The notes below the pieces were generated by a model. That model saw only the letters and a list, made by a program, of their open reading frames with translations, was not told the DNA's origin and searched no databases. From Ampullaceana balthica (taxonomy: Eukaryota > Mollusca > Gastropoda > Lymnaeidae), in contig CALYLW010000182.1 in assembly GCA_944989445.1 (NCBI GenBank), positions 855,501 to 919,500 of the forward strand: DNA of 64,000 nucleotides, written 5' to 3'. Shown here in pieces: positions 1 to 64,000 of the stretch (its first letter is position 1; every line of letters begins with the position of its first letter). The position numbers and the translations under genes are program-made.

Positions 1-131
1 TTGGCTAATGAGTGTCAAAAAACATTTAAGGACTTTGCAAAGAACAAGCTCGAAATAGAATCCCATAAAAAACCGTTCGTTTTTTTAAACTTTTAAAAGG
101 TAAATCATCTGTTATTTTGATAAATAGTTTA
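1..131. other. unassigned AT-rich sequence
   Basis: Nothing recognisable: AT-rich sequence up to the Helitron-like terminus at 132. Confidence 0.5.
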
Positions 132-638
132 CTAGATACACCCACGGCGTAGCATACGCCGCAGACTTGTTCATGGATAGTTCAAAGAAAGAGGGGAAAG
201 AACAGACACAAACTACAACACGAAGACATCAAAACAACGCGAGTGAAAGTTGTTGAACCAACGATGCATTGTTGGTCTTGAGGCATTTGCTCAGCGGTTA
301 TCTACCTGCCCACCACCCTTCACCACCTTAGCTTGCCAACCATGAACTGTGATTGGCCGACCCTAGCGAGGGTCAGCCATGCTCGCAATAAAGGGGTAAA
401 AGAATTCGCACAAACACACTTTTTTAATTATTTCTTTTTAAACAAAGTGTTTTCGCTTTGGCTTGAACCCAGGACCTTCTTCGAGTTAGCGGACGTGATA
501 ACCAGTACACTAAGAATCTCATGTGAAGGACCAACGCAAGTGAACGCAAGATTCATTTTTGGTCTCGACACATTGGTCAACCCCAGCGAGGGTCATACGT
601 CATGTTTCTTTGCACATACTCTCTTTGGTGAAATATAT

Positions 639-645
<7 letters not shown>
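132..645 (-). mobile_element. Helitron-like non-autonomous element, copy 1
   Basis: Read on the minus strand, the 3' end is a short hairpin (GGCGTATGCTACGCC) a few bases before a terminal CTAG followed by T (132-135), the arrangement of Helitron 3' ends. The body matches the copy at 9966-10929, including the tRNA-Val-like segment. The 5' end is lost in an AT microsatellite near 633-672, so that boundary is approximate. Open reading frames across it are chance. Confidence 0.6.
458..520 (-). pseudogene. tRNA-Val(AAC)-like segment inside Helitron copy 1
   Basis: On the minus strand an A-box-like stretch (TAGTGTACTGGTTATCACG), an anticodon-loop region with AAC and a B-box-like GGGTTCAAGCC appear in tRNA order and spacing. 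The anticodon stem pairs poorly and no good acceptor stem is visible, so this is a tRNA-derived sequence, not a working gene. The same segment recurs in the copies near 10.4 kb and 61.2 kb. Confidence 0.55.
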
Positions 646-670
<25 letters not shown>

Positions 671-672
671 TA
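633..672. repeat. AT dinucleotide microsatellite
   Basis: A nearly pure AT run with small interruptions. Similar runs lie at 1661-1696 and 21857-21872. Confidence 0.9.
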
Positions 673-1296
673 TTAATTTTTTATGATGTTTTTTGAGCTC
701 TGAAGCACATTTGGTAGGAGTTTGTTGCAAACTTTTAAGTGCTAGTACACAATGTTTAAGAAACATCCATCCTAGATGATTTTGACAATAGTACAAAAAT
801 GGACTTTAGCCTACTTCAATCATGTTTAAGTGTTCGTAAGTATTTTTACAGATTAGTCACTGGAGGGAGGACAATTCATAGGGTTATTTAAACTGTTGAT
901 AATTGCAATAATATTTTGTAAATTACTTTGAATTAATGTGATAGACTAATAAAATGTGTTAAATAATTTAATTTAAAATATAATATATATATATGTGTGT
1001 CTATATATATGTGTGAAAATATATGTAAGGTCTACAATTGTGACAGTTATTTAGCTTAGTATATGTTATTTATCTAGTGTGTTTAATTGTTAAAGTACAC
1101 AGATCAATAAAATAGTATATAAATATTTAATTTTTAAAAACAACAAAAAATTATTGAATTCATCAAATGATTAAATGAAAATGAATAATTTGAATTTGTC
1201 TGCGACGTCTTGACCGTCTATTGTACAATAAATGCTAGTGAAATTGATAATAATTTAAATCTATATGTTTACAAATTATTGCTCTAAAACGTTTTC
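673..1296. other. AT-rich 5' flank of receptor 1
   Basis: No gene or repeat boundary recognised. Low-complexity AT sequence upstream of the first coding exon. Confidence 0.5.
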
Positions 1297-1304
1297 TATA
1301 AATA
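1297..1304 (+). promoter_or_regulatory. possible TATA box
   Basis: TATAAATA lies about 115 bp upstream of the proposed start codon at 1419, a plausible core promoter position. The region is so AT-rich that a chance match is likely. Confidence 0.2.
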
Positions 1305-1418
1305 CATCAGTATGGTTAAAAACTGAATAAAATAATTATTACTTTTAAATTTGTAATACAATTGCACGTTATTTGAGTTTATTTAATTTACAAATGTTTT
1401 ATACAGCAAAAGACGTGA

Positions 1419-1494
1419 ATGGAACAAGTAACAATTATACTGTTTCTCACTTCAATTATTTCTGTCACATTATGTGTTGTGCAAAATTCTATTG
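1419..1494 (+). CDS. receptor 1 exon 1: start codon and signal peptide
   Basis: Codes [20 protein letters not shown] then VQNSI, a typical hydrophobic signal sequence. It ends in phase 1 at G|GTAATT. The ATG is the only one that opens a hydrophobic leader here. Confidence 0.75.
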
Positions 1495-1657
1495 GTAATT
1501 TCATTATTTGTCCTTACTTATTTTTCTTTCATTCTTTGTTTCTCTAAGATTATGTTTTATTGTAAAAAACATAATGGAAAAGATAACTAATTAATATCTC
1601 ATCGCATCGAGTAATTTATAAAAAAAAATGAAAATTTTATATTTTCACAGTTAAAAT

Positions 1658-1696
<39 letters not shown>

Positions 1697-4600
1697 TAAA
1701 ATTAATATACATGTTAAATTAGAGTTATTTGTGTTCTTTTATTATATTGAATGTTATTTAAAAAATGTATAATCTATCAAGAAATATGTCCACCTGTCGA
1801 TGAGAATAGGCCGTACGAAATAAGCTTTGCACATTCAAGTGTGGACGAATATAATCTAACTATATCAGTGGAAAGTCATGATGGAATAATAGCAAAGTGT
1901 GATTGGATTAAAAAAAAATGCTCCCTTTTAGCAAAACATGGAGATTATAATGTAAGCATTCAAGACGTGTTCAGAAGAAAAAGTGTAAGGATAACCACAA
2001 AAGCAATATCCAGAGCAAATTTAAAAAAAGACGAAGGTCTTTACTTCCTTGTAATATTTAAACATTTGAAAACGTCGGACAATCTAAAATGTACACCAAA
2101 AGTATTTCGTAAGTAATAAACTTTATATTTCTTTACAAAAATTTTAACTGACTGTTTAAGTATATGTATACACTGAAACAGTCAGTATACTTTTTGTATA
2201 TATAGTTCTAGTTTTAGGGTGGCCCAAAAAAGATAGAAAAAAAAATAATTTTTTTCTTCGATTTAAACCCCACATTTGATTACCACAAAAAAGTAGTCCG
2301 AAATATAAAATTTCATAATTTTCAGATGAAATTTAGAGGTTGCACAAGCTCTCTGAAAATTTAGGTATGTTCTCCATTTACCACATTTTATCCCGAATAT
2401 TGATGAACCTGAATAAAGTCTGTTTTGTTCTTTGATGTTTATAATGTGTAACTGTTTAATTCGTGAGACATTATCAGTTTTTTTCTACCATCATAGAGAA
2501 AACAATAAAACTCTTAAAAACTGTGCTAGAATAACTGTTAGTGAAATTCTTACTATCTGGCAGAAAGCTGCAATTTCAACAGCTTACAGCTACCACATAG
2601 TAAATCGTCTTTTAAAAGTCCATCAGCAGTAGCAGTGTTTGAGTAAAGTAAAGAATCGGCGCTCAGAGAAGCAGATTTCAAATGAAATTGCATTTTCTTC
2701 AAAAATTGATAAACTGTTTGACATCGCCCATCAGAGTGCTGAAAAACTAACAGAAAAAACACAAGATTTAGAATTTCTTCGTGACCAAAGGGAGAGAAGA
2801 ATTGGATACATGGCTGGAGTGGATAAAGCAAAGTTATCGTACAGCAGTACATTTACTAGCTGCTACAGCTCATTCTCTTGGTCACGATGCTAGTGACATG
2901 ACACTAAGTGGAAGTACTGTACAGCTTGTGAGAGCTGAGATTAGGAAAAAAACAGCACATGAAGTTAAATAATTGTTTGATCCACAAGTACCATTAACTG
3001 TACACTGGGATGGAAAATTGCTTCCAGATCTCACAGCCAGGGAGAATGTTGAGAGATTGCCAGTGATTCAAACAGGACTGCAAATAGAGTGCTTGCTAGG
3101 TGTACCAAAATTGGCTTCAGGGACAGATGACAGTCAAGCTCAAGCTGTAGTTGAATGTCTGATGGACTAGGGCATTTGTGAAAAAGTAGTAGCATTAAGT
3201 TTTGACACAACAGCAAGTAACACTGGTGATTCCAAAGGGGCATGTGTTTTAATTGAAAATATGCTTGAAAAAAGTCTTATTCATCTTGCTTGCCGCCACC
3301 ATATGATTGTTCTGGAAAAAGTGTTCACCGCATTGAAGATAAGTGGGCCCTCATCTGGACCTGATATTTCACTTTTTAAACAATTTAAAGAGCAGAGGCA
3401 TTTTTTGGAGAAGGGATCCTGAAGTAGACCATTTCAAAGAGAGCACATTGCAGTTTGCAAATGACAATCTTCAAATTCGTCACCCACGAGATGATTACAG
3501 AGAATTTTTGGAACTGGCTGACATATTTCTTGGAGGAACACCACCACGTGGGATTCATTTCCATGCTCCAGGAGCTGTACACAGGGCACGTTGGATGACA
3601 AGAATAATTTATTGCTACAAGATGTGGATGTTTAAGAAGCAGTTTAAGCTGAAGCTTTCTGAAGAACAAGGACTGTTTCAGTTACTCTTTTTTGTTTCCA
3701 GTATATATATGAAACTGTGGTTTCAAGCCCCACAGCCAGCAAGGGCGCCATCAAATGACCTACAATTTCTGTAGGATTTAGAAAAATATAACTCCGTTAA
3801 TTCAGTTATTGGAAAAGCAGCAAAAAAAAGATTTCAGTCGCCATTTATGGTATCTAAATGAAATTACAGTGGGCCTCGCTTTTTTAATGAAAATATTGAT
3901 CCCAAGCAAAAGGTTCAGATGCTTAAAAATATGCAAGAAAAACCCGGATCTACAAATCGAGCTCAGGGTCTTGATTCCAATGGATTCTATGCAGACCAGC
4001 CCATCAGCTTCTTTGTTACAAACAATACAAAGGCATTTTTCTCCATTCTTGATTTGTCACATTCATTCCTGGAGATGTCCCCTGAAACATGGAGCAGCAA
4101 CAATGAATACAAACATGCAGAAAAGGTTGTAACCAATTTGAAAGTTGTTAATGACACTGCCGAAAGAGGAGTGAAACTGATTCAGGATTTCAATGAAGTT
4201 TTATGCAAAAAAGAAGATCAGAAGCAATTCTTGCAAGAACACCGACGATTATATCCGGATGCAAAGAAGACCACAGTGGTTAGTGGATTAGCAAAGATCA
4301 GTCAGTGAATATGACGTCCATAAATAGTAAACACTTTGCCTTGTTGCATTCTATTATTTTATTTGTTTTGAGGTTGTTATTTTATGTTTAACACTAAACA
4401 TTCAAGATAAACCATTAAATTACTATTTAGTACCAAATCAATGTTTTCATTGCCTTTGTGCAACCCCTAAATATTTCACGATTGTATTCATTTTTTCAGA
4501 AAACACTTTTTTATGGTAGAACACAATGCAGTCCTTAAATTTAGAAAAATCTAAAAAAAAATTTCTTGGGCCGCTCTTATATATATATATGGTAGCAATA

Positions 4601-7600
4601 TTCCCTTTAAGCAGTGCTGCTGCGCAGACGCCAGGCAGGAGTTTAGAATCACCGCGCAGCAAATTTTGTAAAATATTGCACATAAAATGGACGTTGTACA
4701 ACATTGCACACGAGTTTTTTTTTAACTTTGCACACGGACCAACGAGGCCTAGACTTAGAGGGAAAATTGCAGGGTAGGCAAATGATTTCTCTCAATGGAC
4801 ACAATAACCCTTATCAACAATTTGAACATTCACGTCAGTCAAAAGTTTAAAACCAAAATTGTTCCTGTAATCGTCCCGAAATTAGTTTATAATAATCGGC
4901 CAAATATTTTACCTTTATAAGTGGTGAATCGATTAATCGTTTAAAAAAATTAATAGTTAACAATTTGGTACGCATAGCTTGAGGACCCGTTGTCTTATAC
5001 CCGCTTGTTTTATTGTTCACTGCCGTCTAGAGCAATGACATATTTCTTGACTTAAGGCTAAGTAAGCAAAACTTAAGAGTCGCGTTTGCGTAATGGCTCA
5101 CTGGCGCTAATTGAACGTGTAGGTAGAAGCATGAAACTTTGGGAAGTTGTCGAGTAGCCTCTCGCGACGAAAATTGGAGTAAAAGAATTTTAAAAATAAC
5201 ACTCATGGGGGCTGGGGGCCCAAAAACGTTTTTTTTCCTAATATGGCCTATATAAAATTTGAAAATCACCAATTCTCCTATTTCCCGATTAGGCAGAAGC
5301 ATGAAACTTTGGGAAGTTGTTGAGGAAAAATCCGCGATGGTAACGGGAGAAAAAATATTTAAATTATCACTTCCTGGGGGCCGGGGGCCCTAATGAAGTT
5401 TTTTCCTTATATAAGCTTTATAAAAAATAAAAATCCCTAATTCTCCTATTTCCCGTGTCGGTAGAAGCATGAAACACTAGGTAGTTGATAAGCACACTTC
5501 CGCGATGGTAACAAGCGAAAAAAATATTTAAAATAACACTTAATGGGGTCCGGGGGCCCAAATGTAGTTTTTTCTTATATAACAAACTGACTCATCACTA
5601 ATTCTCCAACTTCCCGTGTAGGTATTAGCATGAAACTTTGGGAACTTGCTGAGTACACTCTCTCAACGATAATTGGCGAATAAGAATTTTAAAATTCACA
5701 CTGTTGGGGGCCCGGGGCCCAAAAACACTTTTTTTTATATGGACTATATAGAATATGAAATCACTAATTTTCTCATTTCTCGAGTAGGCAAAAGCATGAA
5801 ACTTTGGGAAGTTGTTGAGTACACTTCCGCGATGGTAACAGGCGAAAAAATATTCAAAATTTCACTTACTGGGGCCCAGGGGCCAAAATGTAGTTTTTTC
5901 CTTATATTAGTTATATAAAAACTGAAATTCACTAATTCTCCTAATTCCTGTGTAGGAAGTAGCGTGAAACTTTGAGTAGTTGTTAAGTAACATTCTGCGA
6001 TGGTAACAGGTTAAAAAACTATCTAAATTATCACTTACTGGGGGCCGGGGGCCAAAATGTAGTTTTCTTCTTATATAAAAAACTGACTCATTACTAATTC
6101 TCCAATTTCTCGTGTTGGTAGCAGCATGAAACTTTGGAGAGTTGTTAAGTACACTTCCGCAATGGTAACAGGTGAAAAAGAATTTTGAAATTCACACTCA
6201 TGGGGGCCGGGGGCCCAAAAACGTTTTTTTTCCCTCATTCTGGCTTTATAAAAAATAAAAATCCCTTATTCTCCTATTTCCCGAGAAGGTAGAAGCATGA
6301 AACTTTGGGTAGTTGTTGGATAACATTCCGCGTTGGGAAACGGGTGGAACAATTATATAAATTATCACATAACGGGGGCCCGGGGCCGAAATGTAATTTT
6401 TTTCTTATATGAGCTATATAAAAACTGAAAATCACTAATTCTCCTATTTCCCGTGTAGGTGGAAGGATGAAAATTTGGGCGGTTGTTGAGTACCCTCCCG
6501 CAATGGTAGCAGACGGGAAAAAAATAAATTATCAGCTCGATAGGAACACGGGAAGTGTGTCATTTTTTTACTTTTCGTTTTTCTTTTTCTGCGGGACTAC
6601 AACAGACAGACAGACAAGACGGAAAAGTTAATATATGTATTATATCCATTATGATCCATTTTGAAATCAATTTGTGTTTTGAATTTGTGTTACGTGGGTT
6701 CTCAATGCTTACTGAAATCCTAATTTACCGTAGCAAAGCGCGGGTATTTTGCTAGTTAATAATAAAAGGAAAAGCCCTCAATGACTCACTGACTCATCAC
6801 TAATTCTCCAACTTCCCGTGTAGGTAGAAGCATGAAACTTTGGGAAGTTGTTGAGTTGCCTCTCGCGACGAAAATTGGAGTAAAAGAATTTTAAAAATTA
6901 CACTCATGGGGGCCGGGGGCCCAAAAACGTTTTTTTTCCCTTATATGGCCTATATAAAATTTGAATATCACCAATTCTCCTATTTCCCGAGTAGACAGAA
7001 GCATGAAACTTTGGGAAGTTGTTGAGTACAATTCCACGATGGTAACGGGAGAAAAAATATTTAAATTATCACTTCCTGGGGGCCGGGGGCCAAAATGACG
7101 TTTTTTCCTTATATGAGCTTTATATAAACTAAAAATCACTAATTCTCCTATTTCCCGATTAGGTAGAAGAATGAAACCCTAGGTAGTTGATAAGCACTCT
7201 TCCGTGATGGTAACAAGCGAAAAAAATATTTAAAATAACACTTAATGGGGTCCGGGGGCCCAAATGTAGTTTTTTTCTTATATAAAAAACTGACTCATCC
7301 CTAATTCTCCAATTTCCTGTGTAGGTAGAAGCATGAAACTTTGGGAAGTTGTTGAGAAGCCTCTCGCGACGAAAAGTGGCGTAAAAGAATTTTAAAATTA
7401 ACACTCATGAGGGCCGGGGGCCCAAAAACGTTTTTTTTTCCAAATATGGCCTATATAAAATTTGAAAATCACAAATTCTCCTGTTTCCCGAGTAGGCAGA
7501 AGCATGAAACTTTGGGAAAGGGTTGAGTACAAACCCGCAATGGTAACGGGCGAAAAAAAAATTAATTATCACTTTCTGGGGGCCGGGGGCCCAAATGAAG

Positions 7601-10600
7601 ATTTTTCCGGATATGAGCTATATAAATACTAAAAATCACTAATAATCCATTTCCCGTGTAGGTAGAAGCATGAAACTTGGGGTAGTTGTTAAGTACACTT
7701 CCACGATGGTAGCAGGTAAAACCAATATTTAAATTATTACTTACTGGGGGCCGGGGGCCCAAATGTAGTTTTTTCTTATATTAAAACTGACTCATCACTA
7801 ATTCACGGATTTCCCGTGTAGGTGAAAGCATGAAACCTTGGGAAGTTGTCAAGTAGCCTCTCTCGACAACAAATGGCGTAAAAGAATTTTAAAAATCACA
7901 CTCATGGGGGCCGGGGGCCCAAAAACGTTTTTTTTCTTATGTTGCCTATATAAAAATTAAAAAATCCCTTATTCTCCTATTTCCCGAGTAGGCAGAAGCA
8001 TGAAACTTTAGGAAATTGTTGAGTACAATCCCGCGATGGTAACGGAAGAAAAATTATTTAAATCATCACTTTCTGGGGGCCGGGGGCCCAAATAAAGTTT
8101 TTTCCTTATATGAGCAATATAAAAACTGAAAATCACAAATTCTCCTATTTCCCGTGTAGGTAGAAGCATGAAACTCTGATTAGTTGATAAGTACACTTCC
8201 GTGATGGTAAGAGGCGAAAAAAATAATTAAATTAACACTTACTGGGGGCCGGGGGCCCAAATGTAGTTTTTTTCTAATATTTAAAACTGATTCATCACTA
8301 ATTCTTCAACTTCCCGTGTAGATAGAAGCATAAAACTTTGGGAAGTTGTTGAGTAGCCTCTCACGGCGTTAATTAGAATAAAAGAATGTTAAAATTCAAT
8401 TTCATGGGGGCCGGGGGCCAAAAACGTTATTTTTCCTATTATGGGCTATATAAAATTTGAATATCACTAATTCTCCTATTTCCCGAGTAGGCAGAAGCAT
8501 AAAACTTTGGGAAGTTGTTGAGTACTGTGGCGGAGTCGTTGTCTAGGGGTTAAGGTCCCCCCCCCTTGGCCACAGATATTTACCACGTAGACGGGTAAAA
8601 GACTCAGCAACGCTGGGTTGTTTTCTTTCAACGTAAGTTTAATGACATCAAGAATCTTTGAACAAATATATGGCAGAGTACAATTGCAGTTTACAGTTGA
8701 TGGTCATACCATCCAGAGTCCTCGGCCCAGCTTGACCGTATCAGACCACGTTCACAAAACTTCACACTCTATCGTTCGTCTTTCACCTGCCTGCAACGCG
8801 GCAACATAACACCCTTTTTGCGACACACAATGTCACTCCTATTATACCCCCGTCTTGTCCGACCGGTTTTGGCTGGCCCCTGGGTCATTCACCATGTCTC
8901 CCTTTGACCGTGGTCCTGTCAATTCATTACAACTTTCACGTACCTTGAGTCGTCCTCAAGTTCACCCGCCCCCCGTTCCACGAGGACAAGTGTTCACAGC
9001 CCCATTTATGCGTAGTCATCCCCACACCACAACATCTGACCGTAACAAGTACAATCCCGCGATGGTAACGGGAGAAAAAGTATTTAACTTATCAATTCCA
9101 GGGGGCCGGGGGCCCAATTGAAGTTTTTTCCTTATATGAGCTTTATAAAAACTAAAAATCACTAATTCTCCTATTTCCCGTGTAGGTAGCAGCAAGAAAC
9201 TCTGAGTAGTTGATAAGTACACTGACGCGATGGTAACAAACGATAAAAATATTTAAATTATCACTTACTGAGGGCCGGGGGCCCAAAAGAAGTTTTTTTT
9301 CTAATATTAAAAACTGAATCATCATGAATTCTACAACTTCCCGTGTAGGTAGAAGCATGAAACTTTGGGAAATTGTTGATTAGCCTCTCACGACGAAAAT
9401 TGGAGTAAAAGAATTTTAAAAATAACACTTATAGGGGCCGGGGGCCCAAAACCATTTTTTTCCTTATATGGGCTACATTAAATTGAAAAATACCTAATTC
9501 TCCTATTTTGCGAGTAGGCAGAAGCATGAAACTTTGGGCAGTTGTTGAGTACACTTCCGCGATGTTAACAGGCAAAAAAATATTTAAATTATCAAATACT
9601 GGGGGCCGGGGTCCCAAATGAAGTTTTTCCTTAAATGAGCTATATAAAAACTGAAAATCACAAATTCTCATATTTTCCGTGTAGGTAGAAGCATGAAACT
9701 CTGAGTAGTTGATAAGTACACTTCCGTGATTGTAACAGGTAAAAGAATATTTAAATTAACACTTACTGGGGGCCGGGGGCCCAAAAGAAGTTTTTTTTCT
9801 GATATTAAAAACTGAATCATCATGAATTCTCCAACTTCCCGTGTAGGTAGAAGCATGAAACTTTGGGAAGTTGTTGAGTAGACTCTCGCAATTCAAAGTG
9901 GCGTAAAATAATATTAAAATTCACTCTCATGGGGGCCTGGGGCCCAAAAGCGTTTTATTTCCTTACTAGACGCCCCGCGGCGTAGCATACGCCGCAGACT
10001 TGCTCATAGATAGTGCAATAAAAAAAGGGAGGGGGAGAACGGACACAAACAGTAGCACGAACAAATGGGAACAACGCGGGTGAACGATGGGGGACCACCG
10101 AAGCATTTCTGGTAAGTATTTAGGACATCGCCACAATATATAAACAAATATTACAGCCATGAAGCCAAGTTGGAGAGCAACAACTTCGTCCATGAACGAA
10201 ATATGCGACCAATAGAAACAGACAGGTACCTGGTGAAGGAATTGATATAACATTTAACAAAGCTTTTTTTCCGTGACATGGGAAGCGGTGTTTATGTTTG
10301 CTAAGAAAGGGGGGAAAAGAATAGGCATTGACATTTTTAAAAATTAAAAAAAACATATGTTGCCACTTGGGCTTGAACCTAAGACCTTCCGCATGTTAGG
10401 CGGATGTAATAACCAATATACTACGAAATACATACACACTGTGCAGGAACTTCGAAAGTGAATGTAAAAAACATTGCTATCTCAAGACATGCCCCACCCA
10501 TGGGCGTCGCTAGGAATTTTTCCAGGGGGGGGGCAAAAAAAATCCCACTTTTTTAAAATTTTAATTGAGAACTGCCATACAGGTACAATTTTCAATTAAA

Positions 10601-13600
10601 TTGAAGTTCAGTATAAAATAAGGGTTGAAAAAAGCCTTAGAAATTAATAAGACTTATAAATTAGTGCTGTAATAGCTAAAATACAACATTTATTAATGCA
10701 TTTAATAAATTAAAAACTTTTTTTCTCAAATGTAGGGGGGGGGGCAAATGCCCCCCCCCCTTGCCCCCCCTTCCCTACGCCCATGGCCCCACCCCTCCAC
10801 TACCTTCGCTTGCCAACCGTTAACTGTGTTTAGTTGACCCGAGCGAGGGTCATTCGTCATGCTCGGGTGCACATATTTTTGCTGCTTACTTGCCTGGCAT
10901 GGTCCCATGAAGAGAATTATATATATAGATACTGAAAATCGCCTTATTCTTCACTTTCCCGTATAGATAGAAACATGAAACTTTGGGAATCTGTTGAGTC
11001 TACTCGCTCGATGGTAGCATGCAAAATAAAATATTTAAATTATCACTCACTGGTGGCCGGTGGCCTAAATGTACTTTTTCTTAAATAAAAACTGTCTGAA
11101 ATCTAATTCTCTGATTTCCCGTGTATTTTAAAGCATGAAACTTTTGGAAATTATTGAGTACACTCCCGCGATAGTAACAGGCCAACAAATATTTCAATTT
11201 TCGTTCACTGGGTTCAGGGGCCAAATTTTATTTCTTATATAAAAAGTTAATCATCACAGATTCTCCATTTTCCCGTGTAGTTAGAAGCATGAAATTTTGG
11301 GAAGTTGTTGAGTACACTCCCGGGATGGTAACAGGCGAAATTTTTTTGTTTAATTATCACTCACTGGGGGCCTGGGACACAAAAGTAATATTTGTAACTT
11401 ATATGAGCTAAATTATAAATAAAAAAAACTTTGGATACTGTGTAAATGTATTTTAACAAAACTTGGAAGATAACAACTTGATGGCCTATATTAAAATTCG
11501 TTAGGGCATTAAAATTATATTTTTTCAATATTTTGTAGCCGAGGGCCCCTAATCTCTTTTTTGTAAGCGTTTAAGACATTTTAACCATTCGATTTCACTC
11601 AATTTTTACCAAATTGAAATAAGCTGTTGTTTTTAACTATACATATTACACATATAGGGCCCCCGACCCTTATTTTAGTTTTTTTTAAAGACGTATTAAT
11701 TGTAAATGTATTTTATTCATCCCACGGCCATTAAACTTTAGGAAGTTTTTGGGTACATTCCAGCGAAGGTTTCTGGCATTAAAAGTAAAAGTTTTAAAAA
11801 AAACACTTATTCGGGGCTGGGGGCCCGTATGCCAAATTTTAACATTAGTTATATAAAAAGTAATTTAAAATGTGGCTACTGGGTAAAAGGATGAACTATG
11901 GCCAAATTTGATTAAAAAATATAATAAAATAAAATTCTATAGGGTAATGAACTTCTAACGTCTGTTCCTTCGGGGCCGGGACCCAATATAATCTTTTTCG
12001 TAAACATTTAAAGCTTTGTTACCGTTACATTTTAAATAATTTAAATAAATATAGACACATATCTCTATCATGAACTAGATTGAAATCCTCAGATCTTATG
12101 AGATATGCACATCCTGCATCCATTTTGCACGGATGCCCATAATGTCATTTTATTACCCGTTTTATTTTACACGACCTTGAAAAATATTGACAAACAAGTA
12201 TATCAATCATTATCCAGACTGAAATCTATTGGTGTTTTGAATTGGTGTGAAACTGGTTTTCAACGATTACTAAATTTCTAATTTCCGTAGCTAAGTGCGG
12301 GTATTTTGCTAGTTTCTTATATGAGCAATATTAGTAATGTTTTCTTTATCTGATCGCTATGAAGTTTTGGGTAATTTTTGAATAGGATAGATTTTAGGCA
12401 TAAAGAGTTTTTTTAATATACAGGTACCGGAAGCCCACAATGTAATTTTTCTATTGCTGTTAATGATTAATTTAAATTTAATCGTTAACTTTTGAAAAAT
12501 AAACGATTAATTAATTGTTAATTAAAGCCAAAAATTAACATTTATTATGTCATAAATAAAATAACACTTATTAATCGTTCTAGTTGAAAATCTAAATAAC
12601 ACTAGAATGCCTCCTTTATGTGTCATCTTTTAACCAACTACGCAAAAAGACAAGTGTGTTGACATTATTTGGTTCAATTGATGAGAGGGTCTAATTGACA
12701 ATATAACCAGCAGAGCTGAACAATCATTCACATGGAACTGAGGCAACTGGTATGCACAAAATGGTCTTGGCAAGGAATGACATTATCGGATATCGGTGTT
12801 AATTAAGTTTCCACCATTGTAGAGGGTTAATGGATTCAGGAACTTTCATCTCTATTTTGTAATGCAGCAATTCATCAGAAGATCTGTCGTCATTTTCTGT
12901 CTCTGAATCAGACTCCATTACTGCCAATATCTTAATACGCTTTTCATTTGTTTTGATCAGAAGCTAAGTGTTAGAACCATGGAAGGCAAACTTTATTGAT
13001 ATTTTGAACATTACCGTCAATCAATAGTTTAAAACCAAAATCCTCGTGTAATCGTCACGAAATTTATTATTCATCGGCCGCTTTTTTTTATTGTTTATTT
13101 TTTTACTTTCAATAATTTGTAAGTGATGCGTCGATTAATCGTTAAAAATAATGTAATGGTTAAATTTTGTAACGATTAATCGAGAAATTAATCGTTAATT
13201 TCCTGAGCCCTACATTTTTCTCCTTAAATATGTTATTTAAATAATGTTTAAATCATTTGCCACTGTGGATCTAGCCCAAAATTAATACATGAAGTCTTTA
13301 AATCCTAAATTAAAATGTCATAGGGCCATAGGGCATTCAAATGCTAATGTCCCTCCCTTTGTTATCGTAGACTCCAAATCTGTTTTTGAAAAAGTTTAAT
13401 ATTTAATTCACTTTTCGATATTAAGGGATTTCGATAGATAATGTCATTTATCTATATTTTAATCCAGATTGAAATTTTTAGGGTTTATACATCTTGCACA
13501 TTTTGATCCAGAGGACGATAAATGTCGTTAGTTCTTATAAAATGTTATAAAGATCATTTAAAAACACTACCTGCACCATTCATTCGATCGAAATAAAACT

Positions 13601-16600
13601 ATTGGAAGTGGTTGACTATTCTTCCTCATAGGTTTCTAGCAAATTTTTCGTTGTGTTTGTAAATATAATTTAAATGAGTTTTTTTTAAAATTCATTGAGC
13701 CTTATAAAAAAAATTACTGGGTTAAAGGAGAGACCTTGACCATTTTTTTATCATAAATATATAACCGCTCTCATTAACAATACTATGGGGCATTGAATTT
13801 TAATGTCCATTCCCTTTTCACCGGGGGTTCTAATTATTTTCAGGTATTGCTTACATATTCATGATCCTGATTGCAATATATAGGAATTTTGAAATGTGCC
13901 CTTTTGGGGTACTAGTGCCATTTAATTTCTCTATTGATATAATCTGTATAATCATATTGTTTTGTTTTTTTAACCGATTGCCTCGATAACACGATAATTT
14001 GTTGAATACAATGGCATAATATTTGCACGTAGGCTTTTTAAATATTTTATATATTCGCATGCAATGAAACTTGGAAGTTTTTTGCACACTTTCGCGAAAA
14101 TTTCTGACTTAAGTACCTTTTTTAAAAAAAAATAATAATCCTTTTATAATGAGGTTGTTGCAACGCGAAACGGGAAAGCTAGTAAATAAATGAATGTAAT
14201 TTAAATTTTCTAAGCAAATGCAAAATTAAAAATACACCTTACTTTTAATGAATAATTCGTTTTAATATTTTGTTCTCTTTGACTTACAGATACAACAGAC
14301 TATCCAAGTGTAATTAGCACAACATTTCTGGATGGTATAAATATTACGTTTTCAGTCAAACGCATATTTCCAGCTGGAAAGTGTCAAATACTTTTAATCT
14401 ACAATGAAGTAATGTATTAAAGATTAATTACTTTAACATATTTTTAATGAACAAAAAAATTTGCATAATATAGATAGACATGTAGATGGAAAGTTCAACA
14501 GATGGTTAGATAGATAGATAGATAGATGGATGGATGGATGGATGGATGGATGGATGGATGGATGGATGGATGGATGGATGGATGGATGGATGGATGGATG
14601 GATGGATGGATGGATGGATGGATGGATGGATGGATCGATGGATGGATCGATGGATGGATGGATGGATGGATGGATGGATGCATGGATGGATGGATAAATG
14701 GATGGGTGGGTGGGTGGGTGGGTGGGAGGGTGTGTGGGTGGGTGGGTGGGTGGGTGGATGGGTGGATGGGTGGATGGGTGGGTGGATGGATGGATGGATG
14801 CATGGATGCATGGATGGTTGGATGGATGGATGGATGGATGGATGGATGGATGGATGGAGGGATGGAGGGATGGATGGATGGATGGGATGGGATGGGATGG
14901 GATGGATGGGATGGATGGGATGGACGGGATGGATGGGATGGATGGGATGGATGGATGGATGGATGGATGGATGGATGGATGGATGAATGGATGGATAGAT
15001 ATGTCTATTTAAACTGCTTATCTATTTGTAATATATATTTCATGCGTTGTCAATAATTAAAAAGAAAATAAGTAAAATGCATTGTTGTTAAATTTAAAAA
15101 CATATTTTCTTTTTCTTTCAACAATACATTAATTGTTATGACAACGAAAGAAAGGATGTATCTTATTTGGGAAATAGTTAAAAGCTAGTGATTGTAAGAA
15201 TTTTAAAAAAAAATATGTATACTTTGTTTATAATTTGTGTTTATTTTATTTTACATAGAACTTACAAAACACGATCGACGTAATTGAAACTAATGAGAAA
15301 CTTGATGGACTTCCCATATATTTTACAACAATTTGTTCAGTATTTTTATTTCCTGCATTACCTGGAATATACTCTTGGCATGTTACCATATACCCTAATG
15401 TCACAAACAACATTACAGATGTTCAGTATGGCTTATCTTTGAATCACACACAACTGTTGGGTATGTCTAAATATTTAGAATTAATGTTTATGCATTTCTG
15501 CTAAAAAATAATTTTGATGTAAAATTATCTTATTTATTTATTTTGTTCACTTACAGCGAAATAGTGCAGCATAAGGCTTGGCCCACCGTTCTTTAAAATC
15601 ATATCCAACAACTAAAGAAAACTTATTGCACCCTAAATATTCCAAAACTTAGTTATACACACAACAGTATATATAATTGTTCAGACATGGACGCGATATT
15701 AACATATAACTTACTATATACATAAGAGGGTTGAAAAATAAAGGAAATATAATTTTGAGACTTCGGGCACTGGGTATATTTTTTTTTCAAAATATTATTT
15801 CATCCATATAAATATAACTGAGCAGTTACAAACTGAGTAATTCAAAGATAGATCTTTAAAAACAAAATATACAAATGCATGATATTCATCATCATATTCC
15901 TTTAAATTCTTTGTAGAAAATGTTGCGTCATTCAAAGCGTTCCCCTTTGCACGATCTCTTGCCATTATTCCCATTTCTTACAAGATCTGTCTTATTCGCT
16001 CTGACTCATTCAAAACACGTAGTCTCCATGCCTTGTTGGTTTTCCTTAGTTGACGTTTTTTCAGTAGGTTCCATTCTAGAGCTTTTCTTGCTTTATTTCT
16101 GTGGTCTTACAATAGGGTAAGTCCTTTTTTTGTTCATTTTCTTCCTGTTTTTATTTTTCGATTGTTTTTTGTTGACACATATCCCATTGCTGGTTGTTTC
16201 ATTATTTCGTATCATATTATGTTAGTATATTTATCAGAAATTTAAAAAAAAATTTGCATTGTTTTAGTAGTAATTTTTGTTGCTCTCCATGTTTCTGGTG
16301 CATACAATATCCATATACTCTTTCTGAGGAGATACGTTAAACGAACATGTTAAGCGTTTTTTTGACATTCTATAATTCTAAAGACTGCTTCTGTTTCAAA
16401 TGAATAATAACCTTAAACATTGTTTCAAAGGCATATGTATTTTGTTTTAAAAAGATAATGATTCTAAATTATATTTTATTTTTGAAGAAAAAAAAATGAT
16501 AACTATACAAATATAAAATAAATAAAATAAAATACTACTAGCTTTGTATCGTTGAAAATTCTTAAGAATTGTTTTTCCCGACAGTATAATGAATGTATAT

Positions 16601-19600
16601 AATACCGATTTTTTTTGTATTTGAAGAGAGATAATTATAATATTTTTTAAAACTGTAATCTCAATAATCTGACCTGGCTAGACTCTTATAGTAATATTTA
16701 GATTGGAAGCCTGGCACATCTAATTTGACCAAAGTCTACATATGTTTCATTGCCTAAATATTTAATGTATCGTTTTATAAACATATATCAGTCATGTTCA
16801 CAGTGATTTTAGTTGGATGTTTACAAATTGTTTGAGTTACGAGAAGTAATTTTAAGTAGGGGAAAAATGTTTTTTTTTCAAATTCAATAATAATCTGTCT
16901 AATCAAATATGTAATGGGATGCAAGTTTGTTTATTTCCCTTTTTTATGAAAAAAAATTAGTTGATCGATTGTACTTTCTCATTTTTTAAAATCAAAATTA
17001 AATGTTTATGTTAATAATGTATAATACATTTTATAAACCAGTGGGGAAAAAAAGAAACATATTTTTTATTGTAATAAATTGCACACAAGTATCTAATATA
17101 CACATTTTAAAATGTATTAGTCAAAATCTAATTTGTATTAACTTTCTGTCTTAAATATGGACAAACAAAAGGAAGTTAAAAGAAATGAATCTGAATTCAA
17201 CATATATGCAATTCAAATGGATTTTTATTTCATCGTTAAATTTGATTTTTAATGAAGAAAAATGTAATTTTTTTAGGGCAGAAACTTAGGTTTTTTAAAA
17301 TTGTCATTTTTTTAATGAAGAAACTATCAGGTGTTTTATTTGTAACACTACAATTAAAAATTAATATCTTTGATTCGAGTGATATATTATCCAACAAGAA
17401 GAAATAAATGATTTTAAACACGAGTGCTTATTTCATGTGATAATTGGTACAGAATATATAATTATTTATTTTGTGTGTGTGGCTACTTATCAGGTAATTT
17501 GATTTTATATTTTGTAATTGTTAATGTTTTTAAAATTTTAGACCATTTTTAAAATAATAAATTAAATAATAATTTATATATATATAAATATATATCGATA
17601 TTAATATATATATTAATTTATTATTTTTATAATAAGTGCTGTCAGCCAAGCTACTCGCTGGGGTACAGCGTTATATAAATTATCATATGATTATTTTTGG
17701 GTATATATATATTATTTATTTGTTTAAATAAATATATTTTGCTTATTCATTTACATTTTCTTTGTTTTTTGTTTTCTTCTATGTGTGCTCGATTAGCTGA
17801 ACCAGTTGTCGATCTAAAAAACTGTGAAAATCCGATTAGGCATCTACAAACGGTCAACTGTACATGTGAAAGACTTAACCCCGATGAAATCCACGTGTTT
17901 ATTTACTGGTATGATTTATCCAATCGAATTGTCAGCAGTAACCAATCTAACGTACTATACTATACTGGAAATTACACAACTCATGGTAAAACTTTTTAGT
18001 TTAAATAAAGATAAAAGCATTTGTGTATAATAAGTATACACTTACGATGTAATTATTTTTAAATTTAATTTGTTAAATAGTGAATGTGTTTACATAACAC
18101 AATTTTGTTTTTAAATTTTCTTATTAAAAAAAAAGGTATGTCATGTTGAAATTTTTAATTCCAATGATAAAAATGAAAGCTTCCACTTCAAATATAAAAC
18201 CATGTAAATGAATAAATAACTTTATTGGTTAAGAGATAAATAATTTAATTTTTTTAAATTAAATCATTTACTAAAGTTGAATATTATGTATATTGATCAT
18301 TTAGATCAAGATTTCTATTGCCAGGGACATAACACAATGAACTGGAGAAGTGTTCGAAAATTTTACAAACCAAGGATAATATGTAAGTTATTATTACATA
18401 ACTATATATTGACCTTAAATTTAAATGTGTCATAGCAAGTAAAATTAATTAATTTAGTAGATGATTGTTTGGTAAATAAGCATTTCAATCAATTATTATA
18501 TAAAAGTAAAAGAACAGATTCCGTGATTTAGATTGAAAGTGAAAATTAATGAGACAACACAACAAACTCAATGAATAATTTCTATCATTGAATATAACTA
18601 CTGAAAAATTGTCATTTTTTATAACTTAATTTTTTTTAATGAAAAGAAATTTAATAAGGATTATCAAAACACACAGAAAGAAAAGGAGTGAAATAATAAT
18701 TTAATGAAACAGTTTCTTAAATGGCTCTTCATCACAGAATATTTTCTAAGACAAAACTTATAAATACATATTTTAGAAAATTGTCAGTGATATAGTGCTG
18801 TTAAAGAAAATTTTAAATTATTTCTCATTTCACTGCATGGATTTCTATTTGTTTCCATTATAATTATTTAATTTAACTTTCCTTTACTTTTTAAAATCAA
18901 ATGTCATAAAATTTATAAAACCATTTATAATTAGTATGTTTAAATATTATATTTTTTTTTAAATTTACATTTTAACGTAGGCATCGTATTTAAATCATTT
19001 AAATCAGTTAAATATTAGTTTAAAATAAATATATTAATTAACTAGCTCTAAAATTTAGAAAATACATATTTCATAAATGATTTTTTTTTATTTATTAAAA
19101 AAATTAACTATTTTTTTACAGATGAGAGTGTCATTAAAGAATTCGTAGTGGATGGGTATTTATCAGATGTTATAATAATAGAACAAATCACAATGCTAAC
19201 ACTTCGCTGTGAAGTAGAAAGTATGCAGATGATAGAATTGCTGATACTAAATAGAGATATTGCATTAAATCAAACAAAAAGTGATTCCTTTTCACTTTCA
19301 TTAGAAATACAGTACAAAATGACTTGTGAAGACTTTAATATCTTCACATGTCTTGCCCTAGAAATAGATAGATCCTTTAACAAAAGTGTTAGTGTTTATG
19401 TGAAGTGTAAGTATTCACTTTTAATAGTTGTATTAACATTTTACACATTTTATACATAATTACGGAAGCTGAATCATAACGTCCCCTATACAAATTTATT
19501 AACACATAAAAGAAACATTAGCTGTGACGTAAGTTAGGTGATCCTTGGGTCAGAGGTACATTTTTGATTTTTAAAATATTTTTTTAACTTATTTTTTTTT

Positions 19601-21148
19601 AAATTATCAGTTTATATACATTTCTTTAATGTTTAGGTGCACTAAGACTAATAAAAAATACAACTGACAAAGCAGATCATGTAGGAATAGACGTTTTCGC
19701 AAAAAAGAAAGAACATATTTCCATTACAATTGACTTCTATGGCTTCCCAAAACCTAATTCCTACAGCATTATTAAACATAATTCAAAATATGATTTGAAC
19801 AAGGTGATTGATGGCAATTCCAAAGAACATGGATATACAATCACGTATCAAGAACTTAATCCACCATATGCATTCATAAATTTAACCTTTGAAGCGGAAG
19901 ATGACAGTGATTTCACCAATTATTTACTGGTAATTGACAATGGAGAAAAGCCAACTCTTGATTACAAATTTAAACTAGAAGAAGGTATTTACAAATGAAA
20001 ATTACGTATTAATTGTTGACCCTCAGAGATTAATAAATACATAAACACTTATGTTAAAATTATTTTTAAATGCATTTATTATTTATTTTTGAATTTATTT
20101 TTAAAATTATTATTTCGTGTCTGTTTGAAAACAAAAAATACAAAAAACTTTTAAAAATAAAAATTTTAATGTCATTTTTTTCTAGTTAACTGTCATTATT
20201 ACAGTTTTATAATTTATTTTAATTAAGAATGTAGTTTAAAAGTAACGATTTAAAAAAATTTTTGATTCATAAATACTTTTTGTCTTTCTAAAAAGACAGA
20301 AAATCTACAGAAGAAAGTGGAGAAATCTTGAAAATAATGGGTTATATTTTGTCTACTTCGTGTGTATTTATTCCATTGGCCGTTCTGTACTTTTTAAGAA
20401 AGAAAGGTAAATGTATTTATAACTTAATAACTTTCCTTAAGAAATTGAATTAGCTTCTAAACAGAAGTATCTCTGTAAAAACAATTTGGTTAAAAATTAA
20501 ACATACATTGTTTAATTTAAATATCCGTCAATCAACTTATTCGAAGAACAAAAATTGTTTTTACTTTCAGAATCATTCACATTTAGTTTTTACATCAAAC
20601 AGTAAAAATTTGATGTTAATCTACTGTGGATTAAAACCAAATTTTGAAATGCCGTGGTTATCAAAAACATTTTAAATGGATTTTAATTGTTTCTTTCAGG
20701 AAGTGTCAATAAAACATATTTCTATGATGAGATATTTTATGAGGATATTGATTCGAATGAACCTGACGATACGAGTATTCTCAGTGAGCAAAATGATATA
20801 AGAATTGAGACAACAAGCGGACAGTATGATGTCGTAGATGAAACATTGATAGTAGACGAAGGCCAACAAACATCAAATCATAATAAAGGAAGTGTGTCTA
20901 AAAATATATATGACGCTTTGGGGCCACAAATTGGTGAAGATATCAACAAATATACCAAAGCTACAGTAGTGTTTGAATGGGATACCGAATACATAACTAT
21001 CATAGATGAGATAATTTTAGATGAAAATGAATACATTACTGTTTTAGATTTTCATGAAGACAATGAATATATTACTGCATTAGAAACATGCATTTTACTT
21101 GACAGCAAGTACATCACAGTTCTAGATTTACATGACGACATTGAATAA
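1419..21148 (+). CDS. receptor 1: multi-Ig-like type I membrane protein with tyrosine-motif tail (10 coding exons)
   Basis: Joined coding exons: 1419-1494, 1782-2108, 14290-14408, 15259-15460, 17797-17985, 18305-18382, 19122-19406, 19637-19984, 20311-20406, 20700-21148. They total 2169 nt, exactly 722 codons plus stop, and every junction is GT-AG with matching phase, mostly phase 1. Predicted order: signal peptide (about residues 1-19), Ig-like modules at about 26-134, 135-241, 242-330, 331-425 and 426-541, membrane segment about 548-570, basic RKK stop-transfer, acidic tail 574-722. The ectodomain has many N-glycosylation sequons. Six tail tyrosines (616, 644, 671, 685, 697, 711) lie in Yxx(hydrophobic) or Yxx(A/V)L-like contexts. 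A surface receptor is likely; ligand unknown. I recognise no named family; invertebrate immune receptors are the obvious comparison. Extra exons in the 12 kb second intron cannot be excluded. Confidence 0.8.
1782..2108 (+). CDS. receptor 1 exon 2: first Ig-like module
   Basis: A 327-nt phase 1-1 exon. The acceptor is CAAG at 1781, the only AG between an in-frame stop and the open frame; the donor is C|GTAAGT. It codes about 109 residues with paired cysteines (AKCDW, KKCSL) and a [10 protein letters not shown] segment like an Ig F strand whose usual Cys is replaced. Sequons NLT and NVS are present. Confidence 0.75.
2216..4577 (+). mobile_element. TIR DNA transposon with broken transposase-like gene (copy 1)
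   Basis: Bounded by imperfect inverted repeats: AGGGTGGCCCAAAAAA at 2216 against AGAGCGGCCCAAGAAA read inward from 4577. The interior carries the decayed gene at about 2432-4308. No clear target duplication is seen. It lies inside the second intron of receptor 1. Confidence 0.6.
2432..4308 (+). pseudogene. transposon-derived 'WDGK / FDTTASNTG / CRHH' protein, broken copy 1
   Basis: Conserved blocks appear in order but in shifting frames with internal stops: LFDIAH..., [108 protein letters not shown], and a C-terminal [12 protein letters not shown]. The same blocks occur at 26.95-29.18 kb. I recall this as an uncharacterised repetitive protein family of many invertebrates and cannot assign a transposase superfamily. 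The frame breaks and stop codons (for example after CLMD at 3168-3170) show it is not functional. Confidence 0.7.
4578..5100. other. unassigned intron sequence
   Basis: Intron 2 of receptor 1 between the TIR transposon and the 166-bp array. It has a weak relationship to the AATCGATTAATCG-type element seen elsewhere (4920-4965) but no firm boundary. Confidence 0.4.
5101..6540. repeat. 166-bp monomer tandem array, block 1
   Basis: About eight or nine monomers of roughly 166 bp. Each has CTAATTCTCC, TTCCCGTGTAGG, AGCATGAAACTTTGGGAAGT and a GGGGGCCGGGGGCC core. The sequence after the core gives three types: A (CCAAAAACGTTTTTT), B (AATGAAGTTTTTTCC, then ATGAGC), C (AATGTAGTTTTTTC, then ACTGACTCATCAC). 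Order from 5.2 kb is A-B-C, repeated. Open frames here are repeat translations. Confidence 0.9.
6541..6755 (+). mobile_element. Helitron-like 3' tail ending array block 1
   Basis: Unique tail after the array, ending with a 7-bp hairpin (TAGCAAA ... TTTGCTA) that runs into a terminal CTAG followed by T. A near-identical terminus ends at 12312. This suggests the array is the tandem-repeat core of a non-autonomous Helitron-like element. The matching 5' end was not identified. Confidence 0.5.
6758..9960. repeat. 166-bp monomer tandem array, block 2 (A-B-C higher-order repeat)
   Basis: Starts with a leader AATAATAAAAGGAAAAGCCC then ACTGACTCATCAC. GC-rich cores fall near 6912, 7083, 7250, 7415, 7582, 7750, 7911, 8083, 8249, 8416, 9110, 9277, 9437, 9606, 9775 and 9937. 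By flank type they read A-B-C-A-B-C-A-B-C-A-[solo LTR]-B-C-A-B-C-A, so the true repeat is a trimer of about 500 bp. The order resumes in register after the LTR insertion. Confidence 0.9.
8526..9047. mobile_element. solo LTR
   Basis: A 522-bp block starting TGTGGCGGAG and ending CGTAACA (TG...CA), flanked by the 5-bp direct repeat AGTAC at 8521-8525 and 9048-9052. It splits a repeat monomer, and removing it with one AGTAC restores the array. TG...CA ends plus a 5-bp duplication are the signature of an LTR retrotransposon reduced by recombination. No internal genes remain. Confidence 0.85.
10369..10427 (-). pseudogene. tRNA-Val(AAC)-like segment inside Helitron copy 2
   Basis: On the minus strand the anticodon stem TCCGC/GCGGA is perfect around loop CTAACAT (anticodon AAC), with an A-box-like TAGTATATTGGTTATTACA and B-box-like TAGGTTCAAGCC. 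D- and acceptor-stem pairing is poor. It is a passenger of the Helitron, not a confident gene. Confidence 0.6.
10499..10785. mobile_element. hAT-type MITE
   Basis: A 287-bp element with inverted ends CATGGGCGTCGCTAGGAA and CATGGGCGTAGGGAA, flanked by a perfect 8-bp duplication GCCCCACC (10491-10498 and 10786-10793). G-runs and C-runs inside each end can pair. The 8-bp duplication points to hAT mobilisation. Confidence 0.85.
10930..12312 (+). repeat. diverged end of the repeat array with Helitron-like 3' terminus
   Basis: About five decayed monomers with CCCGTGTA, GCATGAAACTTT and weakened GGGGCC cores to about 12 kb, then a unique tail ending in GCGGGTATTTTGCTAG|T at 12312, like the terminus at 6755. 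It resembles the interior of the element starting at 63332. Confidence 0.6.
12460..13212. mobile_element. decayed TIR element of the TTAATCG type
   Basis: Ends carry inverted arrays of TTAATCG/CGATTAAT words (12470-12530 and 13130-13205), the right end finishing ...CCTGAGCCCTA. Similar ends bound the hAT element at 50387-51209. No duplication or coding frame seen. Confidence 0.4.
13213..14160. other. intron sequence with Helitron-like relics
   Basis: Decayed blocks related to the repeat seen at 63500-64000 (GGGGC runs, 'actatagggcattgaa'-type phrases). No genes. Confidence 0.35.
14161..14182 (+). mobile_element. Helitron-like 3' terminus
   Basis: The sequence ACGCGAAACGGGAAAGCTAG followed by T has the CTAG|T ending of a Helitron-like element. 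The start is unknown. Confidence 0.35.
14290..14408 (+). CDS. receptor 1 exon 3: second Ig-like module, first half
   Basis: Acceptor TTTGACTTACAG, donor GAA|GTAATG. Phase 1 in, phase 0 out. Codes ...[20 protein letters not shown], ending [12 protein letters not shown]: strands with a sequon (NIT) and one Cys. Confidence 0.75.
14513..14995. repeat. GGAT/GGGT microsatellite with G-quadruplex potential
   Basis: About 470 bp of (GATG)n on the plus strand, with GGGT runs (14704-14790) and GGGAT pentamers (14880-14945). The GGGTGGGTGGGTGGGTGGG stretch fits a strong G-quadruplex pattern on the non-template strand of receptor 1. The glycine/aspartate/methionine/tryptophan and proline/histidine/isoleucine open frames over it are translations of the repeat. 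Confidence 0.95.
15259..15460 (+). CDS. receptor 1 exon 4: second Ig-like module, second half
   Basis: Acceptor TTTTACATAG, donor G|GTATGT. Phase 0 in, phase 1 out. Codes ...[20 protein letters not shown] then [11 protein letters not shown]: a C strand cysteine and a G-x-Y segment typical of the Ig F strand, plus several sequons. Confidence 0.75.
15880..16420 (-). pseudogene. decayed LINE reverse transcriptase fragment
   Basis: On the minus strand, [13 protein letters not shown] is recognisable as the LLYGxETWR block of non-LTR reverse transcriptases, and lysine/arginine-rich remnants follow downstream. It resembles the better-preserved LINE at 58.2-59.1 kb. The frame is broken and the limits are rough. 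Confidence 0.45.
16421..17796. other. AT-rich intron 4 of receptor 1
   Basis: Low-complexity AT sequence with a TA-rich inverted stretch at 17570-17640. No feature recognised. Confidence 0.5.
17797..17985 (+). CDS. receptor 1 exon 5: third Ig-like module, first half
   Basis: A phase 1-1 exon of 189 nt ending G|GTAAAA. Codes [20 protein letters not shown] then [20 protein letters not shown]-strand cysteines followed by the YWY core typical of Ig strand C. Confidence 0.75.
18305..18382 (+). CDS. receptor 1 exon 6: third Ig-like module, second half
   Basis: A 78-nt phase 1-1 exon: acceptor CATTTAG, donor T|GTAAGT. Codes [21 protein letters not shown]-x-D-F-Y-C is the Ig F-strand cysteine motif and completes the fold begun by exon 5. 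Confidence 0.75.
19122..19406 (+). CDS. receptor 1 exon 7: fourth Ig-like module
   Basis: A 285-nt phase 1-1 exon with a strong acceptor TTTTTTTACAG and donor T|GTAAGT. One whole module: [10 protein letters not shown] ... [17 protein letters not shown]. Two candidate disulfide cysteines are spaced as in Ig domains. Confidence 0.8.
19637..19984 (+). CDS. receptor 1 exon 8: membrane-proximal Ig-like module
   Basis: A 348-nt phase 1-1 exon: acceptor TGTTTAG, donor G|GTATTT. Codes about 116 residues including [18 protein letters not shown] and [18 protein letters not shown], a pattern like Ig strands B-C and E-F without the canonical cysteines. A fibronectin III-like fold is the alternative. Confidence 0.75.
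20311..20406 (+). CDS. receptor 1 exon 9: membrane segment
   Basis: A 96-nt phase 1-1 exon coding a short acidic stalk then [20 protein letters not shown] and RKK: one hydrophobic helix with a basic inner flank, giving a type I single-pass topology. Confidence 0.85.
20700..21148 (+). CDS. receptor 1 exon 10: acidic tyrosine-motif cytoplasmic tail and stop
   Basis: Starts after TTTCTTTCAG in phase 1. Codes residues 574-722, rich in Asp/Glu. Tyrosine motifs: QYDVV (616), IYDAL (644), TEYITI (671), NEYITV (685), NEYITA (697), SKYITV (711). TEYITI fits the ITSM pattern and SKYITV the ITIM pattern known from vertebrate receptors; SH2-protein docking is inferred. Spacing of the last four alternates 14, 12, 14, and the TAA stop comes 12 codons later. 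Confidence 0.85.
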
Positions 21149-21340
21149 ATAACAGTAACTGTATTAGAAAAAAAACAACACATATAGATGAAAATGAATA
21201 ATTTCTGATACAGATTTTCATGAAAAAAATGAATATATTACCGTTGTGTAAAAATATATGTTATTTTGAAGTAAAAACATTACAGTTGTAGATTGGCATT
21301 AAGAAAATGAAAACATAAATGTAATAGAAAATTATTTTTT
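21149..21340 (+). pseudogene. decayed continuation of the tyrosine-motif repeats
   Basis: After the stop the repeat can still be read. The stop TAA occupies the Tyr codon, followed in frame by I-T-V. Further on, in shifted frames, come DENE-stop, DFHEKNEYITVV, and SKNITVVDWH-stop-ENENINVIEN. The tail therefore once held more repeats, or this is duplicated tail DNA that never stayed coding. Confidence 0.75.
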
Positions 21341-21571
21341 AAAGTGTTTCTAAATTCTGTATTACAAGTTTGCCAGTTCTTCGTGCAAGCATTAAAGTAT
21401 ACTATTGCTTATTGCGATATAAATGATTAACATTGATTTATTTAGGAAAATCAAATGTTTGTAATTCTTAATGGAAGAAAGGCTTTTCTTTTCCATAATT
21501 AATTTGTATTTACTTGTAAAAATGCAGTGTTAATCTCAACCTTAAATATAAATAGCTGTTCGCCGGAGATT

Positions 21572-21577
21572 AATAAA
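21572..21577 (+). terminator. possible polyadenylation signal of receptor 1
   Basis: AATAAA 424 bp after the stop codon. Other copies are common in this AT-rich sequence (for example near 21897), so the choice is tentative. Confidence 0.3.
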
Positions 21578-23080
21578 TGCATCTAAAATACTACATTATA
21601 CTAAATTAATGTAATATTTTATCTTGCTAATTGATGACTAATAAATATCTTAATTTCAGGTTCTTTGAATATACTTCTTTTTTAAAAAATGAAATATTGC
21701 GATATAATTAGGCTATCAATAACCATATTACTAAAATATATATTATCCCTTACATGTTATCTTTTTTGACGTCTTATTGGAAAAATTTGACTTCGGCTAT
21801 GTTTAATAACACCGTCATGATCATAGGGATTAACATTTAATTGAAAATTGTAAAATATATATATATATATATTGTAAATTGTTGGATGTAAAGAAAATAA
21901 ATAACCAAATAAGTTGTAATGCTTTTCAATTGAATGTGCAAGCTAATTCTTTTAGCTACGGGATACGGGATCGAGATCATTTTACTTTAAATCCTCATAA
22001 AAAATTTAATTAAAATGACGGGGTATGGAGCTTAGTGGCAATGCAATGTGACAAATACAAAATAGACATGTCGCAAATAACAAACGACGGTTCTACTAAT
22101 TACATTTATATTATAAAGAAGGAAAATAGTTGTCCATTAGTGGCTTATTTATACACCAGTAGGAATGCTTTCTTATAGCAACAAATTATTCGATACATAT
22201 TTTACACTGACACACACGCACGCACACACACACGCAGACTAATGTTTAAAAACAAAAATTGGGTTTTTCAATTGTAGAGGAAATTGAACGAAGAACATTA
22301 TGACCATGTAACATCTGATGTTCACTTATAGCGTTTTTAAAATATGAAAAACGTATTGGCAGCATGTCTTACTCTACACACACAATGAAACCAAGAGTGT
22401 TGTTGAGATAAAAAGTCAAACTAAAATTTTCAAATAATGTATACACAGTATTCAGCATATGAGATCCATTGGTTCGTGCTAAGAAAAATATGTCGTTCTT
22501 TTGAGACTAGTGGTAATAAGATTTTATAACGTCGATTAAATTTTCATGACAGGTTACTTAAAAATGAATTAAAGAAGGCCTAATTTAACTAGAGATGCAC
22601 ATTAAAATTATCCACACCTTACCTTTAATTATCAATTTATACATGCATGTGACTTAAGAAATATATAAAGACAGAGAACAAATTGTGAAAAATGTTCGAG
22701 AATAAACATAGAAAAATTTCTGATAGGATACACTAGTCATATGTAAACAGTGAAAAAAATATATAAGAATTCACAAATGAATGTCCTTTACTCTGAACTT
22801 GGAACTATAAACATTGATTCAGGAAGAAGTTTATGTTATAAAGTCTGTTAACAAAAATGTACATTATTATTAGTATTATTATTTTTATTTTAATATTTTT
22901 CGATTTCAAATAGTCTGTCAAATATTCCAATAAACTTTTTAAATTGTATAAAAATGTTACATTTCAATATTTTGTAACAAGTTTTTGTGATTTAAATGGA
23001 TTTTTAGATACGAAGCCTGTAATTATATGGCTCTACATTCACTTGAACATAAATATATTATAGTTATTGTTGGTCATGTA
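21578..23080. other. intergenic, no gene recognised
   Basis: AT-rich sequence with a short CA/CG-type microsatellite at 22208-22238. No feature beyond that. Confidence 0.5.
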
Positions 23081-23088
23081 TTCAGTTG

Positions 23089-24330
23089 CGTAGCGAGGGG
23101 GGGGGCAAGGGGGCTAATGCCCTGGGCGGAACATTTTAGGGGCGGGAAATTCACTGTTGTTAATTAGCTTCTATGAAAAACAGTTTTGAAAGAAAGTGGA
23201 GCTTTTTATAAAAAAAAATATATATATAAACCAAATAAGAAATTATTGAAAGAAATAAAGGCACTTTCCTAACATAATATGTTGACGATTATTCTGCCAC
23301 AAATTCAAAAACAATGTTGGATATAAATTCTTCTGTTACTTATGCTAATGAACAGAAAAACCAAGAGGCGTAAGACGCATGAGAAGGTGACAGCGATCGG
23401 CGGTTAACTTAATTGATTCTTGTAGAAGCGTAAATTGATATACCTTATCAATTTTAAACATTAGACAATCTAATGCTAAGGGCGGCACTTTGTTAAGGGC
23501 GGAATATTCATCATTGTTAATTAGTTTATAGAAATAACGTTTTAAATTAAGTTAAATAAAAGATACGAAGAGCCACGGTGAAAGTTAATAAAAGAAATGA
23601 AGGATCTGTTAAAATACATGAACTTTTCTAATGCCAAAACTTTAAACGTCATAATGAGTCCAACTAAATTCTTCTGAGACTAAAGCTACTGAAATGAATA
23701 ACCAAGGGGCTAAGGTAGTATAAGAACATGACACTGATGTACTGGTACCTATAACTGATTCCAGTTTGTCAGCCACTCATCCTGTAGCAGCTAAAATTGC
23801 TATATCCATTAAATTCCAACAACTACTAAAATTTTAACAACTTACATGGACTGAATTGATATAAGTAAATTACTATAAGTTCAGCAAGTTGAAAAAGTGT
23901 CTAACATATTAACATTAATTTCAACAAAATAGACACGGATCTTACACCAAAATAGAGATGGCACGGGTAACGTGATAGATATTTTATTGTAAGTAAACTA
24001 ATTGAGAAATATTTAAAAACATCTTTTTTTTTGAAAAGCGCAAGCTTTTATTTACATATAGAAAGTGCACTAAAAAGAAGAAATTAAAAAATGTCAATCC
24101 GTGAACCTATCGACTGCACATAAAAGCGTCATTAACAAACAAAACACCAATTAATCTTCGTATGACATTTAGGAAATGATTTTAAATAAGTTTAAAGCTG
24201 ATGGTCTTAAAATAATGGACTGCGGAGGCTCAAACTAAAAGCAAAAGCTACTCAAGAGAAACTAATTGAACTTTTAAAGGATGCTTTGGCTTTCACTAAA
24301 TCTTTATGAGGAGACCTTAGAATTCTAATT
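23089..24330 (+). mobile_element. decayed hAT-like element with internal tandem duplication
   Basis: Starts CAGTTGCGTAGCGAGGGGGG, resembling the CAGTGGCGTAGC ends of the MITE at 30027. Two diverged copies of a unit about 340 bp long follow (from about 23130 and 23480; shared phrases include TGTTAATTAG and a later AACCAAG). No duplication or far end found. Frame fragments are too broken to name. Confidence 0.35.
24020..24136 (+). repeat. single arm of the palindromic element
   Basis: The block with GCTTTTATTTACATATAGAA and CCGTGAACCTATCGACTGCA matches the left arm of the palindromic element at about 54.58-54.99 kb. The opposite arm is missing. Confidence 0.7.
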
Positions 24331-26200
24331 GTAACTTCCAGTTAAGAAACGAGAGTGTAAATTGTGGCGGTCAAAGCCAATATGTAGTAATGTAGTGAGG
24401 TTCGGCAGTTATGATGTTTGTACATCGTTTACGTATTCTAGTAGCTATTTTGGATTTGAGCATGGCATGGCTGAAAACATTGATACATTAAAGATTATGC
24501 TATGAAGAAAAGTAGAAAACTTCAATTTTATTATTGTTTTTAATGAAGGCTTTCCTATTTATTACTAACATAACATGAATAGTTCCATTATTACTTTCAA
24601 AGAAAAGTGTCTTTCCTTTAGAGCATATATGTATGAGCTCGGCGCAAAACCTAGGTTCTGCCTCGGGTAGACCCCTCAGCCGACTTCGCGCACCGAATAC
24701 GCCACCGAATTTTCGTCCAACGAAAATCCGTGGAACATATGCGGCGCGGCGCATGGGCCGCCGTATTTTGTCCGGCGTAAATCGGCCGAAAAATGATACG
24801 AATGATCAAGCTGTCAGTTCTCAAGCAACTTGACCATCGATTTCCTGTCAATGCTGCATCAGATTCCAAATCATTAATCCCACGGTCAAAGCAACCACAG
24901 TTCTGGAGAATGTCATACAGTCAGCAGTGGCCGTGGATTCATCCTGTCTGAAGCTGATGTACCGCATTCCCAGCTGGTCATTGAAGATGTTTCTGAAGAA
25001 AGCCGATGTAAGCGGTTTGCGATTGGAGATGAGGAATGAGCTGAGAACTGAGCAGTCACCTAACTATTGTACTGATAAGGTATTCTATTTTAATCTATTG
25101 GCATTGAAACAGTTTTAGTTTTATTTTAATCTCAATAGACCACTCAGTTTGCAGTAAAATAGTTTTACATACATACAGTATTAAAATATTAGGCTGGCTG
25201 GTCTAGCCCTGGGCGGTACATACCCACGCTTCGCGCTGCATGTATTATTATTTTAATACTAGAATAATTATGTAACCAAAGCTGTATTTTCTTGAAAGCT
25301 TATATCATATTTAACACGCATGTATGTCTTATGAATGTTTTTGTGAAAGTAAATTACTTTTTGTTTTACAATATCATTCACCGGGGCATTTGAAAGACTT
25401 TTTTTGAAAGATATGGGTTGCATGTTAGTTAACTTTTTTTGTCGCTAAGATGCTTAATTTTTATCCAAAATATTTTAACCAAATATGTGATGTTTTGTAG
25501 TAAATAAAATTTTGGAATTTATATGCTAAATAATTCATAATGAATTATATTTTTATGCAATAATTAGCCTTGCAATGTTTGTTTTTCTATTTATTATTTT
25601 TAATTTTAATTTTGTGAGGAAGAAAAAAGTCTAGCAAACTTCCAGTCACATTTGGGGTAAGTCCAAAGAATTACTCATACACACTACGTGTCACGGTAGT
25701 TTAGTTTCAACCACAGTTGGCAAAACCAAATTCAAAATTATACCCGTCAAATAATTGTAACAGTGGGTACTTCTTTAAGTGCTTTACGAGCCTTAGCCGA
25801 ATAATAATGAGACAAAATATATATGCAGCACCCCTATAACAATAAAGTTTTTATCGTCGCCCACCGTAGACAAATGTTTGCCCATGTTCCGACAGAAATT
25901 AAAAGAATGACATATGTATCAATACGTCTGCATTTTTCGAAAACTATGATAAAGAATGGTGAAGATTATAACAATTGAAGTAGTAAAATATGAAACTAGT
26001 TGAATTCAGAAAAAAATAATATTACAATTCGAAATCATATTAATGACAATAATGAACGTGGTGTGCTACTACAAGTTTAGAAATTCTCGGCTCTATTTTC
26101 ACCAGCAGTAACCTTAAATCACCGTAATCGACTGACTATTAATTTTGCATTTTTTCACACTTTCCACTAAATATGATGAAAGAAATATATTTAAGAATTA
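24331..26200. other. intergenic with a small GC-rich island
   Basis: Mostly AT-rich, with an unusual GC- and CG-rich patch at about 24630-24800. Short open frames lie on both strands of that patch but none resembles a known protein. Function unknown. Confidence 0.4.
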
Positions 26201-26900
26201 TTAAATTACACCCATATTTGAGGATATGCCGCAGGGATCTCCAATTCAAGCAGGAGTTGTTGGTAGTCGCTTTTGACTTTAAATTTTAAATCATTATTTG
26301 TAGTTATTTCCATCAGGTCTTCTTATGGCTGAGGAGATTATACTGTGTTTGCATTAAAAAAAGTCACCTATGTTCATTTACCAAATATAAATTTAGGAAC
26401 TGGCCTTGTCCAAAATTTCTTTAGAACACAATACGTTTTGTCACAAATGCAGAAAATACAGATTTTGTTGTTATTAAATTAAGTTAATCATTTTTAAGCT
26501 GAAGAATGCTTTCATTAAATTTTTGAAGCAAGTCGGTCAAGTAAGCGATGTCACTTTTGAATTGAATTAAATTTGATCGTTAAGCGTATTTTTAAAAAAT
26601 CTTTCAAGAACTTCAGCATAGAGTTAAAATGATTAGAAAACATATCTAAACAAGTACTCTTTGACAACCAATGAACTTCTGCATGAAGCAGAAAATGATT
26701 AAATGCTTCATTGTTTTCAATACAAAGGCGTTACACTTTTCTTTCATTCAATGATTTGCTTCTATTTGTGTTGTTAGCCTTAATTACATATTAATGTTTC
26801 ACAGCATTTACTCGTAGTGATTTGATAATTAAGTAATTATTCTGCATACCAATCACATGCTGCAAGAATGATATAATAAAAAAGGCATTATCAGATTCTG
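26200..26900 (-). pseudogene. ZBED5-like hAT transposase remnant, C-terminal part
   Basis: On the minus strand, blocks such as RSKSLNERKV, FNHFLLHAEVHWLSKSTCLD and the following MLKFLKDFL, and near the end DLKFKVKSDYQQLLLELEIP resemble the LHxEVRWLSKG region and C-terminal part of ZBED5-type hAT transposases. Several stops. It continues the N-terminal part at 29.58-30.34 kb; a plus-strand transposon now separates the two. Confidence 0.6.
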
Positions 26901-26929
26901 AATTATCATATAAATGTTCTTTTTTTAAA

Positions 26930-29585
26930 TTCTAGGACTCAATTATTTTATCATGGCATCAACACGTCATAGCAGTGAGATTTACCTTATTGGGATATGT
27001 GAAATGGAACCACTTACACATCTGAAACAGTTGCCGACAAAAAGCAGATCCTTCAAAAATTTAATGAAAATCTACAAGTAAAGAAGTCATTTAGAAATGC
27101 TTCTCATGCAACAATTTTGGCGACACACTCAGTTGAAAAGTTGGAATGATTGCATGATGCCTGCCTGCTGTTAAAGAAAACAAAGGACGGAAATCTGAGG
27201 CACATAAATCCAGAGAACTAGAATTTGCAGAAAAACTGAGTCAAGTGTTTGATATTGCACATGCTGATGCAATGTAAAAAATCAAAATTGAACAGAATAA
27301 GGAATTTCTCAATGATCAGGAACGGAGACAAGAATGATACTTGACAACCGAGGATAAGGAGTTAGCTGAAAAACAACAAAGATCAGAACTGAGGCGACTA
27401 AAAGAAGAGGAAAGAAAGCGCAAGTCTTCGCAAACTCCAGCATCTACAGCAGCAGCCGCCCTTGTCCAGCCTGATGATGACTGTGCATTTGCAAGCAGTG
27501 GTCTTGATGATGAAACTGAATATGACGATGAGTATATACCGACCAAATTAGCAAATAAGGCAAACAGCAAGACAAGATAACTCAAGTAAAGAAAACCTCT
27601 CGAGACCAATTGTTCAATCCAAGTGTAACAAGTGCCTTCGACCATATTAAAACATATGATCGTGAAGCTGTTCGACTACTTATTTCTTTTGCTGCAGCCC
27701 TTGGTCACGATGAAATGCACTTCCTATTTCACGTAGCACTATTCAACGAGCGCGGTCAAGTGCTAGGCATGAAATTTCTAAAGCAATGAAAGATAATTTG
27801 GAGCCAACTTGCCCATTAGTAATCCATTGGGATGGAAAGATACTTGCAGCAATATTTGGGGAATGCACAGTTGACAGGCTACCAGTTTTAGATTCAGGTG
27901 ACGGGATGGACAAACTGTTAGGTGTGCCAAACCAGGTTTGAGATCCAGGTGATCTCTGGAACTGGTGAGAATGAAGCAAATGCTGTTCACAAATTGTTGG
28001 TGGAGTGGCAGCTGGTTGAGAAGGTTTAGGCTATGTCCTTTGAAACAACCTCAATAAATACCGGCAGAATAAATGGAGTATGTGTTGGCCTTGTAAACAG
28101 GCTAGGTCGTGAACTCCTTTGGTTAGCCTGTCGTCATCATGTAATGGAGATCATCTTGTCAACGTTTTTCACCATCTGCTGTGGACCTTCAAACTCCCCA
28201 GATATCCCGCTTTTCAAACGATTCAAAGGCTGTTGGAATGTCATAACAAGGCAGAATTTTTCAGAATTCCAGGTGACACCTGAAGCTTCCAGTTGATCAG
28301 ATGCAACCATTGCAGTCATGACCAAAGAGCACCTCAAAGAACAAGTCAGAGATGATTACATGGAGCTTATTGAGTTGACTCTGATTGTTTTGGGACATCC
28401 ACCAAGTGCAATCCACTGGAGGGCTCGAGGACCAGTACATCGTGCTTGCTGGTTGGCGAAATTACTTTATGCCATGATAATATATCTCTTCCGCAACCAA
28501 ACAGATGCATTAAAGCTTATAAAGAAAGAAAAAGCCCAAGTTGAGCACTTTGTTATGTTTGGTGCACTAATAAAACATTATTTACACCAAGCATTGGGTA
28601 ACTGCACCCCGTGAAACTGAAGCTCCATCCAGTGATTTACAGCTGTGGACTAATCTCCGAAGATACCGGATCATCGATCCTGACATCAGTACAGATGCAA
28701 GAACGATTCTAGAAAATCATCTCAGGTATCTTTCAGGCGAGCTTGTTGGATTAGCCCTGTTCTCAGATCATGTGACAGCAGCTGCAAAGATGGGAATTGT
28801 TCAGGGAATGACCCATGAGGCTGGCGAACAAAAAGTGCGTGGAGATTCATCAATTCTAATGAAACCAGATATATGTTTAGGTGACTTTGCAACTACCAGA
28901 ACGGGGAACCTACTTTGTTATAACATTGACAGTGCCTTTCTTGATTTGCCACCACAAGAGTGGCCTGCAAGTGAACGGTTTCGATATGGCCAGACACGAT
29001 TCAAGTCATTACGTGTTGTAAACGACACTGCAGAGCAAGCGGTGAAGAATACAACACACTGCTTACTAACGACGAAGAAGAAAAACAACTCATATTGCAA
29101 GTAGTGGAAGCAAACCGCAAGGCTGTTCCAACACAAATCCTCAAAAAGTCTGCTGTTCAGGCTTTAATGTCAGAATGAAAATAAAATTGACTGATAATAC
29201 ATGCTTTTGTGACTTCAATTTGAGTTGGTTAAATGTTCAAGTTTTTTTTTATGGAACAGCACAATTTTACCTTATAATTGTGACAAATGCCAATAACCAT
29301 ATGTTTAAGCTTAGTGGCTAATTTGCAAAAGAGTGTTGAACTGTTGATATTAAAAAGCTATTACTGGTTGTAATTTTAAAACATTCAACATATGCATACT
29401 GCTTCATTTTGCTCAAAGTTCGTAAAATTTGGATATTATATTGCTATTGAGCACCGTCTTGTAGTTAGAATTTAAAGATAAAACTTTACCAAAACATTAC
29501 TATTAGCAGATGTAAAAACTTGGGAGGGTGTCTTGCTCTATAGCACACATTACATGTTTTGCCTTATATCAATGAACCACCCTAA
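26930..29585 (+). mobile_element. TIR transposon with broken transposase-like gene (copy 2)
   Basis: Carries the second WDGK/FDTT-type gene and ends near AACCACCCTAA (29575-29585), whose inverse AGGGTGGTT resembles the AGGGTGGCC end of copy 1. The left inverted repeat was not found, so 26930 is approximate. It sits inside the minus-strand hAT remnant. Confidence 0.5.
26953..29178 (+). pseudogene. transposon-derived 'WDGK / FDTTASNTG / CRHH' protein, broken copy 2
   Basis: Blocks in order: VFDIAHADA, KELAEKQQRSELRRLKEEER, a coiled-coil-like charged stretch, SRDQLFNPSVTSAF-like, LVIHWDGKILAAIFGE, a FETTSINTGRINGVCVGL block (FDTT-type), LLWLACRHHVMEI, SNSPDIPLFKRFKGCW, IHWRARGPVHRACWLAKLLY, then VVNDTAEQAVK. 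Frameshifts and stops throughout. The shared blocks show descent from the same family as copy 1, well diverged from it. Confidence 0.7.
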
Positions 29586-30340
29586 TGTAGACGTGCACTT
29601 AAAATTTTGGCAACAAGATGTTGACGATGGATGATAAAGTATTCTGTGAATGCTTTCAGCACCTCCTTTATCAAATATGCAAGAACACAGCTGTAGTGCC
29701 CTACCATCACTGAAGCACCACCTGTTGCTAATGATAAAATATTACTTTCTTTACAAAACAAACTTATCTGATGCATAAAATATTGATTCTTATTTGGAAT
29801 CAGTTTGCAAATATTTAGCAAATAATAATTTTTGGCATATTTGTTCTTCTTTTGTAAACCGCACATATGATAAAAGTGAAGCTTCATTTACTGGTAAAGT
29901 TGACTCATCAAGTTGAATAGAAAACAGATATGTTTTTAAATAGCCACACATAGAATCGTCAACACCTTAAGCCATTTCATCAATTCTTATTTGCACTGTA
30001 ATATTGCTAAACGATAATATCAGATGCAGTGGCGTAGCTATGGAAGCGGGAGGGGGTGACAAAATTTTAAAGTCCCCCCGGTCCACTATTTGAGGGGGGC
30101 CTCCAAATTAATGTCAGAAATATTTTTAACATTAAATATTACGCTAACGCCATGTAAGTGGGGTCCCCAAAGAGGTTAAGCACCCCGGGCCCCCAAACCC
30201 CTACAAATTCCTAGCTATGCCACTGATCAGATGCTTGCTTATGTATCACAGTCCATATTAACATTAATTCACTTATAGCCGGAATAATGTGTTCTTCACC
30301 AATAGTATAATAAGCCTTTCCCGATTTGGCATTGATCTAT
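29579..30340 (-). pseudogene. ZBED5-like hAT transposase remnant, N-terminal part
   Basis: On the minus strand: INAKSGKAYYTIGEEHIIPA, then after the MITE, LFSIQLDES and VNEASLLSYVRFTKEEQICQ. These match the 'AKSGKPHTIGE' and 'FSLQLDEST...LLxYVR' blocks of ZBED5-type hAT proteins. Stops and shifts make it non-functional. It is broken by the MITE at 30027-30225 and cut off from its C-terminal part by the transposon at 26.9-29.6 kb. Confidence 0.65.
30027..30225. mobile_element. hAT-type MITE with 8-bp duplication
   Basis: A 199-bp element with ends CAGTGGCGTAGCTATGGA and CAGTGGCATAGCTAGGAA (inverse), flanked by a perfect direct repeat ATCAGATG at 30019-30026 and 30226-30233. Inserted in the ZBED5-like remnant. 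Confidence 0.9.
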
Positions 30341-33023
30341 TTATCTAAATAATTTCCCAGAAACTAGAGCAAGCTGAAAACGCATTCTATATGTATGTAG
30401 TAATGTGCACACCCACACTGCGCCGCCCTATAATTGAGAAGGAAAGAAAGTGAAGGAAGAAAATAAGCTTGTTTCAATGTTGTTAAATTAAAACTGTTGA
30501 GCTATATTTCCCAGTTTTTAGGTTGTTCCTCTTGAAAATAAAGCTACCAATCGTCTACATATAGCACATCTATATTTTTAATTCGCCAGAAACTAGAGCG
30601 AGCAAGCAAGACGCGAGCAAGCAAGCATGACCATCGTTTGTCTCGAGACATGCACATTGTGGTTAATTGAACCACATTCACTCACATTGTTCTTATTTAA
30701 TCCTGCTACTGATTGTGACTTGTGTCCGTTATTTTACCCCTTACTTTGCACTTTATATGAGCGATTCTGCTGTGTTTGTATTGCCGTGGGTCAAATCTAG
30801 TTTTATAAGAAAGAATCAAGCCGTCGCACTCGTGTGTGGTTTCGGTTAAATGAGTTTTGCCAATGTCGGCTGTTTGATAAACTTTTAGTTTAATGTTTAG
30901 AAAATTAGAAAAGTCCTTATTTTTTATCACCTTTAATTTTAGTGCGCAATTGCAACTGATTAAAAAAATTGTTCGATTAATTGTGAAAAATTAATCGATT
31001 AACCGATTAATTATATTTTATAACTCATATATAGATCCCGTTAAGTCCAGATTCATTTTTTAACGAAATCGGTTAAGTCCATGGCTCCAAAATTTTGTGA
31101 GATAGAGGATCAAAATGAGAATGCACTGAATGAGGTTTTATGAAAAAATAACAAAACGTACACTATAAAATATTCAATATTTTTTAGTTAATTAATATTA
31201 AATCTGTATAATTTTGAATTTTAAAACTTGAATATCTCAAAACTACAAAATGTGACTAAGCCGTTTCTTCATTTGAGGTCTTAATATTTGACATCGATTA
31301 ACAAATGTGCGATTGTGAGTGAATATGTTTATGCAGCTTACAATTCCAAGTCTAAAAAGGCAACATATATGAGACTAATAAGAGCATAACAAATGATAAG
31401 AAAATAACACTTATTAAGAAGATTCTTTGCTAGATTCTGTGTAAATTGTTCTGTTAATTTTATCCCTACACTACACTGAATTTTATCATGGCTGGTAAGC
31501 ATTGAACTCTGCTCAGTGAGACTTTATATATGTAAAATATATTTGTCTTGAAAGGTAAAGAAGAAATTTAAAAAGTTGTTTTTTTAAAAAAATAAATATG
31601 AATATGTGAAAAGCAGAAACAAAGGCCCTAGTTAAGCCATAAGTAAAATAAATGTTTAACAAAAAGAAATATAAAAAATTCATCAATTTATCACGATATA
31701 TATATATATAATTTTATTTTCTCTCTCAACTTTCTTTGATTAAACTTCACTTAAACATTCCCTGCCTAGGTGGAATATGTATAAAACCATTCAATTGCAA
31801 GGAAATATTTTATCTCACATAGCCATTCCTACCTCCCATTCATTGTATAAGTTTTGGTTATGTTATGAAGGAATTTAAATATAAATAAAAGAGTAAATCA
31901 CTGTAATTAACAGGAATTAAAACTTTCTTTCTTTTTTAAATTTAAAAACATCAAATTTTTCAAAGTTACAACACTACAATAACAAATCATTATACATAAT
32001 TTTTAAACAAAAATTGTTTTAAAAATTAGAACAAATGATTTAAAGTATAAAATGTGTTTTTGATTTTAATCAAACATGTTCTAAAAGAAATACAATTCAA
32101 AATACAAAGTAAAATGTCTACATTAAAGTTAAAGGTACAACTCCATTAATTAATTTTATTTCAGTTCAGTTGAAGATCAGAAAGTATTAAGCTATGATAA
32201 TGTTCACTATGTTACTTAATATTCAAAAATAATATAGAAATGGAAACTGGACAAACAATGAAATTCATTTTAAAATGCAGTTATAATAAATATAAATACA
32301 ATTTTTTTTTATTTTGCTACTTTAACTTTAACAGCTCTACAAAGATTGGTTCATCATAACTATTGGTATAGCCTATTCGACATATGTGTTGCGAAATAAA
32401 ATGTTACAGTTCCAAAGGTTTAGACTATGTCACTACTATGTCCTTGTGCTCATTAACATAGTTATACATATTTGAAATTTTTAATCCTAGAATAGACTTT
32501 TAAAAAAAAACTTTTTTACTTTTGTTTTATTATAATTATCATTTTAAATCATGTTAAATTAATACTGCCCAAATTTTTTTTTCTGATGCATCTCTGAAAC
32601 ATTACATTTATTTTGAAAAGATAGAAAGCAAGCACTTGTTTGAATGTATTTAAGTCGTCAACTGTTCTTGTTGTCCTTTTTTGCAAAGCTTCAGTAAGTT
32701 ATCGGAGATGTCTTATAAATTTATATATAGTGTATTATTTCTAGCAATCTTCTCAACTCTTTCTATTATGAAGGCCAGGTCATAGATTGTATTGCTTTAC
32801 TTTAATCTTTTGGGAAGGTTATATTTCACTGTCTGTAATATAGTGCTTCCCCCAAAAAATTGACTTCGTTCACTGCATTTTTTCTTTTGGGTGGTTCCAG
32901 TTTCATCCCTTTCTTTCTAGCTATGTCAAGAATATTTTAAAATTCGGCATTGTATACAGCTTTTTCCAGATAAAAGCATTTCAACCATGTATATTTCCAC
33001 ATTTGAGAATATATGATTTTATA
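30341..33023. other. intergenic and presumed 3' flank of receptor 2
   Basis: AT-rich. A TTAATCG/CGATTAA word cluster near 30965-31015 looks like one end of the TTAATCG-type element. No genes; several possible polyadenylation signals for receptor 2, none distinctive. Confidence 0.45.
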
Positions 33024-35207
33024 TCATTTAAATTTAAGATCATGTGCTTTGTAACCTTCCTTGTCCTTAATATTAATATCTGCACCCTTTTCTTTAAGAA
33101 ATGTAATTAACTCAGTTTGCCTCCAGGTAACTGCAATGCGTAATGGAGTGTTGCCATATTCATCTTGTTTATTAATGTTGGCACCATGCTTAAGTAATAT
33201 TTTTGCAATGTTAAGGTAAGAACCTTTTTCAATCAGATTTTCAGCGGTATCCACAACATTTCCCCGACAGGCAAAATGTAAAGGTGTGAAGCCCCAAATG
33301 TAGTCTTGGATATTAACATCAGCTTTATTATCACGTAAGAGAATTTGAACAATCTCTATGTGGCCATACCGAACTGCAAAAATCAGTGCAGTATAGCCGT
33401 TGCTGTCTTTTATATTAATTTCACAACCTTTATCAATTAACATTTTAACAATATCTTTACGATCATTGTTACAACATGATTTTATCAATATGGTGGAACC
33501 ATGTTTATTTATTTTATTAATATCAGATATAAAATTAATTAATATTTTGGCGACTTCTGCATGTCCATTTTCACAAGCCAGGAATAATGCCGTTTCATTA
33601 TGTTTATTCTCATGATTGATGTTTGCTCCCTTCTGTATTAATATTTCTACAATTTCTTTATGTCCATATTTACATGCAAAGAATAATGCTGTTTCATCAT
33701 TTTTATTTGCATTATTGATTTTTGCTGCCTTCTGTATTAATATTTCTACAATTTCTTTATGTCCATATTTACATGCAAAGAATAATGCTGTTTCATCATT
33801 TTTATTTGCATGATTGACTTTTGCTCGATTTCCTATTAATATACCTACAATTTCTTTATGTCCTTTTTCACATGCAAAGAATAATGCTGTTTCATGATTT
33901 TTATTTGCATGATTGACTTTTGCTCGATTTCCTATTAATATATCTACAATTTCTTTATGTCCTTTTTCACATGCAAAGAATAATGCTGTTTCCCCTATTA
34001 TATTCGCTTCATTTATAATTGTATCACCTCCTACTTCAATTAGCCTTTTAAAAATAGAGATGTTACTAATTTCATTCATGCAGGCATGCATTAAAGCTGT
34101 GTTGCCATAACGAGAGCATATGTTAATGCCTGCATCATTTTTTATCAGTATTTCAACTAGTTCAGCCTTCCCATGCTGAGCTACGAAACAAATGGGTGTA
34201 ACTCCTTCGCTTTTTTTGTTAACTACAGCTCCATTTGCAATTAACATTTCAAAAATTTCTTTCTGCCCATTAATACATGTAAGATACAACAGAGTCCGAC
34301 CATTCTCATCTGTTTCATTGGCCTTTCCATTTTCAAGAAGTATTTCAACAATACCTAAACCTTTAATGCAGGCAGCTGTAAAAGCTGTGTGATATTTAGC
34401 ATTGCTTAACATAATGTCAGCATTATTTGTAACCAGAATTCTTACGAGCTCAAGGCATCCTCTCTCAATGGCGCAATGTAATGCCGTGTCGCCCTGTCCA
34501 TTTCGCCTGTTAATGAATTCAATACCGGCTGTATTTGAAATTTTTATCTTAACATTATCTCTTCTCTGCTGTATTAAAGGTGTATCAACTGTGCTAGGTG
34601 TATCAATGTCAGCTCCATTTTCAACAAATTCAGTATCATGATGTTCTTCACCCATATCAGCCCAAAAGTTAATGAGCAATTCAACAATTTCAAAGTGACC
34701 ACTCTTGCATGCCACGTGTAATGGTGTATCGTGAGTTTTGCTGACTAGGTTGACCTTTCCTTCATTCTTTATAAGAATATTAACTATCTCTGTTTGTCCG
34801 CAAAATGATGCAACATACAGAGGTGTTTCACCTTTACTATTTTGTACATTCACATCTGCTCCACTTCTAATTAATTTGCCTGTAATACTAACATGGCCAT
34901 TTATTGATGAATAAAACAATGCTGTTTCACCTAAACAATTTTGTATATTGACTCTAGAATGTTTTTTAATGAGAAGTTCAGCAAAGTCTAACTTCCCAAA
35001 AACAGATACAACCATAAGTGGTGTCACACCATTTTTATCTTGAAAATTAATGTCCTTTCCTTTATTGATTAACGTTAAACTTTTTTTAATCTCTTTACTC
35101 CTCAATGATGTTAATAATTTGCTAATTGGCAGGTCATCTTTATTTGAATTTAAGACTATATTGTTTCTGTCTGAAAATGGTATATCCTTGAACTCCCCTT
35201 CCTGAAA
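33024..35207 (-). CDS. receptor 2 exon 7: ankyrin-repeat domain and stop
   Basis: One uninterrupted 2184-nt exon. The frame is open upstream of any ATG back to the acceptor (ACTTTCAG at 35208), so it is not an independent gene start; an alternative acceptor 6 bp downstream (35201) keeps the frame. After a 34-residue linker come about 18 repeats of about 33 residues with the TPL/TALxxA...GHxEIVxxLIxxGA pattern. Four central repeats (33601-33996) are near copies: ETALFFACEKGHKEIV twice, then DETALFFACKYGHKEIVEIL twice. The repeat near the C-terminus (NVVDTAENLIEKGSYLNIAK) looks fused by a deletion. Ankyrin domains bind other proteins. Confidence 0.9.
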   Translation of the reverse strand, partial: FQEGEFKDIPFSDRNNIVLNSNKDDLPISKLLTSLRSKEIKKSLTLINKGKDINFQDKNGVTPLMVVSVFGKLDFAELLIKKHSRVNIQNCLGETALFYSSINGHVSITGKLIRSGADVNVQNSKGETPLYVASFCGQTEIVNILIKNEGKVNLVSKTHDTPLHVACKSGHFEIVELLINFWADMGEEHHDTEFVENGADIDTPSTVDTPLIQQRRDNVKIKISNTAGIEFINRRNGQGDTALHCAIERGCLELVRILVTNNADIMLSNAKYHTAFTAACIKGLGIVEILLENGKANETDENGRTLLYLTCINGQKEIFEMLIANGAVVNKKSEGVTPICFVAQHGKAELVEILIKNDAGINICSRYGNTALMHACMNEISNISIFKRLIEVGGDTIINEANIIGETALFFACEKGHKEIVDILIGNRAKVNHANKNHETALFFACEKGHKEIVGILIGNRAKVNHANKNDETALFFACKYGHKEIVEILIQKAAKINNANKNDETALFFACKYGHKEIVEILIQKGANINHENKHNETALFLACENGHAEVAKILINFISDINKINKHGSTILIKSCCNNDRKDIVKMLIDKGCEINIKDSNGYTALIFAVRYGHIEIVQILLRDNKADVNIQDYIWGFTPLHFACRGNVVDTAENLIEKGSYLNIAKILLKHGANINKQDEYGNTPLRIAVTWRQTELITFLKEKGADINIKDKEGYKAHDLKFK

Positions 35208-38200
35208 CTGAAAGTTAAAGAATTTTCAAAAAAATATTATTAATAATTCATTAAAAGTTGGTAGGATGATAACATTATGGTATTATTCTGACTTTCTGTT
35301 GGATGACAAATGTCTATATAAAACATTAGAAAACAAGGGCATATACACATAGGGGCCATCCATATATTACGTATGCAAGGAGCGGGGTCTTAAATTAATG
35401 GCATTTTGCATCTGGATGCATACGAGGGGGGAGGGGGGTCTCGACTGAATGTGTACGTACGCACAGCAAATTTAATTTGCATAACACTAAGCCTAGTAAC
35501 GTAAACCTCTCAGGCTGCTAACGGCATTTGAGACCGACTGAGTCAAGACTGATATGCAATAATGTTTTATGATTTAATGGAAAGTAAAAACTTCTGAACT
35601 TTTACTTTTAAATACTTGGAAGTAATTAACATTCAGACCTAACACTCACACATTCCTAAAATATATACATCAGATTTATATTTCCATTTCTTCAAAATTA
35701 AGAGAAGTTTCTCTTTCGCCCACAGGTGCCTCAGCCGTTATAAATACATACCGGCACAGAGATTTCAATGCTTATATTGTTCTATCTTATTAGTTTTGTT
35801 ATGCAGTGTTCAAGACAATAAAATATGAATGTTCAATTATATTTCTATTTCTTCAATAATTTCAACATGAATAACACGATTTTACATGAATGGCGTCACA
35901 GGATTTAGGCCGATTTTTAGCCCACTCCCTTCATTACACTTTGTTACAAAAAACTTAGACCCCCCCTCCAGTAAGACGCACAAGGGGACCGTCCATAAAT
36001 GACGTCACACACCTAGAGTTGGGAGGGGTCGACAATTTGTCACGAAGTGTGACGCAGGGGAGGGCGTGTTTAAAAAACAAGACGTCACATCAAAACGCGT
36101 TACTTTAAATAAAAGTTGCACTTAAATATTTGATTGTTTACAATTTATTTAATGACGCTTTACGTGGAGAAAGGGAAAGGGGGGAAGAGGAGCAGCAGTT
36201 AACGCCATCGTCCCTTGAGGACAGACGGATGCCATATAATATGGGCTTCACGCGTGTTACGATATTAGAGTGCAGCCTTACACTAAGTACATGCTTAAAC
36301 TTAAATGACCACAAAAAAAAGTGATTTGAGACATGATAATTTTCAAATAAAAAATGGCTTTTATTGGAGGAAGGGCATTTTTGTGACTCATATTGGAAAA
36401 TCAGCCATTATCTCGTGACGTCATAAATGTAGGGCCCCAAAGCTTTGACCCCCTTCCCTTAAAAGCGTATTTTCTAATTGAAAATTAGCATGTTGCAAAT
36501 TACTATTTTGTCTTTAAAGTTTCAGTAAGTATTTAGTGTAAGGCTGCACTCTAATATCATAACACGTGTGAAGCCATTGAAAGCGTCATTAAATAAATTG
36601 CAAGCAATCTATATTTAAGGGAAACTTTTATTTAAAGTTGCGCATTTTGATGTGACATTACCTTTCCCTAACACCCCTTCGCCAAACATTGTCAAAAATG
36701 CGTGACCCCCTCCCTCTTTTAAAGGCGATTGACGTCATTTATGGGCGGATTTATTGTGCCTACGTAATATATGGATGGCCCCATATTGTATATATATTTT
36801 TTTAAGGAAAAACAAATTAACATATATATGGTTTTGTAGTTTGTTTTTATTTCATAGTGTAGAAAGGCAATTTATTTGTTATTTAATAAATAATTAGTTA
36901 CTATTAATAGTCTAGTAGTATTTCACACAAATATAGAGCTAAATCGAAACAAAAATTAAAAATAGTTCCAAATTCAAAGAATTTGATTAGGTATTGAAAC
37001 AAAAATTTATCAATTATGCAGAGGCTAAGTTTTTTAGCCAGAATCTTGAAAAAAATAATTAATAAATAAAAATTTTTGCATGGGGCACAGTGGTCAAGTG
37101 GCATGTGCCCTCAGCTGGTGTATACTCGGCTTGAGTTAAGGTCCCCGTGAAGGCAGGGTAGGCCTATGAAATAATTTTACTCACTAAAATATCTGCATTT
37201 GTAATTGTAATTTTTTTTTAAATATTAATTTGCAATGTCCTTGCAACACTTTTTGCTTGCAATTCTAAATCATTTGTCTAGGATCTAAAGCTTTAGGGAT
37301 TATTATTTTAAAATATTTCAATCAACTTATGAATATAAGGAATTCATCTGCGACTTTCATATTAATACATGTAGAGAGTCTTTACGCATTTATTTACACT
37401 TTAATTCCACACAATATTTTTTTTTATTATTCTTATTTTTCATGTCCAATTGTGTTAGTTATTATTAAATTATTAATCAAAGGTAAATCCCATTCAAGTT
37501 ACAGAGGTACTGTCATTGAAATTGGAACACACCATCTCAGCAACACTATTTTTAATTGTATTTTCTTTTCATACACTGTTAGTATTAGCTCTACACCGTT
37601 TGTGCTCTTTACTACAATGGTAATTTGCTTTGGCTTCATAACTTTTCCCTCTAAATTGTGACTAATTTTGGATACATGAAATATTAGATCTTGCTATTCC
37701 AAAACAGTAATTAGTTTTTCAAATCCATTTCACATGGCGAATGAGCTATTATTATCTCTGATAACAAAAGCAGTTTTCATAATCTTTGATTGTATATTTA
37801 CAAGGTTTCATCTATAATCCTCTTTTAACAATGTTAGCACTGTTACGGCAAAGAATGTCCAAAAATAGCATTTTTCTTTAAAAAAGTGATAAGTAAAAAT
37901 CGAATCTGCTTTTATTATTATTTTAGTGTGATATGTGATTTCAATCATTTCATTTTTTTCAAGTTTTTCATAGCAATGATATTGGTTTATTAATGAAGCT
38001 TCTTCTATATATCATAATTATGCTAGGGTAGGTGTGGTTTCTACATTTTTATTCAAAATCTTTATTTGATCTTTGGTAAGGATTGACAATTAGCATTTTT
38101 TGGTAAGTTTTTAAATCTTTTAAACTTAAACTGTCCACAACAATTTGATGATTTTAACTTAAACTTATTGTGGTTCCAAATATTTTTTTCTCCATGTTAT

Positions 38201-41200
38201 TTAATTAATTCAGCCCTGCATTAAAATTTCAAATTAATCTGACTATAATTTAAAAAAAAATAATTTAGGCTTGTGACACTTAAACTTAAACAACATAAAC
38301 CGAAATTTACGATTTGGTAATAGAGTTTAAAGATTAAAAATCAATTAGATCTATCACTTAACAGAGATAAAAAAGCTAATCATGTTACTTAATCATTTTA
38401 ATGGATGCATCTGGCGTTAACTATTGTAAAGCTAAGTATGCTCTATTCTAGAGATGACTAACCAACAGATTAATCAGAAAAATTATTACCCTAAGATTGC
38501 TACTTCAAGTAAAGCTTTTTGGGATGCTAAGAGTAAATGGATTTAACAAGTAAACTTCAGATCAACTTAATAGAATAAATTTTTGGATTTAAAATAGTAC
38601 ATAATCACATAAATGTATGTGTGTAAATTTAGTATTTATAATATAAATTATATGTGACATTCTCTACTGGGGTTGAGCTGTTTAAGCTCTTAGGACCCAG
38701 CCCAATTTTTCGCATGTGTGCCTCATCACATGTATTGGGCTTAAACAATCCAAGCCCTACACCCGCCAGCTCGGGGCACTCAATCAGTAGATGCTTGACC
38801 GTCTCCTCTAAATAGCCACATAATCAACAGCCGATATCCCTGTTTATATATACTGTTTCACTGACTTAAAGCTATTTTTTTTGGTTGTATTGTTTATGAA
38901 GTTTAAACAAATAATAGGTTGAGCAATATGAACTAAAAACATAGGAATGCATATGTAACCCACAGAATTATCTTACCTCAACATTGCTTTTACATTTCTT
39001 TTTCCGGCAACTGGCAATAAAATATACATTATAGACAAGTTAGATAATATAATTGAACATTAGGAAGGATGATTGTAAAATTAACAAATATAAGGACACT
39101 CTGTTTGTTGTGTGCTGTTTTCCAAAATATAAAAAATTAAAGAAAGGGTTTTATGTAAAAAAATAATAATTGTTATTTCAAAAGTTATATACTACTAATC
39201 ATGAGTTTAAAATTACAGTTTAAATTTGAGTATAAGTCGATCTCGAGTATAAGACAACCCCCAATTTGAGACTTGAAAAGTGGAATTTTAATATTTCTTC
39301 GATAATCGCTACAGTAAACTCATGGCCTGTCAGCTGTGTGTATGTAAATCCATTCGCCACCGACACTATGGTTTCGCAGTAATATATAATCCTATATAAT
39401 AAAAGGCAATGTTCTGTCCGGTCATCGATAGCGATTGGTCCCTCAAACACATATGACTCCTACAGCCAATCATATTGAACACGTTTACGCGGACGTTCAA
39501 AACGAGTTATTTTTTACTTTATTTTGAGTTATGCCATGCGCGTTGGGATTTATAGTCAAAAGCTCTGTTTTGCGAGTTATTTATTTTAACTATAATAAAT
39601 AGTATTTTTGACGTGATGTACATGTATGCCGGTAGAGAGGACTGTTGGAGGGGAGTTACAACATGCCACCAAACGGTGGCGGAACGTCCTTGGACGGGCT
39701 TTGTTGCTCGTTATCAATAAAATAGTATATTTTTATTATATTCCTACATAAATTAAAAATATTTACTTACTGCAATTCAAAAAACAGACATTTATCTTGT
39801 TACTGAAATTTTTTAAAAATGAGTCATGCAAATATAAGTCAACTCCTGATTTTTGCCTCGAAATTTTGAAAAAAAATCTTGCCTTATACTTGAGTATATA
39901 CGGTAGTTATGTGAATCATAAATTTTAATATTTAGGTGATGCACAAGTGCCTGTCACACATCTTTCTCAGCAGTTTGCAGACATGGCAAACACTCTAGCA
40001 GCTATTTGGGTCTAGCAAATTTCCTATAGCTGAAACTGAACAGGATTCCCCAAAACAGAGAGGTGGATCTGTGGCTGATAGTTTTCAATATTTAAGAAAT
40101 GGGAGAATCAGCAATACCAGCCGTTCGCAATGATATTAAGCTGAATGGGGTCAACCAAAGGAATAATTTTCTAAGATATTAATCAGTGATATTTTTTCTT
40201 AATTATGCATCAAAATTTGAAGTACATTTTTTAACAGTGGTTCCTCTAAATAACTTCCACACCTCAGGCAAATCGTAAGCTCTTCCTGATAGTTTAAATG
40301 TTGTTATTGAAGAAGTAGTTATGTTTTATTTCAGCTTGCTGACTTCTCATCTCAGGCTAATCATGAATGGGGTTGGTTTCTTCTTAGATGGGTAATTACC
40401 ATTGATAAAATCTTGCAAGAATAAGTTATCAGATTATTAATAACAGATAAAAAATCCTAAACTTTGCTTTGTATATTTCATAAACACTTCTTCTGAAATG
40501 CTTCCCAGACAGACATGGAATAATGTACATATTCTGATCATGTGCGTAAATAAAGGTAAATCAGAATTGTTACAGACTATTGTTTTCAATTGGGGGTTAT
40601 GAATCTAGGAGAGAATTAAGATTATGAATTTAAATCTCCTAAATTATAAGATGCTGATTTTATTAACTCAGCTTATAAAAATTTACTTGGGAAAAAATCA
40701 TATCTGTTTGCTGGATGTTTGTCAAATAACTTTTGATCACACCATAAAGTCACTATTTTTAATAACGTAATTCCAGCCGCCCTTGTTTTACCCGGCGTCA
40801 TGACTTTGTTCCAGGCTTCGGGGCATGGATACCTTAAATGGGGTGTTCACAAAACTATAATAGCATTATTGTTAATTGGACCGGTTAACCATTCAAAAAA
40901 AGACCGGTTAACCGCTTTTTTTTTCCCCCAAGTAACTACTACATTAAGAATTCAGCTACTCTAGCCCGCCACGTCGCGTGCGTCCGTTGGTGACACGTTT
41001 TTTCCTCTCTTGAGCGCTTCCCGTCAACATTAAAAAAAAGAAATGGGGCATGATGTTTATTACACAGTTTCCAAGTTAGCGTCATTCATAGAAGTGATTC
41101 CCAGATTGAACCATACTGTCCCTGGGAGGACACTTGGTTCGGAGGGGGGAGGGGGGGGGGAATTATTTTTTTTAAAAACATATCATTCCTACCTATCTCA

Positions 41201-44200
41201 TATGGTAGTGTAATAATAGTTTACGCCTGTCCTGACACGTTCAAGTCTTGAGTAGGGGTCTACCAATATATAGGCTGGTATATCTGGATATCGGTATAGG
41301 TAGCATGTAAAGGTCCCGATATTGACGTCACCGATATTTCATAATAAGTGACATTTTGACCACAAAAAACCCCCAGAAAAAAACGATCATTTAGATTTAC
41401 AATATCTCTACAAATTAATATATTGATCCCGATACCGTTATTGAAATAGCCAAAAGAGTCCTAGTATTAATATGTACAGCCACGATACAGTGTGCTATGT
41501 GCTATGATATTGTTTAGGTATCGGCCGATTTTCGTATACTCGGAAATACTGTGTAAATAGTGCAGATGCCAAGTTTACCATAATTGGTCTAATAAATTGA
41601 TAACATGTAAACATTATGTTCACGTATACAGCTCTAATAGCAAAGATGCACGCAGAATCGCAGATGTCTAAAAAAATTTGTTACGTATGGAATAACAAAA
41701 TGTACGTGTGCAGACTTGTTGTCATTGGCAACCATTCATCCTTTAACCTCATTTTCACTCTATTACTATTGCTTTGTTCTCACTGTTTCATTCATAAAAG
41801 GTGGCCATGTGCAAAAGCCATTAAACTATTGGTTATAATTAATAATTATGAGTCACAGTTGAAGTTTCAAAAGGAGTTCAAATTTTGCGTGTACATATTT
41901 ATAAAGGACGGTTCGTTTTGTCATGAGTCCTATGTAGGTCATGATCTGGAGTTGTAAACACATCAGAAACTTCGTTTCGGCACACACACAAAAATCAGTA
42001 ATATCGGCAAAAATGCATATCGGTAGACCCCTATTATAAAATATAAATAATTAAGAGTGATAAATTTAAGAATGACGTCATCAAATAAGACCGCTGGTTT
42101 TTGTCCTAACAAATACTCATATCGGCAACAAAAAAATATCGGTATCGGCAAAATTCATATTGGTAGTCTTGAGAACCTAGTGTGTTGGTAGGCGAACGTG
42201 TTGCGCATTGTCCGGTGCACTAAGCATGGGTATGTGTGCAAAAATCATGCATAATATTGTGTCACAGTCAGGGTTTTCTGTAATTCTTTTTACACGTTTT
42301 ATTATCTCAAAACCTCTGATTTACAACACCTTTGTTTAATATAGATAGAATTAGGATAGTTATGTTTATGTGCTAAAAAGATTCGGACGTGGAAAAGGGG
42401 GTGGGGGGGACGGGGCGCAAAGTGTTGTATTGTTTTGACTAAGGTGCATGCGCACAGCGCAATTTCCGCGTCAGTCAACAGCTGAATCCCGCTAGTACTA
42501 GTACTATTAGTTGTGAACTTCAGTGAAGCAGGGCTGTAACGCGTCACGTACGCATGCTTACAACTATGCTATGTAGCTTTACACACTACTACACAGCAGA
42601 CTGAAACTACTGTCAGCTGGGTGTGGTATCGCGTTGCAGTACACGTGTCTCGTGTGACGTTCGCACTGTGACAAAGCTAGAGGAAAGCGCGTTTTTCTGC
42701 TTCCCATAAATCCAAGAATTGAAGTAGCGGTTAACCAGTCCTGGAAAAACTGGATAACCGGTTAACCGTTAACAACCTTATTTCTAAAGTCAACGTTTTT
42801 CGCCCTTTAATTTAAATTAAATGCAGTTAAAATTATATCAAGTGGTAGAAATACTTTTCCTCTCTCTAAATCAGTTTTGTTTTGTATACTTATATATAGT
42901 GATTCATTTCCTCCAGAGAGTCTGTGCAGCACGACCTCGAACATGTCGGTGTATCGCATATTGCGGCAGCTCATTTAGAATACTTAGTTATAATATTTAT
43001 ATTATTTATTGCATCCTAAAATCTAAATAAAAAATAAGCTAATTTACCATGCAATGATTGCCAAAGCAATAAGGAGTAGTGTTACAATTATAATTATAGG
43101 AGCCAATATGATGTCAATTAATTCGTTTGGTGATTTAATGCTATCATGTATGAATTCTGAAAAGAAAAAAAATCAAACTTTAAAATAAACTTACACATCA
43201 AGTTTAATAAAGCAATACTTTTGTATAAAATCAAATTAAGTTAATCAATCTCCTATATTCTTACTTACTATTTCATTCAACAAAGATTTACTGAATAGAT
43301 CATGAACCATGGACTTTTTATAAATTATAGATAACTTTAAGTTATAAAACTCAAGGAAAAGTCACATGAAATAAGCTGTTTAATTGTTTGATAATTTTAA
43401 TGACAGAAAATTAGAAGGAAAAAAAAATTAATTACCACACACATGCAAATGCGTACACACTATAGGTCATTTAACACAAACCAATACTCACGTGCTTTTA
43501 GTGTACAATTAATGACTTGATATTCTCCATCCAGACTGCAGGCAGCATATTTTAATGTTATTAATGTATGCTCTGCAGATTTTATGCTTCCATTAAAGAC
43601 AACATGACTTCTTCTTTCAGAGACAACAGTTTTATTATCTTTAATAATCTCAATCACACATGGTTTGGCTGAACTATTACAGTCAAATTCAAGGGAAAAA
43701 TCAGAACCTTTAATAGTTGTATTACAAGATTCTTCATTCAACAGTTCTTTCCCATTTATTTTTAGAAGTCCACTTGCTCCAGTTGGATCTATAAATAAAA
43801 TTTTTAAATAGATAAAGCTTAATAAAAAATAACACATGCATACAGTCTTTGGTGCAAAGAATACATTTCATATCCTTGCAACGTTGACCCTGGGTGATAA
43901 TGATGATATTATGGGGGAAGCTATGATTTATATAATTCCAAATACTGAAAGATATTGAGAAGTCACAAATCTATTTAAAATAAATATTTTAAAATAAGAA
44001 ATATTTTTTTTTAAAATTGGTTTCTGATTTCAACTTGAAAGGCTATTGAATGTTAATAAGATTTATTTATCATTTTCTATTTATTAGATTTAATTACCTG
44101 TTGAAAAAAGTGACCAAACAAATAAAGAGCATTCTTTGTTGTGTTAATGGACACTCTCATTTTGAGAATGCTAATATTTGTTGAAAGGCAAAATCTTGGT

Positions 44201-47200
44201 GTAAGTAGAAATTTTTTATTTTGAACAAAAAGAAAACACCAACAAAAAAAAACACACACAAAGCACTCTATAACTGTATACTCACTAGCTCAGTCGATTA
44301 AAGTACTAGACACACACATTAAATGATAGACTTTTATGAAAACTACTTCACCAAAGTACTGTGTGAGTATTTCAGTGAGGAAAATACATAGCAAAATTTC
44401 TTTTGTAGTTTTCTTACATGTATACAAAAATATTAAATGCTTAAGTAAGAGTTAAATTCAGTAGGTACTTACATCATTTGTAAGACAATTAAGAGATGAA
44501 TGAATTTATTAACTAAGAAAATATATAATAATGGGCTTACCATATATATCTGGAAACACACTTGTGTTACTGTGGTTATAGTTCATTGTACATCTTATGT
44601 TCTTATAATTTTTAGCTACCACTTGATAAGTAATATTAAAAATATTTTCTTTCACTTTCTGACATTGATACATTGGGTGATCATTTCCAAAACATTCTTG
44701 CGATAAATCCAAATGTTGCAGCTGTAAATTTAAAAATGAACTGTAATTGATTATTGCCAAAATTCAAAATTGTATGGAACTTTGAATTAAACAATAGTAA
44801 ATGTCTCTAATTAGTCAGTTAGAGTTACACAAAATATCTCAAATCCTCCCTGGTTTCCAATGGCATATGTGTTGCAACTGATTAATAAATTAAAAATATT
44901 TGTTTAACCATCAGTTACTTCTAATCTTAAGAAAACTAGAGTTAAGTATATATTAACATTTATTAAACTTCCCCTTGTTCTTTAAAACTATAAAATATGT
45001 AAGTGTTTCAAATGTCAGCAATTAGACAGCAGCTCTCAAGAATATAATTCTGTCATTGAGAACCATCCCTGGTTAAGACTATCATTTTCAAAGCATTTTA
45101 ATTAAGATTAAATATAAACCTTTTTTACTTTGTTATAATATTTTCATTATATTTCATCAGGTTCCATGTGCTCTTTGTCAAAATTAAAAATTCTCACTAC
45201 CTTGGGTTTTTTATTTTTTTTTATTTTTAATGCAGCTAAATGAACTTTTTCAGAAAAATCACAGAAAAAAACGTAATAAGAATTAAGATTAATCTAAAAA
45301 GAATTTTAAAAAACACTTATCTCTGATATTTATTATTGTGGTAAAAGCAAATTCATGATAAAATGGTTCAAGAATAAAATAAAGAAAATCACCATATGAG
45401 CTAATACAATGTGAATAAATTTTAAGTTTAAAATGAAAACTTATAGCTGGTATAAATGCAACAATATGTACATTTTAAAAAAAAATTCATACAACTTTTC
45501 TTCTTCAATTTTTGACATTACTCTAGCACAAACTTCACAAACTTTCTAGACAATAAAACTTTATGACCAAGCAATTATTCGAGATATCAAATAACTTATT
45601 TCATAATTTCTACAACTAATGTATTACTATTTATTTCTAAAAGGAAAATCCTCTCCTATGTTGTGTTTAAAAAATATCGTAATACCTTATTTTTGAACAT
45701 GTACTAATAAAAAAGTTTTCACAACTTTATTAGGCTATATCTTAATGTTAAGAACAGGTAGCTTTTTTTATTTTAATCATAAGGCTAAAAAAAAAGGCAA
45801 AATTACCCTGTATAACTTTATCTGCCATGTAAAGCAGATAAACAAAAATTGAAATTTTACAAGAAACAACACAAGAGGACTGTATTATTCTTTGACAAAT
45901 AGACTAAAAGCTAAAAAACTAACACTATTTATTTTATACACAATAATAAACACATCAAATTTGCATTAGTCTGGGGTATAATGGGTTGCCTGATCAAACC
46001 AGGAAAACCAACACACTCTCAAAATTAAAAATATCAAAAGTACAAAACTTGACAAAAACAATGCAAAATCACAGGATTATCTTCTGTATAGACTGAATGT
46101 CTGTAATAGATACTATAGAATAGGATCAATCATTCACTTTTAGTTTGGGAATATCTGAGCCCCTGATAAACCTGAATCAGACTTGAGCTTGATTCAGGTA
46201 AAACAATATAATTGTATATTACATGATTACTTGTGGTTTTCAGGAAGCTTAGCATGTTTGGCTGAAAGATCTTTATAGGTTACCACTAATTTAGTTTTAC
46301 AAAAAATTTGTTGGCAGTTTAAACAAAAACATTAGAAAAAAAGTATACTTGCATCAATGAAATCCTGCTCATTTGTTTCTTTAATTTGAAAACGAACAGC
46401 TGTACCCAATTTTGGTTCTTCATCTAATGTAACTGTGCATGTAAAAGAGCACCAATCAGTTTTTTTTATGAGTCCATTTGAGCATGCTGTGTTGCATTCT
46501 GCGTTGTTCATCTCTAGTTTTTGACTAGTTATACCTGTGGAAAATGGTAATACAAATAAAAAACAGAAAAAAGCATCTATATAATAATAAAAGGCAATTT
46601 TCTGTCCATTCTGTCCGGTCCTCGATAGCGATTGGTCCCTCAAACACATGTGACTCCTACAGCCAATCATATTGAACACGTTTACGTGGACGTTCAAAAC
46701 GAGTTATTTTTGGTGCAGTATTTCTTCCAAGACTTTATTTTGAGTTGTGCACGTTGGAATTTATAGTCAAAAGCTCTGTTTTTACGAGTTATTTATTTTA
46801 ACTATAATGAATAGTATTTTTGACGTGATGCACATGTATGCAAGTCGAGACGGCTGTTGGAGGGGAGTTACAATATGCCACAGAACGGTGGCGGAACGTC
46901 CTTGGACGGGCTTTGTTGCTCGTTATTAAATATTATTTGTAATCAATATTTTTACCAAAACCAATATGTGCTATTTTAAGATAAGTGTGGTTATCTTTAA
47001 ATTAGGACTGTTTAAAATCGACATTTGGCTTATATGCATACATATATACACACATATATATACACATATACATATATACACACATATAAATATATACACA
47101 CATATACATATATACACACATATACATATATGCACATATATACAAAAAACATATATTTTTTAAAAGAGACATCAACATAATGTATGAATAAAAGCAATAT

Positions 47201-50200
47201 TTTACATTCATTTGTTGTAATTCCAACTAAAGAATATATGTGAATGATTAGGTATGGCAAAACTAGGGAACAGCCGGATATGGTTTTTTACTATTTACCG
47301 GATCCGGATAGTTTGGCCCTAATATTTTCCGGATCCGGATTCCAACTCTGGATATCTCCACATTAAAGTGTAAGAGCTAAGAGGGTGTACTTTACTTTAC
47401 TACTTTATATCTAGTATTTAATATTAGTTATTAAAATACTTATTATCCAACAAATGGAGAGTATCTGCTATCTACTATGACGGTTTGTAACACCGTCCAA
47501 GTCAACGATGAACATTTTACAATGAATTGGATGAACACACTTCCACGAACTTTGTAGTGTGCACCAAGCGGAAAATGTTGTACTGAGTGTGTAGTGTGGT
47601 GTACAAGAAGTCGAGATCTAGAGCCATTATAAAAAATTGTTGTTTTATTCAGACAATTTAAGTTTAATACGCTGTGAGTTAACTTAGTTCGTACTTATGT
47701 AGTAAAGTAATATCGTTATTTGTAACTTTTTAACTTAATATTTTTTTCTCGTATTGAAATTGACTGTTTTACTAATTTTGCGTGGATTTGAATGATTTCA
47801 TGATCAACGCTTGTTAATTTGTTTAGTTTGTTATTTATTATTAAGTTAATGTATGACTTAATTTGTTTCTTAACTTATTTTGTATAATTATAACATTCAC
47901 AATAGACTAGAGTTTTAAAATTATAAGACTAAATAAGATATAACACGGGAGACAAGGAAATTTTTATTTTTAAGTTCGCAAATCAATTCATAATTACAAC
48001 TGCTATTTAAAGTTCAACGAAAAAAACAACAAAGAATATAAAATTATTACAATGATATAACTTATATAATATAAGTAAAATGTTTAAATTTAAATACTGA
48101 ATTGAAAATATTGAATGATTGACTACTGTGAACAAGAAGTTTAAAAACGATAGCTAACACTCAGCCTGTTCTAGTTTTTAAGGCTCCTGTTTAACTATAA
48201 AGTTTATAAGTATAAACTAATAATTACAAATTTAACTTAAAATTATTTTTTTTAATATAACATTAATATTTCAGCTATGACAATGGAAATAATTTAGTGA
48301 CATGAGTAAATAAAATAGTTACTAGTTAGTAGTTACTAGTTATTTATTATTAGAAGGTTGTGACATGGTAATCAGCAGTACTTGTTACCTTAAAGTTTTA
48401 AGTTTGTTTCTTCAATTTTTTAGGTTCGACAAATTGTGTGTCATACCCAAATTCAATAACATCCCAAGTTTGTTCGGAGACAAGCGAGAACGATTATCAT
48501 CATTTATCTGCCCCGCTGTGCTGAATGCTCTCGCACTATCCATTCTTATTAAATGTACTGATTTCTGGTTATTGTTTTTTACTTTTTATATATTTGTTTA
48601 TAAACTTATTATTATTAATTTAATTTGATTTTAAAAAATCTTTACTACATTGATATCCGGATACTAACCGGATCTGCCATAAGTATTTGCCGAATCCGGA
48701 TAGAGGCGAAAATCCCGATATTTGGTCCGGATATCCGGCATGCGGATATTCGGCTGCCCTCTAGGCAAAACCAAAGCAAAATAAAATAATGCCAGGTAGA
48801 GTTGATTAATTTTATATTATACATAAGTGATATCAATAGATAAGACAACTTCTTGATTAAACCATCCATTTATAATGATCATTCTTTAAAAAAAATTAAG
48901 TTGTTTTAAAGGGACTTGATAGTAATATACATTATCGGGAAAAATGGTTTAAAAAAAATTGGTAAAAATTAATTTGATTTATTTTTATCTTTAATATTTT
49001 CAGTAAATGTAATTTTCTCCCCCTCATAGAAACTAAAATTTTATTTAATTAGCTAAGGCCAAACAAAATAAAACTTGACAATGAACACTGAGTGTCATCT
49101 TTGAAAAAAACATATTTCAATAAAGAATAAACAAAAAAAAACAACAAAAATACATTTTCTTTGCTATTAAACTATGGATTTTTTAAAATATGTAAATAAC
49201 AATGTATATCAAGTTTATTGTGTAAAAAAAATTTTTTCTTCAAAATATGATGCATATGTATTTAAAAAGAAATCCTATGCAAAAAAATTAACCTGGGAAA
49301 TGCAGATGACAAAATATTAGGAAAAATCATAACAGAATTTATTATTTCATTTGCAAGTTATTATAGGTAAATTTAACACACTCATTTAATTTGGCTACCT
49401 GAACCTGAAGCTATGCTGATCATTCTCTGCACGATTAATATTTTGACAAATATCACAAAAAGAAAGTCAGCAATCATAAAAGTAGAAAAACGATTATGTC
49501 ATTCATAAAAACTATTTAAAAAACAAGTATGTTTTGGATAATTATTAATTTGCTTAGCCTTTCCCAAATAAAAATTCAGACATAATAAGAATAGACTAAT
49601 AAAATGATATACATCACTGGAGTTAACTTTAATTTACAAATAATAATATAGAAATATAATATAGCAATAAACTCAACAACTTGTAATGTAAATTGGATTT
49701 ACATTGCATAATGAATAATGTGACTGTTGAGGTGATGGGATATGAATGTTTTTTTACTGAATTTTTTGTTTGGTTACTGATTATTATTTCTTTTTTTAAA
49801 AAATATTATTATTATTACTAATAATGAATATACTTATGCTTTAACTTTAAAGATTGATTAAAGTAAGTAACATCTCCGGCATCTCCGGTATACTTATTAT
49901 TAGTATCTTAGAGAGCAAATTTATGTCATAGTCATGTGAATTACAATTTCCATCAATGAATCAATTGATATAAATATAATATAATGTTTAAAATTATATC
50001 TTTTTTAGAAAAACTGTTTTACATAACATTAAATGTTAAAAAAGGAGGGCTGCGGAAATTATAGATTAATCGTTACAATATTATATTGCTTAAAATATTT
50101 TTGATCGATAAAAATTTAAGAAATTTACAGTTTTAATAAAATAGAAATAGGCTGCAGACCTTACGCCTAGGATTATTAATTTAGGCCCAATAAATTATAT

Positions 50201-53200
50201 AATTAAAATGTGCCTTAAGTATAATTAGTATAAGCTATATTGTATTAAATTGGATTTTTAATAAAATGTGGGTCAAATCAGATAAGTCGTACCCAAAACG
50301 GATATATAGAAATTAATTCTGCGTTCTCTCCCCTTATATTTTTTGGACAAGAGTGTGCTCCCTTTGTTTTTCTTATTGTTTTTTATAAGGGCTGCGGAAA
50401 TTATCGATTAATCTCTAGATTAATCGTTAAAAATTTTATCTTTAATCGATTAAAATAATTTTAATCAATAAAAATGCGATTAAAATTTAAGAAAATATTT
50501 ATAATATTTTTTTTAAATTTTAGTAATAAATAATAAATTATTAATAATTAATAATAATTTATATATATTTTTTACGTACAAACATCTCCCGCGTAATATT
50601 AAAATTTATTTTATTAATATATGTTGACCGGCATACGTCAACTAAAAAATGGCTGACAGCCAGAGCCGTCTTTACACCATTTTGGGCCCCCGGGGCAAAG
50701 AAATAGTGTTGGGCCTTTCCCCCACAGGAATAAAAAATGAATAAACATAATATATATAAATAAACATATTCCCATGGGGCCCATATGCTCGTGGGCCCCC
50801 GGGCAAATGCCCAACAGGCCTATGCGTTACGAAGGCCCTGCTGACAGCATCAGCGCAGTTAAATTTAAACATATAACTAAAAATTTGAGCAAATATGTTG
50901 TTTTTAAGCTAACTGCGGATGGCAAAGTCGAAGATGGTGAAAAAGTTTACTGTATTCACTGCCATAAACAATTATCTTTTAAAGGATCAAATACATCGCT
51001 GACTTACCACATTCAGCACAAACCAAGTATCAACACATTGTCATGAAATTTAGTTCAAAATATTCTTCATTTTCAATGTCTGTGAGATATGTTCATTTTA
51101 ATGACGTCATAAATTTCTATTTTTGGTTTTAATCGAAATTATCGATTAAATTAATCGATAATTTTTCAAAAGTTAACGATTAAATTTAAATTAATCGATA
51201 ACAGCCCTATTTTTTATGTAATCATGCGCATTAAATAAGCCTATATAATTTTTACAGAAAATGCTAAATTAAATTTTTTAAAATAAGAGGGGTTTGGGAG
51301 TTTTTTTAAATATGGTACTATTTCATTTGCGGAATTTTAAAAAAGTGATGAAATTTAAGCGTGGGTCTAGATACAAAATGCCGGTCATTTTCCATATTAT
51401 ATCTCCAGGCCCTAACATAGCAGTAAGTTAATTTTTTTTTCTCGGTTATCTTAAAATGTGGGTAAATTTTTGCTGGTGCCCTTTTAATAATCCTCTATAA
51501 CTATAAGCCTTCTTATTTTATTTACATCCGTGTTATTGGATATTTAAATGACTCACATTCATGCCACTGTGACGCGACCATTGAAAAATTGATATTTTTA
51601 TAGTTAGTCACTTATCAATTTTTGCTGTTTAATTGAATGTACCAACCAAACAAATTAATGTCTCCCATTTTTTAGTTAACCCGTGTGTTTGTCTACTTTT
51701 TAGCTGCCATTATGTTGCTATGCTACATGTCACAGGAACAAAGTGGCCACCAGGTAATGATATATAATGTGGGTAGGTCAACTCCGAATTTACCAAAATG
51801 TGTTATAAGTTAGGGTAAAGAGGGGTAAGCCCCAGGTTTTAAATATATTTTCTTTTGTTCCTTTGAAATAAATAAATATTATTACATTCAAACAACTAAT
51901 GCTTTTAAGTCATAGGCAACCCATATTTATATAAGGGGAAAATGTTATTCAACATAATAATGAAGCAATATAGCAAAAATATACTAAAAAGTTAGAGATA
52001 TCCATTTATGAAACTTAACCAAAATGGGGGCAATAAGCCCTATTTTGTAGAAGGTATATATTTTCACAGTGGTTGTTGACAACTCTTATTGGTTCACTCC
52101 ATGTCTTAAATATAAGCCTCTTCTTGGATGTCTATGCATTTAACATGGTACCAAATGCTTTGGTTCACCCTTTTTTTGTTTTGTCAGTGGCGGAGTCTGT
52201 TTCATCACAGATACATTTCTGACTGGGGTAGCCACATAATTTCCGCATCCTGTTAAGTATTCTTGTGTAGTTCAAACCATTTCTCAATAACCCAAAGGTC
52301 CTCAGCTTAGGCCCTTGGCATAATGCTCTGTTTTTCTTGGAAACACTGTTGGATGGTGCCTCAGAAAGCCTCATAACTAGTCAAGACTATGTTGACGCTC
52401 CACGATTTGTAACTAATGGATCTATTATCAAAAATCTAAAAACAAAGATTTTAAAAATTATTTCCACAAATCATTAAATTTTGTTTTCATTTTAAGGCGT
52501 TTCTTAATATATGTTAATTAGTTTAAAACATGAAATTTCTTTATCTTATCACTAGTTTTGGTGGTTTTAAATTTTTTTAAAGTTGGGGGCTTTAAGCCCC
52601 AGGATTTTCATAAATTAATGTAAACAAGGTAATTAATGAGAAACTTGATTAAAGGCCACTCCATTCAAAATAATAGAGGAATGGTTTACATTTATGCTAA
52701 GGCTAAAATCAGAGCTCTTTATATAAAAAATTTCAAATATTTCATCCAAGACCCACTGTATTTTGCAAAAACAAATGTCTTCCTCACTAGCAGAACATAC
52801 ATGGCCTACAAATATAAGTTTATAACTCAAAAATGACATGCACAGATTGAAAAAACTGAAAAAGGTACTTACTTAGTAACTTAGTAAAGATGTACTAGTA
52901 CTTGAAACTAGACAGAGATTTGAAAATCGCAGCTTAAAAATACTGTTTCATCATCAAAACAATGATGACTTGACAGAGCAAAAGTTTTTGGCCGATGGTA
53001 GACACCGCGTAACGCGCGGTGTCCACTCAGTTGGGTGGATGACACGCATTACACAGTCTGTTTATTTTGGTATACCCAGTCCACCTTAATAGCTTAAAAT
53101 TTATTTTTAAAAAGATTTATGATTTTAAAATTAATTTGGTAAAAGCAAAGAGAACGGTGCGCTCGATAAATCATATTTTTGGTTGCTATATTATATTTGT

Positions 53201-53997
53201 TGTTTTTTCTATTTAATTTAATTTAATTTAAAAAATAGACAACTAAACCTAACCCAGACCCTAAAACTGAAACTACAACCTTAAAAAAAAAGACTCAAAC
53301 GAAACTCTTTTTCTATTTTAATTTAAAAAATAGACAACTAAACCTAACCCAGACCCTAAAACTGAAACAACAAACTTTTAAAAAAAAAGACTCAAACGAA
53401 ACTCGAACCTCCACCTGACACCTAGAGTTCAAGAATCTAATGTCCTAACCGTGAGACCACAGAAGCTCATGTACCGTATGAATTTTTAAAAATCTTATAA
53501 AGTAGTAAGAGCAAAATGTGACGTCACGTTTACGCGACACCCAAGCTTTACAGTGGATGCCGCGCATTGCGCGGTGTCTACCCACTTCGAAAGTTTTTAG
53601 ACATGTTTGAATGAAATAGGAAACAGCAGAAAATAATCATTCTTACAAAGATGCAAAGTAATAATTAATATCATAGGCCATAGGTAAGAAACCCAAACAT
53701 GGTTGTAAATTATTCCCTGATTATTTAGATTCTTTCCATGTCGTCCATGTAGAACTAGATGCCTCTCTTTAACTTTAGTCTCTTTCTTATAAAATAGCCG
53801 ATGACCCCAGCACCAGTAAGTGGGGCTTATTTCCCCATGGGTCCCTTTACCCCTCTTTACCCTATATAAATTTAAATAAATTATATACTTATTATGAACT
53901 TACTTGTACTAGTAAATGTTCCGATGCAAAGACTAATGCCAATTCCAATTTTAAATAATAATAGTGACAGCCTTACTACTTTGAATAGATGAATCAT
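33024..53997 (-). CDS. receptor 2: Ig-like ectodomain, membrane segment and ankyrin-repeat cytoplasmic domain (7 coding exons)
   Basis: Coding exons on the minus strand: 53997-53904, 46534-46349, 44696-44541, 43788-43492, 43156-43048, 39010-38977, 35207-33024. They total 3060 nt, 1019 codons plus stop, with GT-AG junctions and matching phases throughout. Predicted order: signal peptide (1-about 27), Ig-like module 1 (32-145), Ig-like module 2 (146-244), short stalk, membrane helix about 260-280, CCRKKKCK stop-transfer (281-288), linker, about 18 ankyrin repeats to residue 1019. Likely a surface receptor with an intracellular scaffold; ligand and partners unknown. Weakest points: the acceptor of the third exon (a better pyrimidine-rich acceptor at 44721 would break frame unless another exon exists) and the 3.8-7.4 kb introns. 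Confidence 0.7.
35352..36782. mobile_element. TIR transposon with perfect 22-bp ends, nested second TIR element
   Basis: Ends are exact inverses over 22 bp, starting GGGGCCATCCATATATTACG (35352-35373 and 36761-36782). Inside, GACCGTCCATAAATGACGTC (from about 35988) faces GACGTCATTTATGGGCGG (to about 36748), a second nested element. No coding gene. The same outer family is at 57370-59897. Located in the last intron of receptor 2. Confidence 0.8.
37083..37155 (+). repeat. possible tRNA-derived SINE head
   Basis: Starts GGGCACAGTGGTCAAGTGGC, like an A box, then GGCTTGAGTTAAGGTCCCC, a weak B box, about 45 bp later. No tail or duplication identified. Confidence 0.25.
37160..38640. other. AT-rich intron of receptor 2
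   Basis: No feature recognised; low-complexity AT sequence. Confidence 0.5.
38650..38845 (-). pseudogene. LINE C-terminal zinc-knuckle fragment
   Basis: On the minus strand: LCGYLEETVKHLLIECPELA followed by VGLGLFKPNTCDEAHMRKIG. The C-G-Y-x-E-E-T-x-x-H-L-L-x-x-C-P block is the C-terminal CCHC-type motif after reverse transcriptase in many non-LTR retrotransposons. The first Cys codon is adjacent to a stop, so the copy is dead. Confidence 0.6.
38977..39010 (-). CDS. receptor 2 exon 6: stop-transfer micro-exon
   Basis: A 34-nt exon: acceptor ATTGCCAG, donor GAG|GTAAGA. With the last two bases of exon 5 it codes C-CRKKKCKSNVE. Adjacent cysteines and a basic cluster right after the membrane helix are typical of type I proteins and suit palmitoylation. 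Phase 2 in, phase 0 out, fitting both neighbours exactly. Confidence 0.75.
39226..39904. mobile_element. TIR element with GAGTATAAG ends
   Basis: Left end TTGAGTATAAGTCGATCTCG and right end CTTGAGTATATACGGTA are inverted relatives (TACCGTATATACTC type). It contains the 350-bp repeat at 39391-39720 as a later insertion. No coding gene. Confidence 0.5.
39391..39720 (+). mobile_element. 350-bp non-autonomous repeat, copy A
   Basis: Matches 46576-46927 at high identity: starts CTATATAATAAAAGGCAATG, contains ATAGCGATTGGTCCCTCAAA and ends GGCTTTGTTGCTCGTTAT just after a GTCCTTGGAC hairpin. The TCTATATAATAATAAAA-like start and hairpin end suggest a Helitron relative, but CTAG is absent. Lacks 22 bp present in copy B. 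Confidence 0.6.
40880..42775. mobile_element. TIR element with ACCGGTTAACC ends, interrupted
   Basis: Left end TTGGACCGGTTAACCATTC with GACCGGTTAACCGC, right end GCGGTTAACCAGTCCTGG with ACCGGTTAACCGTTAAC: inverted arrays of GGTTAACC. The TIR element at 41253-42165 is inserted within it. No coding frame of note. Confidence 0.55.
41253..42165. mobile_element. hAT-type element with CCGATAT ends and 8-bp duplication
   Basis: Begins TAGGGGTCTACCAATATATA and ends ATTCATATTGGTA (inverse of TACCAATAT), flanked by GTCTTGAG at 41245-41252 and 42166-42173. The last eight bases expected from the left end are missing at the right. A TAGACCCCTA end also occurs inside at about 42022-42033, suggesting a composite or internal duplication. 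Confidence 0.6.
43048..43156 (-). CDS. receptor 2 exon 5: membrane segment
   Basis: Acceptor TTTTTTCTTTTCAG, donor CATG|GTAAAT. Phase 1 in, phase 2 out. Codes residues 245-280: a short stalk (QFIHDSIKSPNELID) and the helix ILAPIIIIVTLLLIALAIIA. Too short for the open-frame length filter, but phases match on both sides. Confidence 0.85.
43492..43788 (-). CDS. receptor 2 exon 4: second Ig-like module
   Basis: A 297-nt phase 1-1 exon: acceptor TTTTATTTATAG, donor C|GTGAGT. Codes 99 residues with FSLEFDCNSSAKPCVIEIIK (strands B-C), an E-strand-like HTLITLKYAA, and DGEYQVINCTLKA, the classic D-G-x-Y-x-x-x-C F strand. Clear Ig-like fold with sequons NTT, NSS, NGS and NCT. Confidence 0.85.
44541..44696 (-). 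CDS. receptor 2 exon 3: first Ig-like module, second half
   Basis: Donor G|GTAAGC is strong. With the acceptor CGCAAG at 44697 the exon is 156 nt, phase 1-1, and codes KCFGNDHPMYQCQKVKENIF then NITYQVVAKNYKNIRCTMNY. A stronger acceptor (TTTACAG at 44722) would add 25 nt in phase 0 and need an additional upstream exon. The CAAG acceptor parallels receptor 1 exon 2. Confidence 0.6.
44722..46348. other. AT-rich intron of receptor 2
   Basis: No repeat boundary recognised. A hidden short exon (phase 1 in, phase 0 out) is possible if the downstream acceptor is 44721; none was found by eye. Confidence 0.45.
46349..46534 (-). CDS. receptor 2 exon 2: first Ig-like module, first half
   Basis: A 186-nt phase 1-1 exon: acceptor ATTTTCCACAG, donor A|GTATAC. 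Codes ITSQKLEMNNAECNTACSNG, then TDWCSFTCTVTLDE and AVRFQIKETNEQDF. Four cysteines, with a CSFTC strand-B-like motif. Confidence 0.75.
46576..46927 (+). mobile_element. 350-bp non-autonomous repeat, copy B
   Basis: Starts TCTATATAATAATAAAAGGC, ends GGCTTTGTTGCTCGTTAT, and contains a duplicated-looking TTCTGTCCATTCTGTCCGG near the start. It ends 41 bp upstream (in transcript direction) of receptor 2 exon 2, inside the usual branch-point zone. Confidence 0.65.
47034..47150. repeat. ACATAT/TATACAC microsatellite
   Basis: Imperfect tandem CACATATA-type units over about 115 bp. Confidence 0.9.
47264..48763. mobile_element. hAT-type transposon (1.5 kb)
   Basis: Ends TAGGGAACAGCCGGATATGG and TAGAGGGCAGCCGAATATCC (inverse), followed inward by clusters of GGATCCGG/CCGGATATCC. 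Flanked by a perfect 8-bp duplication GGCAAAAC at 47256-47263 and 48764-48771. No intact transposase. Lies in the first intron of receptor 2. Confidence 0.9.
48772..50378. other. AT-rich intron of receptor 2
   Basis: A GGCTGCGGAAATTATAGATT phrase at 50049 repeats the left end of the element at 50387 (a solitary end). Otherwise unassigned. Confidence 0.45.
50649..51046 (+). pseudogene. BED zinc finger of a hAT transposase, split by a MITE
   Basis: The downstream frame reads KNLSKYVVFKL, GEKVYCIHCHKQLSFKGSNT, LTYHIQHK: C-x2-C ... H-x4-H of a BED finger, the DNA-binding N-terminus of hAT proteins. The frame's ATG-GCT-GAC-AGC start is at 50649-50660, and a 180-bp MITE sits directly after these codons. 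The frame stops after 70 or so codons, so the rest of the transposase is gone. Confidence 0.75.
50661..50840. mobile_element. nested hAT-type MITE
   Basis: A 180-bp element starting CAGAGCCGTC and ending GAAGGCCCTG, rich in GGGCCCCCGGG, flanked by CTGACAGC at 50653-50660 and 50841-50848. It interrupts the BED-finger frame. Confidence 0.85.
52165..52374 (-). pseudogene. pogo-like transposase fragment
   Basis: MRLSEAPSNSVSKKNRALCQ matches the 'LRxPEATSxxRA' linker of pogo/CENP-B-type transposases, and CICDETDSATDKTKK matches the NxDETG block that carries the first catalytic Asp of the DDE triad. Short and closed by stops on both sides. Confidence 0.65.
52997..53583. mobile_element. hairpin-ended element with tRNA-like segment
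   Basis: Both ends carry GGTAGACACCGCG-type inverted sequence, and each end is itself a near-palindrome (ACACCGCG-TAA-CGCGCGGTGT). Inside is a tandem duplication of about 95 bp (AACTAAACCTAACCCAGACC at about 53242 and 53337) and a tRNA-like segment. Confidence 0.65.
53400..53464 (-). pseudogene. tRNA-like segment, possibly Gln(TTG)
   Basis: On the minus strand: A-box-like GTGGTCTCACGGTTAGGACA, B-box GGAGGTTCGAGTT, and an anticodon arm TAGAT-TCTTGAA-CTCTA with four pairs and TTG at the anticodon position. The acceptor stem is not convincing. Most likely a tRNA-derived internal promoter of the surrounding element. Confidence 0.5.
53904..53997 (-). CDS. receptor 2 exon 1: start codon and signal peptide
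   Basis: Codes MIHLFKVVRLSLLLFKIGIG followed by ISLCIGTFTST and ends in phase 1 at A|GTAAGT. Hydrophobic leader with a basic start. Phase 1 fits exon 2 exactly, as in receptor 1. Too short for a length-filtered frame list. Confidence 0.7.
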
Positions 53998-54576
53998 TCT
54001 GAAAGGCTAGTCGGCAAGTCTATGTTCACTTCACTGTAACATTAAATAAAGTAAAATTTAATCTTATTTAACATTAATATATATATTTTTGTTCAAATTA
54101 AAATACTATTTTACAATTTGTGTGGGAGAAAAGTATATATATTTCATTAATCTTTCTTTTATTTACAGCGCCATTGTTGAATATGAATGGAGAAATCTTT
54201 TTTGTTAAAAGTTATTATTTTTTGTATTGCCCAATTGGATTTGTTTGGTTTATCAAGATAACTGGCGGCGGAAGTCGCCTGAGTGAATAATTTTAATAAT
54301 AGAATTATAAAACTATAATAATAAAATAAAATAATAAAACGATAATCATAGATTCCTTCAAATTATTTTAAAAAGCGGTTGGGGTGTATTTTCCAATGCG
54401 TGATATGTGTTACATTGACATATTCTGAAACAGGATATGAAGGTGGCACCCCACAACAGTAACGAAATAATAGTCTACATCATAACAATAATTTTTAAAA
54501 ATTATAAATTTTAAAAAGTAAACATCATTTTTAAGTTTAAAAAAAATAATATAAAAAAATATTTTTTTAAAAAAAA

Positions 54577-54992
54577 GTACACGCTTTTATTTACATATAG
54601 AAAGTGCACTAAAAAAAGCAAATAAAAATTTTCTATGACTACATGATGAAATCCGTGAACCTATCCACTGCACATAAAAGTGTGGGGCGCATATCACAAC
54701 TCATTTCTCTTTGCAACTATTCTTTTGCATATAGATACATATTTCTAATTAATATGTTAGTAGCATGTATATGATAAAAGTTTGTAAAAATTTTAATGTT
54801 TATCAATATTGATACAAATTTGTATTTATGTTTCGCAGCCTTGTACATGATAGAGAGTTGTGGTGAGCGCCCCACGCTTTTATGTGCAGTGGATAGGTTC
54901 ACGGATTTCACCTGTAATCATAGAAAAATTTTTATTTGCTTCTTTTTAGTGCACTTTCTATATGTAAATAAAAGCGTGTACTTTTTTTAAAA
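54577..54992. mobile_element. palindromic (long inverted repeat) element
   Basis: Two arms of about 135-140 bp, 54577-54714 and 54855-54992, are inverted copies: each has TACACGCTTTTATTTACATA at the outside and TATCCACTGCACATAAAAG inside. About 140 bp separate them. A single arm is at 24020-24136. Foldback/MITE-type element. Confidence 0.85.
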
Positions 54993-55019
54993 AAAAGATT
55001 TTTTATATTATTTTATTTT

Positions 55020-55565
55020 CTACTTTTTTGTTTCAAATTTTATTTTTTAAATGTGGGTATCTAACTGGAAGGGGGACGTGAGGTGGGAAGGGAGAAATAG
55101 ACACAGGGAAAACACCGCGCGCCAAAAAAAAACGAATATCATGAATATCGTCTTTAACACAAAAGTCGAAAAACATCAGCTGATCGCGTCAGCCTTGACT
55201 GCTGCCTTCGTGTCACACCCTCGAACCCCGCCTGCGAATTCAGCCAATCAGAAGAGCGTGGATTCGTGTCGCTACGCACCTCAACCGCCATGTTGGTGTT
55301 GATCTGATTATCCCGAGAGAAATATATAGAGATAAACTAAAAATGCATTAATTTAATTACAGTACATTCGATCGTTTGACACAATGCTTGTCATCCAGAT
55401 CTATCTGTGGTAAAATTTTGAGATCTCTAGGACCATCAGAAGTGGTTTAATTTTACGTTACAAGATTTGAGGGAAGGATGGATACAACATACAAACAGTG
55501 TGACTTAAATAAAAGCGTGTAATAAAGAAAATTGGTACTTTTCTTCGGTCAATAAAATTTGACAA
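55020..55565. other. intergenic with a GC-richer patch
   Basis: 55050-55310 is markedly less AT-rich than its surroundings; no protein recognised. A repeat unit at about 55316-55400 (TGCATTAATTTAATTACAGT) recurs at 56119-56190. Confidence 0.4.
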
Positions 55566-56463
55566 GGGGCCGTCCATAAAGTACGTCAGGCTCCAGTGGG
55601 GGGAGGGGGTGTAAGAAAGTGTGACAGTTTGTAATAGGGGGTGAGGGGGAGAGGGGAGGTGGGTCCGGTCATGTGTGACGTCAAGGTGTTTTATAATAAA
55701 ATTTAATTATTTTGATAATACATTTTAAAAAACGTTAAAAAACAAGTTTTTTTTGTTTACTATAAATCCTTTATATACGAGATATAATTAAAAGAATGTT
55801 CATTATAATACACGACAATCCAAAAATCCAAAATTTTAGTTATGTCTCAAATATATAAATGATTTATAGTATAAAAAAAAACTTCTGCTAAATTTCAGCT
55901 CGATTTGATCAAGGGAAAAGGGGTATAATAAACCTGTTTAATATAGTGTGCACCGCGATTCAGATTAGCAATTAATAGCATTTACATTTACAGATCGAGA
56001 ATATATTTTTAAAAAGTATCGTCTATATAATATGCCCCGCACAGCGCGATAGGAAAGTATTAAAAAGGTTGTTCAATATAATACGCAGCGCGAAACTTTA
56101 GCACCAAAATTGACATGCTACATAGAGATAAATAGTTATAATCTAAAAATTCATTAATTTAATTACAGTACTATCGATCGATCTGAAATTTTGATAGATT
56201 ATTTTTATCATCGGCACTAGTCTGCCTGCAAAATTTCAGCTCGCTAGTACACGAGGAAATGGGATAAAAATAGACCCAAATTTTTTTCGGCAAACAAGCA
56301 ATCAAGCAGTCGCAACGAGTTTATAGAAATGATTTTAAAACATTTTTTGTTCGAAAGTGTGACGTACTTTGAGGGGGGGGGGCGAGATTTGCGACAGGGT
56401 GAAAAAAAGGGGGGAGGGGGTAAATGGTCAAAAATAGCGTGACGAACCTTATGGATTGCACCC
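55566..56463. mobile_element. TIR element, GGGGCCGTCCATAAAG family
   Basis: Left end GGGGCCGTCCATAAAGTACG, right end (inverse) GGGTGCAATCCATAAGGTTC, with G-rich runs next to both. Interior non-coding. Related ends occur near 56526, 35988 and 57722. Confidence 0.55.
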
Positions 56464-56519
56464 AAGGATAATGCATGGCATGAGTTTTTACACACAAAGT
56501 TTTATTCTTTCGAATAATA

Positions 56520-57369
56520 GAAATCATTAGTGGCTGCACATAAATGACGTTACGCACTTAGGGTGAGTGGGAAGGCGTCACATATTTGTTTCAATGAGAG
56601 GGGGAAGGGCTGTTTTTAAGAACTGTTAGGTCACATTAAAGTTGGCAACACTAAAAAATAAAAGTTTTAGCTTTCCTCTGACTACTTTTTGATACTTGTT
56701 TTCTCCTGCGATATTAGAGTGCAGCCTTAAGCGATATACGTAGACACAAACTAAATTTAACCTAATTGTGCGCTTATTTTACTCTCAAGCATGCATTTTG
56801 AGGAAGCTATAAGTATACTATGAAAAATGCAATTATATAAAATTGAAAAATATCAAATTAGCAATAGAGAGTTGTGGAACTAAACAAAAAATTCCATAAG
56901 GTAATAAATAGGGCTGGTAACAACTAAAAAGATTGTTTTCGATTAATCTGTAAAAATTAATCGACCAATTAACGATTAATTTTAACACATATATAGATGC
57001 AACTGAAAACCTCACAGGAAATAACAAAAACATGTAATTAACATTCTATGTTTTATGAAATATGTCCCCTGATTTTAATATTAATTTATTTAATCTTTTA
57101 TCAAGTGGAAGAAGTCGATAGCTTTCTAGTTGTAGTAGCCTAAGTATCGCTGTGTTTCCCACAGTTAATACAAAAAAAGTAAGAACTTTTTTGGTTGTCA
57201 GATAAAAACAAGTACCAAAGATGTTCATATAAGTTACATTAAAACTAATTATAAAAATATGTTCCCCGAAAAACCACCCCATAGAAGGAATCCCATATCT
57301 AATGAAATAAATTGGTGCAAATCTCTCTTTTTTTTATAAAATCGTTTTTTCCTGATAAGACATTGTATA
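56520..57369. other. repeat remnants, no gene
   Basis: A GGCTGCACATAAATGACGTT end at about 56530 and TTAATCG words at about 56940-56985 are element ends without partners. Confidence 0.4.
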
Positions 57370-58119
57370 GGGGCCATCCATATATTACGGACCCAATGAG
57401 GGGGGGGGGTGGGAGGTTTTAATTAACGGGATTTTGCGTAAGGGGAGGGTAGGTGGGTCGCGACTGAATGTGTACTGTGTACGTATGTATAACAAATTTA
57501 ATTTGCATAATACTTAGCCTAGCAACGAAAACCGCTCAGCCTGCAAACGGCGTTCGAGACCGACTGAGTCACGACTGATATGGAATTATGTTTTATGATT
57601 TAATTTTAATGCAAACGAAATTCTGAACTTTTAATTATTTGAAAGTAATTAGTATTTGATTCAGACTAAACGTTTACACATTACTAAAATCAGTACCAAC
57701 ATAATATCCGTCTGATTTATAGGGGCCGTACATAAATGTCGTCACAGGATTTAGTCCTGTTTTCACCCCCCTTCCCCACTCGTCACATGTCGTCACAAAA
57801 AGTTAGACCCCCCCCCCTTTCAAAACGTTATTTGCTTTTTGAAAATGAGCATGCTTCAAAACATTTTTTGTCCATTTTATGTATTTCTTTAGTGTTGGTC
57901 TGTATAATAATATCTTAACACGCGTGAAACAATGTGAAACGTCATTAAATAAATTATAAGCAATAAAATATTAAAAAGGAACTTTCATTTAAAATTGCGT
58001 GTTTTGACGTGAAGTCACAATACTCAAACTCCCCCAAATGTGTGGTCCTCGTCCCCACTAGGTGCGTCACGTCATTTATGGACGGCCACATATTGCCATT
58101 TCTTAAAAACTAGGTTGTG

Positions 58120-59290
58120 CTGCGGCCTCGTGGCGCCTGCGGCGCCCACTTTTTTAGGGCGCCTACGGCACCCACCTTTTCAAAAGCCCAACTAACTTGT
58201 CCTTGCATGATCATCATCGCCCTTCGTCCCATCTGGGGCATATGCCATGAACAAAGGCTCTCCAGGCATCCCGGTCCTGCGCCAATCTTTCTATCTGCCC
58301 CCAGCTGTGCCCGCTCATTTTGGTGTCTGCCTCCAGTTCCCTTCTCCAGGTCATTTTGGGACGACCTCTTTTTCTCTTTCCTTGGGGGTTCCATGCATGT
58401 GAGGGCTTGTCTCACAATGCTGGATGTAGGCTTTCTGAGAGTGTGGCCAATCCATCTCCATCTTCGCTGGCGTATTAGCTCTTCCACTGGCTCTTGTTGT
58501 GTGCGTTGCCAGAGGTCTTCGTTGGTGATGACAATGGGCCAGCGGATTCGGAGAATTGTTCGGAGACATTTGTTTATAAAAGCTTGAAGCTTTTTTGAAA
58601 TGGCTGCTATTCGCCATGTTTCTGCTCCATACAGCAAGACAGTCTTTATTGTGGTGTTGAATATCCTGACCTTGGTATGGAGAGTCAAGTTGTAGTTCCA
58701 AACATTTTTTAGCTGTTTAAATGCTGTTATTGCTTTGCCAATTCTCATTCTTACATCGGGTTCTGTCCCTCCTTGTGTGTCAAAGATGCTTCCAAGGTAT
58801 GTGAAGCTATCCACCTCTTCGAGATTTTTTCCTTCTAGTGTTATTGGAGTGTTGCTTGATGGATTTATTTTAAGGACTTTGCTTTTTCCCTTATGGATGT
58901 TCAGGCCAAGGCAAGCAGAGAACTGTGCTTCATAGTTGGTTTTCTCCTGCATCGGTTGCGGTGAGTGCGATATTAATGCCAGATCATCCGCAAAGTCCAA
59001 GTCATCAAGTTGCTTCCATAGTGTCCACTTGGTACCATTTCTCTTTTGCTCTGTTGACATTTTCATTATCCAGTCGATGGTTAGCAGAAATAAGAATGGT
59101 GAAAGAAGACACCCCTGTCTGACTCCGGTCTGTACCCCAAAACCCTTGTATGATAAATAAGTAATATTAAACTTCCTTAAATGTACACAAAGTATTTTAT
59201 AATAGGGATTGTTTTTTTGGTCAAAAGCCCAAGTAACTTATCCTTGTATGATAAATACGAAATATTCCTGAAATGTACACAAAGTATTAA
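58120..59290. repeat. GGCGCC-ended repeat hosting the LINE
   Basis: Carries GGCGCC runs and the phrase AAAAGCCCAACTAACTTGTC, recurring at about 59223, 61470-61500 (inverse) and 63250-63320 (inverse). Confidence 0.5.
58206..59147 (-). pseudogene. 5'-truncated LINE with reverse transcriptase C-terminal part
   Basis: On the minus strand: LDFADDLALISHS (the catalytic F-A-D-D), CLGLNIHKGKSKVLKIN, DSFTYLGSIFDTQGG, LLYGAETWR, LRTILRIRWPIVITNEDLWQ, RWRWIGHTLRKP. This order is typical of the palm-to-thumb end of non-LTR reverse transcriptases. The upstream palm and the endonuclease are missing, and the reading shifts frame near the end. It interrupts the surrounding repeat between CCTTG and TATGATAAAT, an arrangement seen unbroken at 59242. 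Confidence 0.85.
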
Positions 59291-60240
59291 TATAATATTT
59301 TTTTACAATGCTAATCACCATATGATTTTTTAACTGCACGTCCCGTCTGTCCTGTCCGTGACGCTTCTAATTTTAGAAAGCAGCGCACCAAATTGCTGCA
59401 CACAAAAAATAACTCTTTATGTCAGTCAGCACTTTTAGCAACACAAATGCTGACGTCAAAGGTTCGTGAGTTTTTTTGGTTAATCTGAAAACCAAAATTA
59501 TTATGATTTTTAAGACTATATTTTCAATTAAAAAAAGCAGAGTGATGTCCCTTAACGTTAGGCATGAGTCAGTCACACATAATTGAGGGTAAATATATAT
59601 ATGATTAGTGGAAATTTCTTTTTCGTCCACCGGTGCCTAAGCACAATTTTAATGCACTATTGTATTTTAAAAATAATTTCAACATGAAAAACACAATATT
59701 ACAAAACAAAAAAAAACTATAAAGGGCAAACCCATTATCTTTTTACTATGGCTTACAATTATTTTACAAACATGTGGGGAAGCTAATGTGTACGAAGGAA
59801 TAGGGGATGGGGATTCCGAAAATGTACGGGGTGCAACATGGGGAAGGAGGTTACAAAAATATGACAATTTGTGCGTACGTAATTTATGGATGGCCCCATG
59901 TTGTAATTCTTTTAGTTTTTGTTCATCAATCATTTTCAAGCTTTTTAAGACCTATCTATCCGTTTAAGAACCTATGTGACACAAAATAATGGGGGTGAGA
60001 CTGCAACCAGGCTTTTAAATTAGTAAATGTATAGCATATAAACAGGGTATTAGTTAGCCTGACAGGACGTAACACAAGAGCAAACGTTTCGGCAAAGAGC
60101 CTTCCCCAACGAACAAATAGTACACAAATAAAAACGAATATAACGAAAGAATGAAAAAAAAACTTAGCTGCGGTGAAATCCAATTAGTCCAGTAGAGATA
60201 TGGGTTAATACAAAATCATACACTACTATATATTAGTTAT

Positions 60241-60697
60241 GTCACCCGTCAAAACGACCGAGGAAAAAATGGCCCCGACAAAACGCCTTGACATAACTGC
60301 CCCGGTAAAAACGGCCCCAGACAAATTCTTTACATTTTTAACAAAAAATACATTTTTATTTTGCAATTTAAGCTTTTGTAAACTTTTTCACCCTGAAATA
60401 AAGTGTTAAAATTGTAAAATTATTTCTTGTGATGTTATTTTATTATTTCTTCTGTCAAACAACCGTCACTTGACACCGTATCGAGTACAGGCTATTAAAT
60501 TCATTCTTGTAAAGTCATTACTCTTATTTCTTGTTAGCTAAACATGAAACTGAATCGGTGAGTAAAAATATACATATAACATTTGAATGTAATTTTTACT
60601 ATTAGTCCATTTATTAGTCCAGGGCCGTTTTGTCGGCGCTGTTACCTCGGGGCCCATTTGTCGGGGCCGTTTGTCCCGGGTCGTTTTGTCGGTGAAC
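60241..60697. mobile_element. TIR/foldback MITE with ACGACC-GGCCCCGACAAA ends
   Basis: Left end GTCACCCGTCAAAACGACC plus GGCCCCGACAAAACG; right end (inverse) GTTCACCGACAAAACGACCC plus GGCCCCGACAAATGG. About 457 bp, AT-rich centre, no coding. Confidence 0.75.
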
Positions 60698-60989
60698 CAT
60701 AAGTTTAAGTTCAGTAGTCCAAGATTTTAGTATATAAAGTTAAAGGTATGAGCCTACAAAATTAAACCCTTCTGTTCATTTGGGAATTTGAAAATTAGTG
60801 ACAAATGAGTGAGGGCTTAGGCTAATATTTGTATAGAAAAAAACACATTAAATAAGTGAATCAAGAATTATAAAAATATACATATAATAAGATATCCAAT
60901 CTTATATAAACATAATTCACTATTTAAAAAAAAATTTTTGTAATTGAATATATACATTTAAATATATATTTTTATATATATATCTTCTA

Positions 60990-61590
60990 TCTATATATAT
61001 AATTCTCTTCGTAGACGGACCCTGCGAGGCAATAAGAAACTGCATGTGCAACAGAGCGTGACAAATGACCATCGCTCTGGTCAACTAAACACAGTTAACG
61101 GTTGACAATCAAAGATAGTGGAGGGGTGACCAAAATGGCCCTTGCGTTTCAATTGCATTGTTTCTTCACAGAAAACGTGAGATTCGTAGTGTAATGGTTA
61201 ACACGTCCGCCTCATGTTTTTTTGTGTGTTTTGTTTTTTAAATGTTTGTTTGTGCCCGTTCTTATACCTCTTTATTGCATAGCATACGCCGCAGACTGGC
61301 TCATCATAGACAGTGCAAAGAACGGTTGGGGTGAGAGTACAGACACAAAAAGCAGCACCAATATGACGTCATTGTTTTCACTGATATTTTAATTTTGGAA
61401 AAGGGAACCCCTATTATAAAATACTTTGTGTGCATTTCAGAAAGTTTAATATTTCGTATTGATCAAACAAGGACAAGTTAGTTGGGCTTTTGAAAAAGGT
61501 TGGCGTGGAAGGCGCCCTGAAAAAGTGCATTAAAGGGGTAAAAGAACTCTCCATGAGCAAGTCTGCGGCGTATAATTTGCTATGTATGTT
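60990..61590 (+). mobile_element. Helitron-like element, copy 3 (fragmented)
   Basis: Starts A|TCTATATATATAATTCTC, the same 5' end as the copy at 9966-10929, with matching GGTCAACTAAACACAGTTAA and a tRNA-Val-like half. The 3' part is disturbed: an opposite-orientation end (GCATACGCCGCAGACTGG) lies at about 61280 and a same-orientation remnant GAGCAAGTCTGCGGCGTA at about 61559. Confidence 0.55.
61181..61213 (+). pseudogene. tRNA-Val-like 5' half inside Helitron copy 3
   Basis: GTAGTGTAATGGTTAACACG is close to an A box of tRNA-Val, followed by CGCCT of the anticodon arm. The 3' half is missing. Confidence 0.5.
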
Positions 61591-61599
61591 CGTCCGGTC

Positions 61600-63331
61600 C
61601 GTTCGTCACGCTACTAATTTTAGAAAGCAGCGCACCAAATTTTTGCACCAAAATTAACTCTTTTCGAACTTTCGCATAAAATTGTTAAATTTGGAAATAA
61701 ATAAATAAAATAAAAATAAATTAAAAAAATGAAAGCTCTGTATTATATTATTTTTTATTCTGTATTTTTATTCTAGATATCAGCTGAAACATATTTATTT
61801 TGAGAACTTCCGTCAGTTTTGAAGAGTGATACACTTGTAACTTTGCTTTTAATATAGAACTGGAAGAGGTGTTGACTTAACAATAATGAAAACGTTTATT
61901 TGAATTCAAGCTCTATTACAACTATTTAAAATATTGATTTACACAGCAGTTTCAAACTGTTGGCATTTGCAGTGATTTGCTTTAATCACTTTTAGGTACA
62001 ATTGCATGGAGGATAGCCCTAGCCACTGATCAGCGATTTTGAAGACGCGACAATTTGCAGTGATTTTTCTTCCATGCCCATGGATGACTATATGAGCTGA
62101 ATGGAAAGATCTCTGGGTTGAAGATGTTTGATGACTACATATTCTTTTCTAGCTTGTAGAATGCGCACTTAACATTCAATACCATAGAAAGGACGCTTCG
62201 TGGTATTCCGCATACTATGTCCATATCTGATATATAAATGCGTACAGTATCTCCAGATTTCCTTGGTGGGTATTTTGCATCTCAATGTTTTAGCATTTTG
62301 AGGCGATGATTTTGCAAACTAGTATGAGTATGAGTTACTGACCTCTTGTTCTGATTTTGATTTTATTAGGAAATTACCTGCAATAATGTTACCTGATTTC
62401 CCCTCGTCTCATTCATTACGCATTCCACAATTTGGTTTGACTCTTTAGCCCAAGGGATTCAAAAGAATAGGCCTTACTTGAACTATGTTTAACAAAAAAT
62501 ACACTTTAATTATTGTCAGGCTACTCGTATCGAATTTCCGATGGCACCATAGCCATTGTAGCAAGTTCAACTTCAAAACACCAGTGAAAGGTTCCATAAC
62601 TCATAAATCTCTTCCCACCCACCACCCAAAGAATTAAAGACTATATTTATTTCTTACCATAAAAAGAATGAATGTATTGCATAAACATTTAAATTCAATG
62701 TAAAATATGACTTTTTTGCATCAAAAAACTTTTATAAGTAATTTTCTTATACGCTATGACGTATGATAAAAGTATTGAAAATATCTTTCAGCATGCTTGC
62801 ATATTTAACGTATGTAGACTTTTGAAATGTAAATGTGAATTTATGGAATTAGTAAAGCAAATAATATTATAGACATAAACAACTATGAGGTGAATACTTC
62901 AACTTCATTTGAATATTGATAGCTATTTCCACTTCCATTTTATCTTTTTATTAAAATAATGTAATAATAAACAATATAATAGCCCAAGTCACAGGTTGGT
63001 TTGAGTATGTGTCCGTAACGATATGACGTCATTTGTTGAACTTATATTTAAATGTATATGCAAGTACAAGGCGCGCATCAGGAGGTGTGCAAAATTTAAA
63101 AAATTCTAAAATATTCTAAAAAAATATATTATATGACGTCACAGTTTTAGCTTATATTTTAATTTTGGAAAAGAGAGCGATGTAAAAAGAGGATTTAAAG
63201 GATTTTTAATTATAAAATACTTTATTTACATTTCAGGAAGTTTACTATTTCATATTTATCAAACAAGGATAAGTTACTTTGGCTTTTTACCAAAAAAAAG
63301 TAGGCGCCTTAGGCGCCCATTAAACCCCTAG
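61600..63331. other. repeat-poor AT-rich tract
   Basis: No gene recognised. The stretch 63030-63330 belongs to the GGCGCC-ended repeat family. Confidence 0.4.
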
Positions 63332-64000
63332 TCTATATATATATAAAAATAAAAGTATGTCTGTGTGTGTGTGTGTGTGTGTGTGCATGTCCTTTATAGC
63401 TGACTAAACCATTCATCCGATCGTCATGAAATTTTTGGAGACTGTTAAGTACCTACCTGGGATGGTAACTGGCAACTTTGTTTTCTAAATTTAACACTCA
63501 TGGGGCACCGGGGGCCCATAATATGATTTTTTCTTATATGAGCTATATAAAAAATTAGTTTAAGCGCTACCTACTGTGTAAATTGTTGGATCTTAACCAA
63601 ACTTTGTATATGACAAATTGATAGTCAATATTAAAAAACTATAGGGCACTGAACTGCAAATAGTCATTCCTTTGGGGCTGTGGGCCCAAAAATTCACATT
63701 TCTTAAACGTTCAAGATTTTATTCACCATTCAGTCATTAACAATCTTGACAAATAATGACACATGTATTCATTATTATTCAAATTGAAATGAACAGGGGT
63801 TTTGAACGTTATATCTTGCACTGAATGGGCCCCAGGGCCCTTAATGTCTTTTTTTGCTTATATAAGATATATACAAATTAGTTTATGCGTTAGGTACTGA
63901 GTAAATGAATGGATCTAAACCAAAATTTGAATACAAAACTTGGTAGCCCATATTAAAATACTATAGGGCACATAACTTCAAATGTCCATTCCTTCGGGGC
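63332..64000 (+). mobile_element. Helitron-like element, 5' end, running out of the window
   Basis: Starts TCTATATATATATAAAAATA followed by a GT microsatellite and CCGATCGTCATGAAATTTTT. The interior holds monomer-like blocks with GGGGC...GGGCCC cores and CTATAGGGCACTGAACTGCA phrases, resembling the decayed region at 11.0-12.3 kb. Confidence 0.65.

Follow-up and report, generated by a model that had tools for sequence, protein, structure and literature searches.

A minus-strand gene predicted in a 64,000-nucleotide stretch of the Ampullaceana balthica genome (contig CALYLW010000182.1, positions 855,501 to 919,500; hereafter the window) is, judging from its sequence, very probably a real Ig-like/ankyrin chimera. 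Its product would have a signal peptide and two Ig-like domains on the outside, cross the membrane by a single helix, continue into a basic stop-transfer segment with cysteines, and carry about 18 ankyrin repeats on the cytoplasmic side. The topology is assigned from the signal peptide, the helix and the basic segment. The preferred reading, which is likely though far from certain, is that a type-I receptor of an Ig-like family gained an ankyrin tail and was then duplicated, the head binding a surface ligand and the tail acting as an adaptor. A receptor of this Ig-membrane-ankyrin type is apparently undescribed. An earlier note on this DNA knew of no Ig-type surface receptor with an ankyrin tail, and none was found in the open-access literature searched.

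The earlier note had joined seven exons with GT-AG sites and matching phases into 1019 codons. Rebuilding this model from the minus strand reproduced it exactly (3060 nt, 1019 residues plus stop, all AG/GT sites and phases). The seven exons as such stand; the exon 2/3 junction does not, and the corrected model, with a GC donor at 46353 and exon 3 starting at 44721, has 1026 residues. An alternative with exon 7 from 35201 has 1024. All features of the gene given below lie on the minus strand, and splice scores in bits come from approximate textbook matrices. The choice of exon 1 is uncertain, with two signal-peptide-like candidates. The tentative exon 1 (53904..53997) supplies a start codon, a signal peptide with a hydrophobic N-terminus and a phase-1 donor, GTAAGT, of 8.9 bits. 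The rival (49399..49477; MIADFLFVIFVKILIVQRMISIASGS) encodes a more hydrophobic, signal-peptide-like sequence and has a weaker phase-1 donor of 7.3 bits. Sixteen phase-1 first-exon candidates lie upstream, and neither of these two has a counterpart in the 36 kb of the second locus described below (C182:797001-833000, where C182 is the same contig). Junctions 1/2, 3/4 and 4/5 are all phase 1; phase-1 introns lie at domain borders in the immunoglobulin superfamily. A reverse transcriptase fragment (RVT_1, DUF6451) occupies 58110-59237 (-) of the window.

The first Ig-like domain is split between exon 2 (46353..46534, 182 nt) and exon 3 (44541..44721, 181 nt). A profile built from Lymnaea domains only, containing no window sequence, places exon 2 on positions 6-58 (E 2.7e-8) and exon 3 on positions 58-118 (E 1.7e-4). 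Exon 3 now begins LQHLDLSQEC, a segment that belongs to the mature domain according to two Lymnaea stagnalis proteins, P0022 and P0023, and that was missing when exon 3 started at 44696. Moving the acceptor to 44721 puts the donor four bases earlier, at GAT/GCAAGT, and the halves of P0022 score higher with these ends (313 vs 285 and 264 vs 237). At the corresponding donor the second copy reads GAT/GTAAGT, a GT site. Exon 4 (43492..43788, 297 nt) encodes the second Ig-like domain, with E 3.6e-30 to the Lymnaea-only profile. Copies of one dispersed repeat, with a spacing of 7.2 kb, occupy 39412-39717 and 46609-46929 of the window, and the copy at 46609-46929 lies a short way upstream of exon 2.

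The ectodomain places the gene in a family. Queried with residues 30-300, a set of ~5.8 billion proteins yielded one whose total length is similar: P0022, an unnamed protein of 562 residues. A profile of the window ectodomain and P0022 added P0023 (321 residues). As in these two, the predicted ectodomain consists of homologous domains, two here, followed by one membrane helix. Of the Ig, membrane and ankyrin parts that the earlier note had proposed to look for in related species, ectodomain and helix occur in both Lymnaea proteins, ankyrins in neither. Pfam gave no Ig family at E 1 for the frames of exons 2 and 4, nor at E 5 for P0022, and the domains are therefore named Ig-like only. In a predicted structure of a Lymnaea relative, domain 2 nevertheless appears to take an Ig-like fold, and domain 2 of P0023 resembles MAG, Tyro3, VCAM-1 and ICAM-1. 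Family exons occur on 27 contigs of the window's own assembly; among the matches listed, only CALYLW010000182.1 also has an ankyrin match nearby. By sequence homology, the gene belongs to a snail family, large and fast-evolving, of single-pass receptors with Ig-like domains.

The window holds further sequences of this general kind. A second receptor-like gene lies at 17690-21148 (+), with Ig-like exons at 19122-19406 and 19637-19984, a membrane exon at ~20300-20406 and a tail exon at 20700-21148 that carries repeated YIT[IVA] tyrosine motifs. Because of this tyrosine-motif tail, neighbouring receptor-like genes appear to differ greatly in their tails. An open exon-like frame at 1751-2116 (+) has Ig-like spacing by eye and no Pfam match.

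Exon 5 (43048..43156, 109 nt) encodes, by hydropathy, a stalk and the single strong hydrophobic helix besides the signal peptide (~residues 257-280); a membrane profile made from the two Lymnaea sequences only did not detect it. Hydropathy and exon joining reproduce the earlier description of a helix followed directly by CCRKKKCK, which runs across into the 34-nt micro-exon 6 (38977..39010; CRKKKCKSNVE, the stop-transfer segment). The double cysteine after the helix is not general, as P0023 has YYKR and the second copy RR. Nine phase-compatible candidates lie between the membrane and ankyrin exons; by splice score the micro-exon comes second among them, and its donor is the best (10.5 bits). 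When the whole minus strand is considered, with 70 such candidates, no other has at least four K/R in its first eight residues, a cut-off set after the answer was known. It supplies exactly the phase that the ankyrin exon needs. When it is skipped, the ankyrin frame is lost (ACFRKGSSRIYHFQTETI, then a stop). Since skipping these 34 nt shifts the frame and leaves a short-tailed form, the micro-exon may be a tail switch, as computed from the frame.

If either flanking intron is retained, a stop ends the protein at IIAW or NVEVR, and these could be natural short forms. The same stops would be compatible with two genes: a receptor that, with an intron retained, ends at one of these points, and a separate transcript, begun by a 5' exon of its own, that contains the ankyrin exon. 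An AATAAA 38 nt 3' of exon 5 (43005..43010) and the short tails of both Lymnaea relatives favour such a division, which is nonetheless improbable: a form ending at IIAW would be without its basic stop-transfer segment, and the exact phase given by the micro-exon argues for continuity with exon 7, as does the structure of exon 7 itself.

Exon 7 (33024..35207, 2184 nt) ends in a stop, with a candidate polyadenylation signal, AATAAA, ~410 nt beyond it (32607..32612). Its true start is possibly 35201 (2178 nt), because the second copy is without the upstream AG. Tandem 33-residue ankyrin motifs fill the exon. The ~18 repeats counted in the earlier note agree with 18 repeat starts by pattern and 17 PF00023 stretches (E 4.6e-119); with PF12796 (Ank_2; E 1.5e-127), nearly the whole length is covered. 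The open frame begins 18 nt upstream of the acceptor and its first Met is residue 71. Between the membrane and ankyrin exons there is no ATG exon (12-59 codons) with a phase-0 donor of at least 5 bits. Hence the claim that the ankyrin frame is open to its acceptor without a nearby ATG holds, and a separate 5' exon for an ankyrin gene finds no candidate in this interval. A block of similar 99-nt repeats occupies 33538..33933, and the second copy is one 33-residue unit short in this area.

The assembly contains many other long open ankyrin frames, which lends some weight to a two-gene origin and also makes them a possible source of exon 7. One of them, at C991 ~62854-64692, belongs to a frame open over 8353 residues; the other ankyrin matches listed lie in open frames of ~560-2300 residues. 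Searching the assembly (1.097 Gb) with the ankyrin exon gave 212 matches, with 61 of 848 candidates scored. A close relative lies ~90 kb away on the same contig (C182:798040-800133), in two matched pieces that are 86% and 82% identical, and is open over 696 residues. Among the matches listed, other ankyrin frames are at most 48% identical to exon 7.

In this second copy (within C182:797001-833000), exon 4 is followed by the membrane, micro- and ankyrin exons, as in the window, with orientation and phase likewise unchanged. Its exons 2-7 measure 182, 181, 297, 106, 34 and 2091 nt, against 182, 181, 297, 109, 34 and 2178 nt here; the indels in its membrane exon sum to three bases, so that the frame and the helix are retained, and its micro-exon has the same splice sites. 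Joined, these exons of the copy encode 962 residues: the frame runs uninterrupted from the first Ig-like domain and meets its sole stop at the end of the ankyrin exon. That the membrane, micro- and ankyrin exons stay adjacent, in phase and open in both loci supports the view that the ankyrin exon is part of the receptor gene and tells against two genes. The exon 2 acceptor of the copy was picked to match, another AG lying upstream of it. Its domain-1 exons are ~20 kb away from exon 4, on the upstream side; their phase, length and order suggest that they belong to the same gene. Between them and exon 4 is a broken exon 3 remnant, 92% identical to window exon 3 over 115 nt. Thus a truncated exon 3 (C182:805732-805846) sits beside exon 4 and a different open domain 1 far upstream (824581-828543), and the copy looks as if heads were exchanged. 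In the introns flanking the micro-exon, window stretches 40881-42758 and 35292-37068 are unmatched in the second copy and were therefore probably inserted here; the former is bounded by CCGGTTAACC motifs and the latter contains inverted repeats.

Comparison of the copies suggests an intact reading frame in a rapidly changing sequence. Over 691 aligned codons the two ankyrin exons show 141 substitutions, and neither is interrupted by a stop. When 141 changes are placed at random on exon 7, the mean number of stops is 5.4, and only 0.45% of 2000 trials are free of them (P = 0.0045). All indels in the ankyrin exon keep the frame, one of them a 33-residue repeat, and 7 of 14 in the intron between the micro-exon and ankyrin exon are not multiples of three. 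The dN/dS ratios of exon 7 (1.16, P 0.60) and exon 4 (0.94, P 0.80) do not differ from 1, so constraint there is visible in the open frame only. Identity of the micro-exon (95.8% over 71 nt) is not above that of the adjoining intron (95.5%), consistent with descent rather than constraint.

These ratios near 1 in exons 4 and 7 would also be produced by a decaying fusion, with both copies unexpressed or non-functional, and the broken exon 3 of the copy, the GC donor of window exon 2 and the lack of a first exon for the copy in its 36 kb point the same way. Such decay is highly improbable given the absence of the expected stops and the frame-keeping indels over all aligned codons, and domain 1 has a dN/dS of 0.38 between the copies. 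GC-AG introns in an AAGT context are, moreover, a known functional type.

A gained tail on a surface receptor is preferred. Most likely, one family member on this contig acquired an ankyrin exon devoid of introns by way of a phase-0 intron, and the gene was duplicated later. A tail gained rather than lost is most likely. The receptor-ankyrin junctions would be spliced in vivo as their sites and phases predict. The outer domains would probably bind a surface ligand, from a microbe, a parasite or the animal's own cells, and the ankyrin solenoid would most likely be an adaptor built into the receptor, with cytoskeletal or signalling proteins docking on it. Ligand binding outside may in this way be coupled to an ankyrin scaffold inside.

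The role of this coupling can be read in more than one way. Exon 7 has ankyrin-1/2 and NOMPC as its best solved natural matches by sequence, designed ankyrins being ranked among them; as ankyrin repeats are generic, these matches name no partner. With the likenesses of P0023 domain 2, they lend themselves to a protein of adhesion or tissue structure, its solenoid anchoring an Ig-like protein to the cytoskeleton or to channels, with no immune role. That explanation is possible but doubtful, since a large, multi-contig, fast-changing family fits recognition better than conserved structure, domain 1 is only 48% identical between the copies (dS 1.03), and the ankyrin repeats change at contact positions. 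These positions, presumed from the ligand contacts of designed ankyrin proteins, carry 23 changes in 116 against 21 in 221 core positions (P 0.010; against all other positions, P 0.048). A more ambitious proposal, put forward tentatively, is a modular recognition receptor, with one ankyrin tail, exchangeable Ig-like heads, both faces diversifying and the micro-exon as tail switch. It fits the divergent domain 1 on tails with a dS of 0.06, and also nonsynonymous change in the ankyrin exon (115/1643) that exceeds change in the adjoining intron (79/1745, P 0.002) and is enriched at contact positions. Positive selection on the ankyrin exon is possible. Against the modular proposal, dN/dS is not above 1, other non-coding baselines are higher (3' flank 25/403, intron 4-5 68/330) and the switch is computed only.

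Signalling by Ig-like receptors usually relies on short tyrosine tails, on kinases or on adaptor motifs. If the preferred reading is true, a receptor equipped with a long ankyrin scaffold of its own would offer a new link between a variable recognition head and the inside of the cell, in snails with trematode-carrying relatives, and would show that an intronless ankyrin exon can follow one phase-0 intron and a micro-exon.

Among known systems, TRPA/TRPN channels and ankyrin-1/2 also place long ankyrin solenoids at the membrane and are among the best solved matches. The channels span the membrane several times and the ankyrins work as soluble adaptors; here, in place of the six helices of a TRP channel, there is one strong helix besides the signal peptide. 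Notch has fewer ankyrin repeats than the snail receptor. The frames of exons 2 and 4, and P0022, gave no EGF or LNR match in Pfam. As outlined in PMC10970066, Notch is likewise a receptor with intracellular ankyrin repeats, but it pairs an EGF/LNR ectodomain with a released intracellular domain, whereas the ectodomain here is Ig-like. In Biomphalaria, PTC gene clusters are marked by haplotype hyper-polymorphism linked to resistance; a single assembly is covered here. The polymorphic PTC2 genes of these freshwater snails also encode surface proteins that cross the membrane once, lie in clusters and diverge fast (PMC7494358); the likeness is one of description, and the word 'ankyrin' is absent from the main text of that source. 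Clusters of this single-pass type are linked there to parasite resistance (PMC7494358), and this analogy, the size of the family and the speed at which it changes suggest that the receptor may serve recognition, perhaps in immunity. Closest are P0022 and P0023, with a homologous ectodomain, signal peptide and membrane helix. Their tails are ~30-40 residues and without ankyrin repeats, and P0022 carries the domain pair twice. The gene is thus best classed as a variant of this family, an atypical member in which an ankyrin tail of ~727 residues replaces the short one.
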